The notes under the pieces are model-generated. The model had not been told where the DNA came from. It did no database searches and was given only the letters and a program-made list of their open reading frames with translations. Positions 1 through 64,000 of a stretch of 64,000 bases of DNA are shown one piece after another. Both the position numbers and the translations under genes were made by a program. The stretch lies in NCBI RefSeq assembly GCF_004138485.1, contig NZ_RYEV01000003.1:1302001-1366000 (forward strand), in the 5' to 3' direction. Every line of letters begins with the position of its first letter. Positions within the stretch are counted from its first letter, which is position 1. The stretch comes from Peristeroidobacter soli (GTDB taxonomy: Bacteria > Pseudomonadota > Gammaproteobacteria > Steroidobacterales > Steroidobacteraceae).

Positions 1-1
1 G

Positions 2-2650
2 CTCGGTGCCGGTTCTGTATTGACCGAAAAGGCCCTCTGGAGTCGAGAAAATCTCGAGGCCATCAATCAGTACTACGTAAGTCCTTCGGACGAAGGAGAC
101 GGACGCTTTCTGGAGAGGCTTCAGGAGAAGCTCACGCCCACTGGCACTGCGGTGAAGCAGCTCGCGGCAGAAATGCTATGGCTCATGTACCTGTGTCCGA
201 GCAGTATCAATGCCCCACACAAGCGGAGCGCTATCGAGCGCATTTGGTCTTGGTCCGGCGAGGCCTTCCCATCAGAAAGCCAGTGGTTACGCGACGATGT
301 GCTAGCCGGTATCGGCAGCGCGGGGCCGGGATTCAATCGAAACCAGTGGCGAGAGCTGGCTTTCTTGACCCGGCTGATGCTGCGGTTTCGTGAGCTACCG
401 TCCGATCAACAGAGCAGCTTGCTTGCTGATCCTTGGCGGTTTGCTGAGTGGCTAGAGCTCATTGAAGATGCGAAGGCTCGGCAGCTTCGCCATATGCTGC
501 TATTCCTGCTGTTCCCAGACAGCTTTGAGCGAATTTTTAGCCAGCCCGATCGACGAGCTGTTGCGGTCGCCTTTTCCGATTACAAGGCACGGCAGGTCAA
601 TCGGTTGGGGCCGGCGGCGCTCGATAGGTTGTTATATGACACCCGCGCGAAGCTGGAGAAGAAATACGCTACCAAGGAACTCGACTACTACGTGCCGCCT
701 CTCGCTGCCCTCTGGCAGCATTCAACCGCTCCGGTAGTAGCTAGCGAGCCCACAGCCGAACACGTGCTAAAGGCCATTGCTGACATCGATCGAGATGGCA
801 TTCCCCCTGGCACGCAATCGAAATACGATCTTGTCTACGGTGACAAGCGATATCCGGCGGAGCTCGTTCTTTCTCTCGCCATCGGCCATGCGACCGGTAA
901 GGTACCGAGTGCGTCATCTTTCAGCGCGGAGGCGGGCGCTGCATTTGATGTTCTGCGGAGGCTCGGTCTGTTTGTTGAGCCAACCGATGCAATCGAGACT
1001 CTGCTTAGGCGGTTTTTTGAGCAGGCAGGTCGAGGCGATCTGGGAGCCAGCGACTACCTCAAGAAATATCAGGGTCTAGCAGTCAAGGTTAGTTTTGGAC
1101 AGGGAAACTTGGCACAGATTCCCTGGATTGCCTTTCTTGCCGAAGGAGAGAAGGTTTCCGAAGGCATCTATCCGGTGTTGCTATTTTTTCGAGAGCAGCG
1201 CGCACTTGCTCTTTGTTATGGCGTTAGTGAAACAAACCGTCCGCATCGAGCCTGGTCGAACATTGAACGCCGCGAAACTGTCGATACTTGGTATAGGCGA
1301 GAGTTTGGACACAAGCCCAAGAGATACGGCAGCTCCTATGTACGAGCTGTTTACCGCACCGATCAAAGTCTTCCATTTAAAGAGATCAATACTGAATTGG
1401 ATCTCGTGATCGCCGAGTATCAGCGGCTAATCGGCATATCTACTCAAGATGTCATTGAGGCTGATGAGGTGCCAGTTGCCGATGTGGCTGTGCTTGAAGT
1501 CCAAGCCGATTTAGCTGCAGCCGCCGAATCGTTCGCCGCGGCGCTGCGCGAGGCCAATGTCCTTTTCGGGCGGCAACATGATGAACTTATTCGGATCGTC
1601 TTGGCGAGTCTGGTGACTAAGCCATTTCTGATCCTGACGGGGCTGTCAGGTTCGGGTAAGACACAGATTGCTGTGCGGCTCGGTGAATGGCTTGGCCGTC
1701 GAGCATTCGTGGCGGCCGTGCGCCCCGACTGGACCGGCGCAGAAGCTCTGTTTGGCTATGAGGACGCATTGCGGCCCGTCGCGGGCGGGCGCGCAGCTTG
1801 GTCCGTGCCGCCTCCGCTCGAGTTCATGCTCAAGGCACTGCGCGATCCTCATCATCCATACCTGCTAATCCTAGATGAGATGAACCTGGCGCATGTTGAG
1901 CGTTATTTCGCGGATGTCCTGTCCGGTATGGAGTCTCAACAGCTCTGCTTGCCAAACCTCACTAAGGAATCCGACGGTTGCTGGCGAGTCGCTGCCGGCG
2001 CGGACACGCGCGTCCACTTCCCAAGGAATCTTTGGATCATTGGAACTGTGAATGTCGATGAAACGACTTACATGTTCTCGCCCAAGGTTCTCGATCGTGC
2101 TAGCACGCTGGAGTTCAGGGTGGCGAGTGATGACTTGATTGCCGAGGCTCGGAAACCGACTACGTGTCGACCCGGAGATGCGGCCCTGGTCCGCGGGCTT
2201 CTTTCGATCAGTAAGAACGATCAGTCGCATGAAAGCACTGCGCCCGATCTTCGTGAGGAGTTTGCCAATCGTCTGCGGCAATTGCATCGCTTACTTGCTG
2301 GGTACGGCATGGAGTTTGGGCACCGCGCGTTCTATGAGTGCATTCGCCTGGCTGCGTTGCTGAACTTAGCCGGTATCGGCGACCGAGCGGCCGCACTGGA
2401 TCGCATAGTGTTGCAGCGGATTCTGCCCAGATTGCACGGATCGCGCCGTAAGCTCGAGCAGCCGCTCCTGGCTCTTGCTCAATTCTGTCGAGACTTGCCC
2501 GCAGAGGTGCCGGCGGAAACTTCTTCGGTCTCAGTAGATGCAGAGACTCTTGCTGCTGGAGCCGTGGCGAAGTTGCCGAAGTCGCATGACAAGATTGTAC
2601 GTATGTTGCGATCTCTTCGGCTTAATCAATTTGCGAGCTTCACTGAGTAG
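2..2650 (+). CDS. MrcB-type AAA+ ATPase/GTPase of an McrBC-like restriction system (5' end may lie outside the window)
   Basis: This is probably the motor subunit of a modification-dependent restriction system. Numbered from the TTG at 20, an MrcB_N-like (DUF3578) region spans about residues 325-470 and includes VSFGQGNLAQIPW. A McrB-type AAA domain follows: Walker A GLSGSGKT near 540, Walker B LLILDEMN near 617, and a GTVNVDE sensor segment near 674. A small region near residues 250-310 looks like the head domain of ScoMcrA-type enzymes, but this is weak. The frame has no stop back to base 2, and the TTG at 20 has no convincing ribosome site, so the true start may be upstream. The partner nuclease begins 5 bases after the stop. 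Family is clear; which modification it recognises is not. Confidence 0.85.
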   Translation, partial: LGAGSVLTEKALWSRENLEAINQYYVSPSDEGDGRFLERLQEKLTPTGTAVKQLAAEMLWLMYLCPSSINAPHKRSAIERIWSWSGEAFPSESQWLRDDVLAGIGSAGPGFNRNQWRELAFLTRLMLRFRELPSDQQSSLLADPWRFAEWLELIEDAKARQLRHMLLFLLFPDSFERIFSQPDRRAVAVAFSDYKARQVNRLGPAALDRLLYDTRAKLEKKYATKELDYYVPPLAALWQHSTAPVVASEPTAEHVLKAIADIDRDGIPPGTQSKYDLVYGDKRYPAELVLSLAIGHATGKVPSASSFSAEAGAAFDVLRRLGLFVEPTDAIETLLRRFFEQAGRGDLGASDYLKKYQGLAVKVSFGQGNLAQIPWIAFLAEGEKVSEGIYPVLLFFREQRALALCYGVSETNRPHRAWSNIERRETVDTWYRREFGHKPKRYGSSYVRAVYRTDQSLPFKEINTELDLVIAEYQRLIGISTQDVIEADEVPVADVAVLEVQADLAAAAESFAAALREANVLFGRQHDELIRIVLASLVTKPFLILTGLSGSGKTQIAVRLGEWLGRRAFVAAVRPDWTGAEALFGYEDALRPVAGGRAAWSVPPPLEFMLKALRDPHHPYLLILDEMNLAHVERYFADVLSGMESQQLCLPNLTKESDGCWRVAAGADTRVHFPRNLWIIGTVNVDETTYMFSPKVLDRASTLEFRVASDDLIAEARKPTTCRPGDAALVRGLLSISKNDQSHESTAPDLREEFANRLRQLHRLLAGYGMEFGHRAFYECIRLAALLNLAGIGDRAAALDRIVLQRILPRLHGSRRKLEQPLLALAQFCRDLPAEVPAETSSVSVDAETLAAGAVAKLPKSHDKIVRMLRSLRLNQFASFTE

Positions 2651-2655
2651 GCAGC

Positions 2656-4905
2656 GTGGCTGCTGTATCCGTCGTCAGGCTTCCGCTCATCGCAAAGGAT
2701 GGGAAAGTATTGGCACACTTGGTCATCAAGCTGTTGCCGAAGCCCTCCGAGAGCCCAACGCCGCTACTCGACTACCGCGACGACATCGAACATGACCGCA
2801 GTGTCCCGCCCGTTCAACTCCTCGAGGGGCACGAGTATCGATATGAATGGCAGGTTCAAGGCGAGATTGCTCAGGTCATTACCGAGCCTGAGGAGATCTT
2901 CCAGCCCGACACTGAGGATGGCTTGCAGGGCCGAATACGCCCGGGTCTTGCAACAGGCACGCTGCGCGTAGTTGTTCGAACTGAGCTCGAAGTTATTGGC
3001 GAGGTTGAGCTCGAAGTCCGATCGAGAAAGCTGACCTACCGGTCCGAATATCGATGGATGTTGCGTGATATCGCTGACGGAATGACCGAGCTGCTGATGC
3101 GTCAGTTCGCACCTTCCGCAGCTCGCTTCAAGCCGGACGGCGCGAGAGATGCCGTTACTCTCTACGAGCGATTCGAGTTTATCCGTGCGCTTCTTGCGAG
3201 TGAAACGATTGACCTTGCGTTTCAAGAAGTGGTTCGTCGACCACACGTTGCCTGGGAAGATCAGAGCGAGACGGTGTCGGCTGGTCAGCCACTGCGCGCT
3301 AGTGCTCAGGTCGCGCGGTCGCTGGTTCGTCGAGGGCATCGCGTGACCTGGCCGCAGGGGCGCTTGCCGTTCCTGCCGCGGCACATCGAAATCACACGAA
3401 CGCAAGCAACCACGGATACCACACCGAATCGTTTCGTTCGCTTCGCGCTGGAGCGGTGGCGCCAAGTTGTGACTGACATCGAGCAGCAGCTGAATGAGCC
3501 TGGCGCCGAGGCCGTGGCAAGGCGAGCCAGGCGAGAGATCTCAAGCCTTCTCGAGAAACTGGATCATTGGCTGAATCTTGAACTGCTCAAAGGTATTGGT
3601 TCGCTTGCGCTCTTTCCCGCCGATGACCAAGTGCTTCATAAGCGCGCCGGCTATCGTGAGATTTTTCGCGCCTACCTCGAGTCTGAATTTGCGGCGATGC
3701 TGTCATGGGCGCGCGACGAGTCGAGCTACACGGCGGGCCAGCGCGATGTTGCGCAGCTGTACGAGTATTGGGCGTTTATTCAGCTGGCATCGCTGATTGC
3801 CAGTATTGCTGATTTGTCTTTCGATCTTTCATCAGTGCTGGAAGTGCGCTCCGACGGACTCTCGGTGGGGCTTCGACAAGGCCGACAGACAATCTTGCAC
3901 GGTTCCGTCGAGCGCTTCGGCAGGCGTCTCAATATCGAGTTCTGCTTCAATCGAAACTTCGCGGCGGGTCATGGATCGTGGACGGTGGCCATGCGTCCAG
4001 ATTTTTCGCTGATCGTCGCCGCCATCGATGAGGATCGAATCGATCCAGATCCGGTCATCATACATTTCGATGCGAAGTATCGAATCAAGGCCATTCAGGA
4101 GCTATTTGGTCAAGACGAGCTCAGCAGCGAAGCAGGCTCCGGCCTGGTACGTAAGGAGCCGAAACACGCGGATCTGATCAAGATGCACGCCTATCGTGAT
4201 GCCATTCAGCGGTCGGCGGGCGCATATGTCATCTATCCCGGAGACGAATCTCCGAAGAGCACCCCACAATACAAAGAATACCGCGAGCTGCTGCCTGGCC
4301 TGGGGGCGTTTGTGTTGCGCCCTTCTGTATCCGGCGAGGTTGGAGGGGCGGCGTTACGCGTGTTTATCAACAATTTGCTGGATCACGTTGCGAAACGTTT
4401 CTCACGACATGAGCGCGGACGGTTTTGGAATGAGGAAACGTTCAATAGGTACGGAGCTGGTCAGGAATCTCTGTTTCGGCACGGCCCGCCTCACAAGGAC
4501 ACGACGGTACTGCTTGGCTATGTGAAGAGTGCGGAGCATTGGGATTGGATTCAGCACACCTTTGCGTACAACGTCCGGACGCAGGGGAGGCGAGGTGGCA
4601 TGGCTGAGAACGCCGACCTGCTCTATAGCCAATTGGTCGTGCTGTACGGGCCGTCCATCGATCTTGTGGCCATCGCGCGCATCGTTTCCGGTCCTCAACG
4701 GATGTCTGAGGTTCAGATGCAGGCTGGCGGGTATCCGGAGCCGAGGGGTGACTATCTCTGCGTGCAGTTGAGCGGGCTGACGAGGGAGGGGCCGTTGAAG
4801 GAGGTCTCGGCGGCGGAAGTGAAGAGGCTTGCGATGGGAGTGACGAAGCGGGTGGGGCAGCCTGTGGGGATGTCGTGGGGGGAGTTGATGGAGGGGTTGA
4901 GGTAG
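2656..4905 (+). CDS. DUF2357 / PD-(D/E)XK nuclease, McrC-like partner
   Basis: A 749-residue protein starting at GTG 2656, five bases after the MrcB-type ATPase, so the two are one operon. The N-terminal and middle parts match the DUF2357 family, which accompanies McrB-like ATPases. The C-terminal half contains a PD-(D/E)XK nuclease core with the segment IIHFDAKYR near residue 470, where D and K are the expected metal and catalytic residues, preceded by an acidic MRPDFSLI segment. By analogy with McrC it should cut DNA when its AAA partner translocates along modified DNA. The last ~100 bases have run-on G-rich codons before the stop. It is full length, with no frameshift seen. Family assignment is solid; substrate is inferred. 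Confidence 0.8.
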   Translation: MAAVSVVRLPLIAKDGKVLAHLVIKLLPKPSESPTPLLDYRDDIEHDRSVPPVQLLEGHEYRYEWQVQGEIAQVITEPEEIFQPDTEDGLQGRIRPGLATGTLRVVVRTELEVIGEVELEVRSRKLTYRSEYRWMLRDIADGMTELLMRQFAPSAARFKPDGARDAVTLYERFEFIRALLASETIDLAFQEVVRRPHVAWEDQSETVSAGQPLRASAQVARSLVRRGHRVTWPQGRLPFLPRHIEITRTQATTDTTPNRFVRFALERWRQVVTDIEQQLNEPGAEAVARRARREISSLLEKLDHWLNLELLKGIGSLALFPADDQVLHKRAGYREIFRAYLESEFAAMLSWARDESSYTAGQRDVAQLYEYWAFIQLASLIASIADLSFDLSSVLEVRSDGLSVGLRQGRQTILHGSVERFGRRLNIEFCFNRNFAAGHGSWTVAMRPDFSLIVAAIDEDRIDPDPVIIHFDAKYRIKAIQELFGQDELSSEAGSGLVRKEPKHADLIKMHAYRDAIQRSAGAYVIYPGDESPKSTPQYKEYRELLPGLGAFVLRPSVSGEVGGAALRVFINNLLDHVAKRFSRHERGRFWNEETFNRYGAGQESLFRHGPPHKDTTVLLGYVKSAEHWDWIQHTFAYNVRTQGRRGGMAENADLLYSQLVVLYGPSIDLVAIARIVSGPQRMSEVQMQAGGYPEPRGDYLCVQLSGLTREGPLKEVSAAEVKRLAMGVTKRVGQPVGMSWGELMEGLR

Positions 4906-5214
4906 GGGCGGAGAGGGCGGATGGATAGCCAGCATGCGATCGGAGGTTGAGTTGCGGGCCGAAGATAGGAGTGGTCGGGGTGAAGGAATTTGTTGTGTTC
5001 CGGCGGTTCCATGGGAGGTCAAAATGAAAGGAAACCGAGCACCGGCCGGCAGTCGCAGCGGAAATCGAACCAGGGAAGAAAGATATATAAATCAGAAGGT
5101 CAATGGTTGTTAGTAGAGCCGGGCTCTTCGAACGTCCGCTGTGCCACCCCGATCAAGACTCCGCGCCAGTTGCGCGTCACTACTCGCCCCACAGACCTTC
5201 CCGTAGAACCATGC
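4906..5214. other. Non-coding gap between McrBC-like pair and toxin-antitoxin pair
   Basis: No gene is convincing here. It contains the first att-like repeat (4972-5031) and a short perfect palindrome AGAGCC-G-GGCTCT near 5114. Short open frames here have no recognisable product. Confidence 0.5.
4972..5031. repeat. att-like direct repeat, copy A (tRNA-Pro 3' end scar)
   Basis: Starts TGGTCGGGGTGA, the same 12 bases as the complement of the tRNA-Pro 3' end (CCA included) at 36772-36783; by eye 18 of the first 21 bases match the tRNA. It continues for 60 bases that match copy B at 23718-23777 with 7 mismatches. The similarity begins exactly at the TGG that complements the CCA end; the bases to the left differ between copies, as expected at an insertion boundary. 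Confidence 0.65.
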
Positions 5215-5240
5215 TGCTACGTAGTGCTACATGTGCTACG
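5215..5240. promoter_or_regulatory. Probable operator of the toxin-antitoxin operon
   Basis: Three copies of TGCTAC (5215, 5225, 5234), the first followed directly by GTAG so that CTACGTAG and GTAGTGCTAC form overlapping palindromes. It ends 9 bases before the antitoxin ATG. Phd/VapB-type antitoxins repress their own promoter by binding such repeated palindromic half-sites; binding here is inferred. Confidence 0.5.
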
Positions 5241-5248
5241 CTTCGCCC

Positions 5249-5497
5249 ATGAGCCGAGTAATTACCCAGCGAGAGCTTCGCAATGACTCCGCCGCTGTCC
5301 TACGCGAGGTGGAGGCAGGCCGAACAGTCATCGTTACGCGCAACGGCACTCCCGTCGCGGAGCTGCGGCCACTTCGGCCGCACCAGTTCGTGCCGCGGGG
5401 AATGATTGCCGATGCAGCCGCGCGCGCCCCCCGGGTCGATGCGGGCCGGTTTCGCGCAGATGTGGATGCCGTGAGCGATCAGCGCATCGATGGCTGA
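5249..5497 (+). CDS. Phd/YefM-family antitoxin
   Basis: An 82-residue protein. The ATG at 5249 (MSRVITQRELRND) is preferred over the GTG/ATG codons just upstream because it gives the standard Phd/YefM N-terminus. The N-terminal part has the typical DNA-binding fold signature (RELRNDSAAVLREVEAG, then TRNGTPVAEL), and the C-terminal tail should wrap the toxin. It neutralises the PIN toxin encoded immediately downstream with an 8-base overlap, and with the toxin probably binds the TGCTAC repeats upstream. It lies between att-like copy A and the Wadjet operon, so it may help keep that cassette in the genome. Confidence 0.85.
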   Translation: MSRVITQRELRNDSAAVLREVEAGRTVIVTRNGTPVAELRPLRPHQFVPRGMIADAAARAPRVDAGRFRADVDAVSDQRIDG

Positions 5498-5891
5498 GCC
5501 GACGAGAGGTTTGCTCGACACGTCAGTCGTGATCGATCATGACGTGATTGATCCTGCATTGCTGCCGGACGAGTCGGCGATTGCCGCTATCACCCTTGGG
5601 GAACTCGCCGCCGGTCCGCATGCGACGGAAGATAAAGAGGAACGTGCTCGGCGCCAAGACCGACTGCAGTGGGCAACATCAACATGGGATCCGTTGCCAT
5701 TCGACGGGGATGCTGCTCGCGCGTACGGCCGCATGTTTGCGGCTGCGCGCGCCACGGGACAAACGAGTCGATCACGCTTGGCGGACCTGCTAATCGCCTC
5801 GACGGCAGCAGCGAATGGTCTTCCTGTCTACACGCGAAATCCGTCGGATTTCGACGCGCTCAAGGCGATCATAAAGGTTGTTCGCGTCTGA
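5490..5891 (+). CDS. vapC: VapC-type PIN-domain ribonuclease toxin
   Basis: A 133-residue PIN-domain protein overlapping the antitoxin gene by 8 bases. Expected acidic residues are visible: the Asp of LLDTSVVID near residue 10, the Glu of ITLGELAAG near 38, and the Asp pair in LADLLIASTA and NPSDFDAL near the C-terminus. Family members are Mg-dependent RNases that cut tRNA or rRNA when freed from the antitoxin. Length and motifs look intact. The antitoxin is of the Phd type rather than a classical VapB, a common mix. The RNA target cannot be told from sequence. Confidence 0.87.
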   Translation: MAEPTRGLLDTSVVIDHDVIDPALLPDESAIAAITLGELAAGPHATEDKEERARRQDRLQWATSTWDPLPFDGDAARAYGRMFAAARATGQTSRSRLADLLIASTAAANGLPVYTRNPSDFDALKAIIKVVRV

Positions 5892-6039
5892 GGCGGCAGT
5901 CGGCAAGTCCAATGACAGGGAGCTCGGGATTTCAGGCTTGGTGCGAGGGGGGCGATCCACCCTGCTGCCAGCGCGCGTAGTCGGCGTCGCCCGGAAACGC
6001 ACATACGTCGCGACGTTACCCAGTAGTCTGGTGGCAGCA

Positions 6040-7590
6040 ATGGATCGCACAAAAATCCAAACCAATATTGTCGATTCAGCGGATTTACTACGCCACGTCA
6101 CTGCCGACAAGGCGCCGTTCTATCGAAGCATCATGGACGTGTTTGCCGCGGCCAAGCGGCAATATCGCCTGCAACTCCGGCCCGATGAAGTGGCAAACGA
6201 GGCAACCTGGCCCGATGAGCCGCCGCGCATCGAAGAGATCAACGCGATGCTCGCCCAACTCTCAGAGTGGGGGAATCTGGAATCCCAGCCGGACACGGCA
6301 CGCGTCTCCTCGCTCAGCGATTTCTACCGGGCAAGATTCCTCTACCGCCTGTCACATGGCGGCGAAGCGGTCGAGGCGGGGCTCGCGGTGTTGCTGCAGA
6401 CATTGCGTCGTCGCGCTGAACTGCAAACCGTCGCGCTCGAGGACATCGCCGGCCGCTTGCTCGCACTCAGGCAGCTGATCGAAACGGATCTGGAAGGCAA
6501 AGGCCCCGATGTATCCAAGGCGCACGAGACGCTTCGCGACCTGGTGCGTGTCTTCGAGGACCTGGCCGAGAACGCACAGTCTTTCATGGCCGGCGTGGCG
6601 CGAAGCCTGGAGTTGCATCAGGCAGATGCGAACACCATCGTCGCCTACAAGCGCAGCCTGATCGACTACCTGGAACGATTCATCGGCGATCTGGTCCGCC
6701 GCTCCGACAGCATCGCCGGGTTGATCCAGCATCTGACGATCTACATGGATGGAATCTTTCTACAGATCGCGGAGCGCGAAGCCAGGGACGCCGCGCCGGG
6801 CGATGCGCGGGATCAGCAGGATCAAAAGATCGAACGGTGGCGTGCATGGAAGGAACGTTGGAAGGGCTTGCGTGGCTGGTTCCTGGCCACGGGCGCAGAG
6901 CCGCCTCAAGCGGAGTTGTTGAGAGCGCGAGCTCGAGCGGCAATCCCACAACTGCTTGGAGCGATCGCGGCATTGAATGAGCGTCGTAGCGGTCGCAGCG
7001 ATCGCTCCGCGGATTTCCGGGTGCTCGCGCAGTGGTTCGCCGCTTGTGGCAATGACGCCGAAGCGCACCGCATGGCACGTGCAGCGTTCGCGCTCCAACC
7101 GGCACGGCATTTTTCGCTCAATCCTCGAGCCGATGAAGACTTGCCCGCGAGCACGCCATGGGCGGAAGCACCGCCACTGCAAATCAATCCCCGCTTGCGA
7201 GAGTATGGTGAAGCGGCGCCTCGTGGCCCGTTGCCGCGAGTGAGGGATAGAAGCCGCGAGCGTGAACTGATGGCGCAGCAACTGGCCGAGGAATCGCGGC
7301 AGGTGCAAGCCGCTCGACAATTACTCGCAACGGGACGGTCGACAAGGCTGTCGGAACTGAGCGAGCTGGACCAGCATGCGTTTCAATTGTTTCTGGGGCT
7401 GTTGGGCGAGGCGCTCGCCGACCAGCACAACCCCGATCAGGCGGTGGAGTTGCAAACCGGCGATGGTCTGTTGCGAATACGCCTGGAACCGCTCGCGTCC
7501 GACAGCCGGGCCAGCATTCAAACGCCGGCGGGCACCTTCTCGGGCCGAGATCACTCTCTGACCATTACCGAAATTCACACCACCGAATGA
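6040..7590 (+). CDS. jetA: Wadjet type III subunit JetA (DUF2397/TIGR02677)
   Basis: A 516-residue protein of the DUF2397 family, the kleisin-like JetA subunit of type III Wadjet. Wadjet is an SMC-based complex that recognises and cuts circular plasmid DNA. The ATG at 6040 is chosen because the protein then begins with the family's N-terminal helix region (TADKAPFYRSIMDVF); the frame is open further upstream without similarity. The protein is mostly helical with no enzymatic motif. Its TGA overlaps the jetB ATG (ATGA), the first of three such overlaps that tie jetA-B-C-D into one translationally coupled operon. Confidence 0.88.
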   Translation: MDRTKIQTNIVDSADLLRHVTADKAPFYRSIMDVFAAAKRQYRLQLRPDEVANEATWPDEPPRIEEINAMLAQLSEWGNLESQPDTARVSSLSDFYRARFLYRLSHGGEAVEAGLAVLLQTLRRRAELQTVALEDIAGRLLALRQLIETDLEGKGPDVSKAHETLRDLVRVFEDLAENAQSFMAGVARSLELHQADANTIVAYKRSLIDYLERFIGDLVRRSDSIAGLIQHLTIYMDGIFLQIAEREARDAAPGDARDQQDQKIERWRAWKERWKGLRGWFLATGAEPPQAELLRARARAAIPQLLGAIAALNERRSGRSDRSADFRVLAQWFAACGNDAEAHRMARAAFALQPARHFSLNPRADEDLPASTPWAEAPPLQINPRLREYGEAAPRGPLPRVRDRSRERELMAQQLAEESRQVQAARQLLATGRSTRLSELSELDQHAFQLFLGLLGEALADQHNPDQAVELQTGDGLLRIRLEPLASDSRASIQTPAGTFSGRDHSLTITEIHTTE

Positions 7591-8819
7591 GCTCGCGGCG
7601 CACACTGCCCGACAGCCGACGGATCGGCGACCTTCAGAGGTCATTGCAACAGGACGAATTTCGCAGGGCGCTGCGCGCACTGCTAATGACGCCGCTGATG
7701 TCACCGGAGCATGAAGATCATGCAGCGGTGCGCCGCCAGGCCGAGCGCGTGCGTGATTGGTTCGCTCGCGAGACGGGTTGGCCGTTGTACATCGATCGCG
7801 AGGGGGCACGCCTGTTCAAGCGGCCCGGCGCGCTGGACGACGATACTCGTGGGCTGCCGGATTACGACCGCTATCGCTATGTGTTGCTGTGTCTATGTTG
7901 TGCGGTGCTGGAGCGCGCGGATCCTCAGATAACGTTGAAAGTGCTCGGCGAACGTGTGATGCAGTTGGCGAGCGACCCAGCACTTGCGTCGCTCGGATAC
8001 GAGTTCACCCTGCGTACGGCGGTGGAGCGGCGAGCGCTCGTGGCGGTTTGCCGAACGCTGCTGGACCAGGGCGTATTGCGGCGAGTCGCCGGCGATGAGG
8101 AAAACTTTGTTCACGAGAGTGGCTGGACACAGTCGGACGCCCTCTACGATGTGCAACGTCGGTTGCTCGCCGGTGTGCTTGCCGCCGTGCGCGGCCCATC
8201 TACATGGCGTGCCGAAGAAACACCCGCCGATTTCGAATCGCGCTTGGGGTCCCTGGTTGCCGAGCACGTGCCCGACAGCGATCAGGGTCGCCGGGATGCT
8301 CTGCGCCATCATCTGGCCCGCCGGCTGTTGGATGATCCAGTGATCTATACCTCTTCACTGAGCGAGGAAGCTCAAGCGTATTTCATGAACCAGCGTGGTC
8401 CGATGGCGAGCCGGCTTTGCGATGCGCTCGGGCTGACTGCCGAGCAGCGCGCCGAAGGATTGGCTCTTACCGACGAATCCGGACAACTGACAGACGTTGC
8501 CATGCCGGCGGAAGGAACAGAGGCGCATGCGACGCTGCTGGTCGCGGAATTTCTCGCGCGGCGGTACCGATCGACCTCTTCCACGGTCACCACCATGGAT
8601 GCGATCGCGAGTCATCTGCGCAGCGCGAGCGAGCAGTACGGCAAGTATTGGCGAAAATCGGCGCGTGCACCCGGTGCGGAACAGGAGCTCGCCGGCATCG
8701 CCGTCGACAGGCTGCGAAAGTTGCAACTGGTTTCGGTGGACGAGGATCGCGTCAGCCCACTGCCCGCCATCGCCCGCTTTGCGCTCGGACAAACCGACAT
8801 CCGCACCACCGACTCATGA
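7587..8819 (+). CDS. jetB: Wadjet type III subunit JetB (DUF2398/TIGR02678)
   Basis: A 410-residue DUF2398 protein, the KITE-like winged-helix JetB subunit that pairs with JetA on the SMC motor. No catalytic motifs are expected or seen. It begins in an ATGA overlap with jetA and ends in an ATGA overlap with jetC, so its position between a DUF2397 and a large SMC-like gene is diagnostic of the type III operon. Length is typical and the frame is unbroken. Confidence 0.86.
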   Translation: MSSRRTLPDSRRIGDLQRSLQQDEFRRALRALLMTPLMSPEHEDHAAVRRQAERVRDWFARETGWPLYIDREGARLFKRPGALDDDTRGLPDYDRYRYVLLCLCCAVLERADPQITLKVLGERVMQLASDPALASLGYEFTLRTAVERRALVAVCRTLLDQGVLRRVAGDEENFVHESGWTQSDALYDVQRRLLAGVLAAVRGPSTWRAEETPADFESRLGSLVAEHVPDSDQGRRDALRHHLARRLLDDPVIYTSSLSEEAQAYFMNQRGPMASRLCDALGLTAEQRAEGLALTDESGQLTDVAMPAEGTEAHATLLVAEFLARRYRSTSSTVTTMDAIASHLRSASEQYGKYWRKSARAPGAEQELAGIAVDRLRKLQLVSVDEDRVSPLPAIARFALGQTDIRTTDS

Positions 8820-11800
8820 GCCTCGGCTTGCCAATGACTCCCGTGTCCCGTCCTCAACTGCCCGAGCCAATGCGCGAGCGCTGGCAGCCGTTGCGCTTGG
8901 GCGTGGTGGAAGTCTTTCACTACGACAGCGAGGAGTTCTGGTTTCACGACGGCCATTTGCTGTTACGTGGCAACAACGGCACCGGCAAATCCAAGGTGCT
9001 GTCGCTGACGCTGCCGTTCCTGTTCGACGCGCAGTTGCGCCCTTCGCGCATCGAACCCGACGGCGATGCCGGAAAGAAAATGGCGTGGAACCTGCTGATG
9101 AACAGTTATCAGCGCCGCATCGGCTACACCTGGATCGAGTTCGGCCGTCGGCTGGCGGACGGTTCGAGGCGGTACCTGACCTTGGGCGCGGGGCTGTCGG
9201 CGGTAGATGGCAAAGCCCAGGTCGACAGCTGGTATTTCATTCTCGATGGAGGCGAAAGCCAGGCCGGGGTGCGCATCGGGCAGGATCTATGGCTGACCAA
9301 TGCGCAGCGTGTCGTGCTCACACGCGAGCGCTTGCGGGAGTGCATCGAGAATCCCGGTTGGGGTCAGGTGTTTCCGCTTGGCGGCCAGTACCGCCGTGCC
9401 GTCGACGAACGTTTGTTTCATCTGGGCTCGAAGCGTTACGACGCCTTGATGGATACTCTGATCCAGTTGCGGCAGCCGCAATTATCGAAGAAGCCGGACG
9501 AAGCGGGATTGTCGCAGGCGCTCAGCGACGCACTGCCGCCGATGCCTTCAGAATTGCTCACGGACGTGGCCCAGGCGCTCAACCAGCTCGAGGAAGATCG
9601 CAATCGCCTGGAAGAGCTGCGGCAGCTCGAACGTGCGATCCGGCAGTTCGAGCAACGGTATCGCATCTATGCGGGGATGTTGACGCGCCGGCAAGCTCGC
9701 GAGCTGCGGCAAGCGCAGACAGGTTTCGACAACGCCAGCGAAGAACGTAATGCGGCGCAGGCCGGCCTGCAGGGGGCGCAGCAGGCTGAAACAGCCGGCG
9801 CCGCCGCGCACGAGCAGGCTCGCCAGACATTTGCCACCGCGCGCGAGCGCCTCGAAACATTGCAGAGCGATCCCGCCAATCAGGATGCCAATCGCCTGAA
9901 CCAGGCGAAAAAGGATGCGACGGACGCGGCTGTCGCAGCCACGTCCGCAGCCAAACAATGCGAAGAGGCGCGCCAGAAACTCACGAGAGAAGAGGAGCGT
10001 AGCCGCGCGTCCAGCGAACGTGCCGACCACGCACGGGCGGAGCTGATCATGGCCCGCGAGCAATGCAGTGGCGAAGCGGAAGCGGCGGGGACTCTCACTT
10101 CGTTCGAATCCAATCGGCTCGCCACCTCGTTGCCGGATGAGCTCGCGATGCTGTCGCGCTCCGAACTTAGCGCTGCGGCAGGGGAACTGAGCCAGGCGGG
10201 CGCGCAGCGGCGTCAAGACATCAAACATTTGGAGCAGCGTCACGCGACAGCGGATAGAAAATTGTCGGCACTCGAATCCCTGCAGGTGACGCAGCGGGAG
10301 CGCCAGGCGGAGCGGGAGGAGGCGCTGGAAAAGCGCGCCCAGGCCGACGCCCTGGCAGAGCAGGCCGCGAGCAAGCTCGTCGAGGCATGGGTTGCACACA
10401 TCGCGACATTGACACAGCTGCGGCTGGATGAGTCACAAGTGACGCCGCAGCTCACCGCGTGGTCCGCTCGTCCGGAAGGACTGAATCCCGCCAATGCCGC
10501 CCTCGGCGCCGCATATCAGCAAACGTCGCTCGATCACGCCCGACGCGAGTCGGCGCTCGCCACGGAACAAACAACGCAACAGCAACGCCGTATGGAGTTG
10601 ATCGCCGAACGCGATCAGCTCACGGCAGGTCACGATGCATTCCCACCGATACCGGCCACGCGCGCGCCCGGTGTTCGCGAAGCGCGTGAGGGAGCGCCGT
10701 TTTGGCAACTGGTGGATTTCCAATCTCACGTCGAGCCGGCCGAACGCGCCGGTATCGAAGCGGCGTTGGAAGCGTGCGGCCTGCTGGATGCGTGGCTTGC
10801 GCCACATGGCACCTTGATAGCCGCCGATGGCACGGCCTTGTTGGATAGTCACTGGATGCGCCGGTCCGCGGCAGTTACGACCAGCCTCGCCAGCGTACTG
10901 TGTCCCGCCGTGCCGGAAGGTGCCGGCATCGACGCGGCTTTCATTGCCGCACTGCTGAGCAGTGTCACCTACGGAAACAACGACGTGATGTCGGCCGAAT
11001 CTTGGATCGCCGGCAATGGGCGCTATCGCTTGGGTACACTCGCGGGCGCCTGGCAAAAGAACGAGGCTGTCTATATCGGGCACACGGCCCGCGCGCAAGC
11101 ACGCAAACGCCGACTGGCCGAAATAGCGCGACTGATCGACGAACTCGATAGCGTCGCGGCCGATATCGAGCGACGGACTGCAGAGCTGCACGCGGACCGC
11201 CAGCGAAGCCAGTACGAATTGGACACCGCACCTTCCGATGTGATTCTTCGCGAAGCCGTTCTTGTCGCAGCAAGTGCCGGGCAGGAAGTCGCTCGGGTGC
11301 ATCAACGCCTGGAGCAGATCGAGAGTCAGTGCCGAACGGCTGAAGATGAGTTGCAAGCGGCACGCGAGGTGTTGTTACAGGATGCCACTGATCTGCAGTT
11401 GCCGAGCGAGCGCGCGGCACTTGCTTTAATTGGCGATGCGCTGGATCGATTCAATATTCGCCACCAGCATCTGCTGACAGCCGCGCGTGAATGGCATGCG
11501 GCCCATCCAGAACACGTGGCACAACGCGAACGCGAGATCGAAGCGCGCGACGCGCTGGAACAAGCTGACAGCGCCCGAGCTGAAGCCGTTGAGCGTCGTG
11601 AAAAGGCACTGGCGCGATTCGAGACCCTGCGCAGCGCTGTGGGTCAGCGAGTGGAAATCCTCCAGCAACAGCTGACCACTGCCGGCACGGCGGTGCGCTC
11701 CGCCGAAGCAGACCTGGAGAAACGACGACAGTTTCTGAAGGAAGCCGGCGAGCAGCGTGCCATCGCCAGTGCCCGAGCCGCTGTAGCTGAAACCACGTTG

Positions 11801-12988
11801 ACCGACCGCGCAGCGGTTCGCGGCCAGGCGATCGACAAATTGCAGCGCTTCACCGATAGCGGCTTGCTCTCGGCCGCGCTGCCTGAGTTGGAGGTGCCGG
11901 ATCGCACGGTGCCGTGGACTATCGATCCCGCTCTGACACTCGCACGCCGCGCCGAGCAAGCACTCGCGCACATCAATGACGATGATGCTCACTGGAGCCG
12001 CATGCAACATCAGATCGGCGAGGCTCTGACGGAACTGTTGCGTTCGCTGAGTGCATTGGGACATCAGGCCAGCTCCGAGCCGAACGACTGGGGCTTCACC
12101 GTGCATATCCAGTATCAAAATCGTCCCGAGCGGCCCGACACGCTGTCGAGCCTGCTGGCGGACGATATCGCGCAGCGAAGCGAGCTGCTCTCGGCCAAGG
12201 AGCGCGAGGTGCTGGAGAACCATCTGCAGGCGGAGATCGCGGCGGAGATTCAGCGGCTGATGCGAGCTGCCGATCAGCAGGTCGGGGCGATCAACGAGGA
12301 ACTGCACAAGCGTCCAACCACGACGGGCGTGCGCTATCGATTGCAATGGCGGGCGCTAGCTGCCGAGGATGGCGCTCCGGCCGGATTGGAAATCGCGCGC
12401 GAGCGGTTGCTGCATACCAGCTCCGATCTATGGTCGGTGGAAGACCGCAAAGTGGTTGGCACGATGTTGCAACAACAGATCGCCGCCGAGCGCGCCAGGG
12501 CCGATGCCGAAACCAGCGGCGTCGGCGGCAGCCTCATCGATCAATTGGCCCGTGCCTTGGACTATCGCCGCTGGCACCGCTTTCGCGTGCAGCGGCATCA
12601 GGATGGCCAATGGCGCAAATTGTCGGGCCCGGCCTCCAGCGGCGAGCGTGCGCTCGGCTTGACCGTGCCGTTGTTCGCTGCCATCGCCAGTTTCTATGGC
12701 CGGGGCGGCAGCCCGTTGGCGCCAAGGCTGATGCTGCTCGATGAAGCGTTCGCCGGCATCGACGACTCGGCTCGCGCCCACTGCATGGGATTGATCCGTG
12801 AGTTCGATCTCGACTTCGTGATCACGAGCGAGCGCGAATGGGCGTGCTACGCGGAGTTGCCTGGCGTGTCGATCTGTCAGTTGCAGCGGCGCGAAGGGGT
12901 GGACGCAGTCTTCGTTTCCCGCTGGACGTGGGACGGCCGTGCCAAGCGGCCCGAGCGAGATCCCGATCGGCGATTTCCAGCCCCATGA
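8816..12988 (+). CDS. jetC: Wadjet type III SMC-like ATPase JetC (TIGR02680)
   Basis: A 1390-residue SMC/Rad50-like ATPase, the loop-extruding motor of Wadjet. The start is ATG 8816 in the ATGA overlap with jetB; the frame runs open 400 bases further back but only across jetB. Walker A GNNGTGKSK lies near residues 52-60. A long Glu/Ala/Arg-rich coiled coil fills about 230-1130, interrupted near 620-700 by a globular hinge-like segment. The C-terminal head has the signature SSGERALG near 1274 and Walker B LMLLDEAFAGIDD near 1304. All ATPase motifs look intact, so the motor should be active. It overlaps jetD by four bases. Confidence 0.92.
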   Translation: MSLGLPMTPVSRPQLPEPMRERWQPLRLGVVEVFHYDSEEFWFHDGHLLLRGNNGTGKSKVLSLTLPFLFDAQLRPSRIEPDGDAGKKMAWNLLMNSYQRRIGYTWIEFGRRLADGSRRYLTLGAGLSAVDGKAQVDSWYFILDGGESQAGVRIGQDLWLTNAQRVVLTRERLRECIENPGWGQVFPLGGQYRRAVDERLFHLGSKRYDALMDTLIQLRQPQLSKKPDEAGLSQALSDALPPMPSELLTDVAQALNQLEEDRNRLEELRQLERAIRQFEQRYRIYAGMLTRRQARELRQAQTGFDNASEERNAAQAGLQGAQQAETAGAAAHEQARQTFATARERLETLQSDPANQDANRLNQAKKDATDAAVAATSAAKQCEEARQKLTREEERSRASSERADHARAELIMAREQCSGEAEAAGTLTSFESNRLATSLPDELAMLSRSELSAAAGELSQAGAQRRQDIKHLEQRHATADRKLSALESLQVTQRERQAEREEALEKRAQADALAEQAASKLVEAWVAHIATLTQLRLDESQVTPQLTAWSARPEGLNPANAALGAAYQQTSLDHARRESALATEQTTQQQRRMELIAERDQLTAGHDAFPPIPATRAPGVREAREGAPFWQLVDFQSHVEPAERAGIEAALEACGLLDAWLAPHGTLIAADGTALLDSHWMRRSAAVTTSLASVLCPAVPEGAGIDAAFIAALLSSVTYGNNDVMSAESWIAGNGRYRLGTLAGAWQKNEAVYIGHTARAQARKRRLAEIARLIDELDSVAADIERRTAELHADRQRSQYELDTAPSDVILREAVLVAASAGQEVARVHQRLEQIESQCRTAEDELQAAREVLLQDATDLQLPSERAALALIGDALDRFNIRHQHLLTAAREWHAAHPEHVAQREREIEARDALEQADSARAEAVERREKALARFETLRSAVGQRVEILQQQLTTAGTAVRSAEADLEKRRQFLKEAGEQRAIASARAAVAETTLTDRAAVRGQAIDKLQRFTDSGLLSAALPELEVPDRTVPWTIDPALTLARRAEQALAHINDDDAHWSRMQHQIGEALTELLRSLSALGHQASSEPNDWGFTVHIQYQNRPERPDTLSSLLADDIAQRSELLSAKEREVLENHLQAEIAAEIQRLMRAADQQVGAINEELHKRPTTTGVRYRLQWRALAAEDGAPAGLEIARERLLHTSSDLWSVEDRKVVGTMLQQQIAAERARADAETSGVGGSLIDQLARALDYRRWHRFRVQRHQDGQWRKLSGPASSGERALGLTVPLFAAIASFYGRGGSPLAPRLMLLDEAFAGIDDSARAHCMGLIREFDLDFVITSEREWACYAELPGVSICQLQRREGVDAVFVSRWTWDGRAKRPERDPDRRFPAP

Positions 12989-14259
12989 ACGGTGGAGATT
13001 CCAGGCCGCCCGATGCTCGATTGGTCCGCCTGCTCGGGGCCGTCGAGCTCGCGCCGCTGCGTCAGCGGCTGAGGCGTCACTTCGAGCGACATGCCGGACG
13101 GATCGGCAGCGCGTTGCAGCTCACCAATCTGACTCCCGGGGAGCAGGACGCGCTTGCCCTGCTGACAGGCCGTCCGTCCCGTCCCGTGCGCTCGATGCGA
13201 ATCGACATCGAGCAGTTGGATGATTCACTGCGAGCCGCGGGCATCGCCCATTCGCTGCGCTCGGCATTGGAGATATTGGATGGTCCCATCGAACACCGTG
13301 CGGCCCTCCGTCAGGCTCGTTTACTGGAGTGGACGCGAGTGATCGGTGCCGAGCGCTGGCACCCCACACTTCGACTTTGGTTGCAATCACCCGTGGCGGT
13401 TGCATTGCTCAAGCGGCTCGCGCGCAGCGATTGCGTCGACGCCGAGCAATTGTTGGAGCGGGCCACTCGTGTGATGCGACGGCTGCCAGCATCGGGAATC
13501 ACCCGAGCACAGCTGGCGGCAGATTCGCTGGGCAATGCGCATGCGCTGGACAATGGCTATCCGGCGGCGACGCTCATTCTCGCCGCGCTCAGGCACGAAG
13601 GTTGCCCGGTCGATCTGACGGACGTTCCTGAAGAGAACGGTGAGCGCCAAAGAACGCCCGAGCGCGCGCGGGACATCTGGGCCCGGGCAGGAGTGCTCGT
13701 CAACGAACTGGCGCGACCGGCACTTTGTTTGAATCTGCCGCTGTCGGCCGAGGCGTCGATGCGCGATTCATTCGGAGATCCGCGTTACCTCTCCTTGCGC
13801 GATCTGCTCCGCAGACCATTGACGGGCTCTTTCGAGGGCACGCCGGTCCATGTTTGCGAGAATCCAAACATCGTGGCGATCGCAGCTGATGAGCTGGGCT
13901 CTCGGTGTGCTCCACTGGTTTGCACCGAGGGAATGCCCGCTGCAGCTCAACGGACCTTGTTGACGCAGCTGACTCATGCGGGAGCGCGACTGCTCTACCA
14001 TGGCGATTTCGATTGGCCCGGCCTGCAGATCGCCAATTTCGTCATGCGCACCTGGTCTGCACGGCCCTGGCGTTTCGGCGCGGTTGACTATCAGGTCGCA
14101 GTTGCGCGTGCACCTCAGTCAGTGCGGGATCTGAGCGATGCCCCTGTCGTCGCGTCGTGGGACGATTCCCTGACGAACGTGATGCAGGATCGCGGCCTGG
14201 CTGTTGCGGAGGAGGCCGTTGTCGCCGCGTTGCTGGAGGATTTGGCATCGCCCGATTGA
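12985..14259 (+). CDS. jetD: Wadjet type III nuclease JetD (DUF2399, TOPRIM fold)
   Basis: A 424-residue protein of the DUF2399/TIGR02679 family, the topoisomerase-VI-like subunit that cleaves DNA in Wadjet. The ATG at 12985 sits in the ATGA overlap with jetC. The N-terminal part is the DUF3323-like arm region. The C-terminal TOPRIM shows the metal-binding Glu of VCENPN near residue 289 and the DxD-type HGDFDWPG near 338, so the catalytic centre is intact. It closes the operon. The next DNA is a decayed ATPase gene on the opposite strand starting within about 20 bases. Confidence 0.9.
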   Translation: MNGGDSRPPDARLVRLLGAVELAPLRQRLRRHFERHAGRIGSALQLTNLTPGEQDALALLTGRPSRPVRSMRIDIEQLDDSLRAAGIAHSLRSALEILDGPIEHRAALRQARLLEWTRVIGAERWHPTLRLWLQSPVAVALLKRLARSDCVDAEQLLERATRVMRRLPASGITRAQLAADSLGNAHALDNGYPAATLILAALRHEGCPVDLTDVPEENGERQRTPERARDIWARAGVLVNELARPALCLNLPLSAEASMRDSFGDPRYLSLRDLLRRPLTGSFEGTPVHVCENPNIVAIAADELGSRCAPLVCTEGMPAAAQRTLLTQLTHAGARLLYHGDFDWPGLQIANFVMRTWSARPWRFGAVDYQVAVARAPQSVRDLSDAPVVASWDDSLTNVMQDRGLAVAEEAVVAALLEDLASPD

Positions 14260-14271
14260 AGGCGGGCAGGG

Positions 14272-14895
14272 CAATCCGACCAGCAGATCGATGTAGCGGC
14301 CCACAGAAGGAGAGGTGACGCCGAGACTCGACGCCAGCCGCGCTTGGTTTAGAGGCGTGCCTTGTGCATGAGCGAGCATTGTCCACAGCCGCCCAATGGT
14401 TTCGGCTGGAAGCCGCGGAGCGAACATCGGAACATCACGCTCGAGATAGCTGCGGACAAAGTCGCGTCGCCAAGCAAGACTTGCCGAATCACTGGCCGCG
14501 AGCACGCTCTCGGGAAAGCCGCCGCGCAGCCACAGCTGATCGGTGTTGCCGACCTGAGTGGGGAGCTCCAGAGCATCGATCGGCCCCAGATTCACGTACG
14601 CGACTCGCCCAGCCAGTGATTCAGATGCCTGACGCATCAGTTCGATGGCCGCAGAGCCGAGCAGCAGGAAGTGCCCGGCGCGGTCGCCCGCCGCTCGGCG
14701 GTCGTCGATGATGCCTCGAAGTGTTTCGAACAGCGCAGGCGCTCGATGGATCTCGTCGATGACAACGAGTTTTCCGGCCTGTGCCCTCAAGAACGTGTCC
14801 GCATCGTGCAGACGTCGCTGATCGACCGGTCGCTCGAGATCCAAGTAGACAGCCGCGGATTTGGCTTTTCGCGAAGCGATGGTGCAATCCCGGAA
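14272..14895 (-). pseudogene. Remnant of a DUF4143-family AAA ATPase
   Basis: Opposite-strand coding remnant. Recognisable pieces are VYLDLERPVDQRRL, the Walker B-like LVVIDEIHRAP, SGRVAYV-type core and GGFPES followed by RYIDLLVGL, all typical of AAA/DUF4143 ATPases. The segment before VYLDLE, where the GxxxxGKT loop should be, is missing, and similarity stops at RYIDLLVGL just where jetD ends, so both ends are cut. No function is expected. A complete but distinct member of this family is at 60836-62059. Confidence 0.7.
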
Positions 14896-15021
14896 ATCTA
14901 ACGTGAGAATTTACAATTCCGGGGTTATAGTGACAAACCCGACGGTAGGGGCGATGGCGGAAATCCTCGGGCGGGGTCCGAGTCACGAGGTTCCCGGATC
15001 GACTCTGCTCCTCTTTAACGA

Positions 15022-15211
15022 TATCTTCGCGACCTGGATCAATGAATTGCAGCGATGAAGCAGGTTGAATCCCAGGCTTCCGAGAGCCGGGGCCAAACGG
15101 GACATGGCAGGCGCGAAGACACACATTTCCAATTTCTCGCACTTGGCTGTTCACGACGAACAGCTGGCAGGGTTGGGGGCGCTCGCAGAACACTACTTTC
15201 CGGCGGATCCC
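15022..15211 (+). repeat. 190-bp duplicated leader plus HsdR N-terminal codons, copy 1
   Basis: Aligns without gaps to 16763-16952: 82 bases of leader, then the first 36 codons of an HsdR-like gene. Divergence is moderate, so the duplication is not recent. Similarity stops in both copies at nearly the same codon (after ...YFPADP). Confidence 0.75.
15104..15211 (+). pseudogene. Truncated N-terminus of a type I restriction HsdR-like gene, copy 1
   Basis: From ATG 15104 the translation contains THISNFSHLAVHDEQL and LGALAEHYFPADP, the characteristic extreme N-terminus of one HsdR/DEAD-box restriction subunit family. After codon 36 the frame runs into foreign sequence and stops at 15247. The following sequence in another frame belongs to a GmrSD-like protein, so a recombination joint lies at about 15211-15213. 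It is non-functional as HsdR. Confidence 0.7.
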
Positions 15212-15212
15212 A

Positions 15213-16091
15213 GTTATCGAACAATACATTGCAGCCCAAACGGGTGACAGTCGCTACTGGCCGGACGATGCCGAGCTGCGAAACGGCCTTGGCGACCTGC
15301 TTGCCTATCGCCGCCTCCGACGCAGCCGTCTGCGGATGATTCTCGAGGGCATCGAAGATCGTTTGCGTGGCTGGCACGGCGAAGAAACCGGTCTCGGCGG
15401 CGAGCGGGTCGCGCGCGGCCAGTGCGCCATTGAGCATGTCATGCCTCGCAAATGGGTGGCGCACTGGAAGCCGGATTTAGTGGATACCGATGAACAGCGC
15501 GACAAGCTCGTTCACACATTCGGCAATCTGACTCTTCTCACCAAACGTTTGAATAGCAGCGTTTCAAATGGTCCATGGGACGGGAAACGCAGTGGGCTTC
15601 AGGAGCATGATGTTCTAATCCTCAATCGCAAGCTGCTGAAATCGGCGACCGATGACTGGTCGAACGAATCCATCCGTAGCCGCACGCGCGATCTGACCGA
15701 AGAGATCATTCGCATCTGGTCGGTGCCGGAAGGGCACAAGTCCGGATTTGCTTCCGACAAGCCACGTCGCCGAAGAAAGCTCCAGTTGATTGACCTGCTG
15801 GGTGCAGGGGCACTGCAGGCCGGTGTACAGCTGACGCCTCGCCAGGCCAAGTTTAGTCACAGAATTGGTGTGCTATTGCCCGATGGGCAGATCGAGCTGG
15901 AAGGCAATACGTTCGGGCGTCCTTCGGCAGCGGCGGTGTTTGTGACAGGTCGCCCAATCAATGGCTGGTCGTTCTTCTACGTCGATCCGAAGACTAAACC
16001 CTCGCTGCGCAAGATCCGCAGCGAGTACCTGGAGTCCTTGGATATCGATCTGGAGGGTGATGAAGATGACGATCAGGGTGACGACGAATGA
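15213..16091 (+). pseudogene. C-terminal part of a GmrSD-like (DUF262/DUF1524) restriction protein with a RAMA-like tail
   Basis: Open frame without a proper start, beginning directly at the joint with the HsdR fragment. It contains the DUF1524 HNH-type motif IEHVMPRKW, then GNLTLLTKRLNSSVSN and a DUF1524 tail. The C-terminus (GVLLPDGQIELEGNTFGR, then FVTGRPINGW) resembles a RAMA domain, a module often attached to restriction and methylation enzymes. In intact family members an N-terminal DUF262 NTPase domain precedes the nuclease; here it is absent. An internal ATG at 15336 could produce a shortened 251-residue protein that still carries the HNH motif, but without its NTPase half I treat it as a pseudogene. 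Confidence 0.65.
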
Positions 16092-16266
16092 AATCTGCGC
16101 CGTCGCCGGATCGTTGCTGCCCTGGGCCCGGCAAACATTCGACGAAAGGTGATCAGGAGAGATCTACGTGTCGCTTTGTGGCGGCTTGTACTTCGCAATC
16201 GAGTTGCATGCGCACAGCAGATCGTCTGCGACGGAAAACGCCAGAACGCAACAGATTGCGACAGTT

Positions 16267-16301
16267 TGGTCGGGGTGACCCGATATGTCGTGTACCGGGT
16301 A
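16267..16301. repeat. att-like repeat, copy C
   Basis: TGGTCGGGGTGA is identical to the tRNA-Pro 3' end complement and to copies A and B; 18 of the first 21 bases match the tRNA. The following bases keep parts of the A/B extension (GAT, TCGTGT, CCGG). To the left, the sequence cgccagaacgcaacagattg resembles the sequence left of tRNA-Pro (cgccacagaatgcgacgatt), suggesting the same kind of element end. Confidence 0.55.
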
Positions 16302-16368
16302 CCCGCTGGATGCGCGCCTCAAGTAGTCCTGACGAGTTGTCATGTGGTCCTGAAACTGAACGCTGAGT

Positions 16369-16462
16369 ATCGACCGGAAACGCGGCGAAACTCGCTGGAG
16401 TGATCGAGGCGACGCGATGGCGGGCGCCCGCGCAGGCATCGACCGGAAAACCGGCGAAACTC
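16369..16462. repeat. Pair of 25-base direct repeats
   Basis: ATCGACCGGAAA followed by a GGCGAAACTC end occurs at 16369-16393 and 16438-16462, with two differences in 25 bases. Origin unknown. Confidence 0.5.
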
Positions 16463-16762
16463 ACGTGGGGCCAGGCGCGAGCCAAGTGTTGCCGTCGTCG
16501 AGTGGGACAACGAAGCGCCGTGCACGTTCACGCTTTCAGACCGTCGACTGTTTGGCTCTGGTCCCGAGATCGCCTCATCGCATCCCTTGCGTTTACGCGC
16601 GACTCGCACCGTTGCCCGTGGCCGAATTTGATTGTGGCCCCTACCTCAGATCACGGAGACGATCTCGCGGACTACTCGCACCGCATGAAGCATTCGTCTC
16701 GCACCGGAGGGTGTTTCGCGTCGACCCGAATTTTCGGGTCGACAGTTGCGGTCGCTTTGGCC

Positions 16763-16952
16763 TATCTTTGCGACTCGGATCAATGAATTAGAACGAGAAG
16801 GTGGATTGACTCATCAGGCTCCCGGAGCCTGAGCCAAGCGGGACATGGTGGCAGCGAAGACGCACATTTCCAACTTTTCGCACCTGGCTGTTCGCGACGA
16901 ACAGCTGGTGCGTTTGGGCGCGCTCGCGGAGCACTACTTTCCGGCCGATCCG
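16763..16952 (+). repeat. 190-bp duplicated leader plus HsdR N-terminal codons, copy 2
   Basis: Gap-free match to 15022-15211. This copy ends about 65 bases before the hsdM start, so its leader may carry the promoter now used by the type I operon. Confidence 0.75.
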
Positions 16953-16985
16953 AATACCTGCTGTTCGCTCACGCCTTGCGCTTGA
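16845..16985 (+). pseudogene. Truncated N-terminus of an HsdR-like gene, copy 2
   Basis: ATG 16845 opens 46 codons: THISNFSHLAVRDEQL, LGALAEHYFPADPNTC, then unrelated codons to a TGA at 16983-16985. It keeps three more family codons (NTC) than copy 1. It could still be translated as a leader peptide ahead of hsdM (34 bases downstream), but nothing suggests a function. Confidence 0.7.
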
Positions 16986-17018
16986 GCTCAAACAAATGAA
17001 CTGAGACAGACTAATAGC

Positions 17019-18575
17019 ATGACTAGTGCCCAACAACGTGCCGAACTTCAACGCCGCATCTGGCAAATCGCTAATGATGTACGTGGTGCAGTCGATGGCT
17101 GGGACTTCAAGCAATACGTGCTGGGCACCTTGTTCTATCGTTTCATCAGCGAAAATTTTGCCAGTTATATCGAAGGCGGCGATGAGAGCATCGGCTATGC
17201 GGATTTGGCCGATAGCGTCATCACACCAGACATCAAAGACGACGCTGTCAAGACGAAGGGCTATTTCATCTACCCGAGCCAGTTATTTGCCAACGTCGCT
17301 GCCAACGCTAACAAAAACGAAAGCCTGAATACCGATCTCGCCGCTATCTTTGCCGCTATCGAAGCGTCCGCCAATGGTTACCCGTCAGAGCGCGACATCA
17401 ACGGCCTGTTTGCTGACTTCGATACTACTAGTAATCGCCTTGGCAATACGGTGAAAGATAAAAACGCCCGGCTTGCCGCGGTATTGAAAGGTGTCGACGA
17501 ACTGGATTTCGGCAACTTTGACGCCAGCCACATCGATCTGTTCGGCGATGCCTACGAATTCCTCATTTCCAATTACGCCGCCAACGCCGGCAAATCAGGT
17601 GGCGAATTTTTCACGCCGCAGCATGTGTCAAAGTTGATTGCGAGGCTGGCAATGCACAAGCAAGCCAGCGTGAACAAAATTTATGACCCGGCTTGTGGCT
17701 CGGGCTCTTTGTTGCTGCAAGCCAAAAAGCATTTCGACGCGCACATTATCGAGGAGGGATTCTTCGGCCAGGAGATCAACCACACCACGTACAACCTAGC
17801 GCGGATGAACATGTTCCTGCACAACATCAACTACGACAAGTTCAACATCCAACTCGGCAATACACTGGTCGCCCCGCACTTTGGTGACGACAAACCTTTC
17901 GACGCCATCGTGTCAAACCCGCCCTATTCGGTGAAATGGATCGGCAGCGACGACCCCACTCTGATCAACGACGAACGCTTTGCCCCGGCCGGCGTGCTGG
18001 CCCCCAAATCCAAAGCCGATTTTGCCTTTGTGCTGCACGCACTGAGCTACCTCTCCAGCAAGGGCCGCGCCGCCATCGTTTGCTTCCCAGGGATCTTCTA
18101 CCGGAGCGGGGCCGAGCAGAAAATCCGCCAATACCTGGTGGACAACAACTACGTCGAGAGCGTGATTTCGCTCGCTCCCAACCTGTTTTTCGGCACCACC
18201 ATCGCGGTGAACATCCTGGTGCTGGCGAAAAACAAGAAAGACACCACCACCCAGTTCATCGACGCGAGCGGCCTGTTCAAGAAGGAAAACAACAACAACG
18301 TGCTGCTGGACACGCACATCGAGCAGATTATGGCCGTGTTCGACAGCAAGGCGAATGTCGATCACTTCGGCCGGTCCGTGCCCTTCGAGCAGGTTGCCGC
18401 CAACGACTACAACCTGTCGGTGAGCGGCTATGTCAAGGCCAACGACAGTCGCGAGGTGGTGGACATCGCCCAGCTCAATGCTCAGCTGAAAGCTACCGTC
18501 GCCAAAATCGGCCAGCTGCGCAAAGACATTGACGCCATCGTCGCCGAGATTGACGGAGAGGAGCTGGAGGCATGA
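17019..18575 (+). CDS. hsdM: Type I restriction-modification DNA methyltransferase subunit
   Basis: A 518-residue N6-adenine methyltransferase of the type IC family. The N-terminal HsdM domain begins [20 protein letters not shown]. Motif [12 protein letters not shown] (SAM binding) is near residue 223 and the catalytic motif IV NPPY is near 300; a C-terminal helical part contacts HsdS. With HsdS it methylates host DNA at the recognition site; with HsdR it restricts unmethylated DNA. It overlaps hsdS by ATGA. Base composition of this operon is visibly less GC-rich than Wadjet, pointing to separate acquisition. It lies between att-like copies C and B. Confidence 0.95.
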
Positions 18576-19183
18576 GTACACCAAGCTTTATGGACAGGCT
18601 GCTGGATGGGGTGGCGGTGGAGTGGACGGTATTAGGGGACGAGCGCTTTGTTGAAGTGGCGAATGCTGCAAGGCAGCCAGTAAAGGCTTCCTTACGTGTG
18701 GCTGGTAAAGTGCCATATTACGGAGCGAACAATATCCAGGACTACGTGGATGGCTACACTCATGATGGCGAATATGTGCTGATCGCAGAGGACGGCTCAG
18801 CAAGTCTGGAAAATTACTCTATTCAATACGCAATTGGGAAATTCTGGGCAAATAATCACGTACATGTTGTGCGCGGAAAGCAAGGTTTAAACACCAAGTT
18901 TCTTTTCTACTATTTACGTATTGTTGATTTCATTCCGTACCTACCTAACAAAGACAGGTCCAAGCTAACAAAAGGGGAAATGATAAAGATTCCGCTCCCC
19001 ATCCCGTGCCCAGAAAATCCCAAAAAATCGCTGGAAATCCAGGGAGAAATCGTCCGCATACTGGACACCTTTACCGAACTGACCGCCGAACTGACCGCCG
19101 AACTGACGCTGCGCCAGAAGCAGTACGAGCATTACCGTAATCTGCTGTTGAGCTTTCCCAAGCCTGCAGTGATAGAGGCATAA
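18572..19183 (+). CDS. hsdS: Half-size type I specificity subunit HsdS with TAEL repeats
   Basis: Only 203 residues, about half a normal HsdS. It has a single target-recognition domain (about residues 15-150, including [17 protein letters not shown]) and one conserved helical spacer (about 150-200). The spacer carries [12 protein letters not shown], like the TAEL repeats of EcoR124. The start is in an ATGA overlap with hsdM and the stop is one base before the prrC-like gene. Half-size HsdS proteins of this class are known to dimerise and recognise a symmetric split sequence, so the gene can be functional. Truncation by recombination is the alternative, but the frame ends cleanly in operon context. 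Confidence 0.9.
19076..19111 (+). repeat. 12-bp tandem repeats inside hsdS
   Basis: Two exact copies of GAACTGACCGCC (19076-19087, 19088-19099) plus a third, partial GAACTGAC unit. Each encodes a TAEL-type step. In EcoR124 a change in copy number of such repeats changes the spacer length of the DNA target. Confidence 0.85.
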
Positions 19184-19184
19184 C

Positions 19185-20387
19185 ATGGGCAAGACGCTGA
19201 CTGACATTGCCCAGCAGCTGAAAGACGCCAACAAGAAGGTGCAGCTGATCTACGCCTTCAACGGCATGGGCAAGACGCGCCTGTCGCGGGAATTCAAGCA
19301 ACTGATAGCGCCCAAAGCCAATGGCGGCGAAGGGAATGAAGAAGCCGATACGTCCGAGTTATCACGCAACAAGATTCTCTATTACAACGCCTTCACCGAA
19401 GACCTGTTCTATTGGGATAACGATCTGGAAGAAGACGTTGAGCCCAAGCTCAGAATTCAGCCCAACACCTTCACGGACTGGGTGCTAAAGGATCAAGGTC
19501 AGGACAGAAACGTCATCACGACTTTTCAGCGATACACGCACGACAAGCTTACGCCTCGCTTTAATGAGGAGTACAAAATCAAAGGAGCTGACGATAAGGA
19601 AGTCACCATCAAAGCCTTCTCGGAAGTTACTTTCACGATGGAGCGCGGCGATGCTACACCTTCGGGAATTCTGAAACTTTCAAAAGGCGAACAAAGCAAC
19701 TTCATCTGGAGTCTCTTCTACACATTGCTCGAACTGGTGATTGATGTTCTCAACGTGGCCGAACCCCGGAATCGTGAATCCCGCGAATTCGATGAGTTGG
19801 AATATGTGTTCATCGACGACCCGGTCAGCTCATTGGACGAAAACCATTTGATTCAACTTGCGGTCGATCTCGCACAGCTGGTCAAGTCAAGCGATTCCGA
19901 GATCAAATTTGTTATCACAACGCACAACCCGCTCTTCTATAACGTCCTGCACAACGAATTCGATAGAGACGACGGAAATTACAAGAAGAAGGGCTTCAAT
20001 AAGTACCGGATGACTAAGCTCGATGATGGTAGCCATGAGCTGATCAACCAGCCCAATGACTCGCCTTTTTCATACCACCTGTTTCTAAAATCAGAGCTAG
20101 AGAAAGCTATCGAGAGTGGCCAGCTGAGCAAGTATCATTTCAACTTCTTGAGGAATATTCTGGAAAAGACCTCAACTTTTCTTGGCTATAAGAAGTGGGG
20201 AGATCTGTTACCGAGAACCGAAGATGGACGCACGAATTCGTATGAGGCTCGTATCATCAATATCTCCAGTCACTCGAAGCACGCCGGTGAAGAAGTGGCA
20301 GACCTCACGGAAGATGACAAACGTGTTTTGCGTTACCTGGTAAATGAGATTAGCACCACGTATCGCTTTCGGCAGTCCGAGAGTTAG
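19185..20387 (+). CDS. prrC: PrrC-like anticodon nuclease
   Basis: A 400-residue protein between hsdS and hsdR, the same place prrC occupies in the E. coli prr locus. The N-terminal two thirds form an ABC-type NTPase: P-loop AFNGMGKT (residues 24-31), signature LSKGEQ (165-170), Walker [13 protein letters not shown] (207-218). The C-terminal part has RNILE (R323, E327) and a later SSHSKH (H363/H366), which fit the Arg-Glu-His triad of the PrrC/RloC tRNA nuclease domain. PrrC stays silent while bound to the type IC complex and cuts a tRNA anticodon loop when a phage inhibitor disables the enzyme. Context and motifs support this; the tRNA target is unknown. Confidence 0.8.
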
Positions 20388-20409
20388 GAATACGGCTCCG
20401 AGGTAGTTC

Positions 20410-23400
20410 ATGTACGAATACAAGGGCATCGCCAAATCCAAAAACTTCATCGTTCTGGATAGATACACCAAGGAGTGGAAAGTCGCTGAGAGCTATCAGA
20501 GCGAAGGTGATCTGGAGCGCGAATTCATCAAGGATTTGCAGAACCAAGGTTATGAATGCCTGCCCGCCCTGAATTCGCCGCAGGCCTTGCTGGCCAATGT
20601 GCGCGTGCAGCTGCAAGTGCTCAACAGCGTGCAGTTTGCCGAGGCGGAATGGCAGCGTTTCGTGGAAACCTTCCTCGACAAGCCCAGCGATGGCATCGTG
20701 GAAAAGACGCGCAAAATCCACGACGACTATATCCACGACTTCGTCTTCGACGATGGGCACATCCAAAACATCCATCTGCTCGACAAGAAGAACATCGCTC
20801 GCAACAAGGTGCAGGTGATCAAGCAATTCGAGCAAGCAGGCACGCATGCCAACCGCTATGACGTGACGATTCTGGTCAATGGCTTGCCGCTGGTGCAGGT
20901 GGAGTTGAAGAAGCGCGGTGTGGCGATTCGGGAAGCCTTCAACCAAGTGCATCGCTACAGCAAGGAGAGCTTCAACAGCGACAGCTCGCTCTACAAGTAT
21001 GTTCAGCTTTTTGTGATTTCCAACGGGACGGACAGCCGCTACTTTGCCAACACCACCAAGCGAGATAAAAACAGTTTCGACTTCACCATGAACTGGGCGA
21101 AGGCGGATAACGGTCTGATCAAGGATCTGAAAGACTTTACCGCGACCTTTTTCCAGAAAAATACCTTACTCAATGTGCTGCTGCAATACTCGGTCTTTGA
21201 TTCAAACGCCACCTTGTTAGTGATGCGGCCCTATCAAATTGCCGCAACTGAACGCATGTTGTGGAAAATCAAAAGTTCATTTACTGCAAAGGTATGGAGC
21301 AAGCCTGAAGGTGGCGGTTACGTCTGGCACACCACCGGCTCGGGTAAAACATTGACCAGCTTTAAGGCCGCGCGCTTGGCCACGGAGCTGGATTTCATCA
21401 ACAAGGTATTTTTTGTTGTAGACCGCAAGGATCTGGATTACCAGACGATGAAGGAGTACCAGCGCTTTTCACCGGATAGTGTGAATGGTTCAGACAGTAC
21501 GGCTGGTCTAAAGCGCAATTTGGATAAGGATGACAACAAGATCATCGTCACCACCATCCAGAAACTCAACAATCTGATGAAGAGCGAAGGCGAACTTCCC
21601 ATCTATGACAAGCAGGTCGTGTTTATTTTCGACGAGTGCCACCGCAGTCAATTTGGCGAGGCTCAGAGAAACCTGAAGAAGAAGTTCAAGCGGTTTTATC
21701 AGTTTGGCTTTACCGGTACGCCAATCTTCCCGCAGAACGCGCTCGGCGCCGAAACTACGGCCAGCGTATTTGGTCGCGAGCTGCATTCCTACGTGATCAC
21801 CGATGCGATTCGCGATGAGAAGGTGCTAAAGTTCAAAGTGGACTACAACGATGTGCGTCCGCAGTTCAAAGCCATCGAGACTGAGCAGGATGAGAGAAAA
21901 CTCAGCGCCGCCGAGAACAAGCAGGCTTTGCTACACCCAGACCGGATCCGCGAAGTTACCCAGTACATCCTGAATAGCTTCCGGCAGAAGACCCATCGCC
22001 TGCAAGCGGGCGCCAAGGGGTTTAACGCTATGTTTGCCGTGAGCAGCGTGGATGCCGCCAGGCTGTATTACGAGTCCTTCAGAGAGTTGCAGAAGAAAAG
22101 CGACAAGCGATTGCGAGTGGCCACTATCTTCTCGTTTGCGGCTAATGAAGAGCAGGACGCGATCGGCGACATTGCTGACGAGAGTTTTGAAGTCTCAGCC
22201 ATGAACAGCAGTGCTAAGGAGTTTCTGAGCTCCGCCATTGCAGACTACAATGCGCTGTTCAAAACCAACTTCAGCGTGGACAGCAACGGTTTCCAGAACT
22301 ATTACCGCGATCTGGCTAAACAAGTGAAGGCCCAGGAAATCGACTTGTTGATAGTGGTAGGCATGTTCCTGACCGGCTTCGATGCGCCCATGCTGAATAC
22401 CCTGTTTGTGGATAAGAACCTGCGCTATCACGGCCTGATTCAGGCTTACTCGCGCACCAACCGCATCTTTGATGCCACCAAAACCTTCGGCAACATCGTC
22501 ACCTTCCGCGATCTGGAGCAGGCGACCATCGACGCTATCACCTTGTTCGGTGACAACAACACCAAGAACGTGGTGCTGGAGAAGAGCTATGAGGAATACA
22601 TGGAAGGCTTCACCGATGTGGTCACCGGCGAAGCGCGACGTGGGTTTGTGGGGGTGGTGAAGGAGTTGGAAACACGCTTCCCAGATCCTGCAGCCATCGA
22701 GAAGGAAGTTGACAAAAAGGCTTTCGCGAAGCTGTTTGGCGAGTATTTGCGCGTTGAAAACGTGCTGCAGAACTATGATGAGTTCGCCAGCCTGAAGGCT
22801 TTGCAAGAAGTCGATATGAATGATCCAGAGGCGGTCGCACACCTCAAGGCCAAACATTATTTAAGCGACGAAGATCTGGCTGCGTTGCAGGCGATAAGGA
22901 TGCCCTCTGAGCGAAAGATCCAAGACTACCGCTCCACCTACAATGACATTCGCGATTGGCTGCGTCGGGAAAAAACTTCCGCCGAAAAGGAACAATCCAC
23001 GATTGACTGGGATGACGTGGTCTTTGAGGTCGATCTTTTGAAGTCACAAGAGATCAATCTCGACTACATCCTGGAAGTGATTTTTGAGAACAATAGGAAG
23101 CTCAAGAACAAGGCCGCACTGGTGGAAGACGTACGGCGCGTTATTCGTGCGAGCGTTGGCAACCGCGCCAAAGAAGGCCTGCTGGTGGATTTTATCAATC
23201 AAGCAGCGCTCGATCAGTTGGGTGACAAGGCCAGCGTTATTGACGCGTTCTTTGCATTCGCGCAAGCGGAACAAAAGCGAGAAGCACAGGAGCTTATTGA
23301 TGCCGAGAGCCTGAATGTAGAGGCAGCCAAACGATACATTGCTACCTCACTTAAGCGGGAATACGCCAGTGATAGCGGCACTGAGCTTAATTCTATTCTT

Positions 23401-23508
23401 CCGAAAATGAGCCCGCTGAATCCTCAGTACCTGACCAGAAAGCAAAGCGTGTTCCAGAGGATTGCTGCCTTCGTCTTAAAATTTAAGGGCGTGGGTGGGC
23501 AGATCTGA
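20410..23508 (+). CDS. hsdR: Type I restriction subunit HsdR (type IC)
   Basis: A 1032-residue restriction and translocation subunit. The N-terminal PD-(D/E)XK nuclease has NRYDVTILV near residue 146 and VELKK near 163. The SF2 motor has TTGSGKT near 308, DECHRSQ near 406, and FTGTPIF after it. The C-terminal helical part binds the methyltransferase. Full length and intact. It follows prrC by 22 bases and is the last gene of hsdM-hsdS-prrC-hsdR. It is a different family from the two HsdR-like N-terminal fragments at 15104 and 16845, so those are not pieces of this gene. Confidence 0.95.
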
Positions 23509-23531
23509 GTCCGAGGAGAGCGTGATTTGCC

Positions 23532-23729
23532 CGGCTGCACAAGCGGATCGCTCGCGGCATCAATGCAAAGGGCGATGTGATCGAAGCCGCGAAGGCCCGG
23601 GACATCCTGCGGCAGCTACTTGGTGAGATCCGCGTCAACGTGGATGCGGCGGGCGTATGGGCAGAATTCGAAGCACGGCCGGAAAAAACCTGCTGGCGAA
23701 TCATGCGAATACAAGTATGGTCGGGGTGA
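23532..23729 (+). pseudogene. C-terminal remnant of a serine recombinase
   Basis: A 66-codon open stretch without a start, containing VIEAAKARDILRQLLGEIRV followed by VWAEFEARP. This spacing (helix, LxxLxGxIRV, short acidic strand) is typical of the C-terminus of large serine recombinases. Its stop TGA is part of the att-like core of copy B, the arrangement seen where such a recombinase gene ends at its own attachment site. The remainder of the gene is gone, replaced by hsdR. Assigned by eye from pattern only. Confidence 0.5.
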
Positions 23730-23777
23730 GGGGATTTCTCGTGTTCCGGCGGTGCCATGGGAAGTCCAAATGAAAGG
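23718..23777. repeat. att-like direct repeat, copy B
   Basis: Begins TGGTCGGGGTGA like copies A and C and the tRNA-Pro 3' end complement, with 18 of the first 21 bases matching the tRNA. The whole 60 bases match copy A with 7 substitutions. It marks the boundary between the type I RM cassette and the Druantia-like cassette. Confidence 0.65.
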
Positions 23778-24652
23778 CCGTCAAATTTCATAAACTACCG
23801 ATGAATCATAGGCTTATTGAGTCTGCGCTGCCTGTGTCTCGACTTCAGGTGACAACGGAGCGGGGGGCCGTTTCGGGTGCGCTAGCGTAACTTCCGCCCG
23901 GTGGCGGGGCCAAGTCACGCCCAGTTCGGATGCTTCAGCCGCCCAGGTGATCACCTTTGCCGCAGGTGTTAGGTGCGGGGCTCGCGGCACCGGCACGGCG
24001 CAATCACTTGCGACTAAGTGCGACTGTCTCGCCTCGGCGCTTCCGGCAAGTTTGCTCTGAGGCGCCGGCGAGCCCTCCCAGGGCGCGGCCAGCTATCGGA
24101 TGATGGCGCCAGCGAATCGGATCCTCGAAGCCGAGGTCGCAAGCTGTCGCATTGTGTCGCGGCGAAGGGAGGGTGAGTCTGGACCAGGAGTCATACCGGG
24201 CTTGGTTGGCCCATCCCAGCATAACTGGGATGAGAAGAAAGTAACGAGGCGCGCACTCCCCATAGAAGAGGAGCGAACTCGTCAAGAGGTGGACAGTGGA
24301 ACAGGGACACCGTGTTGCGTTCTGTAGCGTGTCTGCTCCAGAGTGCGTGCGTCTTGTTGCGGCAGGTGCCTTCGACCCAAAGCGGACACAGAAGTAGCCA
24401 ACTCATTCCAGGCGGCGGCAGCGTCGTCAGGCGACTCGTCGCAATGGGGCGCATGAGACAGTCGGTGACGCGGCGCCGGAGCATCTTTGCTCCCTTATGT
24501 CAGTTTCAGGGGGTATCGGCACCTGCCATGTAGGATCGCGTAGGGGTAGAATTGCGATTGGGACGACAATCCTTTTGGTCAGTTTGCATTCGTAAACGCC
24601 TACTGATTAGAGGGTTTGCACACGGAGAACTACAAAAGGAAGGATTGGCGGG
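23778..24652. other. Gap of about 875 bases before the Druantia-like operon
   Basis: No gene could be supported. It includes a perfect hairpin at 24212-24232 and, just before the first gene of the operon, a purine-rich AAAAGGAAGGA (about 24634-24644) that can serve as its ribosome site. Short open frames on the minus strand have no recognisable product. The operon promoter should lie near 24500-24640. Confidence 0.45.
24212..24232. repeat. Perfect 8-bp inverted repeat
   Basis: CATCCCAG, loop CATAA, CTGGGATG. No T run follows, so it is not a clear terminator. Confidence 0.5.
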
Positions 24653-25585
24653 GTGCCGGTTGTATTTCGATCGATGGCGGGAGTTGAAGGCGACACGCTG
24701 GATCAAGTCCGCGGTGTCCTCAACGCGTTGGCAAATCGCGGCGACACCTTCTTTAATCCCACCTCCACGTTGTCCATCCGCGTTGGACTGGAACGGCGCA
24801 ATCGGACGATCGCGCCCTCGGACCCACTTCACCTACTCCATGCGATTGGTGACGTTCAAAGACTCCCTGGTGGCTACTGGCTACCTGTCCCAACGTCCTT
24901 GGTTCCAATCGGCGATTTGGCCGTTGTGCTGTCAGGGGCGCCGACGTCTCATGTTGAGAGGCATTTCGGACTACCTGTGCACTCACGTGGGTTTTCACGC
25001 GTGTTATCGCGTCTACCTGACTCAACTCCTGGCTTAGGAATGAGATCGCTGCAAGCCTGGTCAGGTGCACCCTTCAACACAGGCGACTGGACGCGAACGT
25101 TCGTTAAAGAGGCGACGTATTCGCGACAAATCCCTAACAACGATTTTGAGTGCTTCAATCACTGGTCGCGAAAGGCGTCGACGCGATGGATTGCCACAGA
25201 GCAACGCGGGACGATTCCTGATGGTGTTGTTCTGACCCGAACGCGGACACCAGTCGGGTCGCTCTTTGCGCTCACACGCTTTGATGAGGGGCAGCCTGTC
25301 TCACTTGCTGAGTTCAGCAACGAACGACGCATCTCAACTCGCCTCGCGCTCGGCTTACGTGCGCTTCACGACAACCCTGCTCGCTTTCGCCTGTCGCTCG
25401 CGTCCGACGATGAGTGCGTGGTTATAGTGACGCGATATCTGCCACCAGAAGAAACAATGGTTCTGCACGCCCTCGGCAGGGTGCGCGACGTTACTCAACA
25501 CTCACTTGCGGTGTCACTCGACAGGGCATTAGTGGATCCAGCGGTGCAGGTGTTGAGCGCACTCGGCCTCAAACAGGACGAATGA
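24653..25585 (+). CDS. Unknown protein, first gene of the Druantia-like operon (DruD-position candidate)
   Basis: A 310-residue protein from GTG 24653, with a good purine-rich ribosome site 8-19 bases upstream. I do not recognise a domain. It is soluble with no signal peptide, membrane segment or obvious catalytic motif. It has a middle part rich in Arg/Trp (SLQAWSGAPFNTGDWTR) and a C-terminal part with a compact alpha/beta look (CVVIVTRYLPPEETMVLHAL). Its stop is one base before the helicase start, so the two are co-translated. By size and position it could correspond to DruD, which precedes DruE in Druantia type I; that is an inference from layout, not from similarity I can see. Confidence 0.75.
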   Translation: MPVVFRSMAGVEGDTLDQVRGVLNALANRGDTFFNPTSTLSIRVGLERRNRTIAPSDPLHLLHAIGDVQRLPGGYWLPVPTSLVPIGDLAVVLSGAPTSHVERHFGLPVHSRGFSRVLSRLPDSTPGLGMRSLQAWSGAPFNTGDWTRTFVKEATYSRQIPNNDFECFNHWSRKASTRWIATEQRGTIPDGVVLTRTRTPVGSLFALTRFDEGQPVSLAEFSNERRISTRLALGLRALHDNPARFRLSLASDDECVVIVTRYLPPEETMVLHALGRVRDVTQHSLAVSLDRALVDPAVQVLSALGLKQDE

Positions 25586-25586
25586 T

Positions 25587-28500
25587 ATGTCCGCGCACAC
25601 GTACACCATCGATAACATTACACGCGAGCTGCCAGGGACGCTTCAACAATATCTGGAAGCGCAATATCACATCTGGGATGAAGACCTGGTCAAAGAGCGC
25701 CAGCGGCTGCTTTCGGAGAGAGGCACCATTTTCCAGGAACCATACATCGAGGCGACTCCGAGCTATGTGGCAGGCCAATCGTACTCCCAGCTAAAGCTTC
25801 CGCCGTCCGTCACGAAACTGCTAACGGATGCCTCGAAAAAAGTGGGGGACGTCTCGACCGGTATTCCGTCGACTCCATATGCTCATCAAGCGAAAGCCCT
25901 CGACGCTTTCTTCAACAAGAAGAATGAACTCGTCGTTTCGACGGGTACCGGCTCAGGTAAGACCGAAAGCTTCTTGATGCCGGTGATTGGAAGTCTCGCG
26001 CTCGAGCGAGAGCTTCGGCCTTCCAGCTACGCGATGCCAGGGGTTCGAGCGTTGCTGCTCTATCCGATGAATGCACTCGTCAATGATCAGATGGCGCGTT
26101 TGCGGCGTCTGCTCGGTGCCCCTCATGTGCAAACACTTCTCCAACGATCTGACGGCGCGCGCGCTCGTTTCGGCATGTATACGAGCCGTACACCTTATCC
26201 AGGACCACCTGATTTGCGCCGCACGCGCAAAGAGGTCGGTAGATGGCTCGATAACTTCCAACGAGAGTACTCGTCGCAGAGAGCGCGCTTGCTTGCGGAG
26301 GGGAAGTGGCCGGCGAAGGACTTGGATCAATTTCGCAAGACCTTTCAAACGGCTTCGACCGACGTTGAACTATTGACTCGGCACGAAATGCAATGTCGAC
26401 CCCCGGATGTTCTGGTTACGAACTATTCGATGCTGGAGTACATGCTGCTGCGGCCTGTGGACGCCGATATTTTCGATCAGACCGTGCAGTGGCTGGCGGA
26501 TCCTCGCAACGAATTCATCGTCGTACTGGACGAGGCGCATCTCTACCAAGGCGCACAGGGTACGGAAGTGTCGCTTCTCCTGAGGCGGCTGATCAGCAGG
26601 CTTCGCATTCCACGTCACCGTGTTCGCTTCATTCTCACCAGCGCCAGCTTGGCAGAAGGACCTCGTGCGCACGAGATTATTCGTGACTTCGCCTCGCGGC
26701 TGACCGGATCGACCGACGACGGTGCCTCATTCGAAATCATCACGAGTCAGTTGGACAAGCCCAATGGCGACATCTCTGTTTCGATCGCTGAGGTAGATGC
26801 ATTCAAGGCTGTTGATCCGACCGATTTGTACCGGTCTCATATTTCGCTCGACCCAGCCATCGCTGCACTCAAGCGGATCGCAGCAGCCTCGACGCAATCC
26901 ACTCTGTCACGCGTAACGACGCAAAGCGAACTACGAAGCGAGTACTTCGCAGTGTTATCCGAGTCTCCGGCCTATCGCCGTCTTGCAAGTGCCGTCATGG
27001 GTAAGCCAATGGCGCACGTCGTGTTGGCGTCACACGTGTTTGGAAAGCATCCAGGGGCGATCGGCGCGCTCGATGGGTTGCTCGCGGCCGCGGCATTCGC
27101 ACAGAGGATCGCCGACGAAAAAATCTTGCTTCCGTCACGCGTTCACATGCTCTTTCGGGGTCTCGAGGGCGTGTTCGCGTGCATCAACAGCGATTGCACG
27201 CAACGCGTCGACACGTCTAAGCCTACGCGACTCGGACGCCTTTATGCCGAACCTCGACTCCAGTGTGAATGTGGCGGCCGCGTATACGAACTGCTCACGC
27301 ACCGAGATTGTGGCGCCGCGTTCTTGCGCGGCTATTGCCGCCCGTCGGACGAGTCCTTCCTGTGGCATGAGCCAAGCACCGGGTTAGTTGACCCCACGCG
27401 GGTGCTTACTGAGCTACATCTTTCGGTTGAGACAGACCGTCATCAAAGTCGACAACCTGGCAACCAGGTGTGGTTGCACATCCCCACTGGGCGACTCGAT
27501 CTTAATCAACCCGCATCGACACAGGATTTCCGTGAACTCATTCGGCCGGGCAACGGAGCGGTGTCCATCGGTGGTCGCAGCGTGATCACGTTCGATCGCG
27601 AATGCCCAGTCTGTCTCGGCAGATGGCGCGACGCCGACCGTCCCAAGATCATGGATCTCGTAACGAAGGGCGAAGATCCATTCGCTCATCTGATCGCTAC
27701 ACAAGTCCGGCTTCAGCCCGCCACGCTCCCTCTTACAGCGAAAATGAAAAACGGTGGGAGAAAATCTTTGTTGTTTTCCGACGGGCGTCAAAAGGCAGCC
27801 AGACTCGCCCGAGACGTGCCGCGTGTTCTGGACCGTGATGCATTCCGACAATGCCTGCTGTTTGCCGCAACGGAACTGCAGACGATCAAAGGTGAAGCGC
27901 GATTGGCAGACAATTTCATTTACATCGCCTTTCTAGCGGCATGCAACAGGCTGAACGTAAGTTTCTTCGACGGGATGGACTTGAACCTGCTCGCGCGCGA
28001 CGTCGCAGACTTGCAGCGAATGTTCAATGGCGACTTGCGTTTGGCATTCGGCGATGAGCATACAGCAACGCCCCCGCCTCGCTTTCGTGTGGAAATACTT
28101 CGAACGCTCGGCAGTCGTTACTACTCGCTATTTGCACTGGGGTTAGGATACGTCGCGCCGCGAAGGACAAAGCGCGACGAGCTCATTCGTACTCTAACCC
28201 CACTCGGTCTAAGTCCTGAAGACGTTGACGCGATTTCCATCGTATGGATTAACGATCTCCTTAACGACATGTCGCTGTATACGCCTGCTGCAGCAGGTCG
28301 ACAGATTCGCAACCTAGCCGGCGATGGTTATATTAAGGAGATAGGTTCGAAGACCGGCTTCACGCGCGCACAGAAGGCCCGCCTACGGCGCGACTGGAGC
28401 GTTGACCCGGCTCGGTTGGAAACAGAGCTCTGTGGTGTGATGACGATCAACACAGGTGGCGCTCGCTTCTCACTCGCCGAACACTCATTGCAGCTCATCC

Positions 28501-30818
28501 CCGCCTTAAAGCACGGCTGGCATCGATGCCAGAAATGTATGTTTTTGTCGCCAGCGCTATGGCGTCGCGAGTGCCCGTCCTGTGGTGCAGCCGATGTTCT
28601 CGCGGTGCCGGTCGGTGGGGATGTGTACTTGCGTGCGCGAAAAGATTTCTGGCGAGTGCCGGTAGAGAAGGTGTTGGAAGGCACCTCAACACCGCTGACT
28701 TTAACGGTGGAAGAACACACCGCTCAACTCGGTCATCGCGATGTTGAGGACGTGGAGTCCACGACGGAATCGTACGAGCGACGATTCAGGGATATTTTGA
28801 TCAACGATGAATCGTCAATCGATGTGCTCAGCTGCACGACGACTATGGAGGTGGGCGTCGACATTGGGTCGCTGATTGCGGTTGGTCTGCGCAACATGCC
28901 GCCTTCTCGACACAACTATCAACAGCGAGCGGGCCGAGCGGGTAGGCGAGGAAGCGCAGTTTCAACGGTTTTGACCTACGCCCAAAACAATCCTCATGAC
29001 GCTCACCTCTATGCACATCCGGTCGAGCTCATCGCCGGCGCGCCGCATGTGCGCGGCCTAGACATTCACAACCCGAGCTTGGTCGAGCGGCATGTCTTCG
29101 CTGAACTGATCCAGGAATTCTTTCGGTCTACATCTCAAGCGCTGCGCGACAACAACGTCTTTGCGTCGCTCGGGCCTACTAACAGTTTCTACACCACCGC
29201 GGGCGACGGATCGTTCGTCAAATTTCGCGAGTGGCTTGATGGCCCCGACGGCGATGCGGCCATAGGCCGCATCGACGCTTGGATTCCGAAACAATCGGGT
29301 TTGGACGGGCGCGAATGTGCGCAGACTCTCGTCGCCAGACTAGAGGCCCGTCGGCTTGAAGCGAGCGGACCTTTGCCCACAGATGAGGAACAACTTATCG
29401 AGTTTCTCTTCTCTCGGAGCTTGTTGCCGTCGTACGCTTTTCCTCGAGATTTGATTGCACTGGAACTGCCTGCGAATCCTCGAAAACTTCGGCCGCAACA
29501 GGGTGCCGCGATCGCGCTATCAGAGTATGCGCCGGGACGTACAGTCGTTGTTGACAAGCGCACATATCGCGTAGGCGCGGTCACGTCCGCGTCGCTAGCC
29601 GACTTGAACGATCGAGCGCGTGCACTGTTCAACTCCCCCCGTCCGTACCTTCAATGCGCCAACTGTTTGTACACGGAAGAACCGAATCGTCATCCGGCTG
29701 GGACTGCATGTCCTGTCTGTGCTGTCGGCAACCTCGACCTAATTACTGTCATTCAGCCCGAACTCGTATGGCCCGAGAGAGGGCGTGAAGTTGATGAACT
29801 CGATGACGACCAAACATTCACCGATACAACGTTAGCCCAGCTCCCGGTGCCCTCGAGCGACGCAGCCTTTGATCGGGGCCACCGGTTTAGCGATCAAGCG
29901 ATCACCAAGTTCGGCCGCGATGTCCCCCTCGTGGTCGTGAACCGCGGGGAGGTTGTTAACGGAATACCGACCGGCTTCGTCGTTTGCGAACGATGTGGAC
30001 ACGTTGCACTGAACGGTGTGCCATTTCCGCCCTCGCACGAGCGTCACTATCCTCCGGCGCCCGGGATCCTCTCTCGGCAGTGCACTGGGTCCCCGCGGAC
30101 TGTCTATCTGGGATACGAGTTTCGCACGGATGTGTTCCTGCTAAACGGACAGCTCACAACCCCGTTTGTTAATGATGTTCAAGACCGGGAGTCGATGCCG
30201 GCACTGCGTGCCGCTTGCCTGTCGTTGGCGCAAGCAATCGCCACGACGTCCGCCGACGAGCTAGGAATTGATCCGCGTGAATTGCAGCCGGGCTTCAGAC
30301 TGATGCCAGGCGAGGACAATAAAGCTCTCGTGGATCTATATACCTATGACACGACGCGTGGTGGCGCAGGGTACTCGAAGTTGGTGGGCGAGAACTTTTC
30401 TTCATTCTTCGATGAGACACTTCATCGTCTGGGAAGCTGTACCTGCGATACTTCTTGCTCGAAGTGTTTGCGTACATATCAAAATCGTTTCGATCATGCC
30501 ACTCTTGATCGTCGCCTTGCGATACGGCTTGGGCGCTATCTCTCGATGGGCGAAGTGGCGCCAATTGAGCCGCTCGATATTCAACGAGAACAGCTCAGCT
30601 CCCTTTCGAAAATGCTGTCACTTGATCACTGGACGATCGCCAAGAACCCCGTCATGGCAGCGCAAGTATCGAAGAACGGCAAAGTCATAGATCTTTCGAT
30701 AAGACCGTCCCTTCGCGATCGACAAGCAGACCCTCCTTCCTTCGCCGCCTGTGTCGTACTCAGTGAGTACGAGCTGCAGAAGGATCTTCCCTCGTGTCTG
30801 TTGAAGGTAGGGACCTGA
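25587..30818 (+). CDS. druE: DruE-like large DEAD/DEAH helicase with DUF1998
   Basis: A 1743-residue superfamily 2 helicase. The PYAHQAKAL Q-motif is followed by Walker A STGTGSGKTES (near residue 118), DEAH in VVLDEAHLYQ (near 314) and ILTSAS. A Cys-rich insert (CECGGRVY) precedes the second RecA lobe with TTMEVGVDIG and QRAGRAGRRG (near 1112). A second zinc site (CPSCGA) is near 1000. The C-terminus is DUF1998: DTTRGGAGY and the Cys cluster CTCDTSCSKC (about 1570-1640). DruE is the only known enzyme-like motor of Druantia and is found in all its types. The DUF4338 protein next door favours DruE over DISARM or Dpd helicases. Confidence 0.85.
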   Translation: MSAHTYTIDNITRELPGTLQQYLEAQYHIWDEDLVKERQRLLSERGTIFQEPYIEATPSYVAGQSYSQLKLPPSVTKLLTDASKKVGDVSTGIPSTPYAHQAKALDAFFNKKNELVVSTGTGSGKTESFLMPVIGSLALERELRPSSYAMPGVRALLLYPMNALVNDQMARLRRLLGAPHVQTLLQRSDGARARFGMYTSRTPYPGPPDLRRTRKEVGRWLDNFQREYSSQRARLLAEGKWPAKDLDQFRKTFQTASTDVELLTRHEMQCRPPDVLVTNYSMLEYMLLRPVDADIFDQTVQWLADPRNEFIVVLDEAHLYQGAQGTEVSLLLRRLISRLRIPRHRVRFILTSASLAEGPRAHEIIRDFASRLTGSTDDGASFEIITSQLDKPNGDISVSIAEVDAFKAVDPTDLYRSHISLDPAIAALKRIAAASTQSTLSRVTTQSELRSEYFAVLSESPAYRRLASAVMGKPMAHVVLASHVFGKHPGAIGALDGLLAAAAFAQRIADEKILLPSRVHMLFRGLEGVFACINSDCTQRVDTSKPTRLGRLYAEPRLQCECGGRVYELLTHRDCGAAFLRGYCRPSDESFLWHEPSTGLVDPTRVLTELHLSVETDRHQSRQPGNQVWLHIPTGRLDLNQPASTQDFRELIRPGNGAVSIGGRSVITFDRECPVCLGRWRDADRPKIMDLVTKGEDPFAHLIATQVRLQPATLPLTAKMKNGGRKSLLFSDGRQKAARLARDVPRVLDRDAFRQCLLFAATELQTIKGEARLADNFIYIAFLAACNRLNVSFFDGMDLNLLARDVADLQRMFNGDLRLAFGDEHTATPPPRFRVEILRTLGSRYYSLFALGLGYVAPRRTKRDELIRTLTPLGLSPEDVDAISIVWINDLLNDMSLYTPAAAGRQIRNLAGDGYIKEIGSKTGFTRAQKARLRRDWSVDPARLETELCGVMTINTGGARFSLAEHSLQLIPALKHGWHRCQKCMFLSPALWRRECPSCGAADVLAVPVGGDVYLRARKDFWRVPVEKVLEGTSTPLTLTVEEHTAQLGHRDVEDVESTTESYERRFRDILINDESSIDVLSCTTTMEVGVDIGSLIAVGLRNMPPSRHNYQQRAGRAGRRGSAVSTVLTYAQNNPHDAHLYAHPVELIAGAPHVRGLDIHNPSLVERHVFAELIQEFFRSTSQALRDNNVFASLGPTNSFYTTAGDGSFVKFREWLDGPDGDAAIGRIDAWIPKQSGLDGRECAQTLVARLEARRLEASGPLPTDEEQLIEFLFSRSLLPSYAFPRDLIALELPANPRKLRPQQGAAIALSEYAPGRTVVVDKRTYRVGAVTSASLADLNDRARALFNSPRPYLQCANCLYTEEPNRHPAGTACPVCAVGNLDLITVIQPELVWPERGREVDELDDDQTFTDTTLAQLPVPSSDAAFDRGHRFSDQAITKFGRDVPLVVVNRGEVVNGIPTGFVVCERCGHVALNGVPFPPSHERHYPPAPGILSRQCTGSPRTVYLGYEFRTDVFLLNGQLTTPFVNDVQDRESMPALRAACLSLAQAIATTSADELGIDPRELQPGFRLMPGEDNKALVDLYTYDTTRGGAGYSKLVGENFSSFFDETLHRLGSCTCDTSCSKCLRTYQNRFDHATLDRRLAIRLGRYLSMGEVAPIEPLDIQREQLSSLSKMLSLDHWTIAKNPVMAAQVSKNGKVIDLSIRPSLRDRQADPPSFAACVVLSEYELQKDLPSCLLKVGT

Positions 30819-30822
30819 CTGC

Positions 30823-32016
30823 ATGCCTGTAATTAAGCTTGCAACACGAGAAGCACTGTTGCGAAGACGCGTTCGCGCGCACCTGCACGAACTGGGCTTT
30901 ACGAAGAATGCGAACGGGACCTTGGTTCCGCCTAGCTTGAACAAAGAAGGTTATCGCGATCTACACATGCCTCAGCGCGAGGAACGCCTTGAGAGCGAAG
31001 CAGCCTTCCTAGAGGCTCATGGAAGCTCGCTGATCGATAACTTCGCGTACGGTGGAACGATTGACGTAAACCGTATGCAGATCCGATTGGAGCTCATCGA
31101 CAGCGGCACATGGCAGTCCAACCTTTTCAGGTTCGCGACACTGCTATGGAGTATTCCCGTCTCCTATGGTTTTGGGCGGCGAATGCGATACCTCGTGTGG
31201 GACGACTACACCGAAAAATTAGTCGGCTTGTTCGCTCTCGGCGACCCCGTGTTTAATCTTCGCGCGCGAGATCGGCTGATCGGATGGAGTTCGGACGACC
31301 GCGGGGAGCGGTTGGTTCATATCATGGATGGCTATGTGGTTGGCGCCGTGCCGCCGTTCAATCGATTGCTTGGTGGGAAGCTCATCGCAAGCCTAATGCG
31401 TACTCGAGAAGTGGTCGACACCTTTCGCCAGCGCTACGGATCGTCCGAGGGCATCATTAGTGGAAATGCCAAGAATGCTCACCTCGTCGCCATCACAACA
31501 ACGTCAGCTCTCGGCAAGTCGTCCGTTTACAACCGGCTCAAATTGAATGGGGTCGAATACCTATCGAGCATCGGCGTAACGGATGGCTACGGCCATTTTC
31601 ACTTTCCGCGTGAACTCTTTGAGGAAATGCGGGCTTATCTGGGAGCGAAGAAGGACCCTTACGCAAACAATCATCAGTACGGGGACGGGCCGAACTGGCG
31701 ACTTCGTACGATTCGCCGTGCATTGACGCTGCTCGACATGGATCCTGACCTTGTGCGTCACGGATTAGCACGTGAAGTGTTCTTCGGTCACGTCGCAGAC
31801 AATGCGTTCGACGTTCTTCGTGGGAAGCGAAAACATCCAAAGTATGATTCGCTTTTGACCGCCGCGGAGGTAGCGACGCAAAGCATCGAACGATGGATGA
31901 AGCCAAGAGCGATGCGGGACTCTAGCTTCAGCAAGATAACGCATGCCGATATCTTGAATCAGATCCACTCGTCGATGTCGGTCATCCCCGGTCCGGTGCT
32001 CCATAATCGTGGATAG
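30823..32016 (+). CDS. druA: DruA-like DUF4338 protein
   Basis: A 397-residue protein of the DUF4338 family, the marker of Druantia type I (DruA). Visible family features are RYLVWDDYTEKLVGLFAL, RDRLIGWSSDDR near residue 149, a PPFNRLLGGKLIASL segment, and TTTSALGKSSVYNRLK near 230, followed by GYGHFHFP. It starts 4 bases after the helicase gene and overlaps the next gene by 8 bases. The biochemical role of DUF4338 is not established. In described Druantia type I loci druA is the first gene; here it follows the helicase. Confidence 0.82.
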   Translation: MPVIKLATREALLRRRVRAHLHELGFTKNANGTLVPPSLNKEGYRDLHMPQREERLESEAAFLEAHGSSLIDNFAYGGTIDVNRMQIRLELIDSGTWQSNLFRFATLLWSIPVSYGFGRRMRYLVWDDYTEKLVGLFALGDPVFNLRARDRLIGWSSDDRGERLVHIMDGYVVGAVPPFNRLLGGKLIASLMRTREVVDTFRQRYGSSEGIISGNAKNAHLVAITTTSALGKSSVYNRLKLNGVEYLSSIGVTDGYGHFHFPRELFEEMRAYLGAKKDPYANNHQYGDGPNWRLRTIRRALTLLDMDPDLVRHGLAREVFFGHVADNAFDVLRGKRKHPKYDSLLTAAEVATQSIERWMKPRAMRDSSFSKITHADILNQIHSSMSVIPGPVLHNRG

Positions 32017-33553
32017 AGCAAGAGACGCTGCGACAGGCGAGTTGGTGTGGGCATCGGACGCCCTCGCTCGGCGTCCTTATAGGTGTCCGAACTGTGGGCA
32101 ACGCGTGAGTGTGCGTGAGCCGAGATCTTCCTTTCGCGCGCGTCACTTCGCACACGCAATCGGAGTCGCTGATCAAGACTGCGAACTCTATTTTCCCCCG
32201 AGTTTTCGTTATTCTGGGCGCGCAGCGGCGTACGAACAGTTCAGCGAGGTCGATCGCCTACATCATGATCACCTTGAACTGACCGTTGGTCCGCACGGCC
32301 CCTTGTTGGCGCTTTGTTTGCCGCCGGCAGGAAAAGGGGGGTGGACGGGAAGCATCCAGTTCTCCGCGCAGCGAGTTTCTAGGCAGCTCAGATGGCATCA
32401 CCTTCAGCGCGGACAACGAATCGAGTTTCCGCTATTCGACGGTAGATGGTCGCTAACCCCAAACGGCGTTGTGGCGCTTGAGTATCTCGAAAGCGTGCAA
32501 CTCGGAGATCAGTCGCTTGAAGCCGGCGCGAACCTCTTCTATGTCGAGCGTGCACTCGGACGCCGTGTGCTTCCAGCAGAGAGCATCTCGTGCGGCGAGT
32601 CTGTCCGCTGGCTCAGTCGGCAGCCATTTCAGTTGCCGAATGAACTACGAAACGCTATCGCCGTTGAGTGCGAGTATCAAGCTAATGGATGGACTCTGAA
32701 TCGGCTCGCGATCCCATCGCAGCTTTCGGGTGTTCAGTTGCGTTTGCTCACAGAATGGATTCAGCGGCGCGTTGCTGAGCAGCGTGTGCGTGTGTGGGTC
32801 GAATCACCGTGCGCCGATGCATATACCGCCCAGGGCGCCCCAATCTACCCACGAAACTCGATACTCAGAATTCGATCAGATCGCACAGTTGACTTTAAAC
32901 TTCGGAATGTCGACACCTCTCGCGTTTTGCACGAGGCCGTCTCTGCTACCGAATGTGTTCTTGAAGCGAATGAAGAGGGGCACATTGAAGTCCTCGTTAA
33001 CGATCACCACTCGGACTTCATTTACATAGGTTCTGCTGGAACCCCTATTAATGCACTGGTGAGATTTGCGGGCGCGGAGCCCGCCGACATTTCTTGTGCG
33101 CAGCAGTCGCTCGACGCCGTCATATCTTCGGGACGAGATCGCTGTCCGATCCTCGTCACTGTGGGTTACGGTGTAGTGGCCGAACTCCTGTCGGCTGCTC
33201 GTCTTAACGTCGAATCAGATGATCGCGTGATACGGACCGAACTGCGTCCAGGGTCTTACATACGCTTTGACAAATTGGGCGAAGTGAGTTGGCCATCGCC
33301 CACGCCTGCTGTTGTCGAGGATGCGTTGTCAATTGACAGAGAGTGCCAGGTCGAAGCGCCGCGACTTCAAGAGAAGATTCGATGGCTGCGTTCGCTGGCA
33401 GGGCATCCTGCCGCGACGTCTATCCGCTTACGGCTTCCTACGGCTCTGGCTCGTCGGGAGCCTTTCGCGTCACTCGCGACGCTGTCCTGGCCGGTGAGAT
33501 GGGCACCGCATGTAAGACTGTTCCAACGTGACCTGGAGAACCTCTATCCATGA
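32009..33553 (+). CDS. CoiA-like zinc-ribbon protein of the Druantia-like operon (DruB-position candidate)
   Basis: A 514-residue protein from GTG 32009 inside the end of druA. The N-terminus carries a CoiA-like zinc site: C26 and C29 in RCPNCGQR, HFAH at 46-49, and C58. The remaining ~450 residues are mainly beta-rich with no motif I recognise. CoiA-type ribbons occur at the N-terminus of several DNA-processing proteins. By position directly after DruA and by length it may be the DruB equivalent, which is inference. It ends in an ATGA overlap with the next gene, so the operon continues. Confidence 0.75.
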   Translation: MDRARDAATGELVWASDALARRPYRCPNCGQRVSVREPRSSFRARHFAHAIGVADQDCELYFPPSFRYSGRAAAYEQFSEVDRLHHDHLELTVGPHGPLLALCLPPAGKGGWTGSIQFSAQRVSRQLRWHHLQRGQRIEFPLFDGRWSLTPNGVVALEYLESVQLGDQSLEAGANLFYVERALGRRVLPAESISCGESVRWLSRQPFQLPNELRNAIAVECEYQANGWTLNRLAIPSQLSGVQLRLLTEWIQRRVAEQRVRVWVESPCADAYTAQGAPIYPRNSILRIRSDRTVDFKLRNVDTSRVLHEAVSATECVLEANEEGHIEVLVNDHHSDFIYIGSAGTPINALVRFAGAEPADISCAQQSLDAVISSGRDRCPILVTVGYGVVAELLSAARLNVESDDRVIRTELRPGSYIRFDKLGEVSWPSPTPAVVEDALSIDRECQVEAPRLQEKIRWLRSLAGHPAATSIRLRLPTALARREPFASLATLSWPVRWAPHVRLFQRDLENLYP

Positions 33554-36006
33554 TTCACGGCATTGATAGGCACCGGTTTCGTTTCCTTCTTCGGTGCGCG
33601 TTGAAGCCCGATCTGGTGAAGTCCTTTCTGAAAGACAACAGGGTTGCGCTGGTTGCCGCAGGGGCGCCACTCGACAACGTTCCTAGCGATCCGCAGGTAA
33701 TGTTGCGAGTAATAGAGGGCTTCACTCAGAAGGCTAATCAGATCTTCGGCAAGTGGCTCTATCAGAAGATCAAGCCTAATGGGGCACAGCCTATCCCGCA
33801 GTTGATTCTTCGGTGGCGAGCAGTGGAGGAACTCGGTGTCGTTTACGACGATGTTGAGAGAACTTCACTCAGTCAGCAAACGCTGTATGACCTGTTCGGA
33901 GCTTCGCCCGATGAATCATTGCTTGCGTTTCTTCGAACGCCAGTTCGTGACCAACCCCAACACCAGCTTGCAATACGCTCAGAGGAATGGCTCACCCTGG
34001 CCACGTCACTCCTCGCGAAAGATCGCGTGGCGGTCGAATCTTCAGGATGGACAGACGCAGTCGTAGAACTTGTTGGCGCAGTTGCGCGGCTGGACGGCTC
34101 ATCGCTCTCGGTGCAGCGACCATATGCGCCGGTGCTTGCCGAGATCCAGGCGGCAATTGAGCTAGCAAGGCCGACAGTCGTAACAACGACACCCGAGTTG
34201 CCGGCGGCTTCGCCTCGCGGCATACAGAGTAGTGGCCCCGAACTCCGCACTTTCGATTCGAAGATTGATTACACAAAATTTTCGGTCATCGCTACCAATC
34301 GCATCCCGCGGACTGTTGACGCGTATTTGCTGGTTGTCGAAGGTTTCGTTGATGAGAACGGGATTGCGTTCCGTTTGGCCGAAGATGATCTGAAGAGGGC
34401 GATCCCAACGATTGGCCGGATCATATTGCATCCAGATCAGTACGACGTCGCCCCCGTGTATGGGGAACCCAATGCCTATGAGGTCGAGCGATTTCCAACC
34501 GAGCGGGAGGCACGAGTCAAAGTCAGTCGCCGTCTCGTCGGTGCGCTGGTTTCTGTTGTTTTGATGCCTCACAGCACTGCAGATGCCCATCGAATCCGAG
34601 ACTACATCGCAGACTACGCAAAGCGACATCTCGGTTCGATGGCCGTCTTTGTCAGTTCCGACAAGAGCTGCCTTATGCCTCGCGTATCGACATTGCAGAA
34701 AGTCCTAGCTCCTGATTTTGACTGGCAACTCGATTTGTGGGACACGATGGACGCGGTCGAGTTACAAAACGGCCCGCATGTCGCGCGGCTCGGCTTGAAA
34801 TCAGCCTCAAAGTCCCTGAACTGTGCGCCGCTCGCGGCCGCGGCCCGAAAGCTCCTTCGCATCTACACAGAGCGCTCACAGGCAAAGTTGTCGAAGACCT
34901 CCAGGGAACTGCTCGTCGAGCTATTTGATGTGGACGATTTGCGGTTTGACGAGGCAACGAAGGTTCGCTTGAAGGCCAACCTCGACGCTATCGCAAGAGG
35001 ATCTGAGGATTTCAACGAGCTCGTGAGTGCGTTACTGCAGACACAAGTCATCAAAGACGAGATCGAGCGACGGATTGCGGCAGAGGTTGACGTAAGAGTC
35101 GCTGAGAGAGACAGAACCAAGCGCGAACTTGAACAGTTGCGGATACAGCGGTCTCAGGTGGAGCGTCGCATCTTGGAACTCAACCGTGAAGCCGAAGAAA
35201 AAGCTGCGGAAGTCCGTTCGGCGGTAAAGCGTGCTTTCGAGCAAGCCCGAGACAATGGCATTGCGACGCTTGCGGACCTTTCACTATTTGACTTCTTCCT
35301 GAATCGCAACGGTAGCGCCGAACGATCGTCCTCCAATGTAGCCATGCCCGCGGTTGTGGAAGCACCCAAGCCGTTCGTCGAAACGCTACCTTCATCAGGC
35401 AAGAATGTTGGGGATGTTTTCCGACGTTTCGGTGTCGAACCGATGTTTTCCGATCGCCTCGGAGCTGTCATACACCTTGCGCATGCAGGCGGATCCCCCA
35501 TTGTCTTGACCGGCGCCGGCGCGTCTACGCTTAGCACTGCCTTGGGCACCGCCCTCAGCAAATCCTCATGCGTGTCCATCACAGTGGAGTTGGGGCAAAT
35601 CGCCGAGCAGCATTTTGAGCATCAGGTAGCGGAGGCGAATGCGGATGTTCTCGTCATGCGACAAGCGAATGTCTCGGACCTATCTTTATATGCTCGTTCG
35701 TTGCTTGATGCGATTGTCCAGAGGATGATGACTCAGAGCGATTCGCCACCATTCGGGATCATATTGGTGGACGCGGGTGGGCCGGCAGCGCTACCGTGGC
35801 CACCAGAGATCCTAGAGTCAGCGATCGGGATCGAGCTAAGTCACGTAGGCTCGAAGTTGAAGCCCGACGCGCTAACAGTCCGTAGGGATGATGGTGGTTG
35901 GTTGCGCCATCGACTACATCTTCACTACGGTAACGTTGTCGATGAGCATCCGGCGCATGCCAGCTCGCTGGAAGACTTCAATCGATTGCTACTTTCGCTC
36001 GAGTAG
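33550..36006 (+). CDS. Large coiled-coil protein with degenerate P-loop-like C-terminus (DruC-position candidate)
   Basis: An 818-residue protein of unknown function, last gene of the operon. The N-terminal ~470 residues are mixed alpha/beta with no known motif. Residues about 500-568 form a strong coiled coil (charged Glu/Arg heptads). The C-terminal ~200 residues read like a RecA-type NTPase that lost its key lysine: VLTGAGASTLSTAL near 650 in place of GxGKST, and a Walker-B-like FGIILVDAGG near 734. It may have become a binding or scaffold domain. Its place after the CoiA-like gene and its size suggest DruC; I see no sequence proof. Confidence 0.75.
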   Translation: MIHGIDRHRFRFLLRCALKPDLVKSFLKDNRVALVAAGAPLDNVPSDPQVMLRVIEGFTQKANQIFGKWLYQKIKPNGAQPIPQLILRWRAVEELGVVYDDVERTSLSQQTLYDLFGASPDESLLAFLRTPVRDQPQHQLAIRSEEWLTLATSLLAKDRVAVESSGWTDAVVELVGAVARLDGSSLSVQRPYAPVLAEIQAAIELARPTVVTTTPELPAASPRGIQSSGPELRTFDSKIDYTKFSVIATNRIPRTVDAYLLVVEGFVDENGIAFRLAEDDLKRAIPTIGRIILHPDQYDVAPVYGEPNAYEVERFPTEREARVKVSRRLVGALVSVVLMPHSTADAHRIRDYIADYAKRHLGSMAVFVSSDKSCLMPRVSTLQKVLAPDFDWQLDLWDTMDAVELQNGPHVARLGLKSASKSLNCAPLAAAARKLLRIYTERSQAKLSKTSRELLVELFDVDDLRFDEATKVRLKANLDAIARGSEDFNELVSALLQTQVIKDEIERRIAAEVDVRVAERDRTKRELEQLRIQRSQVERRILELNREAEEKAAEVRSAVKRAFEQARDNGIATLADLSLFDFFLNRNGSAERSSSNVAMPAVVEAPKPFVETLPSSGKNVGDVFRRFGVEPMFSDRLGAVIHLAHAGGSPIVLTGAGASTLSTALGTALSKSSCVSITVELGQIAEQHFEHQVAEANADVLVMRQANVSDLSLYARSLLDAIVQRMMTQSDSPPFGIILVDAGGPAALPWPPEILESAIGIELSHVGSKLKPDALTVRRDDGGWLRHRLHLHYGNVVDEHPAHASSLEDFNRLLLSLE

Positions 36007-36771
36007 CCATCACTCCTTTGCGCAGAGTGGTTGGATCGGAAGTGCAGTCGAAGAGATGCAACGGATCGAGAGATTTGATCAGCGGACTTAACCCGGCAGA
36101 CTTCGCAGGCGGCTGCAATGCCTTACATGGATGCTTCCAGGCTTTGCCTCCCTTGGCGCTCGATTTGATTCGTCCTTCCTTGGCCGCGCCCGGGTAGCGA
36201 GCAGCCGCCGATGTCGATCGCTGGCATGTTGGCCGGGTGTCTCTTGGTCTATGTTCTCGCTCAAGCCTGAATTCGGTGGGCTATGTGACAGGCGTCTTAC
36301 TGGTCTCACCAATTTGCTTCGTCAGTGCGAGCCTAGCGCGCCCGCGCTGCTTCACGGCTTCCGGATCGAAATCCCGGACGCGCCCGGCTTCGATGTCGCG
36401 CCATCCTAGCTCAAGCGCTTGTCGCAGTTCTTCTTCGGATTGCTCTCTTTGGGTAGGGTGCATTTTCGTTCCGAGTTCGGATGCCTCTCTGTCTTAACAC
36501 CTTCGCATGCATCAACGCTGCGTGGGAAGCGCGCCTGCTGGCTATCAATCAAATGCCATCTGCGTTGAGTGTCAGCGCAGGTTCAAATCGACCGAGGGAT
36601 TTCGCGCTGTACCGGCGTCACTAAGCGTAGCAGCGTCGCGCTACCGATCACTGATGGCTTAGAAATCATAAGAGTGACAACGACATGGGGTGAAAAAGAA
36701 GGCTGTGAGTGCCGTCTCTGTCGCGAGAACTTCGCGACACATCGCCACAGAATGCGACGATTTGCAACAAA
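36007..36771. other. Mostly non-coding right end of the island
   Basis: Between the last Druantia-like gene and tRNA-Pro. It holds one plausible small gene (36281-36463, minus) and nothing else I can support. The last 30 bases before the tRNA resemble the sequence left of att-like copy C. Confidence 0.5.
36281..36463 (-). CDS. Small hypothetical protein, possibly antitoxin-like
   Basis: A 60-residue, highly charged helical peptide (SEEELRQALELGWRDIEAGR, then DPEAVKQRGRARL). The pattern recalls short ParD-type antitoxin tails, but there is no clear ribbon-helix-helix and no toxin gene next to it. It could be a real orphan antitoxin or a chance frame. Confidence 0.35.
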   Translation of the reverse strand: MHPTQREQSEEELRQALELGWRDIEAGRVRDFDPEAVKQRGRARLALTKQIGETSKTPVT

Positions 36772-36848
<77 letters not shown>

Positions 36849-36882
36849 AAGAAGGACTTCTCGAATCGAAAGCTGGCTGGAT

Positions 36883-37860
36883 TCAGTAGGTGCGTTCGAC
36901 CGCAAATTCCGCCAGTTCGCGCAAGGCTTGCTTGTACGCCGAGTCGGGCAATACGGCGATTGCGTCGATGGCGAGGGCGGCCTCCCGCCGCGCGAGCCGC
37001 GCAGTGTACGCAAGGCCTCCGGTAGATTCAATCGCCGCAGTGATGCGTCCCAGCTCCTCGATGCTGCCCTCTTCAATACTGCGTCGGATCAGCACGCGCT
37101 GGTCTTCCGAGCCGGTGCGGAGCGCATATATAAGAGGGAGGGTCGGCTTGCCTTCCGCGAGGTCGTCGCCGAGGTTCTTGCCAAGTTCCTCGCTGTTTGA
37201 CTGGTAATCCAGTACGTCGTCCACCAGCTGGAAAGCCGTTCCTAAATGCCTCCCGTAGGCGGCCATCGCGGCTTCAACAGAAGGCGAAGCTCCGGCCAAT
37301 AGCGCAGCGATTTGCGCGCCGGCCTCGAAAAGCTTGGCGGTCTTCCGGTAAATGACCTCGAAGTAGCGCTCCTCCGTGGTGTCCGGGTCGTTGGCGTTCA
37401 GGAGCTGCAGCACCTCGCCTTCGGCGATTTTGTTGGTGGCGCTGGCCATCACGGCCATGATCCGCATGCTTTCCAGCGAGACCATCATCTCGAAGGAGCG
37501 CGAGTAGACGTAATCACCCACCAGCACGCTGGCTTCGTTGCCCCACACTTCATTCGCGGTGTCGCGGCCGCGGCGGAGTTTGGAGCCGTCGACCACGTCG
37601 TCGTGGAGCAGGGTGGCCGTGTGGATGAATTCGATGATGGCGGCCGCCTCGGAGTGGCGCTCGCCCTGGTAGCCGCAGGCGCGGGCGACGACCACGACCA
37701 GGAGGGGGCGCAGGCGTTTGCCGCCGCTGCCGACGATGTATTCGGCGATCTGGTTGACCAGGACGACGTCGCTGGCGAGGCGGTTGCGGATGACCGCATC
37801 GACCTGTCGCAGGTCGACATCGACCAGCGCTTTGACGGACTCGAAGCTCATGGATTCCAA
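36883..37860 (-). CDS. ispB: Octaprenyl-type polyprenyl diphosphate synthase
   Basis: A 325-residue trans-prenyltransferase that builds the ubiquinone side chain from isopentenyl diphosphate. The first Asp-rich motif is DDVVD (residues 87-91) with the following RRGRDTAN; the second is DDVLD in QLVDDVLDYQ. GKRLRPLL near 48 is also typical. It lies upstream of tRNA-Pro on the same strand and diverges from rplU-rpmA, the standard arrangement in gammaproteobacteria. Chain length cannot be fixed from sequence, so octaprenyl is by family convention. Confidence 0.93.
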   Translation of the reverse strand: MESMSFESVKALVDVDLRQVDAVIRNRLASDVVLVNQIAEYIVGSGGKRLRPLLVVVVARACGYQGERHSEAAAIIEFIHTATLLHDDVVDGSKLRRGRDTANEVWGNEASVLVGDYVYSRSFEMMVSLESMRIMAVMASATNKIAEGEVLQLLNANDPDTTEERYFEVIYRKTAKLFEAGAQIAALLAGASPSVEAAMAAYGRHLGTAFQLVDDVLDYQSNSEELGKNLGDDLAEGKPTLPLIYALRTGSEDQRVLIRRSIEEGSIEELGRITAAIESTGGLAYTARLARREAALAIDAIAVLPDSAYKQALRELAEFAVERTY

Positions 37861-38100
37861 AGGGAAATAACCGACGGCGAATGTTAGCCCATCAGGGGCG
37901 GCAGCTGTCGCATGTCGCAGACTTAGTTGTTTTCAGGGCCTGCACCACGCCCCGAAATGCGCGAAAATCCTTGCGGAGGACACTTCGTCGTAGTTTTTGC
38001 GCTGGATGTGGCTCCAAGAGTTGCTTAGTACCCGTCCGCTCCGTACACTTCACGCCCTTTTCCGCCGGGGGCTCCCGGCCCCCGGAGCATTGGGTCAATC
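37861..38100. promoter_or_regulatory. Divergent ispB / rplU promoter region
   Basis: Divergent intergenic region of 240 bases that must hold promoters for both directions. I could not place -35/-10 boxes reliably. It contains the leader hairpin at 38065-38085. Confidence 0.5.
38065..38085 (+). promoter_or_regulatory. GC-rich hairpin in the rplU leader
   Basis: Perfect 8-bp stem CCGGGGGC / GCCCCCGG with loop TCCCG. The last two stem bases are the first two of the GGAG at 38084-38087, the best ribosome site for rplU (ATG at 38101). Folding could reduce translation; regulation is inferred. Confidence 0.5.
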
Positions 38101-38415
38101 ATGTACGCCGTCATTTCCACGGGTGGTAAGCAGTACCGCGTCAGCGAAGGCCAGGTCCTCCGCGTTGAAAAGCTCGATGCCGAGGCAGGTGCCAATGTCG
38201 AGTTCGACAAGGTGCTGCTGGTCGGTTCGGGCGATCAGGTCAAGATCGGCGCGCCGTTCCTGAGCGGTGGCAAGGTGACGGGCACCGTGCAGAGCCACGG
38301 CAAGGGCGATAAGAAAGTCATCGTCAAATTCCGTCGTCGCAAGCACTACCTGCGCCAGGGCACGCATCGCCAGCTCTTCACGGAAGTGAAGGTCACGGGC
38401 ATCGTCGGCGGCTAA
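38101..38415 (+). CDS. rplU: Ribosomal protein bL21
   Basis: A 104-residue 50S protein beginning [18 protein letters not shown], the canonical L21 start, and ending in the [14 protein letters not shown] rRNA-binding tail. It is first in rplU-rpmA, followed after 28 bases by rpmA. A strong hairpin lies just before its start codon. Full length. Confidence 0.98.
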
Positions 38416-38443
38416 TTCTTCTTAATTTCGGAGCGCACACGCC

Positions 38444-38704
38444 ATGGCACATAAAAAGGCAGGCGGCAGTACCAAGAACGGCCGCGACTCAGAGTCCAAA
38501 CGACTCGGTATCAAGAAGTTCGGCGGTGAGCACGTGCTCGCCGGCAACATTCTGGTCCGTCAGCGCGGCACGGTGTATCGCGCCGGTGACGGCGTCGGCA
38601 CCGGCACGGACTACACGCTCTTCGCGAAGACCGAAGGCCGCGTGGTGTTCCGCAAGCGCGGCGTCGAGCAGAAGACGTTCGTGAGCGTCGTCGCTGCCGA
38701 GTAA
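38444..38704 (+). CDS. rpmA: Ribosomal protein bL27
   Basis: An 86-residue 50S protein starting [18 protein letters not shown], whose flexible N-terminus reaches the peptidyl transferase centre. The start is preceded by GGAG. Co-transcribed with rplU and followed by a strong terminator at 38731-38763, so the two ribosomal genes can form a unit separate from obgE. Confidence 0.98.
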
Positions 38705-38730
38705 TCGCGACCCGCTGTCGCAGGATCGAA

Positions 38731-38763
38731 AGAGCCCCGGCCTCGCGCCGGGGCTCTTTTTTT
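38731..38763 (+). terminator. Rho-independent terminator after rpmA
   Basis: 11-bp perfect stem AGAGCCCCGGC / GCCGGGGCTCT, loop CTCGC, followed by a run of Ts to 38763. It sits between rpmA and obgE. Confidence 0.9.
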
Positions 38764-38791
38764 AAGCCCGCCGTGCACCCAAACTAGCAAC

Positions 38792-39829
38792 ATGCGTTTC
38801 GTCGACGAAGCCACGATCAAGGTTCAAGCCGGTAACGGCGGGCGCGGCTGTGCGAGCTTCCGTCGCGAAAAATTCATTCCGTTCGGCGGCCCCGATGGCG
38901 GCGACGGCGGGCATGGCGCGGACATCTATCTCGTCGGTCGAGCGGGCATCAACACGCTCGCGGATTTCCGCTACAACCGTGCCTTCCGGGCGCCACACGG
39001 CACCGCCGGCTCCGGCAACGACCGCACCGGTGCGAGCGGCACCGACCTGATCGTCGAGGTGCCCATTGGCACGACCGTCGTCGACGTCGATACCGAGGAA
39101 GAGCTTGGCGACGTGACCGAGCCTGGTCAGCGACTCCTGGTCGCCAAAGGTGGCAAGGGCGGCTGGGGCAACACGCGCTTCAAGACCAGCACCAACCGCA
39201 CGCCGCGCAAGGCGATGCCGGGTCTGCCGGGTGAGAAGCGCGACCTGCGGCTCGAGCTCAAAGTGATGGCCGACATCGGTCTGCTGGGTTTGCCGAACGC
39301 GGGCAAATCAACGCTGATCCGTGCGGTTTCGGCGGCGAAGCCGAAAGTTGCCGACTATCCGTTCACGACCCTGCATCCAAATCTCGGCGTCGTGAGCGTC
39401 GGCATCCATCGCAGCTTCGTCATGGCGGACATTCCCGGGCTGATCGAAGGCGCGGCGGAAGGTGCCGGCCTCGGCATTCAGTTCCTGAAGCACCTTCAGC
39501 GCACTCGGGTGTTGCTGCATCTCATCGACGTGAGCCCGCCGGACCCGGAGGCCGATCCGGTGAAGGATGCGCGCGCGATAGTGGCGGAATTGAAGAAGTT
39601 CAGCGCGAACCTGGAGAAGAAGGAGCGCTGGCTGGTGCTGAACAAGGTCGACCTGCTGCCCGAGGATCAGGCGGACAAGGTCTGCAAGGACATCGTGCGT
39701 CGGCTGCGCTGGAAGGGGCCGGTGTATCGGATCTCGGGGCTCGCGCACCAGGGCACCGAGGGGCTGTGCGAGGACATCATGAAGCGGCTGGAAGAGATCG
39801 ACGCGCCGCGCGAGGCCGAGGTCGGCTGA
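38792..39829 (+). CDS. obgE: Obg GTPase (CgtA)
   Basis: A 345-residue essential GTPase involved in 50S ribosome maturation and stress control. The glycine-rich Obg fold covers about residues 1-158 ([20 protein letters not shown]). The G domain has [10 protein letters not shown], the switch DIPGLIEGA, and NKVD. It ends soon after the G domain, as in many proteobacterial forms. It starts 28 bases after the rpmA terminator, so it probably has its own promoter or relies on read-through. Confidence 0.97.
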
Positions 39830-39863
39830 GGCGTGCTGGCGGGCGGCGTATGCCGCCACCAAT

Positions 39864-39893
39864 AAAAAAAGCCGGGCAATGCCCGGCTTTTTT
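39864..39893. terminator. Bidirectional terminator between obgE and rpsT
   Basis: A7, stem GCCGGGC / GCCCGGC with loop AAT, then T6. It serves both converging genes. Confidence 0.9.
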
Positions 39894-39918
39894 CGTATCC
39901 GAAGTTCGGACCGTCGGC

Positions 39919-40188
39919 TCAGCCGGCCGACAGCTCCTTCACGCGCGCATTCAGGGCGCTCTTATGACGAGCAGCCTTGTTGCGATGGATCAGGCCCTTG
40001 TTCACGGCCGAGTCGATGATCGGGCCAGCGGCCTTGAGCTTGGCGGCGGCGGTTTCCTTGTCGCCGGCTTCCACCGCGTTCACGACGCCCTTGATGGCGG
40101 TGCGCAGCTTCGAGCGGCCCGCCACGTTACGGGCACGGCGCTTGACGGTCTGGCGGGCGCGCTTTTCGGCGGACTTGATATTGGCCAC
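39919..40188 (-). CDS. rpsT: Ribosomal protein bS20
   Basis: An 89-residue 30S protein (ANIKSAEKRARQTVKRRARN...). The start is a GTG at 40188: this gives the standard N-terminus MANIKSAEKR and has GGAG upstream. The frame is open 66 bases further, but without similarity. In E. coli the gene uses the weak start UUG, which is linked to autoregulation by S20; the GTG here may play the same part. It converges on obgE through a shared terminator and diverges from murJ. Confidence 0.96.
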   Translation of the reverse strand: MANIKSAEKRARQTVKRRARNVAGRSKLRTAIKGVVNAVEAGDKETAAAKLKAAGPIIDSAVNKGLIHRNKAARHKSALNARVKELSAG

Positions 40189-40521
40189 GGTCGTGAGGGC
40201 TCCAAAAACGAGGCCGCGAATTTTGCCGATCACACCGCCGTAAGGCAAGGGCAAAGTGGCGGTCCGCCCGGAAAATAGCCCAATCGGTCAGCCACGGACC
40301 GGGAAATCGCCTGTGGCTGGCCATAATTCGGTGCGAAAACGGGGACAGGTCTGGGTTTCTCGCACGCCAGAGAGCTCGGCCGGCGCCCGACAGTCGAGTC
40401 TGTCGCTTTTCGAGGCCGTGCCCTGTTCGAGGGAACACCTTTTCGAGGCGGCCAGTCGTCATCTTCACTACCATTGCCCGCCCATGCAATCACCCGCCAT
40501 TCCATCTGAGTCCGGCCGACC
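40189..40521. promoter_or_regulatory. Divergent rpsT / murJ intergenic region
   Basis: 333 bases without a gene. It must contain the rpsT promoter (minus) and the murJ promoter (plus). No motif is placed with confidence. Confidence 0.45.
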
Positions 40522-42105
40522 ATGAGCCGCGGCTTCTTCCGTAGCACCGCCATCGTCGGAATCACCACGTTGCTGTCCCGGATCACCGGACTGGTGCGGG
40601 ACGTGGTGCAGGCCGTGATGATTCCGGCGGTGTACCTCGAGGTGTATGTCCTCGCGAACCAGATCCCCAATCTGCTGCGGCGACTGTTCGCCGAGGGCGC
40701 GTTCTCGCAGGCCTTCGTGCCCGTGGTCGCCGAGTACAAGGCGAATCGCTCCAAGGACGAGGTGCGCGAGCTGGTGGATTCCGTGTCCGGGACCCTGGGC
40801 GCATTCCTTGCGATCGTTTCCGTGATTGGCGTGATCGCCGCGCCGATCATCGTCGCCATCTGCGCGCCGGGCTTTACCACCAAAGAGGTGGGGCAGTACG
40901 GGCTCGCGGTGGACATGCTGCGATGGACGTTTCCTTATCTCTTGTTCGTTTCGCTGACTGCGCTCGCCGGCGGCGTGCTCAACAGTTATCAGCAATTCGC
41001 GTTGCCGGCGTTCACCTCGGTGGTGCTGAACGTCGTGCTGATCGTGTTCGCGGCCTATCTGTCGCCGTACTTCGAGCAGCCGGTCATGGCGCTCGCCGTC
41101 GGTGTGTTCGTTGGCGGCGTGATCCAGCTGGTCATTCAGTTGCCGGCGCTGATCAAGCTCGGCGTGATTCGCCGTCCCCACTGGAACTGGGAGCACGAGG
41201 CGGTCAAGCGGATTGCCAGGCTGATGGGGCCGGCCATCATCGGCTCCTCGATGGGTCAGCTCAGCGTGATGATCAGCTCGGGCATCGCCTCCCTGCTCGC
41301 CGATGGCAGCATGACCTGGCTGTACTACGCGGATCGGCTGGTCGAGTTTCCGCTCGGCGTGTTCAGCATTGCGCTCGCGACCGTGATCCTGCCGAGCCTG
41401 TCCTCGCAGCACGCGAAGAAGTCGCCGGATGAGTTTTCGGCGACGCTGGCCTGGGCCGTGCGGCTCGTCTGTCTCATCGTCATTCCCGCATCGGTGGCGT
41501 TGTTCGCGCTGGCCGGTCCATTGACCGTCGCGCTCCTTCAGTACGGGCAGTTCAAGCCCAGGGACGCGGAAATGACGCGTCTCGCGCTGATGGCGTTCTC
41601 GCTGGCACTGCTGGGCTGGAGCATGATCAAAGTGCTCGCGACCGGTTACTACGCCCAGCAAAACACCAAGGGCCCGGTGAAGATCGCCATGCGCGCGCTC
41701 GGTGTGACGATGGTGCTGAACGTGGTCGTGGTCGCGGGGCTGTGGCTCACCGGCAATCTGAAGACCCCGGGCGCGCATACGCTGCTCGCCCTGAGCAACG
41801 GCATCGGCGCCATCATGAATGCCTTCCTGCTCTATACCGGCCTGCTCAAGAGCCAGGTGCTCCGCCGCGGGCAGGCCATGCGCGGGTTGCTGATCCGGAT
41901 CGTGGTCGCGAGCGCGCTGATGGCGGCGTTCCTGTGGTGGTTCGGCGGGGACGTGTCGACCTGGCTGGTCACCCCGAAAGTGCAGCGAATCGTCTGGCTG
42001 ACGGGGCTGGTGGCCGGCGGCATCGGGGTCTATTTCGCGGCGTTGTGGGTGATGGGCGTACGCGCCGGCCAGTTCCGACTGCAGCCGCCCGCGACTTCCC
42101 TATAA
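40522..42105 (+). CDS. murJ: Lipid II flippase MurJ
   Basis: A 527-residue inner-membrane protein of the MOP superfamily that flips lipid II for peptidoglycan synthesis. The N-terminus SRGFFRSTAIVGITTLLSRI and the motif RLFAEGAFSQAFVPV are family hallmarks. About fourteen hydrophobic segments are visible. Gene order murJ-ribF-ileS-lspA-ispH is common in gammaproteobacteria. Confidence 0.96.
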   Translation: MSRGFFRSTAIVGITTLLSRITGLVRDVVQAVMIPAVYLEVYVLANQIPNLLRRLFAEGAFSQAFVPVVAEYKANRSKDEVRELVDSVSGTLGAFLAIVSVIGVIAAPIIVAICAPGFTTKEVGQYGLAVDMLRWTFPYLLFVSLTALAGGVLNSYQQFALPAFTSVVLNVVLIVFAAYLSPYFEQPVMALAVGVFVGGVIQLVIQLPALIKLGVIRRPHWNWEHEAVKRIARLMGPAIIGSSMGQLSVMISSGIASLLADGSMTWLYYADRLVEFPLGVFSIALATVILPSLSSQHAKKSPDEFSATLAWAVRLVCLIVIPASVALFALAGPLTVALLQYGQFKPRDAEMTRLALMAFSLALLGWSMIKVLATGYYAQQNTKGPVKIAMRALGVTMVLNVVVVAGLWLTGNLKTPGAHTLLALSNGIGAIMNAFLLYTGLLKSQVLRRGQAMRGLLIRIVVASALMAAFLWWFGGDVSTWLVTPKVQRIVWLTGLVAGGIGVYFAALWVMGVRAGQFRLQPPATSL

Positions 42106-42156
42106 TGCTGCCCTTCAAGTGGTCTAATTCTGGACTTGCGGAGCACGAGGGCCGCG

Positions 42157-43083
42157 GTGGAGCTCATTCGGGGCCTGTATAACCTGCGTGCCGGGCGGCG
42201 CGGCTGCGTGCTGACGATCGGGGCGTTCGACGGCGTCCACCGCGGGCATCAGGAGATGATCCGTGTGCTGCGCGAGCGCGCGGCTGAGTACGGCTTGCCG
42301 GCGGCTCTGATGTCGTTCGAGCCGACGCCGCGCGAGTTTTTCGCCAAAGGCACGCCGCCGGCCCGGCTGACCCGCTTTCGCGAGAAGTTCGAAGCGCTGG
42401 AGCGCTACGGGGTCGACCGTTTCGTCTGCCTGCGGTTCGACGAGCGCATGCGCCGCCTCGGTCGCGACGAGTTCGTGAATGAGGTACTGGTAAAAGCGCT
42501 CGGCGTCCGCCACATCGTGGTAGGGCACGATTTCCGCTTCGGGCGCGACAACCAGGGCGACATCGCCTGTCTGCGCGCGCTCGGGGCCGCTGCCGGGTTC
42601 GAGGTCACCGAAGTGCCGCCGTTCGAGATCGACGGCGAGCGCGTCAGCAGCTCCGGGATTCGTGAGGCGCTGGCGGTCGGCGACATGGCCAAGGCGGCGA
42701 AGCTGCTCGGTCGTCCGTATCGGATGACAGGCAAGGTGATTCATGGTGAGAAGCTCGGCCGCAAGCTGGGCTTCCCGACCGCGAATCTGCGACTGCATCG
42801 TCGCGCCACGCCGGTGGCGGGCATCTTCGCGATTCGAGTGACGGGTGGCGGACTGAACGACGCGCCGGGCGTGGCGAGTCTGGGCACGCGGCCCGCGGTG
42901 AATGGCAAGGAGCTGCTACTGGAAGCTCATGTGTTCGACTTCAACGGCGATTTGTATCGTCAGCCGTTGCACGTGGACTTCATCGCGTATCTGCGCGCCG
43001 AGCGCTGGTTCGCGGACATGGATACGCTGATCGAGCAGATGAATCGAGACGCCGCGCAGGCGCGGCAGATATTGGGTTCGTGA
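42157..43083 (+). CDS. ribF: Bifunctional riboflavin kinase / FAD synthetase
   Basis: A 308-residue enzyme that makes FMN and FAD. The GTG at 42157 ([10 protein letters not shown]) is preferred over the TTG at 42136 because it matches the family N-terminus and has a purine-rich ACGAGG upstream. The N-terminal adenylyltransferase has [13 protein letters not shown] and [12 protein letters not shown]; the C-terminal flavokinase has [20 protein letters not shown] and GFPTANL. Its stop is 8 bases before the ileS start. Confidence 0.95.
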
Positions 43084-43091
43084 ATCGACGT

Positions 43092-45896
43092 ATGGACTAT
43101 AAGCAAACCATCAACCTGCCCCAGACCGACTTTCCGATGAAGGCGGACCTCGCCCGTCGTGAGCCGGACATTCTCAAGCGCTGGGAAGAAACCCGGACGT
43201 ATCAGAAGCTGCGCGAGATCGCGAAGGGCCGGCCGACGTTCATTCTCCAGGACGGGCCGCCGTACGCGAACGGCGCGATTCATCTCGGTCACGCCATCAA
43301 CAAGGTGTTGAAGGACATCGTCGTCAAGTCACGCACCATGGACGGCTTCGATGCGCCCTACGTGCCGGGTTGGGACTGTCACGGCCTGCCGATCGAACAT
43401 CAGATCGAGAAGACGCGCGGCAAGGAAGTGAAGTCGCTCGATCCTCGGGCATTCCGTCAGGCGTGCCGCGAGTTCGCGCAGTCGCAGATCAACGGTCAGC
43501 GCGAGGACTTCAAGCGTCTCGGCGTGATGGGCGATTGGGATGATCCGTACATCACGATGGCGCCGAAGTACGAAGCCGAGCAGCTGCGTGCGTTCGCCGA
43601 GATCCTGCGCAACGGCCACGTCTACAAGGGCCTGAAGCCGGTGCACTGGTGCCTGGACTGCCGCTCGGCGCTCGCCGAAGCGGAAGTCGAGTACGAAGAT
43701 AAGACCTCGCCCGCGCTCGACGTGCGCTTCGGCGTGAAGGATCTCGCCGATCTGGCCAGGCGCTTTGGCGTGGCCTCGGTGAAGTCGCCAGCCAGCATCA
43801 TCATCTGGACCACCACGCCGTGGACGCTGCCCGCGAACCAGGCGGTCGCGCTCGGTCCCGAGTTCCGTTATTCGCTGGTCGACACCGGTACGGAGCTGTT
43901 GATCCTCGCGAGCGCGCTGGTCGAGAAGGTGACGAAGCGCGCGGGCGTCGAGAACGTCACGCGCATCGCCGAAGTCGAGGGCGCGAAGCTCGAAGGCCTG
44001 CAGCTCCAGCATCCGTTCTATGAGCGCGTCGTGCCGGTGATCCTGGGCGATCACGTCACGATCGACGACGGCACCGGCGCCGTGCACACCGCGCCGGGCC
44101 ACGGTGTGGAGGACTTCGACGTCGGCTTGAAATACAAGCTCGAGGTCTACAACCCCGTCGGCAGCGACGGCCGCTTCGTCACGGGCACGCCGATTTTCGA
44201 AGGCGAGCGCGTGTTCGATGCGAACAAACATGTGATCGAAGTGCTGAAGGAACGCGGCGCGCTGTTGCACGAGGAGAAGCTCGTGCACCGCTATGCGCAT
44301 TGCTGGCGCCACAAGACGCCGGTGATCTATCGCGCGACCGCGCAGTGGTTCATCAGCATGGAACAGGCGAACCTGCGCAAAGGCGCGCTGCGCGAAATCG
44401 CCAAGGTGCAGTGGGTGCCTGGCTGGGGCCAGAACCGCATCAGCGGCATGATCGCGGATCGTCCGGACTGGTGTATCTCGCGTCAGCGCGTGTGGGGCGT
44501 GCCGTTGCCGTTGTTTACTCATAAAGCGACGGGCGAGCTGCATCCGCGCACGGTCGAGCTGATCGAGCCGGTCGCGAAGCTGGTCGAGGAAGGCGGCATC
44601 GATGCGTGGTTCGATCTCGATCCGGCGACGCTGCTCGGTGGCGAGGCGGATGAGTACGAGAAGGTCAACGACATCATGGACGTGTGGTTCGACTCGGGCA
44701 TCGCGCATCACTCCGTTCCCAAGCAGCATCCCACGGTGAAGGCGCCGGCCGATCTGTATCTCGAAGGCTCGGATCAGCATCGCGGCTGGTTCCACAGCTC
44801 GCTGCTGACGTCGGTCGCTCAACACGATCGCGCGCCCTACAAGGCGGTGCTGACGCACGGCTTCACCATCGACGACAAGGGACGGAAGATGTCCAAGTCT
44901 TTGGGTAACGTCGTCGTGCCGCAGAAAGTCATTGGCACGCTCGGCGCCGACACGCTGCGCTTGTGGATCGCGGCCACCGACTACGCCAATGAAATGGCGC
45001 TGTCGGATGAAATCCTGAAGCGCGTGACGGAGTCGTATCGTCGCATCCGTAACACCGCGCGCTTCCTGCTCGGCAATCTCGACGGCTTCGATCCGGCGAC
45101 AGACAGGGTGCCGGCGTCGGAGATGGTCGCAGTGGATCGCTGGGCTGTGTGGCGCGCGTATCAGTTGCAGGAAGAAGTGATCGCCGCGTATCGCACCTAC
45201 CAGTTCCACCTGATCTATCAGAAGGTCCACAACTTCTGCAGTGTCGACCTGGGCGGCTTCTACATCGACATCACCAAGGATCGTAACTACACGACGGGCA
45301 AGAAGAGCCTGCCGCGCCGGTCGGCGCAGACGGCGATGTTTTATATCGCCGAGGCGTTGACGCGCTGGCTCGCGCCGATCCTGTCGTTCACGGCCGAGGA
45401 GATCTGGCGTTATATGCCGGGTGCTCGCAGCGAGTCGGTGTTCTTCAACACCTTCTTCGAGTTCCCGAAGGAGCTGACGCAGCCACCGTCGATCGATTGG
45501 GATGCCATCCTCGACCTGCGTCGTGCCATCGCGCGAGAGCTGGAGAAGCTGCGCAACGCCGGTTCGATCGGCGCACCGCTCGATGCGGAAGTGGACGTGT
45601 ACACGAAGGGGCCGTTGCTCGAGACGCTGCAGTCGTTCGGCGAGGAACTTCGCTTTGTGTTCATCACTTCAGAAGCGCGAGCGCATTCCGCCGACGGCCG
45701 GCCGGCCGATGCGGTTGCGGCGATGGAAGGCGAGGGCAACACGACCTGGATCGCTGTGAAGCCTACGTCAGCGGTGAAATGCGTGCGCTGCTGGCACAAG
45801 CGTCCGGATGTGGGTCAGAACCCGAACCATCCGGAACTTTGCGGCCGCTGCGTTTCCAACGTGGATGGGCCGGGCGAGCAGCGGCGCTTTACTTGA
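43092..45896 (+). CDS. ileS: Isoleucyl-tRNA synthetase
   Basis: A 934-residue class I synthetase. The ATG at 43092 ([16 protein letters not shown]) is preferred to the GTG at 43080, which adds four atypical residues. The HIGH-type HLGH is near residue 63, KMSKS is near 599, the CP1 editing domain lies between them ([13 protein letters not shown]), and a C-terminal zinc finger has CVRCW and CGRC (about 896-923). This is the bacterial, mupirocin-sensitive type by its C-terminal zinc site. Intact. Confidence 0.97.
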
Positions 45897-45906
45897 GGTT
45901 GATGCA

Positions 45907-46455
45907 ATGACCAACCCATTGGCGAAAGTCTGGTTCACGCCCACTCGCGGCGGCAGCAACTGGCTGTGGCTGTCATTCTTCGTGGTGATTCTCGACCAGG
46001 CCACCAAGGCGCTGGTCATCAGCACCGTGAAGCTCGCGGACAGTATCTCGCTGCTGCCCATTCTGGATATCGTGTATCTGGAGAACACCGGCGCGGCATT
46101 CAGCATCCTGGCGCAGGCGTCGGGGTGGCAGCGCTGGTTCTTCATCACGCTCGCGGTGGTGGTGAGTCTGACGTTGATGATCTGGCTGCGGCGGATTCGC
46201 TCGGATCAGACGGTGCTGGCGATTGGACTGTCGCTGGTGCTCGGCGGCGCGCTCGGCAACGTGATCGATCGTGTCATGCACGGGTTCGTCGTCGACTTCA
46301 TCTATTTCAACTGGCGCACGTGGGATTTCCCGGCGTTCAACATCGCCGATACCGCGATCTCCATCGGTGCGGCGTGTCTGTTGATCGATGCGTTCCTCGA
46401 GAGTGGGCACGACCGTCGTCCCGCGGATGGAACGCCGCAAGCGCCGAGCAAGTGA
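45907..46455 (+). CDS. lspA: Lipoprotein signal peptidase (signal peptidase II)
   Basis: A 182-residue inner-membrane aspartyl protease with four hydrophobic segments that removes signal peptides from prolipoproteins. Conserved features are LENTGAAFS, the catalytic Asp of GNVIDRV and the catalytic Asp of FNIADTAI. The ATG at 45907 gives a standard short cytoplasmic N-terminus, 10 bases after ileS. The C-terminal tail is polar. Confidence 0.95.
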
Positions 46456-46457
46456 CG

Positions 46458-47441
46458 ATGCAGATTCTTCTCGCCAACCCTCGCGGATTCTGTGCCGGCG
46501 TCGATCGGGCCATCGACATCGTCGAGCGTGCGATTGAGCTGTTCGGCGCGCCGATCTACGTGCGGCACGAAGTCGTTCACAACCGCTACGTGGTCGAGCG
46601 GCTGCGGAGCATGGGCGCGGTGTTCGTCGATGAGTTGGATGCCGTGCCGGACGACGCCACGGTGATCTTCAGCGCGCACGGCGTCGCCCGCGCGGTTCAG
46701 GATGAAGCGCGCCGTCGCGACCTGAAAGTGTTCGATGCGACGTGTCCGCTCGTGACCAAGGTTCACATGGAAGTCTCGCGCTACGCGCGTGAAGGCCGTG
46801 AGGTGATTCTGATCGGGCACGAGGGGCATCCCGAAGTCGAAGGCACGATGGGGCAGTTCGATACTCAGTACGGCGGTCGCATCGTGCTGGTGGAGACGCC
46901 CGAGGACGTGGATCGTCTGGATATCAAGGACGAAGCCCGTCTCGCGTTCGTGACGCAGACCACGCTGTCGGTCGACGACACGCAGCGGGTGGTCGATGCC
47001 TTGCGCCGTCGCTTCCCGACGCTCACGACGCCGCGGAAGGAAGACATCTGCTACGCGACGCAGAACCGGCAGGACGCGGTGAAGCGTCTGGTCGAACGGT
47101 GCGACATCATTCTGGTGGTTGGCTCACCGACCAGCTCGAACTCGAATCGTCTGCGTGAGATCGCCGAGAAGGCGGGTATTCCGGGTTACTTGATCGACGG
47201 GCCCGAGGACATGAAGCGCGAGTGGTTCGATGGCAAACGCGTCGTCGGCGTGACGGCGGGCGCGTCGGCGCCGGAGATCCTCGTCGAAAGAGTGGTCGCT
47301 CAGCTCAAGCAGTGGGGCGGGCAAGCCCCGGAGCATCTTCAAGGGCAAGTTGAGAATGTCGTGTTCAGCTTGCCCAGAGAGCTTCGTGTGCCGCTTGCGC
47401 GAGTCGATACGCGTCCCGCGCTTTCAGAAAAATCAAACTGA
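46458..47441 (+). CDS. ispH: 4-hydroxy-3-methylbut-2-enyl diphosphate reductase
   Basis: A 327-residue iron-sulfur enzyme, the last step of the MEP isoprenoid pathway. The ATG at 46458 gives [18 protein letters not shown], and the frame's extension upstream only crosses lspA. Cluster cysteines are C12, C96 and C198; [17 protein letters not shown] and the SPTSSNSNR substrate loop are all present. It follows lspA by two bases. Confidence 0.97.
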
Positions 47442-47517
47442 GAAATGCGAACGAACGGGGCAGCCGCCGCAGTCCTGGGCGTCGGCAGCGATGCCGAGTA
47501 CCCGTCGCGCACGGTTG

Positions 47518-47982
47518 CTATCTGATTTCCACGCGCGTCACATACGACGCCGCGCCTGTCCCGGGCGCCGACCAGCTGACCGCGACGACATAGCTCGCCG
47601 GCGTCATCGACGTATCGCGTGAGATCGAGCCCAGCCCGCTGGGCAGTGCGTTCTCGACTTCGTCTTCCCAGCACGCCGCGATTTGCGCCGCCTTGTCCTG
47701 CGGCGACTTGGCTTTCGCTTTCTCGGTGCAGATCACGCCGACCGTTGTCGCGAAGCCGTCGCGTCCCTCGGGTGTCGTGCGAATGATGTCCGCCATCGTA
47801 TCGGCGAGCTCCGCCGCGCGCAGCGGCAGTCGCGCGTCCGCCGGAATGTGAGTCTGATCGGAGTAGAGGGCAGCGATGCCGACGATAGCCACGGCTATGA
47901 CCAGCAAGGCGGCGAGAATCTCGACGATGTTGAATCCACGCGCGTAGCGAGCGCCGCGCAGGGGCGTAGTTGGTCCTCCCAT
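47518..47982 (-). CDS. pilV: Type IV pilus minor pilin / modification protein (PilV-like)
   Basis: A 154-residue prepilin. Type III signal RYARG|FNIVEILAAL: cleavage after G16, Phe at +1 and Glu at +5, then a hydrophobic helix to about residue 40. The C-terminal globular part has paired cysteines. It sits 15 bases downstream of a FimT-like gene on the same strand. PilV is the best guess from size and order; other minor pilins are possible. Confidence 0.75.
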   Translation of the reverse strand: MGGPTTPLRGARYARGFNIVEILAALLVIAVAIVGIAALYSDQTHIPADARLPLRAAELADTMADIIRTTPEGRDGFATTVGVICTEKAKAKSPQDKAAQIAACWEDEVENALPSGLGSISRDTSMTPASYVVAVSWSAPGTGAASYVTRVEIR

Positions 47983-47997
47983 ACGCGCGCATGATGG

Positions 47998-48564
47998 CTA
48001 TCCGTTCGGACAGCGTAAAGGGCGATTGTCGGCGTCGCGCCTGGCGACGCGTGGACGGCCGGCGATGTTGATGATGATGGCCCGCGCATGCGCCGAGCCG
48101 CGCAGGTCGCAGAACACCAGCGTGCCGTTGATCACCGATCGGTTGTACGTCTTGAACGAGTAGCCGCGACGGTTCGACGTGATGCTCAAACCGGGCAACG
48201 CTTGTTGAACGATGAGGATTCGTTCATTCCTGTCGCGCACGGGAGGCTCGTCCCGATCCTCGTTCACGAACACGATCCAGCCGAGCTGCCAGTTCGCCAG
48301 GTCGGCGCTGCAAGTCTGGCCGTCGGCGGAGCGGCAGATGCTCACCGTGTGGTGGTACGTGAACGCGGAGGTACGGGCGAGGAAGATGCTGTGAATGAAC
48401 GCGTTCACGGCCACGGTGCGCCGGGAGTCGAGCCACATGCCTCGAAAGGCGGGCGCGGCGAGTCCCAGCAGAATGGCTCCGATCGACAGGGCGATCATGA
48501 GCTCCAGCAGAGTGAACCCTCGGGCGACTCCGGCGCGGGATCCTGGCGGACGGTTTCGTTGCAT
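47998..48564 (-). CDS. fimT: Minor pilin FimT/GspH family
   Basis: A 188-residue pseudopilin with VARG|FTLLELMIALSIGAIL (cleavage after G16, Glu +5) and a GspH-type C-terminal domain (TVAVNAFIHSIFLARTSA, then disulfide-forming cysteines). FimT-like minor pilins help initiate pilus assembly and can bind DNA during uptake. It is followed by the PilV-like gene. No pilY1/pilW/pilX genes are within the window. Confidence 0.85.
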   Translation of the reverse strand: MQRNRPPGSRAGVARGFTLLELMIALSIGAILLGLAAPAFRGMWLDSRRTVAVNAFIHSIFLARTSAFTYHHTVSICRSADGQTCSADLANWQLGWIVFVNEDRDEPPVRDRNERILIVQQALPGLSITSNRRGYSFKTYNRSVINGTLVFCDLRGSAHARAIIINIAGRPRVARRDADNRPLRCPNG

Positions 48565-48742
48565 GGCGGCGCGATCCTTCGCTTTTGACCGCGGCCACCA
48601 TAGCCATCCCGATCAGTCCCGAAATGCCGGTTTTGAGGCATTTTTACCTAGTTTCTCGCCTCCCGGCGCATGCCGAGGTATGCTCGGTCCCGAAGTTGTT
48701 GCCCTGGGTATTTGCCCGGATTTTTCAGTGGCGGGTTCTTAA

Positions 48743-49219
48743 GTGACTTCCGAGTACAGCCCCCAGCTCAGCGCTCAGTCCCCCCCGGCGGTCGCCGAGG
48801 GCCCGACGCGCGACCGGATCATCGAGCAGTTGCACCTGCACGGCCTCAAGCCCACCCATCAGCGGGTGCGCGTGGCCGAGATTCTGATGGCGGCGCCGAC
48901 GCACATGACGGCGGAGCAGATCCTGGCGGAGATCCGCCGCGGCGGTGAGCGGGTCTCCAAGGCCACGGTCTACAACACCCTCAAAGTGCTGGCTCAGCGC
49001 GGCCTGGTGCGCCAGATCCACCTGGATCCGGAGCGCTCGGTGTACGACTCGACCATCGTGCCCCACCACCACTTCCACGACCTGGAAACCGGCGAGCTGC
49101 GGGACATCGATCCCAACGACATCGCCTTCAGCCGTTTCCCGACACTGCCCGAGGGCATGGAAGCGGAGGCCATCGAGGTCGTGATCCGCCTGCGCAAGAA
49201 GCGCCCCGCCGAGGTCTGA
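48743..49219 (+). CDS. Fur-family metalloregulator, PerR/Irr-like
   Basis: A 158-residue Fur-superfamily repressor from GTG 48743. The winged helix covers about residues 20-95 (KPTHQRVRVAEIL, then VSKATVYNTLKVLAQRGLV). The dimerisation domain has PHHHFHDLETGELRDI. It lacks the C-terminal CxxC pairs of classical Fur, and its HHHFH metal site is closer to PerR or Irr. Regulated metal or signal is unknown; I leave the symbol blank. Confidence 0.85.
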   Translation: MTSEYSPQLSAQSPPAVAEGPTRDRIIEQLHLHGLKPTHQRVRVAEILMAAPTHMTAEQILAEIRRGGERVSKATVYNTLKVLAQRGLVRQIHLDPERSVYDSTIVPHHHFHDLETGELRDIDPNDIAFSRFPTLPEGMEAEAIEVVIRLRKKRPAEV

Positions 49220-49318
49220 AAGAGTAAGTTCGCTGCGGCGCCTGTTCGCTCGCAACTTCTTCCCCTATACTTCGCACCCCGCCGCACCGGGCTCCCGGTG
49301 CCGCATCGGTTCTTCGGT

Positions 49319-49394
49319 GCCGTCTTAGCTCAGCTGGTAGAGCAACGCATTCGTAATGCGTGGGTCCGCGGTTCGATTCCGCGAGACGGCACCA
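49319..49394 (+). tRNA. tRNA-Thr (anticodon CGT)
   Basis: A 76-base cloverleaf with encoded CCA. Acceptor GCCGTCT/AGACGGC, D arm GCTC/GAGC, anticodon loop TTCGTAA (CGT) on stem ACGCA/TGCGT, T arm CCGCG-GTTCGAT-style loop. It lies 32 bases before the protease gene. Confidence 0.96.
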
Positions 49395-49425
49395 TCTTCC
49401 ATCAAGAACTTACACCGCAGGGAAC

Positions 49426-50559
49426 ATGACATCCCAAGTTTCTCGGCACTCGCGCTGGCGAACGGTGTCCCGGGTCATCGTGCTGGTCCTGGCGGCCTAT
49501 GGCGCCTGGTATCTGGGCAAAGACACGCTGAACCAGATCACCGCCTTTGCCGCCCCTCGACCCGTCGTCCCCCGGCGCGAACTGCAGGCGGACGAGCAGG
49601 CCGTGATCGGGCTGTTCGAGGCGGCCAAGGGGTCGGTGGTGTTCATCTCGACCCAGGAGCGAGTGCTCGACTACTGGACCCGCAACGTCATGACGGTGCC
49701 GCGTGGGACGGGCTCGGGGTTCATTTGGGACGAGCAGGGTCATGTCGTGACGAACCTGCATGTTGTCCAGGGCGGCAGCAGCGCGGTCGTGAAACTCTCG
49801 GATGGTCGCGACTTCGAGGCGACTTTCGTCGGTGGCAGCGAGACGCATGACATCGCCGTGTTGAAGATCGCCGCGGCGAAAGATGCGCCGGCGCCGATTC
49901 CCGTCGGCACCAGCGGCGACGTGCAGGTGGGCCAGAAAGTGTTCGCGATCGGCAATCCCTTCGGTCTCGACTGGACGCTGACCACCGGCATCGTGTCGGC
50001 GTTGGATCGTTCGCTCAGCGAAGAGGACGGGCGCGTCATTCAACACTTGATCCAGACCGATGCCGCGATCAACCCGGGCAACTCGGGCGGTCCGCTGCTC
50101 GACAGCGCCGGGCGCCTGATCGGCATGAACACCGCGATTTTCAGCCCGTCGGGTGCGAGCGCGGGCATCGGTTTCGCGGTGCCCGTGGACACGATCAATC
50201 GGGTCGTGCCGGAGCTGATCGCGACCGGTCGTTATGCGCCGCCGAGCCTCGGCATCGAGGTGGATGAAACGTTGAGTCGTGCGATCGCGCGACGCTTCGG
50301 CGTGCAAGGCGCGGCGATTCTGAGAGTGCGGCAGGGGAGCACGGGGGATCGAGCGGGCTTGCAAGGCGCGCGCATCGAGCGGCGCAATTCGATCGTTCCC
50401 GGCGACGTCATCATCGCCGTCAATGGCAAGGAAGTGGACAGCGGCGCGCTGTTGTCGGCGCGGCTGGATGATTTCAAGCCCGGCGATACCGTGCGCCTGA
50501 AAGTCTGGCGTGACGGCAAGGAAATCGAGCTGAGCGCCCAGCTGCAGCAGGGCAACTAG
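49426..50559 (+). CDS. DegS-like membrane-anchored trypsin-type protease with one PDZ
   Basis: A 377-residue HtrA-family protein. An N-terminal hydrophobic anchor covers about residues 15-32, followed by a trypsin-like domain with catalytic His in VTNLHVVQ (near 111), Asp in THDIAVLK (near 141) and Ser in NPGNSGGPL (near 219), then a single PDZ domain. One PDZ plus an uncleaved anchor fits DegS, which starts the envelope stress response by cutting RseA; the paralogue DegQ/DegP has two PDZ domains. No rse genes are nearby. Confidence 0.88.
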   Translation: MTSQVSRHSRWRTVSRVIVLVLAAYGAWYLGKDTLNQITAFAAPRPVVPRRELQADEQAVIGLFEAAKGSVVFISTQERVLDYWTRNVMTVPRGTGSGFIWDEQGHVVTNLHVVQGGSSAVVKLSDGRDFEATFVGGSETHDIAVLKIAAAKDAPAPIPVGTSGDVQVGQKVFAIGNPFGLDWTLTTGIVSALDRSLSEEDGRVIQHLIQTDAAINPGNSGGPLLDSAGRLIGMNTAIFSPSGASAGIGFAVPVDTINRVVPELIATGRYAPPSLGIEVDETLSRAIARRFGVQGAAILRVRQGSTGDRAGLQGARIERRNSIVPGDVIIAVNGKEVDSGALLSARLDDFKPGDTVRLKVWRDGKEIELSAQLQQGN

Positions 50560-50581
50560 CCTTTGCAGTAAACTTGCATCG

Positions 50582-51313
50582 ATGTCAGAAGCAAGTGCGC
50601 CGCCGCCGCGGCCTCCGAGTACCAAGTCTCAGCGCCAGCTCACGGCCGGGCGCATGTTCGTCTATCGGCTCGCCGCGTATTTCGGCGCGTTCATTCTCGA
50701 AGTGCTGTGGCGAACCAGTCGGCTGAAGATCGTCAACCTGGACCGGTTGGAAACATTGCTGAAGGAGCAAGGCGCGGTCGTGCCGGTGTTCTGGCATCAG
50801 CATCTGCTGATGGGCGCGCGCTTCATGGCCTCCAGCAAGATCAGAGGCATGAAGCCGGGCTTCATGATTTCTCCGTCGGTCGATGGCCAGGCGCCGACCT
50901 TGCTGGCGGAGATCTATGGCTGTCACGTGGTTCGCGGCTCGGGTTCCTACACCGGGGTGCGAGCAGTGCGTGGCGTGTACAACGCCATCGTGAAGGAAGG
51001 CATCTCTCCCACGATCACGCCGGATGGGCCGCGCGGTCCACGTTTCGTGATGAAGCCAGGCGCGATTTTCACGGCGCAGATCAGCGGCAAAGCAGTCGTG
51101 CCGATTGCCTACGCGGCGAGCCCGGCGAAGTTGCTGCGGACCTGGGATAAGTTCGTCATCCCGTTCCCATTCTCGCGGCTGCGGATCGCGATTGGCGAAC
51201 CGTACTTCCCGCCGAAGCGAATGACCGAAGAAGAAATGGAAGCCGCACAGAAGGAACTGGAGCGCCGCCTGCACGAGACCTTCAAGATCGCCGAGCGCGC
51301 GTTACACACTTAG
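50582..51313 (+). CDS. DUF374 lysophospholipid acyltransferase-like protein
   Basis: A 243-residue LPLAT-fold acyltransferase. The acyltransferase motif is PVFWHQHLLMG (a variant of HxxxxD with His catalytic), followed by ISPSVDGQ and ITPDGPRGPR (substrate motif). An N-terminal amphipathic segment suggests membrane association. The acyl acceptor is unknown; related proteins act on lipid A-like or glycolipid substrates. Confidence 0.85.
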   Translation: MSEASAPPPRPPSTKSQRQLTAGRMFVYRLAAYFGAFILEVLWRTSRLKIVNLDRLETLLKEQGAVVPVFWHQHLLMGARFMASSKIRGMKPGFMISPSVDGQAPTLLAEIYGCHVVRGSGSYTGVRAVRGVYNAIVKEGISPTITPDGPRGPRFVMKPGAIFTAQISGKAVVPIAYAASPAKLLRTWDKFVIPFPFSRLRIAIGEPYFPPKRMTEEEMEAAQKELERRLHETFKIAERALHT

Positions 51314-51350
51314 CCCATGGTCGAAAGTGGCCGAGGCCCTTTCGATACGC

Positions 51351-51375
51351 CCGATAAAGGCGCGACTTTTATCGG
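51351..51375. terminator. Hairpin between converging genes
   Basis: CCGATAAA / TTTATCGG stem with a 9-base loop between the converging acyltransferase and zinc-transporter genes. No long T run, so terminator function is only likely. Confidence 0.45.
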
Positions 51376-51380
51376 CCTAC

Positions 51381-52730
51381 TTAGGCGCGCGCCTGTTTGA
51401 TCGGATCTTCCGCGCAATCCTTGTCGACGCAATCGTCCACTTCGATCTGAATGGTCGTGTGCGTGATGCCGAAGCGCTCGGCCAGCAGGGCCTTGGTATC
51501 TCTCAGCACCATCGCCTGATCCGCCGCGCCATTCACCAGCGCGTGCATGGTGAGAAACGTGTCCTGCGGACCGACCGACCAGGTGTGCACGTGGTGTACG
51601 TCGCGGATCGCCGGAATCTTCTGCTCGAGCGTACGGCGCAGCTCGCCCTGGTCCAGCCACTCTGGCGAGCCTTCCATGAGGATGTGCGCCGAGCGGCGGA
51701 CCAGCGAGATCGCGCCTTTCACGATCAGCGCGCTCACCACCAGGGACAGGATCGGGTCGATGGGCATCCAGTCCGTCCATAGGATGACCAGCGCCGCGAC
51801 GATGGCGGCGACCGAGCCGAGCAGGTCGCCGAGGACGTGCAAGGTGGCGGCCGAAACATTCATGTCGTGCGAGTCGCCCCGACGCAGCATCGCGAACACG
51901 ACCAGGTTGACGATCAGGCCGAGCGTGCCGATCCACAGGATGGCTTTGGCATTCACCGGCACGGGGTTCAGCAGTCGCTGGACCGCCTCGAATGCAATCC
52001 AGGCGACGATGAACAGCAGCGCGCAGCCGTTGACGAACGTGGCCAGCACGCGCAGACGCTGATAGCCGAAGGAGCGTTTGGCGTCCGCGGGGCGGGTGGC
52101 GATGCGAACCGCCGCCCAGGCGAGGGCCAGCGCGGCGGCGTCTGTCAGCATGTGGCCGGCGTCGGCGACCAGCGCGAGCGACTTCGCCAGCACGCCGCCA
52201 GCAAATTCGACCACCATGAACGACGCGGTCAGCGCGAATGCGATGCCCAGGACCCGGCTGCTGGCACCGGCGGTGTGGTCGTGATCGTGGTCGTGACCCT
52301 GACCATGATCGTGACTATGTCCCTGACCCTGATCGTGTCGATGCCCGGCGTGGCCGTGATCATGGCTGTGGCCACGGCTGTCGCCAGGGCCGTGCTCATG
52401 GCCATGACCTTGATCGCGTCGATCCCCGGCGTGGCCATGATCATGGCTGTGGCCACGGCTGTCGCCAGGGCCGTGCTCATGGCCATGACCTTGATCGCGT
52501 CGATGCCCGGCGTGGCCATGATCGTGGTTGTGGCCATGGCTGTCGCCAGGGTCGTGCTCATGGCTTTGACCTTGATGGTGTCGATGGCCGGCGTGGCCGT
52601 GATCATGGCTGTGGCCACGGCTGTCGCTCTGGTCGTGCTCGTGGCCTGGACCTTGACCGTGTCGGTGCTCGGCATGGCCATGGTCGTGCTGGTGCTCGGC
52701 GCAGCCGTGCGGGTGGCGGCGGTCGTTCAT
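51381..52730 (-). CDS. Cation diffusion facilitator (Zn/Cd/Co efflux) with long His-rich N-terminus
   Basis: A 449-residue CDF transporter of the CzcD/ZitB type. The first ~160 residues are extremely rich in His, Asp and Gly in repeated 27-residue units (GHSHDHGHAG...). They are followed by six membrane segments with the metal site residues in VADAGHMLTDAAAL and the partner HxxxD-type pair in the fifth helix, then a C-terminal cytoplasmic domain (HHVHTWSVGPQ). It exports divalent cations using the proton gradient. Most family members have a short His stretch; this one is unusually long. Confidence 0.93.
   Translation of the reverse strand: MNDRRHPHGCAEHQHDHGHAEHRHGQGPGHEHDQSDSRGHSHDHGHAGHRHHQGQSHEHDPGDSHGHNHDHGHAGHRRDQGHGHEHGPGDSRGHSHDHGHAGDRRDQGHGHEHGPGDSRGHSHDHGHAGHRHDQGQGHSHDHGQGHDHDHDHTAGASSRVLGIAFALTASFMVVEFAGGVLAKSLALVADAGHMLTDAAALALAWAAVRIATRPADAKRSFGYQRLRVLATFVNGCALLFIVAWIAFEAVQRLLNPVPVNAKAILWIGTLGLIVNLVVFAMLRRGDSHDMNVSAATLHVLGDLLGSVAAIVAALVILWTDWMPIDPILSLVVSALIVKGAISLVRRSAHILMEGSPEWLDQGELRRTLEQKIPAIRDVHHVHTWSVGPQDTFLTMHALVNGAADQAMVLRDTKALLAERFGITHTTIQIEVDDCVDKDCAEDPIKQARA
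52335..52640 (-). repeat. 81-bp tandem repeats encoding the His-rich tail
   Basis: About three to four in-frame units of 27 codons; the two central units are nearly identical at the DNA level. Repeat number can change by slippage or recombination without frameshift. Not a CRISPR array: units are adjoining and coding. Confidence 0.7.
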
Positions 52731-52801
52731 GGCCTCAGAATAAGTCGATTGGTTTTGCCCGGCCAGACGTCCTACCGGCTTCGTCTATAATCCGCGCGCT
52801 C

Positions 52802-53533
52802 ATGAAACTCTCCGTCGTCATTCCAGTCTGCAACGAGGCTGACAATGTCGGGCCGCTGGCCCGCGAAATCCAGGCCGCCCTGGTCGATCATCAGCCTTTC
52901 GAGATCATTTTCGTCGACGACGGCAGTACTGACGGCACCGTCGAGGCCGTCAGGGCCGCGCATGCCGCGGGTATCCCGGAAATCCGCCTGCTGGAGCACT
53001 CCCAGCGCTGCGGCCAGAGCCGGGCGGTCTGTACCGGCGTCGAGGCCGCGCGGGCCGAATGGGTCGCGACCCTGGATGGCGACGGCCAGAACGACCCTGC
53101 CGACATTCCCGAACTGGTCAAAGCGGTCGCGGCCGGCGACGACTCGCTCAAACTCGTGATGGGCAATCGCACCACACGAAAAGATACCTGGTTGCGCCGG
53201 TTTTCCTCGCGTGTGGCGAATCGAGTACGCGGCGGGCTGTTGCGTGATGGCACCCCCGACACGGGATGCGGCATCAAGCTGATGCACCGGGCGACGTTCA
53301 TGCGGTTACCCTGGTTCAACCACATGCATCGGTTCTTGCCGGCCTTGTATCAGCGAGCGGGCGCTCGCGTGGTCTCCGTGCCAGTGCGCCATCGACCGCG
53401 CACTCGCGGGATCTCCAAGTACGGGCTGAGCAACCGGCTGTGGGTTGGCATCGTCGATCTGTTCGGCGTGCGCTGGCTGATCCTTCGAAATTCGCCGCCG
53501 ATTCGCATCCGGGAATCCCTGCATCGCGAATGA
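52802..53533 (+). CDS. Family 2 glycosyltransferase (dolichyl-phosphate mannose synthase-like)
   Basis: A 243-residue GT-A enzyme. The ATG at 52802 gives MKLSVVIPVCNEADNVGP; nucleotide-sugar motifs VDDGSTDGT and TLDGDGQNDP follow, with a C-terminal DTGCGIKLM and RGISKYG typical of ArnC/DPM1-like transferases. No membrane helices are seen. It probably transfers a sugar to a polyprenyl phosphate or lipid A precursor; the donor is unknown. The frame is open upstream through the transporter's repeat region, but that is antisense DNA. Confidence 0.9.
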   Translation: MKLSVVIPVCNEADNVGPLAREIQAALVDHQPFEIIFVDDGSTDGTVEAVRAAHAAGIPEIRLLEHSQRCGQSRAVCTGVEAARAEWVATLDGDGQNDPADIPELVKAVAAGDDSLKLVMGNRTTRKDTWLRRFSSRVANRVRGGLLRDGTPDTGCGIKLMHRATFMRLPWFNHMHRFLPALYQRAGARVVSVPVRHRPRTRGISKYGLSNRLWVGIVDLFGVRWLILRNSPPIRIRESLHRE

Positions 53534-53832
53534 GCTGAGTGTCTGACGGAGGTTCCGTCGGATCGCGTACGTCCTGCACAGAGAAATGTCGCTGTTTAGC
53601 GTCGATCGCCGGGTGCAACACTGGCGCCGTGCTTTTCATCGCATAATTTGCTGTGCCACAATCGGACGATCGCCGCATTGCTATTCCTATACGCTCAGCA
53701 AAGCAGTGCCGGCGACGCGCAATAAAGTTTCGGTTCGGGAGGGTGCCCTGAATGGCGAACGATATGAATCGCGGCCCGTCGTCGAGTCCGCGTACCGGCG
53801 GCTTAGCGCCTGCTCATTGACGCGCCCCGCAA
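53534..53832. other. Intergenic region before the GGDEF/EAL gene
   Basis: About 300 bases with no gene I can support; presumably the promoter of the signalling gene. Confidence 0.4.
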
Positions 53833-56523
53833 GTGGCAAGCAACCCGACAGAGCATGGATCGCTGATCTCCGCACCGAGCGGCGACACGCTATTTACCGC
53901 GCGTCCACGCCGTAACACCAAGGCCGGTCTGGACGTTCTGTTAACCAAAGCGTCCATCGACTTCCAGAATCTCACCTCCGAGCGCGACGATCCGCTGCTG
54001 AAACAGAACCTCGAGGCGCTGCGCGAATCGGCCGGGCTCGATGCCATCGTCATCGCCACCTTCGATGAAGCTCACAAGAGCATCGAGCACGTGGTCGCGG
54101 CGAGCGGTCTGTTCGCGACCTTCAATCCCATCGTGTTCCATGGCGAGCCGCTGGAGCGCTTGCCGTATATTCGTAACAAACTCGGTCATCTGCGCATCGT
54201 CGAGATCCGCGATACGGCTCGGCCTCGTCGTGAGCTGGTGCCGGAAGGCGCGCGGTTCGCTTCATTGCATATCGGTGCCGCGCTGATCGTCGGCGTGGCC
54301 ATTCAGGGACGCGTTCAGGCGTTCATCGCGCTGTGCTCGACGTTGCCGCGCGATTCGTGGGATGCCAACCTGCATTTGATGCTCAAGCTGCTCGGTTCGA
54401 GTTATTCGAGTGGCATCGAAAGGTTGCGCTACCAGCAGCACTTCCATCAGATCGAAGAGCGCAACGAACTCGCGTTGCACGGCGCGAACGACGGTCTGTG
54501 GGACTTCGAAGTCGATGCTCAGAAGACCTGGTTCTCGCCGCGCTGGAAGGCCATGCTCGGCTACAGCGACGATGAAGCCGAACCGCTGGTCGACTGGCAA
54601 CAATTGTTACATCCGGATGACACGGTGCGCGTGAGCACGGCGCTGCGCGATCACCTGTCCGGTAAAGAGCCCTTGTTCGAAAGCGTGCATCGGCTGCGTC
54701 ATCGCGATGGCGTGTGGCTGTGGGTGGAGAGTCGCGCCAAGGCCAGCCTCGATGAACATGGTCGCGCCCGGCGCATCGTCGGCGTCGATCTCGACGTCAC
54801 CGAGCGCAAGCTGTACGAAGAAGCGCTGTTCAAGGAGAAGGAGAGCGCGCAGATCACGTTGCAGTCCATCGGCGACGGCGTGATCACCACGGATTCGAAG
54901 TGCCGCATCGAGTACCTGAACCCGGTGGCTGAACAGCTCACTGGCTGGCGTCTCGAGCATGCCCAGGGGCGCGTGATCGACGAGATCTATCGCAGCTTCC
55001 ACGAAGAGACCTGCGAGCCGTTGGAGAATCCGCTTGCGGTCGCGATTCGTCGCACGCGCGCGATCAAGTCGGTTCGTCCGACCCTGCTGATCCGTCGCGA
55101 TGGCAACGAGCTCTACATCGAGAGCTGCGCCTCACCGATTCGTGATGGTGCGGGCAACGTGTCCGGCGGCGTGCTGGTGTTCCATGACGTGAGCGAGAGC
55201 CGCGAGCTCAATCGCAAACTCTCCTATCACGCGAGCCACGACATCCTCACCGGTCTCGTGAATCGTCGTGAGTTCGAGTCGCGGCTGGAGCGCGCGCTGA
55301 AGAGCGCCAAGGCTCGCGAGGCCTCGTACGCGCTGTGTCACATCGACCTCGACCAGTTCAAGATCATCAACGACAACTGCGGCCATAGCGCGGGCGACGC
55401 GCTGCTCGGCCAGGTCGGCGCATTGCTCAAGTCGAAGATTCGCTGGCGCGATACGGTGTCACGCCTCGGCGGTGACGAGTTCGGCGTGCTGCTCGAAAGC
55501 TGCTCGCTGGAAGAAGCTGTGCGTAACGCGGAGATGCTTCGCGAGGCGATCCGTAACTACAAGTTCGTATGGGAAGAGCGCACGTTCCGGCTCGGTGCCA
55601 GCATTGGCGTAGTGCCGCTGTCGCCCGAGAACGAGGATGTGGCGTCGCTCATTTCAGCCGCTGACAGCGCGTGTGCCGCCGCGAAGGAAAGCGGTCGCAA
55701 TCGAATTTACAGCTTCCAGGAAAACGACATCGATCTGATGCGTCGCCGCCGCGAAATGCAGTGGGCTGCGCGTATCAACAACGCTCTCGAAGACAATCGT
55801 TTCGAGATTTTCCGCCAGGTCATCCAGCCGCTTCAGCACAAGGAGGCGCACGGCCTGCATTACGAGTTGCTGCTTCGCATGCGCGACGAGGCGGGCAAGA
55901 TCGTGGCGCCGGATCAGTTCATCGTCGCGGCCGAGCGCTACGGCCTGACGCCCAACATCGATCGCTGGATGATCGAGCACGCGCTGCGCTGGCTGGTGTC
56001 CGAAGCCGACGAACGCGAGAAGCTGGAGCTGTGCTCGATCAATCTGTCCGGCCAGAGCCTGGGCGACGACAAGTTCCTGCCGTTCGTCATCGATCATTTC
56101 CATCGCAGCGGCATCGACGCCTCGAAGATCTGCTTCGAGATCACCGAGACCGCGGCCATCGCGAGCTTCTCGCAGGCGAACCGGTTCATTCATGCGCTGA
56201 AGGAATTGGGCTGTCGTTTCGCGCTCGACGACTTCGGCACCGGCTTGTCATCGTTCGGTTACCTGAAGCATTTCCCAGTGGACTTCCTGAAGATCGACGG
56301 CAGCTTCGTCAAGGAAATCCTGCACGACCCGATCGATCGCGAGATGGTGCGCTCGATCAATGAAATCGGTCACCTCACCGGCAAGCAGACGATCGCCGAG
56401 TTCGCCGAGAACGTCGAGATCATCGAAATGCTCCGTAGCATCGGCGTGGATTACGCGCAGGGCTACGGCATAGCGACGCCGCAGCGGGTGATGAAGCTCG
56501 CCTCGGGTGGCGAGGCGTACTAA
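53833..56523 (+). CDS. Cyclic di-GMP signalling protein GAF-PAS-PAS-GGDEF-EAL
   Basis: An 896-residue soluble protein. A GAF-like sensor is at about 50-190, PAS domains at about 200-330 and 340-450, GGDEF at about 470-630 with intact LGGDEF near 544 and an inhibitory RxxD site five residues before it, and an EAL domain at about 640-890. The EAL signature reads YELLLR near 676, an accepted variant; the metal and catalytic residues (NLSGQ, ITETA, LDDFGTG, LKIDGSFV) are present, so both synthesis and breakdown of c-di-GMP are possible. The GTG at 53833 is the best start. Confidence 0.92.
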   Translation: MASNPTEHGSLISAPSGDTLFTARPRRNTKAGLDVLLTKASIDFQNLTSERDDPLLKQNLEALRESAGLDAIVIATFDEAHKSIEHVVAASGLFATFNPIVFHGEPLERLPYIRNKLGHLRIVEIRDTARPRRELVPEGARFASLHIGAALIVGVAIQGRVQAFIALCSTLPRDSWDANLHLMLKLLGSSYSSGIERLRYQQHFHQIEERNELALHGANDGLWDFEVDAQKTWFSPRWKAMLGYSDDEAEPLVDWQQLLHPDDTVRVSTALRDHLSGKEPLFESVHRLRHRDGVWLWVESRAKASLDEHGRARRIVGVDLDVTERKLYEEALFKEKESAQITLQSIGDGVITTDSKCRIEYLNPVAEQLTGWRLEHAQGRVIDEIYRSFHEETCEPLENPLAVAIRRTRAIKSVRPTLLIRRDGNELYIESCASPIRDGAGNVSGGVLVFHDVSESRELNRKLSYHASHDILTGLVNRREFESRLERALKSAKAREASYALCHIDLDQFKIINDNCGHSAGDALLGQVGALLKSKIRWRDTVSRLGGDEFGVLLESCSLEEAVRNAEMLREAIRNYKFVWEERTFRLGASIGVVPLSPENEDVASLISAADSACAAAKESGRNRIYSFQENDIDLMRRRREMQWAARINNALEDNRFEIFRQVIQPLQHKEAHGLHYELLLRMRDEAGKIVAPDQFIVAAERYGLTPNIDRWMIEHALRWLVSEADEREKLELCSINLSGQSLGDDKFLPFVIDHFHRSGIDASKICFEITETAAIASFSQANRFIHALKELGCRFALDDFGTGLSSFGYLKHFPVDFLKIDGSFVKEILHDPIDREMVRSINEIGHLTGKQTIAEFAENVEIIEMLRSIGVDYAQGYGIATPQRVMKLASGGEAY

Positions 56524-56625
56524 CGAATTGTTGAGCCCGCCTTCGGCGGGCCAACCCCACTACTTCCACATCGCCAAGTTGATTGGCTCGCCTGCGGCGA
56601 GCCGGCCAACGATGCGCATACGGCC

Positions 56626-57720
<1,095 letters not shown>

Positions 57721-57740
57721 CACCGCCAAATGAGCCGGTT

Positions 57741-58355
57741 TTAGAAGGGTAAGCCGTGACTCTGCCCGCCCATGCACATCAGCATCGGCACCGACAGAAT
57801 GAAGTTCACGCGCGAGGCGTACAGCGCGACCTTGCGGGCCTTGGCCTTTTCCTCGTCCGTCGCCGGCACGAGGCCGAGTATTTTCTTCTGGTTCCGCCAG
57901 ATCAGGCCCCACACGTTCAGCAGCATGATGGTGCCGAGCCAGGCGCCCACGCCGATGGTCACGAAGCCTTCCTGGAGCATGAAGGCCTTGTGCATGGCTA
58001 CCGGGGTGCCATAGCCGAACAGCAGGAAATACGCGCCGGTGACCCAGGTGGCCACGGAGGCCCAGCGGAACCACCACAGCGCTCGCGGGGCGACATATTT
58101 CGTGATCCCGGCGCCGCCCGGTCCGCCTTTATCGGCGGTGGCATCGCCGAGCGCCGGCACCTGAACGACGTTGAAGTAGTACAGCAGGCCGATCCACATC
58201 ACGCCCGAGACGATATGCAGCCAGCGGTCGATGCGGGTGTGGTGCAGGCCCAGCCCGTCGGCGCCGACCAGGGTGGTGGTGAGAATGACCGAGAGAACGA
58301 TGGCCAGCACGAAGGCCGAAATAATGGCCCCGCGCACCGTAGTCAGTGGATGCAT
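57741..58355 (-). CDS. PuuD-like integral membrane protein
   Basis: A 204-residue membrane protein with about five hydrophobic segments (RIDRWLHIVSGVMWIGLLYY, WWFRWASVATWVTGAYFLLF and others), resembling the membrane domain of urate hydroxylase PuuD/DUF989. The cytochrome-c domain of full PuuD is absent. GAGGAG precedes the ATG. Conserved His and Trp could bind haem. Role in urate oxidation is uncertain. Confidence 0.65.
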   Translation of the reverse strand: MHPLTTVRGAIISAFVLAIVLSVILTTTLVGADGLGLHHTRIDRWLHIVSGVMWIGLLYYFNVVQVPALGDATADKGGPGGAGITKYVAPRALWWFRWASVATWVTGAYFLLFGYGTPVAMHKAFMLQEGFVTIGVGAWLGTIMLLNVWGLIWRNQKKILGLVPATDEEKAKARKVALYASRVNFILSVPMLMCMGGQSHGLPF

Positions 58356-58507
58356 GACTGAACTCCTCGCTAAACCCGCCCGTTATTGATTCTTCTTCAG
58401 CCGCGTCCATGCGACTTGCCAGCCCGGGGACTACGGCATTTGTCAGCAAAAAGCGTTTGAAGAATAGGGTAGGCATCCCCATAATTCAATTGTCAGCCCC
58501 TTCCGTC

Positions 58508-58699
58508 ATGACGTTGCCGCCCCCATCTCCGGCCGTTGCTTCTCCCTGTATCAAGGTCTGTGTACTCGATGCACGGCAGGTCTGCATTGGCTGCGGCCGC
58601 ACCATTGACGAGATCGCGCAATGGTCGCGCTTGACGGAGGAGCAGCGGCGCGAGGTCGTCGACCGGGCGCGCCAGCGGTGCGGCCAGGCCGCCTCCTGA
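58508..58699 (+). CDS. DUF1289 small cysteine-rich protein
   Basis: A 63-residue DUF1289 protein. Pattern CIKVCVLD, then CIGCGRTIDEIAQW gives four cysteines that can bind zinc or an Fe-S cluster. The start is ATG 58508. It lies 28 bases before grxD, which is involved in Fe-S cluster delivery. Function unknown. Confidence 0.9.
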   Translation: MTLPPPSPAVASPCIKVCVLDARQVCIGCGRTIDEIAQWSRLTEEQRREVVDRARQRCGQAAS

Positions 58700-58727
58700 A
58701 TCGTCTTTGGCTTTATTCGAGGTTTGT

Positions 58728-59051
58728 ATGGACGTCATCGAACGCATCAAGTCGCAGCTGTCCTCCAGCCCGGTCGTGCTGTACATGAAGGGCACGCCTG
58801 ACTTTCCTCAGTGCGGCTTCTCCGCAGCGGCCGTGCGTGCTCTGGGCGCTGTCGGCGCCGAGTTTCAGCACGTCAACATTTTCGAGGACCCGGAGCTGCG
58901 TGAAGCGCTGAAGCAGTACTCGAACTGGCCGACCTATCCGCAGCTGTACGTCAACGGCGAGCTGGTCGGCGGCTCCGACATCATCATCGAGATGTACAAG
59001 ACTGGTGAGCTGCAGAAGCTCATCAGCGAGTCGGCCAGCACCGCCGGTTGA
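58728..59051 (+). CDS. grxD: Monothiol glutaredoxin Grx4
   Basis: A 107-residue CGFS glutaredoxin (C29-S32 in PDFPQCGFS) with WPTYPQLYVNGELVGG, the glutathione and partner-binding loop. Such proteins carry and transfer [2Fe-2S] clusters. The ATG at 58728 gives the standard start (MDVIERIKSQ). Confidence 0.96.
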   Translation: MDVIERIKSQLSSSPVVLYMKGTPDFPQCGFSAAAVRALGAVGAEFQHVNIFEDPELREALKQYSNWPTYPQLYVNGELVGGSDIIIEMYKTGELQKLISESASTAG

Positions 59052-59070
59052 TCCGCCCCTCATTCGCGCT

Positions 59071-59094
59071 GCCCTCCGCCATAGGGCGGAGGGC
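59071..59094 (+). terminator. Strong GC hairpin after grxD
   Basis: GCCCTCCGCC / GGCGGAGGGC, loop ATAG, 20 bases after the grxD stop. There is no T run, so it may be a transcript-stabilising or weak termination hairpin. Confidence 0.4.
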
Positions 59095-59140
59095 GCGTCC
59101 GGACAAAGCGTCCTGCGCTCGCGTCCGTTAAACTCCCCTA

Positions 59141-60187
59141 ATGACTCAGCTGACCCTGCTTCGTCCCGACGACTGGCACCTGCACGTGCGCGATGGCGCC
59201 CACCTGGCCAGTGTCGTTCCCTTCACCGCCCGGCAGTTTGCCCGCGCGATCATCATGCCGAATCTCAAGCCGCCGGTGACGACCGTTGCCGCCGCGGCCG
59301 CGTATCGCGAGCGCATCCTGCAAGCCGTGCCCAAGGGTGTGAGCTTCGAGCCGTTGATGACGCTGTATCTCACCGACACCACGTCGCCGTCTGAAATTCA
59401 GGCGGCCAAGCAGAGTGGGTTCATCGTCGGCGCCAAGTTGTATCCGTCGGGCGCGACCACGAATTCCGATGCGGGTGTCACTGCGATCGAGAAGATCTTC
59501 CCGGTGCTCGAAGTCATGCAGGACGTGGATCTGGTGTTCCAGGTGCATGGCGAAGTGACCGAGCACAGCGTCGATGTGTTCGATCGCGAGAAAGTGTTCA
59601 TCGATCGCATCATGTCGCGCATCGTCGAGAAGTTCCCGAAGCTGCGTGTCGTGTTCGAGCATGTGACGACGCGTGAAGGTGTGCAGTTCGTCCAAGGAAC
59701 GCGTGCCGGCGTCGGCGCGACCATCACGCCGCAGCACCTGTTGTTGAATCGGAACGCGATCTTTCAGGGTGGCATTCGGCCTCACAACTATTGCCTGCCC
59801 GTGCTCAAACGTGAGCACGATCGTCAGGCGCTCGTCGAGGCAGCGACGAGCGATGATCCTCGGTTCTTCCTCGGTACCGACAGTGCGCCGCATGCACGTC
59901 ACACCAAGGAGAACTCGTGTGGTTGCGCCGGTGTGTTTTCTGCGCACGCGGCTGTCGAGCTTTATGCGGAGGCGTTCGAAGCGGCGGGTCGATTGGATCG
60001 CCTGCAGGCCTTCGCATCGGAGCGCGGGCCCGACTTTTACGGCCTGCCGCGCAATACTGCGAAGATCACTTTGAACCGCACGTCGTGGACGCCGCCTGCC
60101 GTGTATAAATTTGGTAACGATGAGCTGACGCCGTTCCGTGCCGGCGAGAGCATTGCCTGGCAGCTGGCTGAGGAAATTCCGTCTTGA
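59141..60187 (+). CDS. pyrC: Dihydroorotase (class II)
   Basis: A 348-residue zinc amidohydrolase of pyrimidine synthesis. Metal ligands: HLHVRDG near residues 14-16, the carbamylated Lys of [14 protein letters not shown], then [15 protein letters not shown] and a C-terminal TDSAPH. It is the short, bacterial PyrC type. It overlaps rnt by four bases (TTGA). Confidence 0.96.
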
Positions 60188-60819
60188 ACGATGTAGTCGG
60201 TGTCGAAGTCGATGGCAAGCTCCCCATGGCTCGCCGCTTCCGCGGTTTTTTGCCTGTGGTCATCGATGTCGAGTGCGGCGGCTTCAATCCGAACACCGAT
60301 GCGTTGCTAGAGATTGCAGCTGTGCTGGTCGAGATTCAAGGCGATGGCTCGCTGCTCCCCGGGGAGAGCTGGCGTTATCACGTGCAGCCGTTCTCGGGCG
60401 CGAATCTGGAGCCTGCGTCACTTGCGGTGACTGGCATCGATCCGTTTCATCCGCTGCGCCCGGCGATTCCGGAGAAGGAAGCGCTGACTCGGTTGTTCAA
60501 GGAGATTCGGCGGGCGATGAAGGACAACGATTGCACTCGCGCGATCCTCGTTGGTCACAACGCCTACTTCGATCTGAACTTCATCAACGCGGCGATTGCG
60601 CGCACGGATATCAAGCGGAATCCGTTTCATCCGTTCTCTAGTTTTGATACAGCGACGCTTGCTGGCGTCGCGTATGGGCAGACGGTGCTTGGGAAGGCGC
60701 TGCAGGCGGCGGGTATCGAGTGGGACTCGAACGCCGCTCACTCCGCGGCTTACGATGCGCAGAAGACGGCGGAGTTGTTCTGCAAGATTTGTAATACGAT
60801 GAAGGCGGCGGTGGGGTAG
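60184..60819 (+). CDS. rnt: Ribonuclease T
   Basis: A 211-residue DEDDh exonuclease that trims tRNA and rRNA 3' ends. Motifs are VIDVECGGF (ExoI), [10 protein letters not shown] (ExoII) and [15 protein letters not shown] (ExoIII with the DEDDh His). The start is a TTG at 60184 overlapping the pyrC stop, implying coupled translation; a later ATG at 60226 would remove part of the N-terminal strand. Confidence 0.95.
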
Positions 60820-60835
60820 TTGCGACCCTTCGCCA

Positions 60836-62059
60836 CTACAACAACTGACTTAGCAGTGTCCGTGCCGGAACGACCGTGGGCTCAGTGCGACTGAAGCAGT
60901 CGGCATCGACGTATGGCAGCTCCATTACTGCCTGGAGTGCGTGCTTCGCTCGCGTTGCAGACTGAAAGTATCTCAGAGAGTCGGTCAATGCCGTATCGCG
61001 CGTTTTGACTTCGATGAGCAGCCAAGGCTTCCGGTCGCGCACAACGAGGAAGTCCACTTCGCGTTTCAGCTTATCGCGCAGGTAGCGCAACTCGAATCGA
61101 CCCAGGCCAAGATCCGACCAGCCCTCCACGGCTTTGAGCAGATGACATGCGACGAACGTTTCTGCGCGCGCTCCGGCATCGTCGATGCCGGACCAGTCGC
61201 GTAAAAACCATTTCGGCTCTTTGCGCAATGCTTTAGCCACGTTGGCGAACCAGGGGCGCACGCGAAAACCAAAGTGTAACCTTTCGAGCAGATCCACCCA
61301 GCGTCGAACTGTATCGGTGGCAACGCCCACTTCCTGCGCAAGGCCGGAGAAGATCAATTGCTGAGCGCTGCGCTCCGCCAGCAGGAAGCTCAGGTGTTCC
61401 AGGCTCCCGAGTTCCTGCACTTGTGCTAGTTCGCGAACATCCTCCTTCATGAGTTGGTCGTGCCGCAGTCCTCGCCATCGAACAGTAAATGTGGAGTCAC
61501 GGCGCAGAAATGGTTCGGGAAAGCCGCCGTGCTCGCATAGGGCCTTCCAATCTGCATCCGGGAGCGGCATAGGAGGGCGGATAGGTTCGGAGGGGGCGTC
61601 GACGTGCAGGCATTCCGCCGCGCTGAAAGGATGCATGCGGTATAAGAAGTACCGCCCCATGAGACTGTCGCCACCACGTCGGAATACATCGAGCCGCGAG
61701 CTGCCTGTCACGATGAGGCGGATGCGTTCGCCGTACACATCGAAAAATCCTTTGAGGAAAGACTTCCACTTGGCGTGCTTGTGCAACTCATCGAACACGG
61801 CTATCGGAAGATGCGGACGCAGCCGGTCAAGATCGAGTCGCTCGGCTACGGCTGCAGGCCCGCGCAAAAACAAGCGTCGGTCATCTGTGTTGTCCCAGTT
61901 GAGATAGTCCGTGCCTTCGAGTCTGCATGTGGTGGTCTTGCCCACTTGTCGCGGTCCGCTCACGAAGGCCATCTGCCGATTGCGGGCGAAGTGCTCTTTG
62001 AGCATGGCGTCGTAGACGCGAAGTCGGGGTGATGCCACTGGTATTGCTGCTCGGTCCAT
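60836..62059 (-). CDS. AAA+ ATPase with DUF4143 and nuclease-like C-terminus
   Basis: A 407-residue protein. Walker A GPRQVGKTTT is near residues 35-44, Walker B IAVFDELHK near 88, then a DUF4143 winged helix. The C-terminus, KREVDFLVVRDRKPWLLIEVK, has the D and ExK spacing of a PD-(D/E)XK nuclease. Proteins of this family are common, often next to mobile DNA, and their role is unsettled. The ATG overlaps a GGTCCATTT half-site and the upstream DNA carries two more related inverted repeats, suggesting self-regulation. Confidence 0.85.
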   Translation of the reverse strand: MDRAAIPVASPRLRVYDAMLKEHFARNRQMAFVSGPRQVGKTTTCRLEGTDYLNWDNTDDRRLFLRGPAAVAERLDLDRLRPHLPIAVFDELHKHAKWKSFLKGFFDVYGERIRLIVTGSSRLDVFRRGGDSLMGRYFLYRMHPFSAAECLHVDAPSEPIRPPMPLPDADWKALCEHGGFPEPFLRRDSTFTVRWRGLRHDQLMKEDVRELAQVQELGSLEHLSFLLAERSAQQLIFSGLAQEVGVATDTVRRWVDLLERLHFGFRVRPWFANVAKALRKEPKWFLRDWSGIDDAGARAETFVACHLLKAVEGWSDLGLGRFELRYLRDKLKREVDFLVVRDRKPWLLIEVKTRDTALTDSLRYFQSATRAKHALQAVMELPYVDADCFSRTEPTVVPARTLLSQLL

Positions 62060-62116
62060 TTGACGATGGATCGTAAAATAGTCTGGACCATTTTACGATA
62101 GGCGCGAAAATGGTCC
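62053..62116. promoter_or_regulatory. Overlapping inverted repeats upstream of the DUF4143 ATPase
   Basis: Two interleaved perfect repeats: CGTAAAAT / ATTTTACG (62072-62079, 62090-62097) and GGACCATTTT / AAAATGGTCC (62085-62094, 62107-62116). A third half-site GGTCCATTT (62053-62061) covers the start codon. This is probably an operator with alternative pairing. Confidence 0.6.
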
Positions 62117-62135
62117 GTGGGCCTGGCAGGGGAGT

Positions 62136-62810
62136 CTACAGTGCGTCCACCCAGTCCGCGATCATGCCTGCGAGCTCCTCCATCACTTCATGATCTTTCC
62201 GGCCTGAGCGTGCGAGTGCGTGAAAGGAATGATCCGCGCCGTCGATTCGCTTCATTGTTACGCTCGGCCCGAGCCTTTGCACGATCGGTTCCAGCAGCGT
62301 CAGATCGGCCAGGTCATCTCGCGTTCCCTGCAGGAACAACATCGGAATCTTCACCTCGGCCAGATGCGTCGCGCGTTCGGTGGAGGGCTTCTTTGCGGGA
62401 TGCAACGGAAAGCCCACGAACGCGAGACCGCGCACGTCAGGTAATGGTTTCGCGGCCTGCGCCTGTGAAGTCATTCGGCCCCCGAACGACTTACCTCCCG
62501 CGATGAGTTTGATATTTGGCGCCTGCTTGCGCGCTTCCTCCACAGCCGCACGCACCGTTGCATGACACAGTGCCGGTGGATCGGGGCGCTTCGAGCCGCT
62601 CTCCATGTAAGGAAAGTTGTAGCGCAGCGTGCCGATCTGTCGTGCTTCGAGTGCGTTTGCGAGATCAGCCATGAAAGAGTGCTCCATGCCGGCGCCCGCG
62701 CCATGACCCAGCACGTAACAAGCGCGTGCCTTTGGCGGAAGCTGCAGTAAAGCTGACACCCGCAGGCCGGGTTTAACTTCTATGCTTAGCGGTGTCGCGG
62801 AACCTGTCAT
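62136..62810 (-). CDS. Alpha/beta hydrolase of the dienelactone hydrolase/Tex30 type
   Basis: A 224-residue serine hydrolase. Nucleophile elbow GGKSFGGRM, acid near FLQGTRDDLAD and His of GADHSFHAL form the likely triad; GHGAGAGM gives the oxyanion region. I chose the ATG at 62810 (MTGSATPLSIEV); another at 62867 would add 19 residues with no similarity. Substrate unknown. Confidence 0.85.
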   Translation of the reverse strand: MTGSATPLSIEVKPGLRVSALLQLPPKARACYVLGHGAGAGMEHSFMADLANALEARQIGTLRYNFPYMESGSKRPDPPALCHATVRAAVEEARKQAPNIKLIAGGKSFGGRMTSQAQAAKPLPDVRGLAFVGFPLHPAKKPSTERATHLAEVKIPMLFLQGTRDDLADLTLLEPIVQRLGPSVTMKRIDGADHSFHALARSGRKDHEVMEELAGMIADWVDAL

Positions 62811-62989
62811 GTCCGGCAGTATGAACTTTCGCGGCGCTGAATGGCAGTTTGCGGACACAGCCTTCACGGAACGCGATCCGGAACGCTTTGCGTACCTTGG
62901 AATTGGCGATCAACTCGCTTTAGTCAGCGCCATTGTGCCAAGGCCATGCACCATGGCTGTTCGACAGGTCGATGTTGAAAGGACGAATC

Positions 62990-63412
62990 ATGAAACCTCG
63001 CATTACCCTCATCACGCTCGGCGTCGACGATCTCGAACGCGCTGTGACGTTTTACGCCCGCGGTCTCGGGCTCAAGACCGAGGGCATCGTCGGCAAGGAG
63101 TTTGAGCACGGTGCGGTCGCGTTCTTTGAGTTGGAAGGCTGCTTGCGATTGGCGCTGTGGCCGCGCAAGAGTTTGTCGCACGATTGCGGGTTGCCGGTGT
63201 CAGCGCCGAGCCCGACGGATTTTTGTCTTGCTCACAATGTGAGTACGAGGGCGGAAGTCGATGCGGTGATGGATGAGGTTTGGAACGCAGGTGCGACGAT
63301 CGTCAAAGCCGCGCACGATACTTTCTACGGCGGGTACGCGGGATATTTTCAGGATCCGGACAAGCATCTGTGGGAAGTGGCTTGGAATCCGCAGATGTTG
63401 CCGAAGGAGTGA
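62990..63412 (+). CDS. VOC-family (glyoxalase-like) protein
   Basis: A 140-residue glyoxalase/bleomycin-resistance fold protein: MKPRITLITLGVDDLERAVTF-type first beta-alpha-beta unit, then GYAGYFQDPDKHLWEVAW as the second. The usual metal ligands at the second strand (His and Glu of HLWEVAW) are visible. The ATG at 62990 has GAAAGGACG upstream. Activity cannot be assigned. Confidence 0.88.
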   Translation: MKPRITLITLGVDDLERAVTFYARGLGLKTEGIVGKEFEHGAVAFFELEGCLRLALWPRKSLSHDCGLPVSAPSPTDFCLAHNVSTRAEVDAVMDEVWNAGATIVKAAHDTFYGGYAGYFQDPDKHLWEVAWNPQMLPKE

Positions 63413-63656
63413 GCGAGTCCGTGATTGATCAGTCGCCGCGGTGATGGCCGAGATCAGATTCGATCCTCATGAAAGAGGCCCCCTTCAGCAAATTCCTGAA
63501 TTTCGCCGCTAACATGAGTCGAGGGAAGAACTTGACGGACTCTGGTTTCTGCAGAAGCCGATACTGAGCGCGCAACTCGAAAAGAGCGGCACCCGGAAGT
63601 GTTAGCAGCACCTCCGGGCGCCTGACCACAGCCGACTCAACATAGGAAAGCTGACC

Positions 63657-63986
63657 ATGGCTACTGCAAAGTGTACGACGCCCCCGCGCGGCGAGAGCGC
63701 GCATATTCCCTCGCAGCCCTCCGCAGCGATCGAATCGCGCCAGCTCAAGATCCGAGATTTCCGTCCCTACAAACGTTTGTTAGAAGGCAACGAGCCCGCG
63801 CCGATGCCGTCGTTGCATCTGCAAGGGCGCTGGCTTGAGAACGCCGGCTTCCCCATCGGCGCGAACGTGCGAGTGCGGGTAACTCCGCGGCGATTGGTCG
63901 TGGAGCTAGTAGAATGCAATTGCAACAGCGCAGAGTTACGTGCGCCGCGCGCTCGGCGCATTGATGCGGACATATCACGAAGCTGA
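63657..63986 (+). CDS. SymE-like toxin
   Basis: A 109-residue protein. The central part LKIRDFRPYKRLLE, then PSLHLQGRWLENAGFPIGA and VRVRVTPRRLVVEL is the SymE fold. SymE family toxins degrade RNA or compact DNA and, in E. coli, are held down by an antisense RNA SymR. I do not see a LexA box or a clear antisense promoter here. The N-terminal ~30 residues are low-complexity and may not be part of the fold. Confidence 0.75.
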   Translation: MATAKCTTPPRGESAHIPSQPSAAIESRQLKIRDFRPYKRLLEGNEPAPMPSLHLQGRWLENAGFPIGANVRVRVTPRRLVVELVECNCNSAELRAPRARRIDADISRS

Positions 63987-64000
63987 TCGATGTGATGAGA

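Follow-up and report, generated by a model that had tools for sequence, protein, structure and literature searches.

A putative Druantia type I-like operon with the gene order D-E-A-B-C and a candidate DruC/DruG hybrid in Peristeroidobacter soli

The question raised by this locus is whether an operon carrying a druE-like and a druA-like gene in an unusual order is a complete Druantia system, and whether it belongs to a lineage of its own. The window, which is the whole stretch of 64,000 nucleotides analysed from the 9.37 Mb genome of Peristeroidobacter soli, was initially annotated as containing a tight five-gene operon, in which a DUF4338 (DruA-like) protein and a DEAH/DUF1998 (DruE-like) helicase are accompanied by three proteins of unassigned function, as if D-E had been moved before A-B-C. 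The results given below make it probable (about 0.8) that the locus is an anti-phage operon of Druantia type I-like kind, with no component missing, and that it belongs to a separate lineage with the order D-E-A-B-C. Druantia type I is widely counted, and a description of its mechanism was not found in the literature covered; likewise, among the papers listed by a search of the open-licence literature, no description of the order D-E-A-B-C or of a hybrid DruC was found.

Components of the operon

ORF calls give five open reading frames on the + strand between 24653 and 36006 (Table 1), with junctions of +1, +4, -8 and -4 bases in gene order, and the tight five-gene operon is thus borne out. 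Spacing is also operon-like at three related loci (L039, L066 and L081) and at the partial locus L064. The second protein is a DruE, as it scores 1701.6 bits with the PADLOC DruE1 profile vs 664.1 bits with DruE2, and contains the Pfam domains DEAD, Helicase_C and MZB over cut-offs; the DUF1998 first proposed for the C-terminal region is not among the names given by Pfam. The motifs TGTGSGKTE and DEAH occupy invariant columns of a 7-row DruE alignment, and the window DruE is 35-41% identical to the canonical type I rows. DruE of the lineage is shorter, with 1733-1762 aa in four D-E-A-B-C rows vs 1841-1851 aa in four canonical type I rows. Relatives of DruE in the PDB are 9wae, 9tu7 and 6znp (YprA). 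The third protein, with 261 bits (E 1.3e-77) for Pfam PF14236 and 565.3 bits for PADLOC DruA1, proved to be the DUF4338 protein predicted, a family assigned to the GNAT fold in passages of PMC10853773.

Table 1. Features of the Druantia operon and of the tRNA-Pro repeats in the window
Feature	Coordinates	Strand	Description
druD	24653..25585	+	310 aa, GTG start; operon gene 1; PADLOC DruD1 E 1e-12
druE	25587..30818	+	1743 aa; YprA-like SF2 helicase with MrfA Zn-binding domain
druA	30823..32016	+	397 aa; DUF4338/DruA; Pfam PF14236
druB	32009..33553	+	514 aa, GTG start; N-terminal CoiA-like Zn-binding motif, rest mostly beta
druC/G hybrid (putative)	33550..36006	+	818 aa; DruG-like front, coiled coil ~499-584, degenerate AAA+-like end ~609-770
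tRNA-Pro (CGG)	36772..36848	-	ARAGORN, Rfam; 3' end faces operon, matches module-boundary repeats
tRNA-Pro end copy	23717..23737	+	Left boundary, Druantia module; 0 mismatches to 21-position pattern
tRNA-Pro end copy, 12 bases	16267..16278	+	Left boundary, type I RM module
tRNA-Pro end copy, 12 bases	4972..4983	+	Left boundary, Wadjet module

The remaining three proteins were identified by PADLOC and by profile-profile comparison (hhalign) of five members of the rotated lineage with 12 canonical proteins. The DruB proteins of the two sets matched with 99.7% probability (E 7e-26, 478 columns), the DruD proteins with 99.8% (E 5e-30, 277 columns) and the DruC proteins with 98.9% (E 1e-17), while the six cross-pairs among DruB, DruC and DruD reached a probability of at most 0.9%. 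Iterated profiles seeded independently with the window proteins and with those of the canonical type I system on Pseudomonas putida pKF715A (L035) gathered almost identical sets (for B, 70 and 71 members, of which 69 are in common; for C, 70 and 69, with 69 in common; for D, 88 and 88, with 88 in common), and the B, C and D sets of the window do not overlap one another. These sets and the hhalign matches therefore support reading the order as DruD-DruE-DruA-DruB-DruC, in which the DruC identity applies to the C-terminal part of the fifth protein alone. The placement of D-E ahead of A-B-C, first guessed from size and type, is thereby upheld, with the 310- and 514-residue proteins being DruD and DruB, respectively, and the 818-residue protein being DruC at its C-terminus and DruG-like at its front.

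DruB and DruD of the lineage are poorly conserved relative to canonical Druantia type I. The PADLOC DruB1 match (E 7e-8) is restricted to residues 1-68, a case in point for profile-coverage detection, which can miss or mislabel such loci. This region also gives a CoiA_N match (E 0.001) under the Pfam cut-off, and C26, C29, H49 and C58 of DruB are invariant across 37 rows. The DruB structure model (pLDDT 73.5, pTM 0.46) gave no PDB fold match at E <=0.001 and no usable fold; the DruB and DruD profiles had no PDB match at E 1, and no Pfam family matched DruD. No nuclease domain was found by Pfam in any of the five proteins.

A composite fifth protein

Direct searches with the 818-residue protein alone returned no relatives in genome contigs, nor in plasmids by tblastn, and its L039 homologue likewise had no tblastn match in plasmids; the sequence is too divergent for direct search, and profiles were therefore used. 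Of the PADLOC profiles, DruG2 (E 2.2e-18, residues 236-595) fits the whole protein more closely than DruC1 does (E 3.2e-4, residues 474-749), and the DruG2 match is common to all five lineage members (L064, 7.3e-20; L066, 6.5e-27; L081, 1.6e-31; L039, 3e-45). The coiled coil was excluded as the cause by scanning the first 460-490 residues alone, which retain DruG2 in five of five members (1.1e-11 to 1.8e-33; window residues 1-490, E 1.2e-11 and no DruC) and give DruC1 in none. The first 170 residues of a canonical DruC (L035), by contrast, match only DruC1. Beyond position ~614 of the DruG2 profile, no match was found in the window protein, the C-terminal part of which aligns by hhalign with canonical DruC at 610-767 after realignment (456-766 before). 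As judged from these profiles, the fifth protein is a hybrid, DruG-like before the coiled coil and DruC-like at its end. It is also longer, with 818-855 aa in the lineage vs 623-729 aa in 12 canonical type I rows.

Among 42 DruC rows, the DruG2 model PDLC00024 matched four, which is the number of lineage members in the set, and one more row was matched by another DruG2 model, PDLC00025 (E 9.2e-14); DruG likeness is therefore not confined to the D-E-A-B-C lineage. Bona fide DruG was found in none of 199 genomes, and among 398 genomes only that of the window matched. In the family, DruG matches occur in three of 217 genomes, namely that of the window, G283 (L039) and G1358, where the match position fits L064. 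For the 955-, 926- and 953-aa proteins of three A~DE loci (L037, L126 and L040, respectively), considered as further DruG candidates, PADLOC gave no family at E 0.001, and a DruG identity is thus not supported.

In the AlphaFold2 model of the fifth protein (pLDDT 76.2, pTM 0.36), the front is helical and a region rich in beta structure is present, together with a coiled coil and an alpha/beta end, the last two near the residues listed in Table 1. Foldseek returned AAA+ ATPases among the matches listed, with a best E of 3.2e-3, probabilities mostly >0.9 and none at E <=0.001. This match probably sits on the C-terminal end domain, which in the model resembles an AAA+ fold. A Walker A motif (G-x4-GK[S/T]) is present in none of the 42 DruC rows over the aligned stretch, and this absence, being common to 42 of 42 rows, is considered ancestral and not a sign of decay. 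Pfam gave no family match on the fifth protein and nothing informative on the 42 DruC rows, where the matches listed were mostly scattered coiled-coil models of one to four rows each. According to passages of PMC12458937, in which Druantia type II is called type IV CoCoNuT, these systems carry homologues of CnuB that are inactivated and have long coiled coils; a word search of that paper found no mention of DruC. By analogy, it is proposed that DruC may end in a dead module related to inactivated CnuB.

Gene order among related loci

Gene order was recorded in the window and at 98 loci, a total of 99 stretches in which L038 and L079 are one and the same locus; these were drawn mainly by DruE similarity and including from the contig scan the best 80 of at least 570 relatives. 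Where ~ denotes a gap of at least 300 bases and ' the opposite strand, the orders are BCDE with no A within reach (42), ABCDE (14), E alone (7), A~DE (5), DEABC (4), no E (4), DE~A' (4), CDE (3), BD~E (3), DE (2), BCDE~A (2) and A~BCDE (2), together with one each of A'BDE, EABC, DEA, CDEAB, D~E, ED'C'B' and A'~DE. Complete DEABC operons are found in the window, L039, L066 (Pseudoxanthomonas winnipegensis) and L081 (Achromobacter pestifer), and two further ones are cut by contig ends (L064, EABC at a contig start; L065, DEA at a contig end), so that chance in annotation is ruled out as the source of the order, which recurs at other loci. The DruE of L039 is split over two overlapping ORFs, and this copy of the operon may be damaged.

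All 23 rows with five genes (22 distinct loci) have them on one strand in a rotation of A-B-C-D-E, i.e. ABCDE or A~BCDE in 16, BCDE~A in two, DEABC in four and CDEAB in one, a Planctomycetota MAG (L068). Four of the five rotations are thus represented, and no other one-strand order occurs among these rows; by arithmetic, a single block move of ABCDE can yield 20 orders, four of which are rotations. As other rotations exist, the rearrangement is better termed a rotation than the single move of D-E first suggested. The independent rotations are few in number and suggest that order changes by rotation, a pattern which, if true, fits a circular or tandemly duplicated intermediate, e.g. an excised tRNA-site module. 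Several rows with inverted or absent genes also occur.

Phylogeny of the components

In a quick maximum-likelihood tree of DruE with 38 rows, some of them partial (L039 and L064) and many differing in composition, the six complete or cut DEABC loci fall on one side of a branch with an SH-aLRT of 100. This grouping requires one change, and none of 500 shuffles gave a value as low. The DEABC branch adjoins a group of 16 rows which holds most canonical ABCDE loci. The rotated loci also fall on one side of a branch in the DruC tree (SH-aLRT 100), and the DruB tree groups the lineage weakly (80), with long branches meeting. In the DruA and DruD trees, the lineage is not one clade (two changes each); a one-clade constraint is not rejected in either (p-AU 0.294 and 0.473, respectively), and DruA or DruD may possibly have been exchanged. 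As far as these alignments can tell, gene order and the history of DruE and DruC agree, and the rotated loci are assigned to a lineage of their own within Druantia type I. The distinct subtype first suggested therefore holds at the level of a lineage, given the DruE and DruC branches.

Classification and alternative readings

Like canonical type I, the window has a homologue of each of the five genes, all on a single strand, and its DruE and DruA are closest to the type I profiles; it differs in gene order and in its DruC. Type II (DruM-F-G-E) resembles it in the DruG2 profile, which matches the front of the fifth protein, and in the inactivated CnuB, which fits the putatively dead AAA+-like end; the window DruE is, however, not of type II. 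Type III (DruH-DruE) has the DruE helicase core in common with the window, DruE being the core common to Druantia subtypes in passages of PMC13192584. The type III enzyme is a helicase-nuclease, whereas the window DruE is without a PLD nuclease by Pfam, and DruH matched none of the five proteins. PADLOC has also added a type IV consisting of DruE, DruF and DruL, according to PMC8565338.

Since none of the five components is missing, the type I scores of DruE and DruA exceed those for other types by a wide margin, and PADLOC defines systems by gene presence and not by gene order (PMC8565338), the operon could be a plain Druantia type I in which a block was swapped neutrally, with the differences in order and DruC being functionally meaningless. 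This is possible at rather worse than even odds, as the fifth protein is DruG-like and not DruC-like before the coiled coil in five of five lineage members, and a deep branch has conserved the gene order. The same DruG2 matches, which persist without the coiled coil, would be expected of a type II-like or mixed type I/II system. That assignment is unlikely in view of a DruE of type I, of DruM and DruF, which gave no match at E 0.1 among the five proteins, of the lack of any bona fide DruG for direct comparison in the genome sets searched, and of the PDLC00025 match in another row of the DruC set. The initial annotation had named matches to another system's profiles as evidence against its proposal; the DruG match is partly of this kind, and because DruG is itself a component of Druantia type II, the assignment to Druantia is upheld.

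A remnant that has decayed or lost its activity, to which the very divergent DruB and DruD and a DruC end devoid of Walker A might point, is highly improbable, as five open frames are tightly coupled, the helicase motifs are invariant and the Walker A loss is shared by every DruC row and hence ancestral. Next to the type I-like distinct lineage, which is preferred here, a broader proposal is advanced tentatively, at slightly less than even odds: the D-E-A-B-C lineage would bridge Druantia types I and II, with DruC and DruG modules acting as interchangeable scaffolds on one helicase core and with orders changing by rotation and not at random. The interchangeability is proposed because DruC of the lineage has a DruG-type front on a putatively dead AAA+-like DruC end. 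A deep lineage that retains all five parts, in a different order and with a DruG-like exchange in DruC, may show which parts and contacts are conserved, and it offers an experiment of nature in which domains are swapped between the two types.

Proposed mechanism

The five proteins may form a complex round the DruE helicase, which would load onto 3'-tailed ssDNA arising from phage replication and stall or remodel the DNA. A precedent is the DruE of Druantia III, described in passages of PMC13192584 as a dimeric helicase-nuclease preferring 3'-tailed DNA, with DruH as the likely sensor. DruB, predicted to bind Zn, and DruD would help to recognise or hold DNA or act in assembly, and the DruC/G hybrid could serve as a coiled-coil scaffold whose dead ATPase-like end gates assembly. 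DruA, which the published fold statement would make a GNAT-type transferase, is proposed as the most likely chemical effector, because Pfam finds no nuclease domain in the five proteins. For DruE of type I, passages of PMC12458937 describe a Vsr nuclease that is predicted to be inactive. DruB or DruD might contain a divergent nuclease. The complex, its substrate, the effector role and the defence activity are thus put forward as presumptive properties.

tRNA-Pro repeats and neighbouring defence systems

The Druantia operon stands in a series of defence modules parted by copies of the tRNA-Pro end. The 3'-end 12-mer of this tRNA occurs on the + strand at 4972, 16267, 23718 and 36772 (chance mean 0.20), and no further copy was found in the window at up to one mismatch. 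The 21-position pattern with at most three mismatches occurs at eight places genome-wide, four of them in the window, vs none for the reversed control, and the copies at 4972 and 23718 have 60 bp in common at 88%. The intervals between the repeats contain Wadjet JetABCD2, accompanied by an ORF of GmrSD-type C-terminal domain, as well as a type I RM operon (HsdM, HsdS, AAA_13 and HsdR) and Druantia, and a McrBC-like pair (naming partly by eye) is located left of 4972.

Ten tyrosine integrases (PF00589) are encoded in the genome, the nearest on the contig being ~271 kb away. CIME-like or tandem tRNA-anchored islands consist of modules between tRNA-end repeats without an integrase of their own. 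The window likewise contains such modules, and differs in that several defence systems stand in a row and their mobility is putative. Such a tRNA-bounded row suggests how operons of this kind may gather.

The tRNA-Pro stretch was matched in 13 of 14 genomes of the genus. In the six relatives whose flank was compared, similarity begins at 36770-36772, with none detected to the left at the threshold used, and no empty site was found among the relatives compared. Two of these six relatives (L160, exact; L157, one mismatch) have a further repeat copy left of the tRNA. Three of the five other loci of the lineage also have a tRNA near the operon, which is tRNA-Met in L065 and L066 and tRNA-Thr in L039.

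Defence modules between copies of the tRNA-Pro end

Defence modules stand in series, separated by copies of the tRNA-Pro 3' end, and no PF00589 integrase lies within about 271 kb of the row. The arms of a 191-bp repeat pair (82% identity) enclose the GmrSD-type ORF and one such copy. Within the type I RM operon, an AAA_13 (PF13166) protein is encoded between hsdS and hsdR, recalling anticodon-nuclease-type add-ons.

Features of the module row and of two Druantia loci from other genomes
Feature	Position
Module row	4972-36848
Wadjet with GmrSD-type ORF	inside row
Type I RM	inside row
Druantia	inside row
McrBC-like pair	left of row
Repeat arms	15022-15210, 16763-16951
tRNA-Pro-end copy between arms	16267
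AAA_13 gene	19185-20387
L064 tyrosine-integrase-like and YicC-like ORFs	9695-12013
L068 Druantia locus	6895-18589

Druantia-like loci of other genomes

In L064, a member of the D-E-A-B-C lineage whose operon is cut to E-A-B-C by a contig start, the operon is immediately followed by a tyrosine-integrase-like ORF and, beyond it, a YicC-like one (names assigned by eye), an arrangement which possibly represents an autonomous carrier of this lineage. L068, from a Planctomycetota MAG, reads C-D-E-A-B, one further rotation of the gene order. Three Druantia-like loci with DruA apart from DruD-DruE (L037, L040 and L126) each also encode a large protein (926-955 aa) that has no PADLOC family match at E 0.001 and perhaps takes the place of DruB-DruC.
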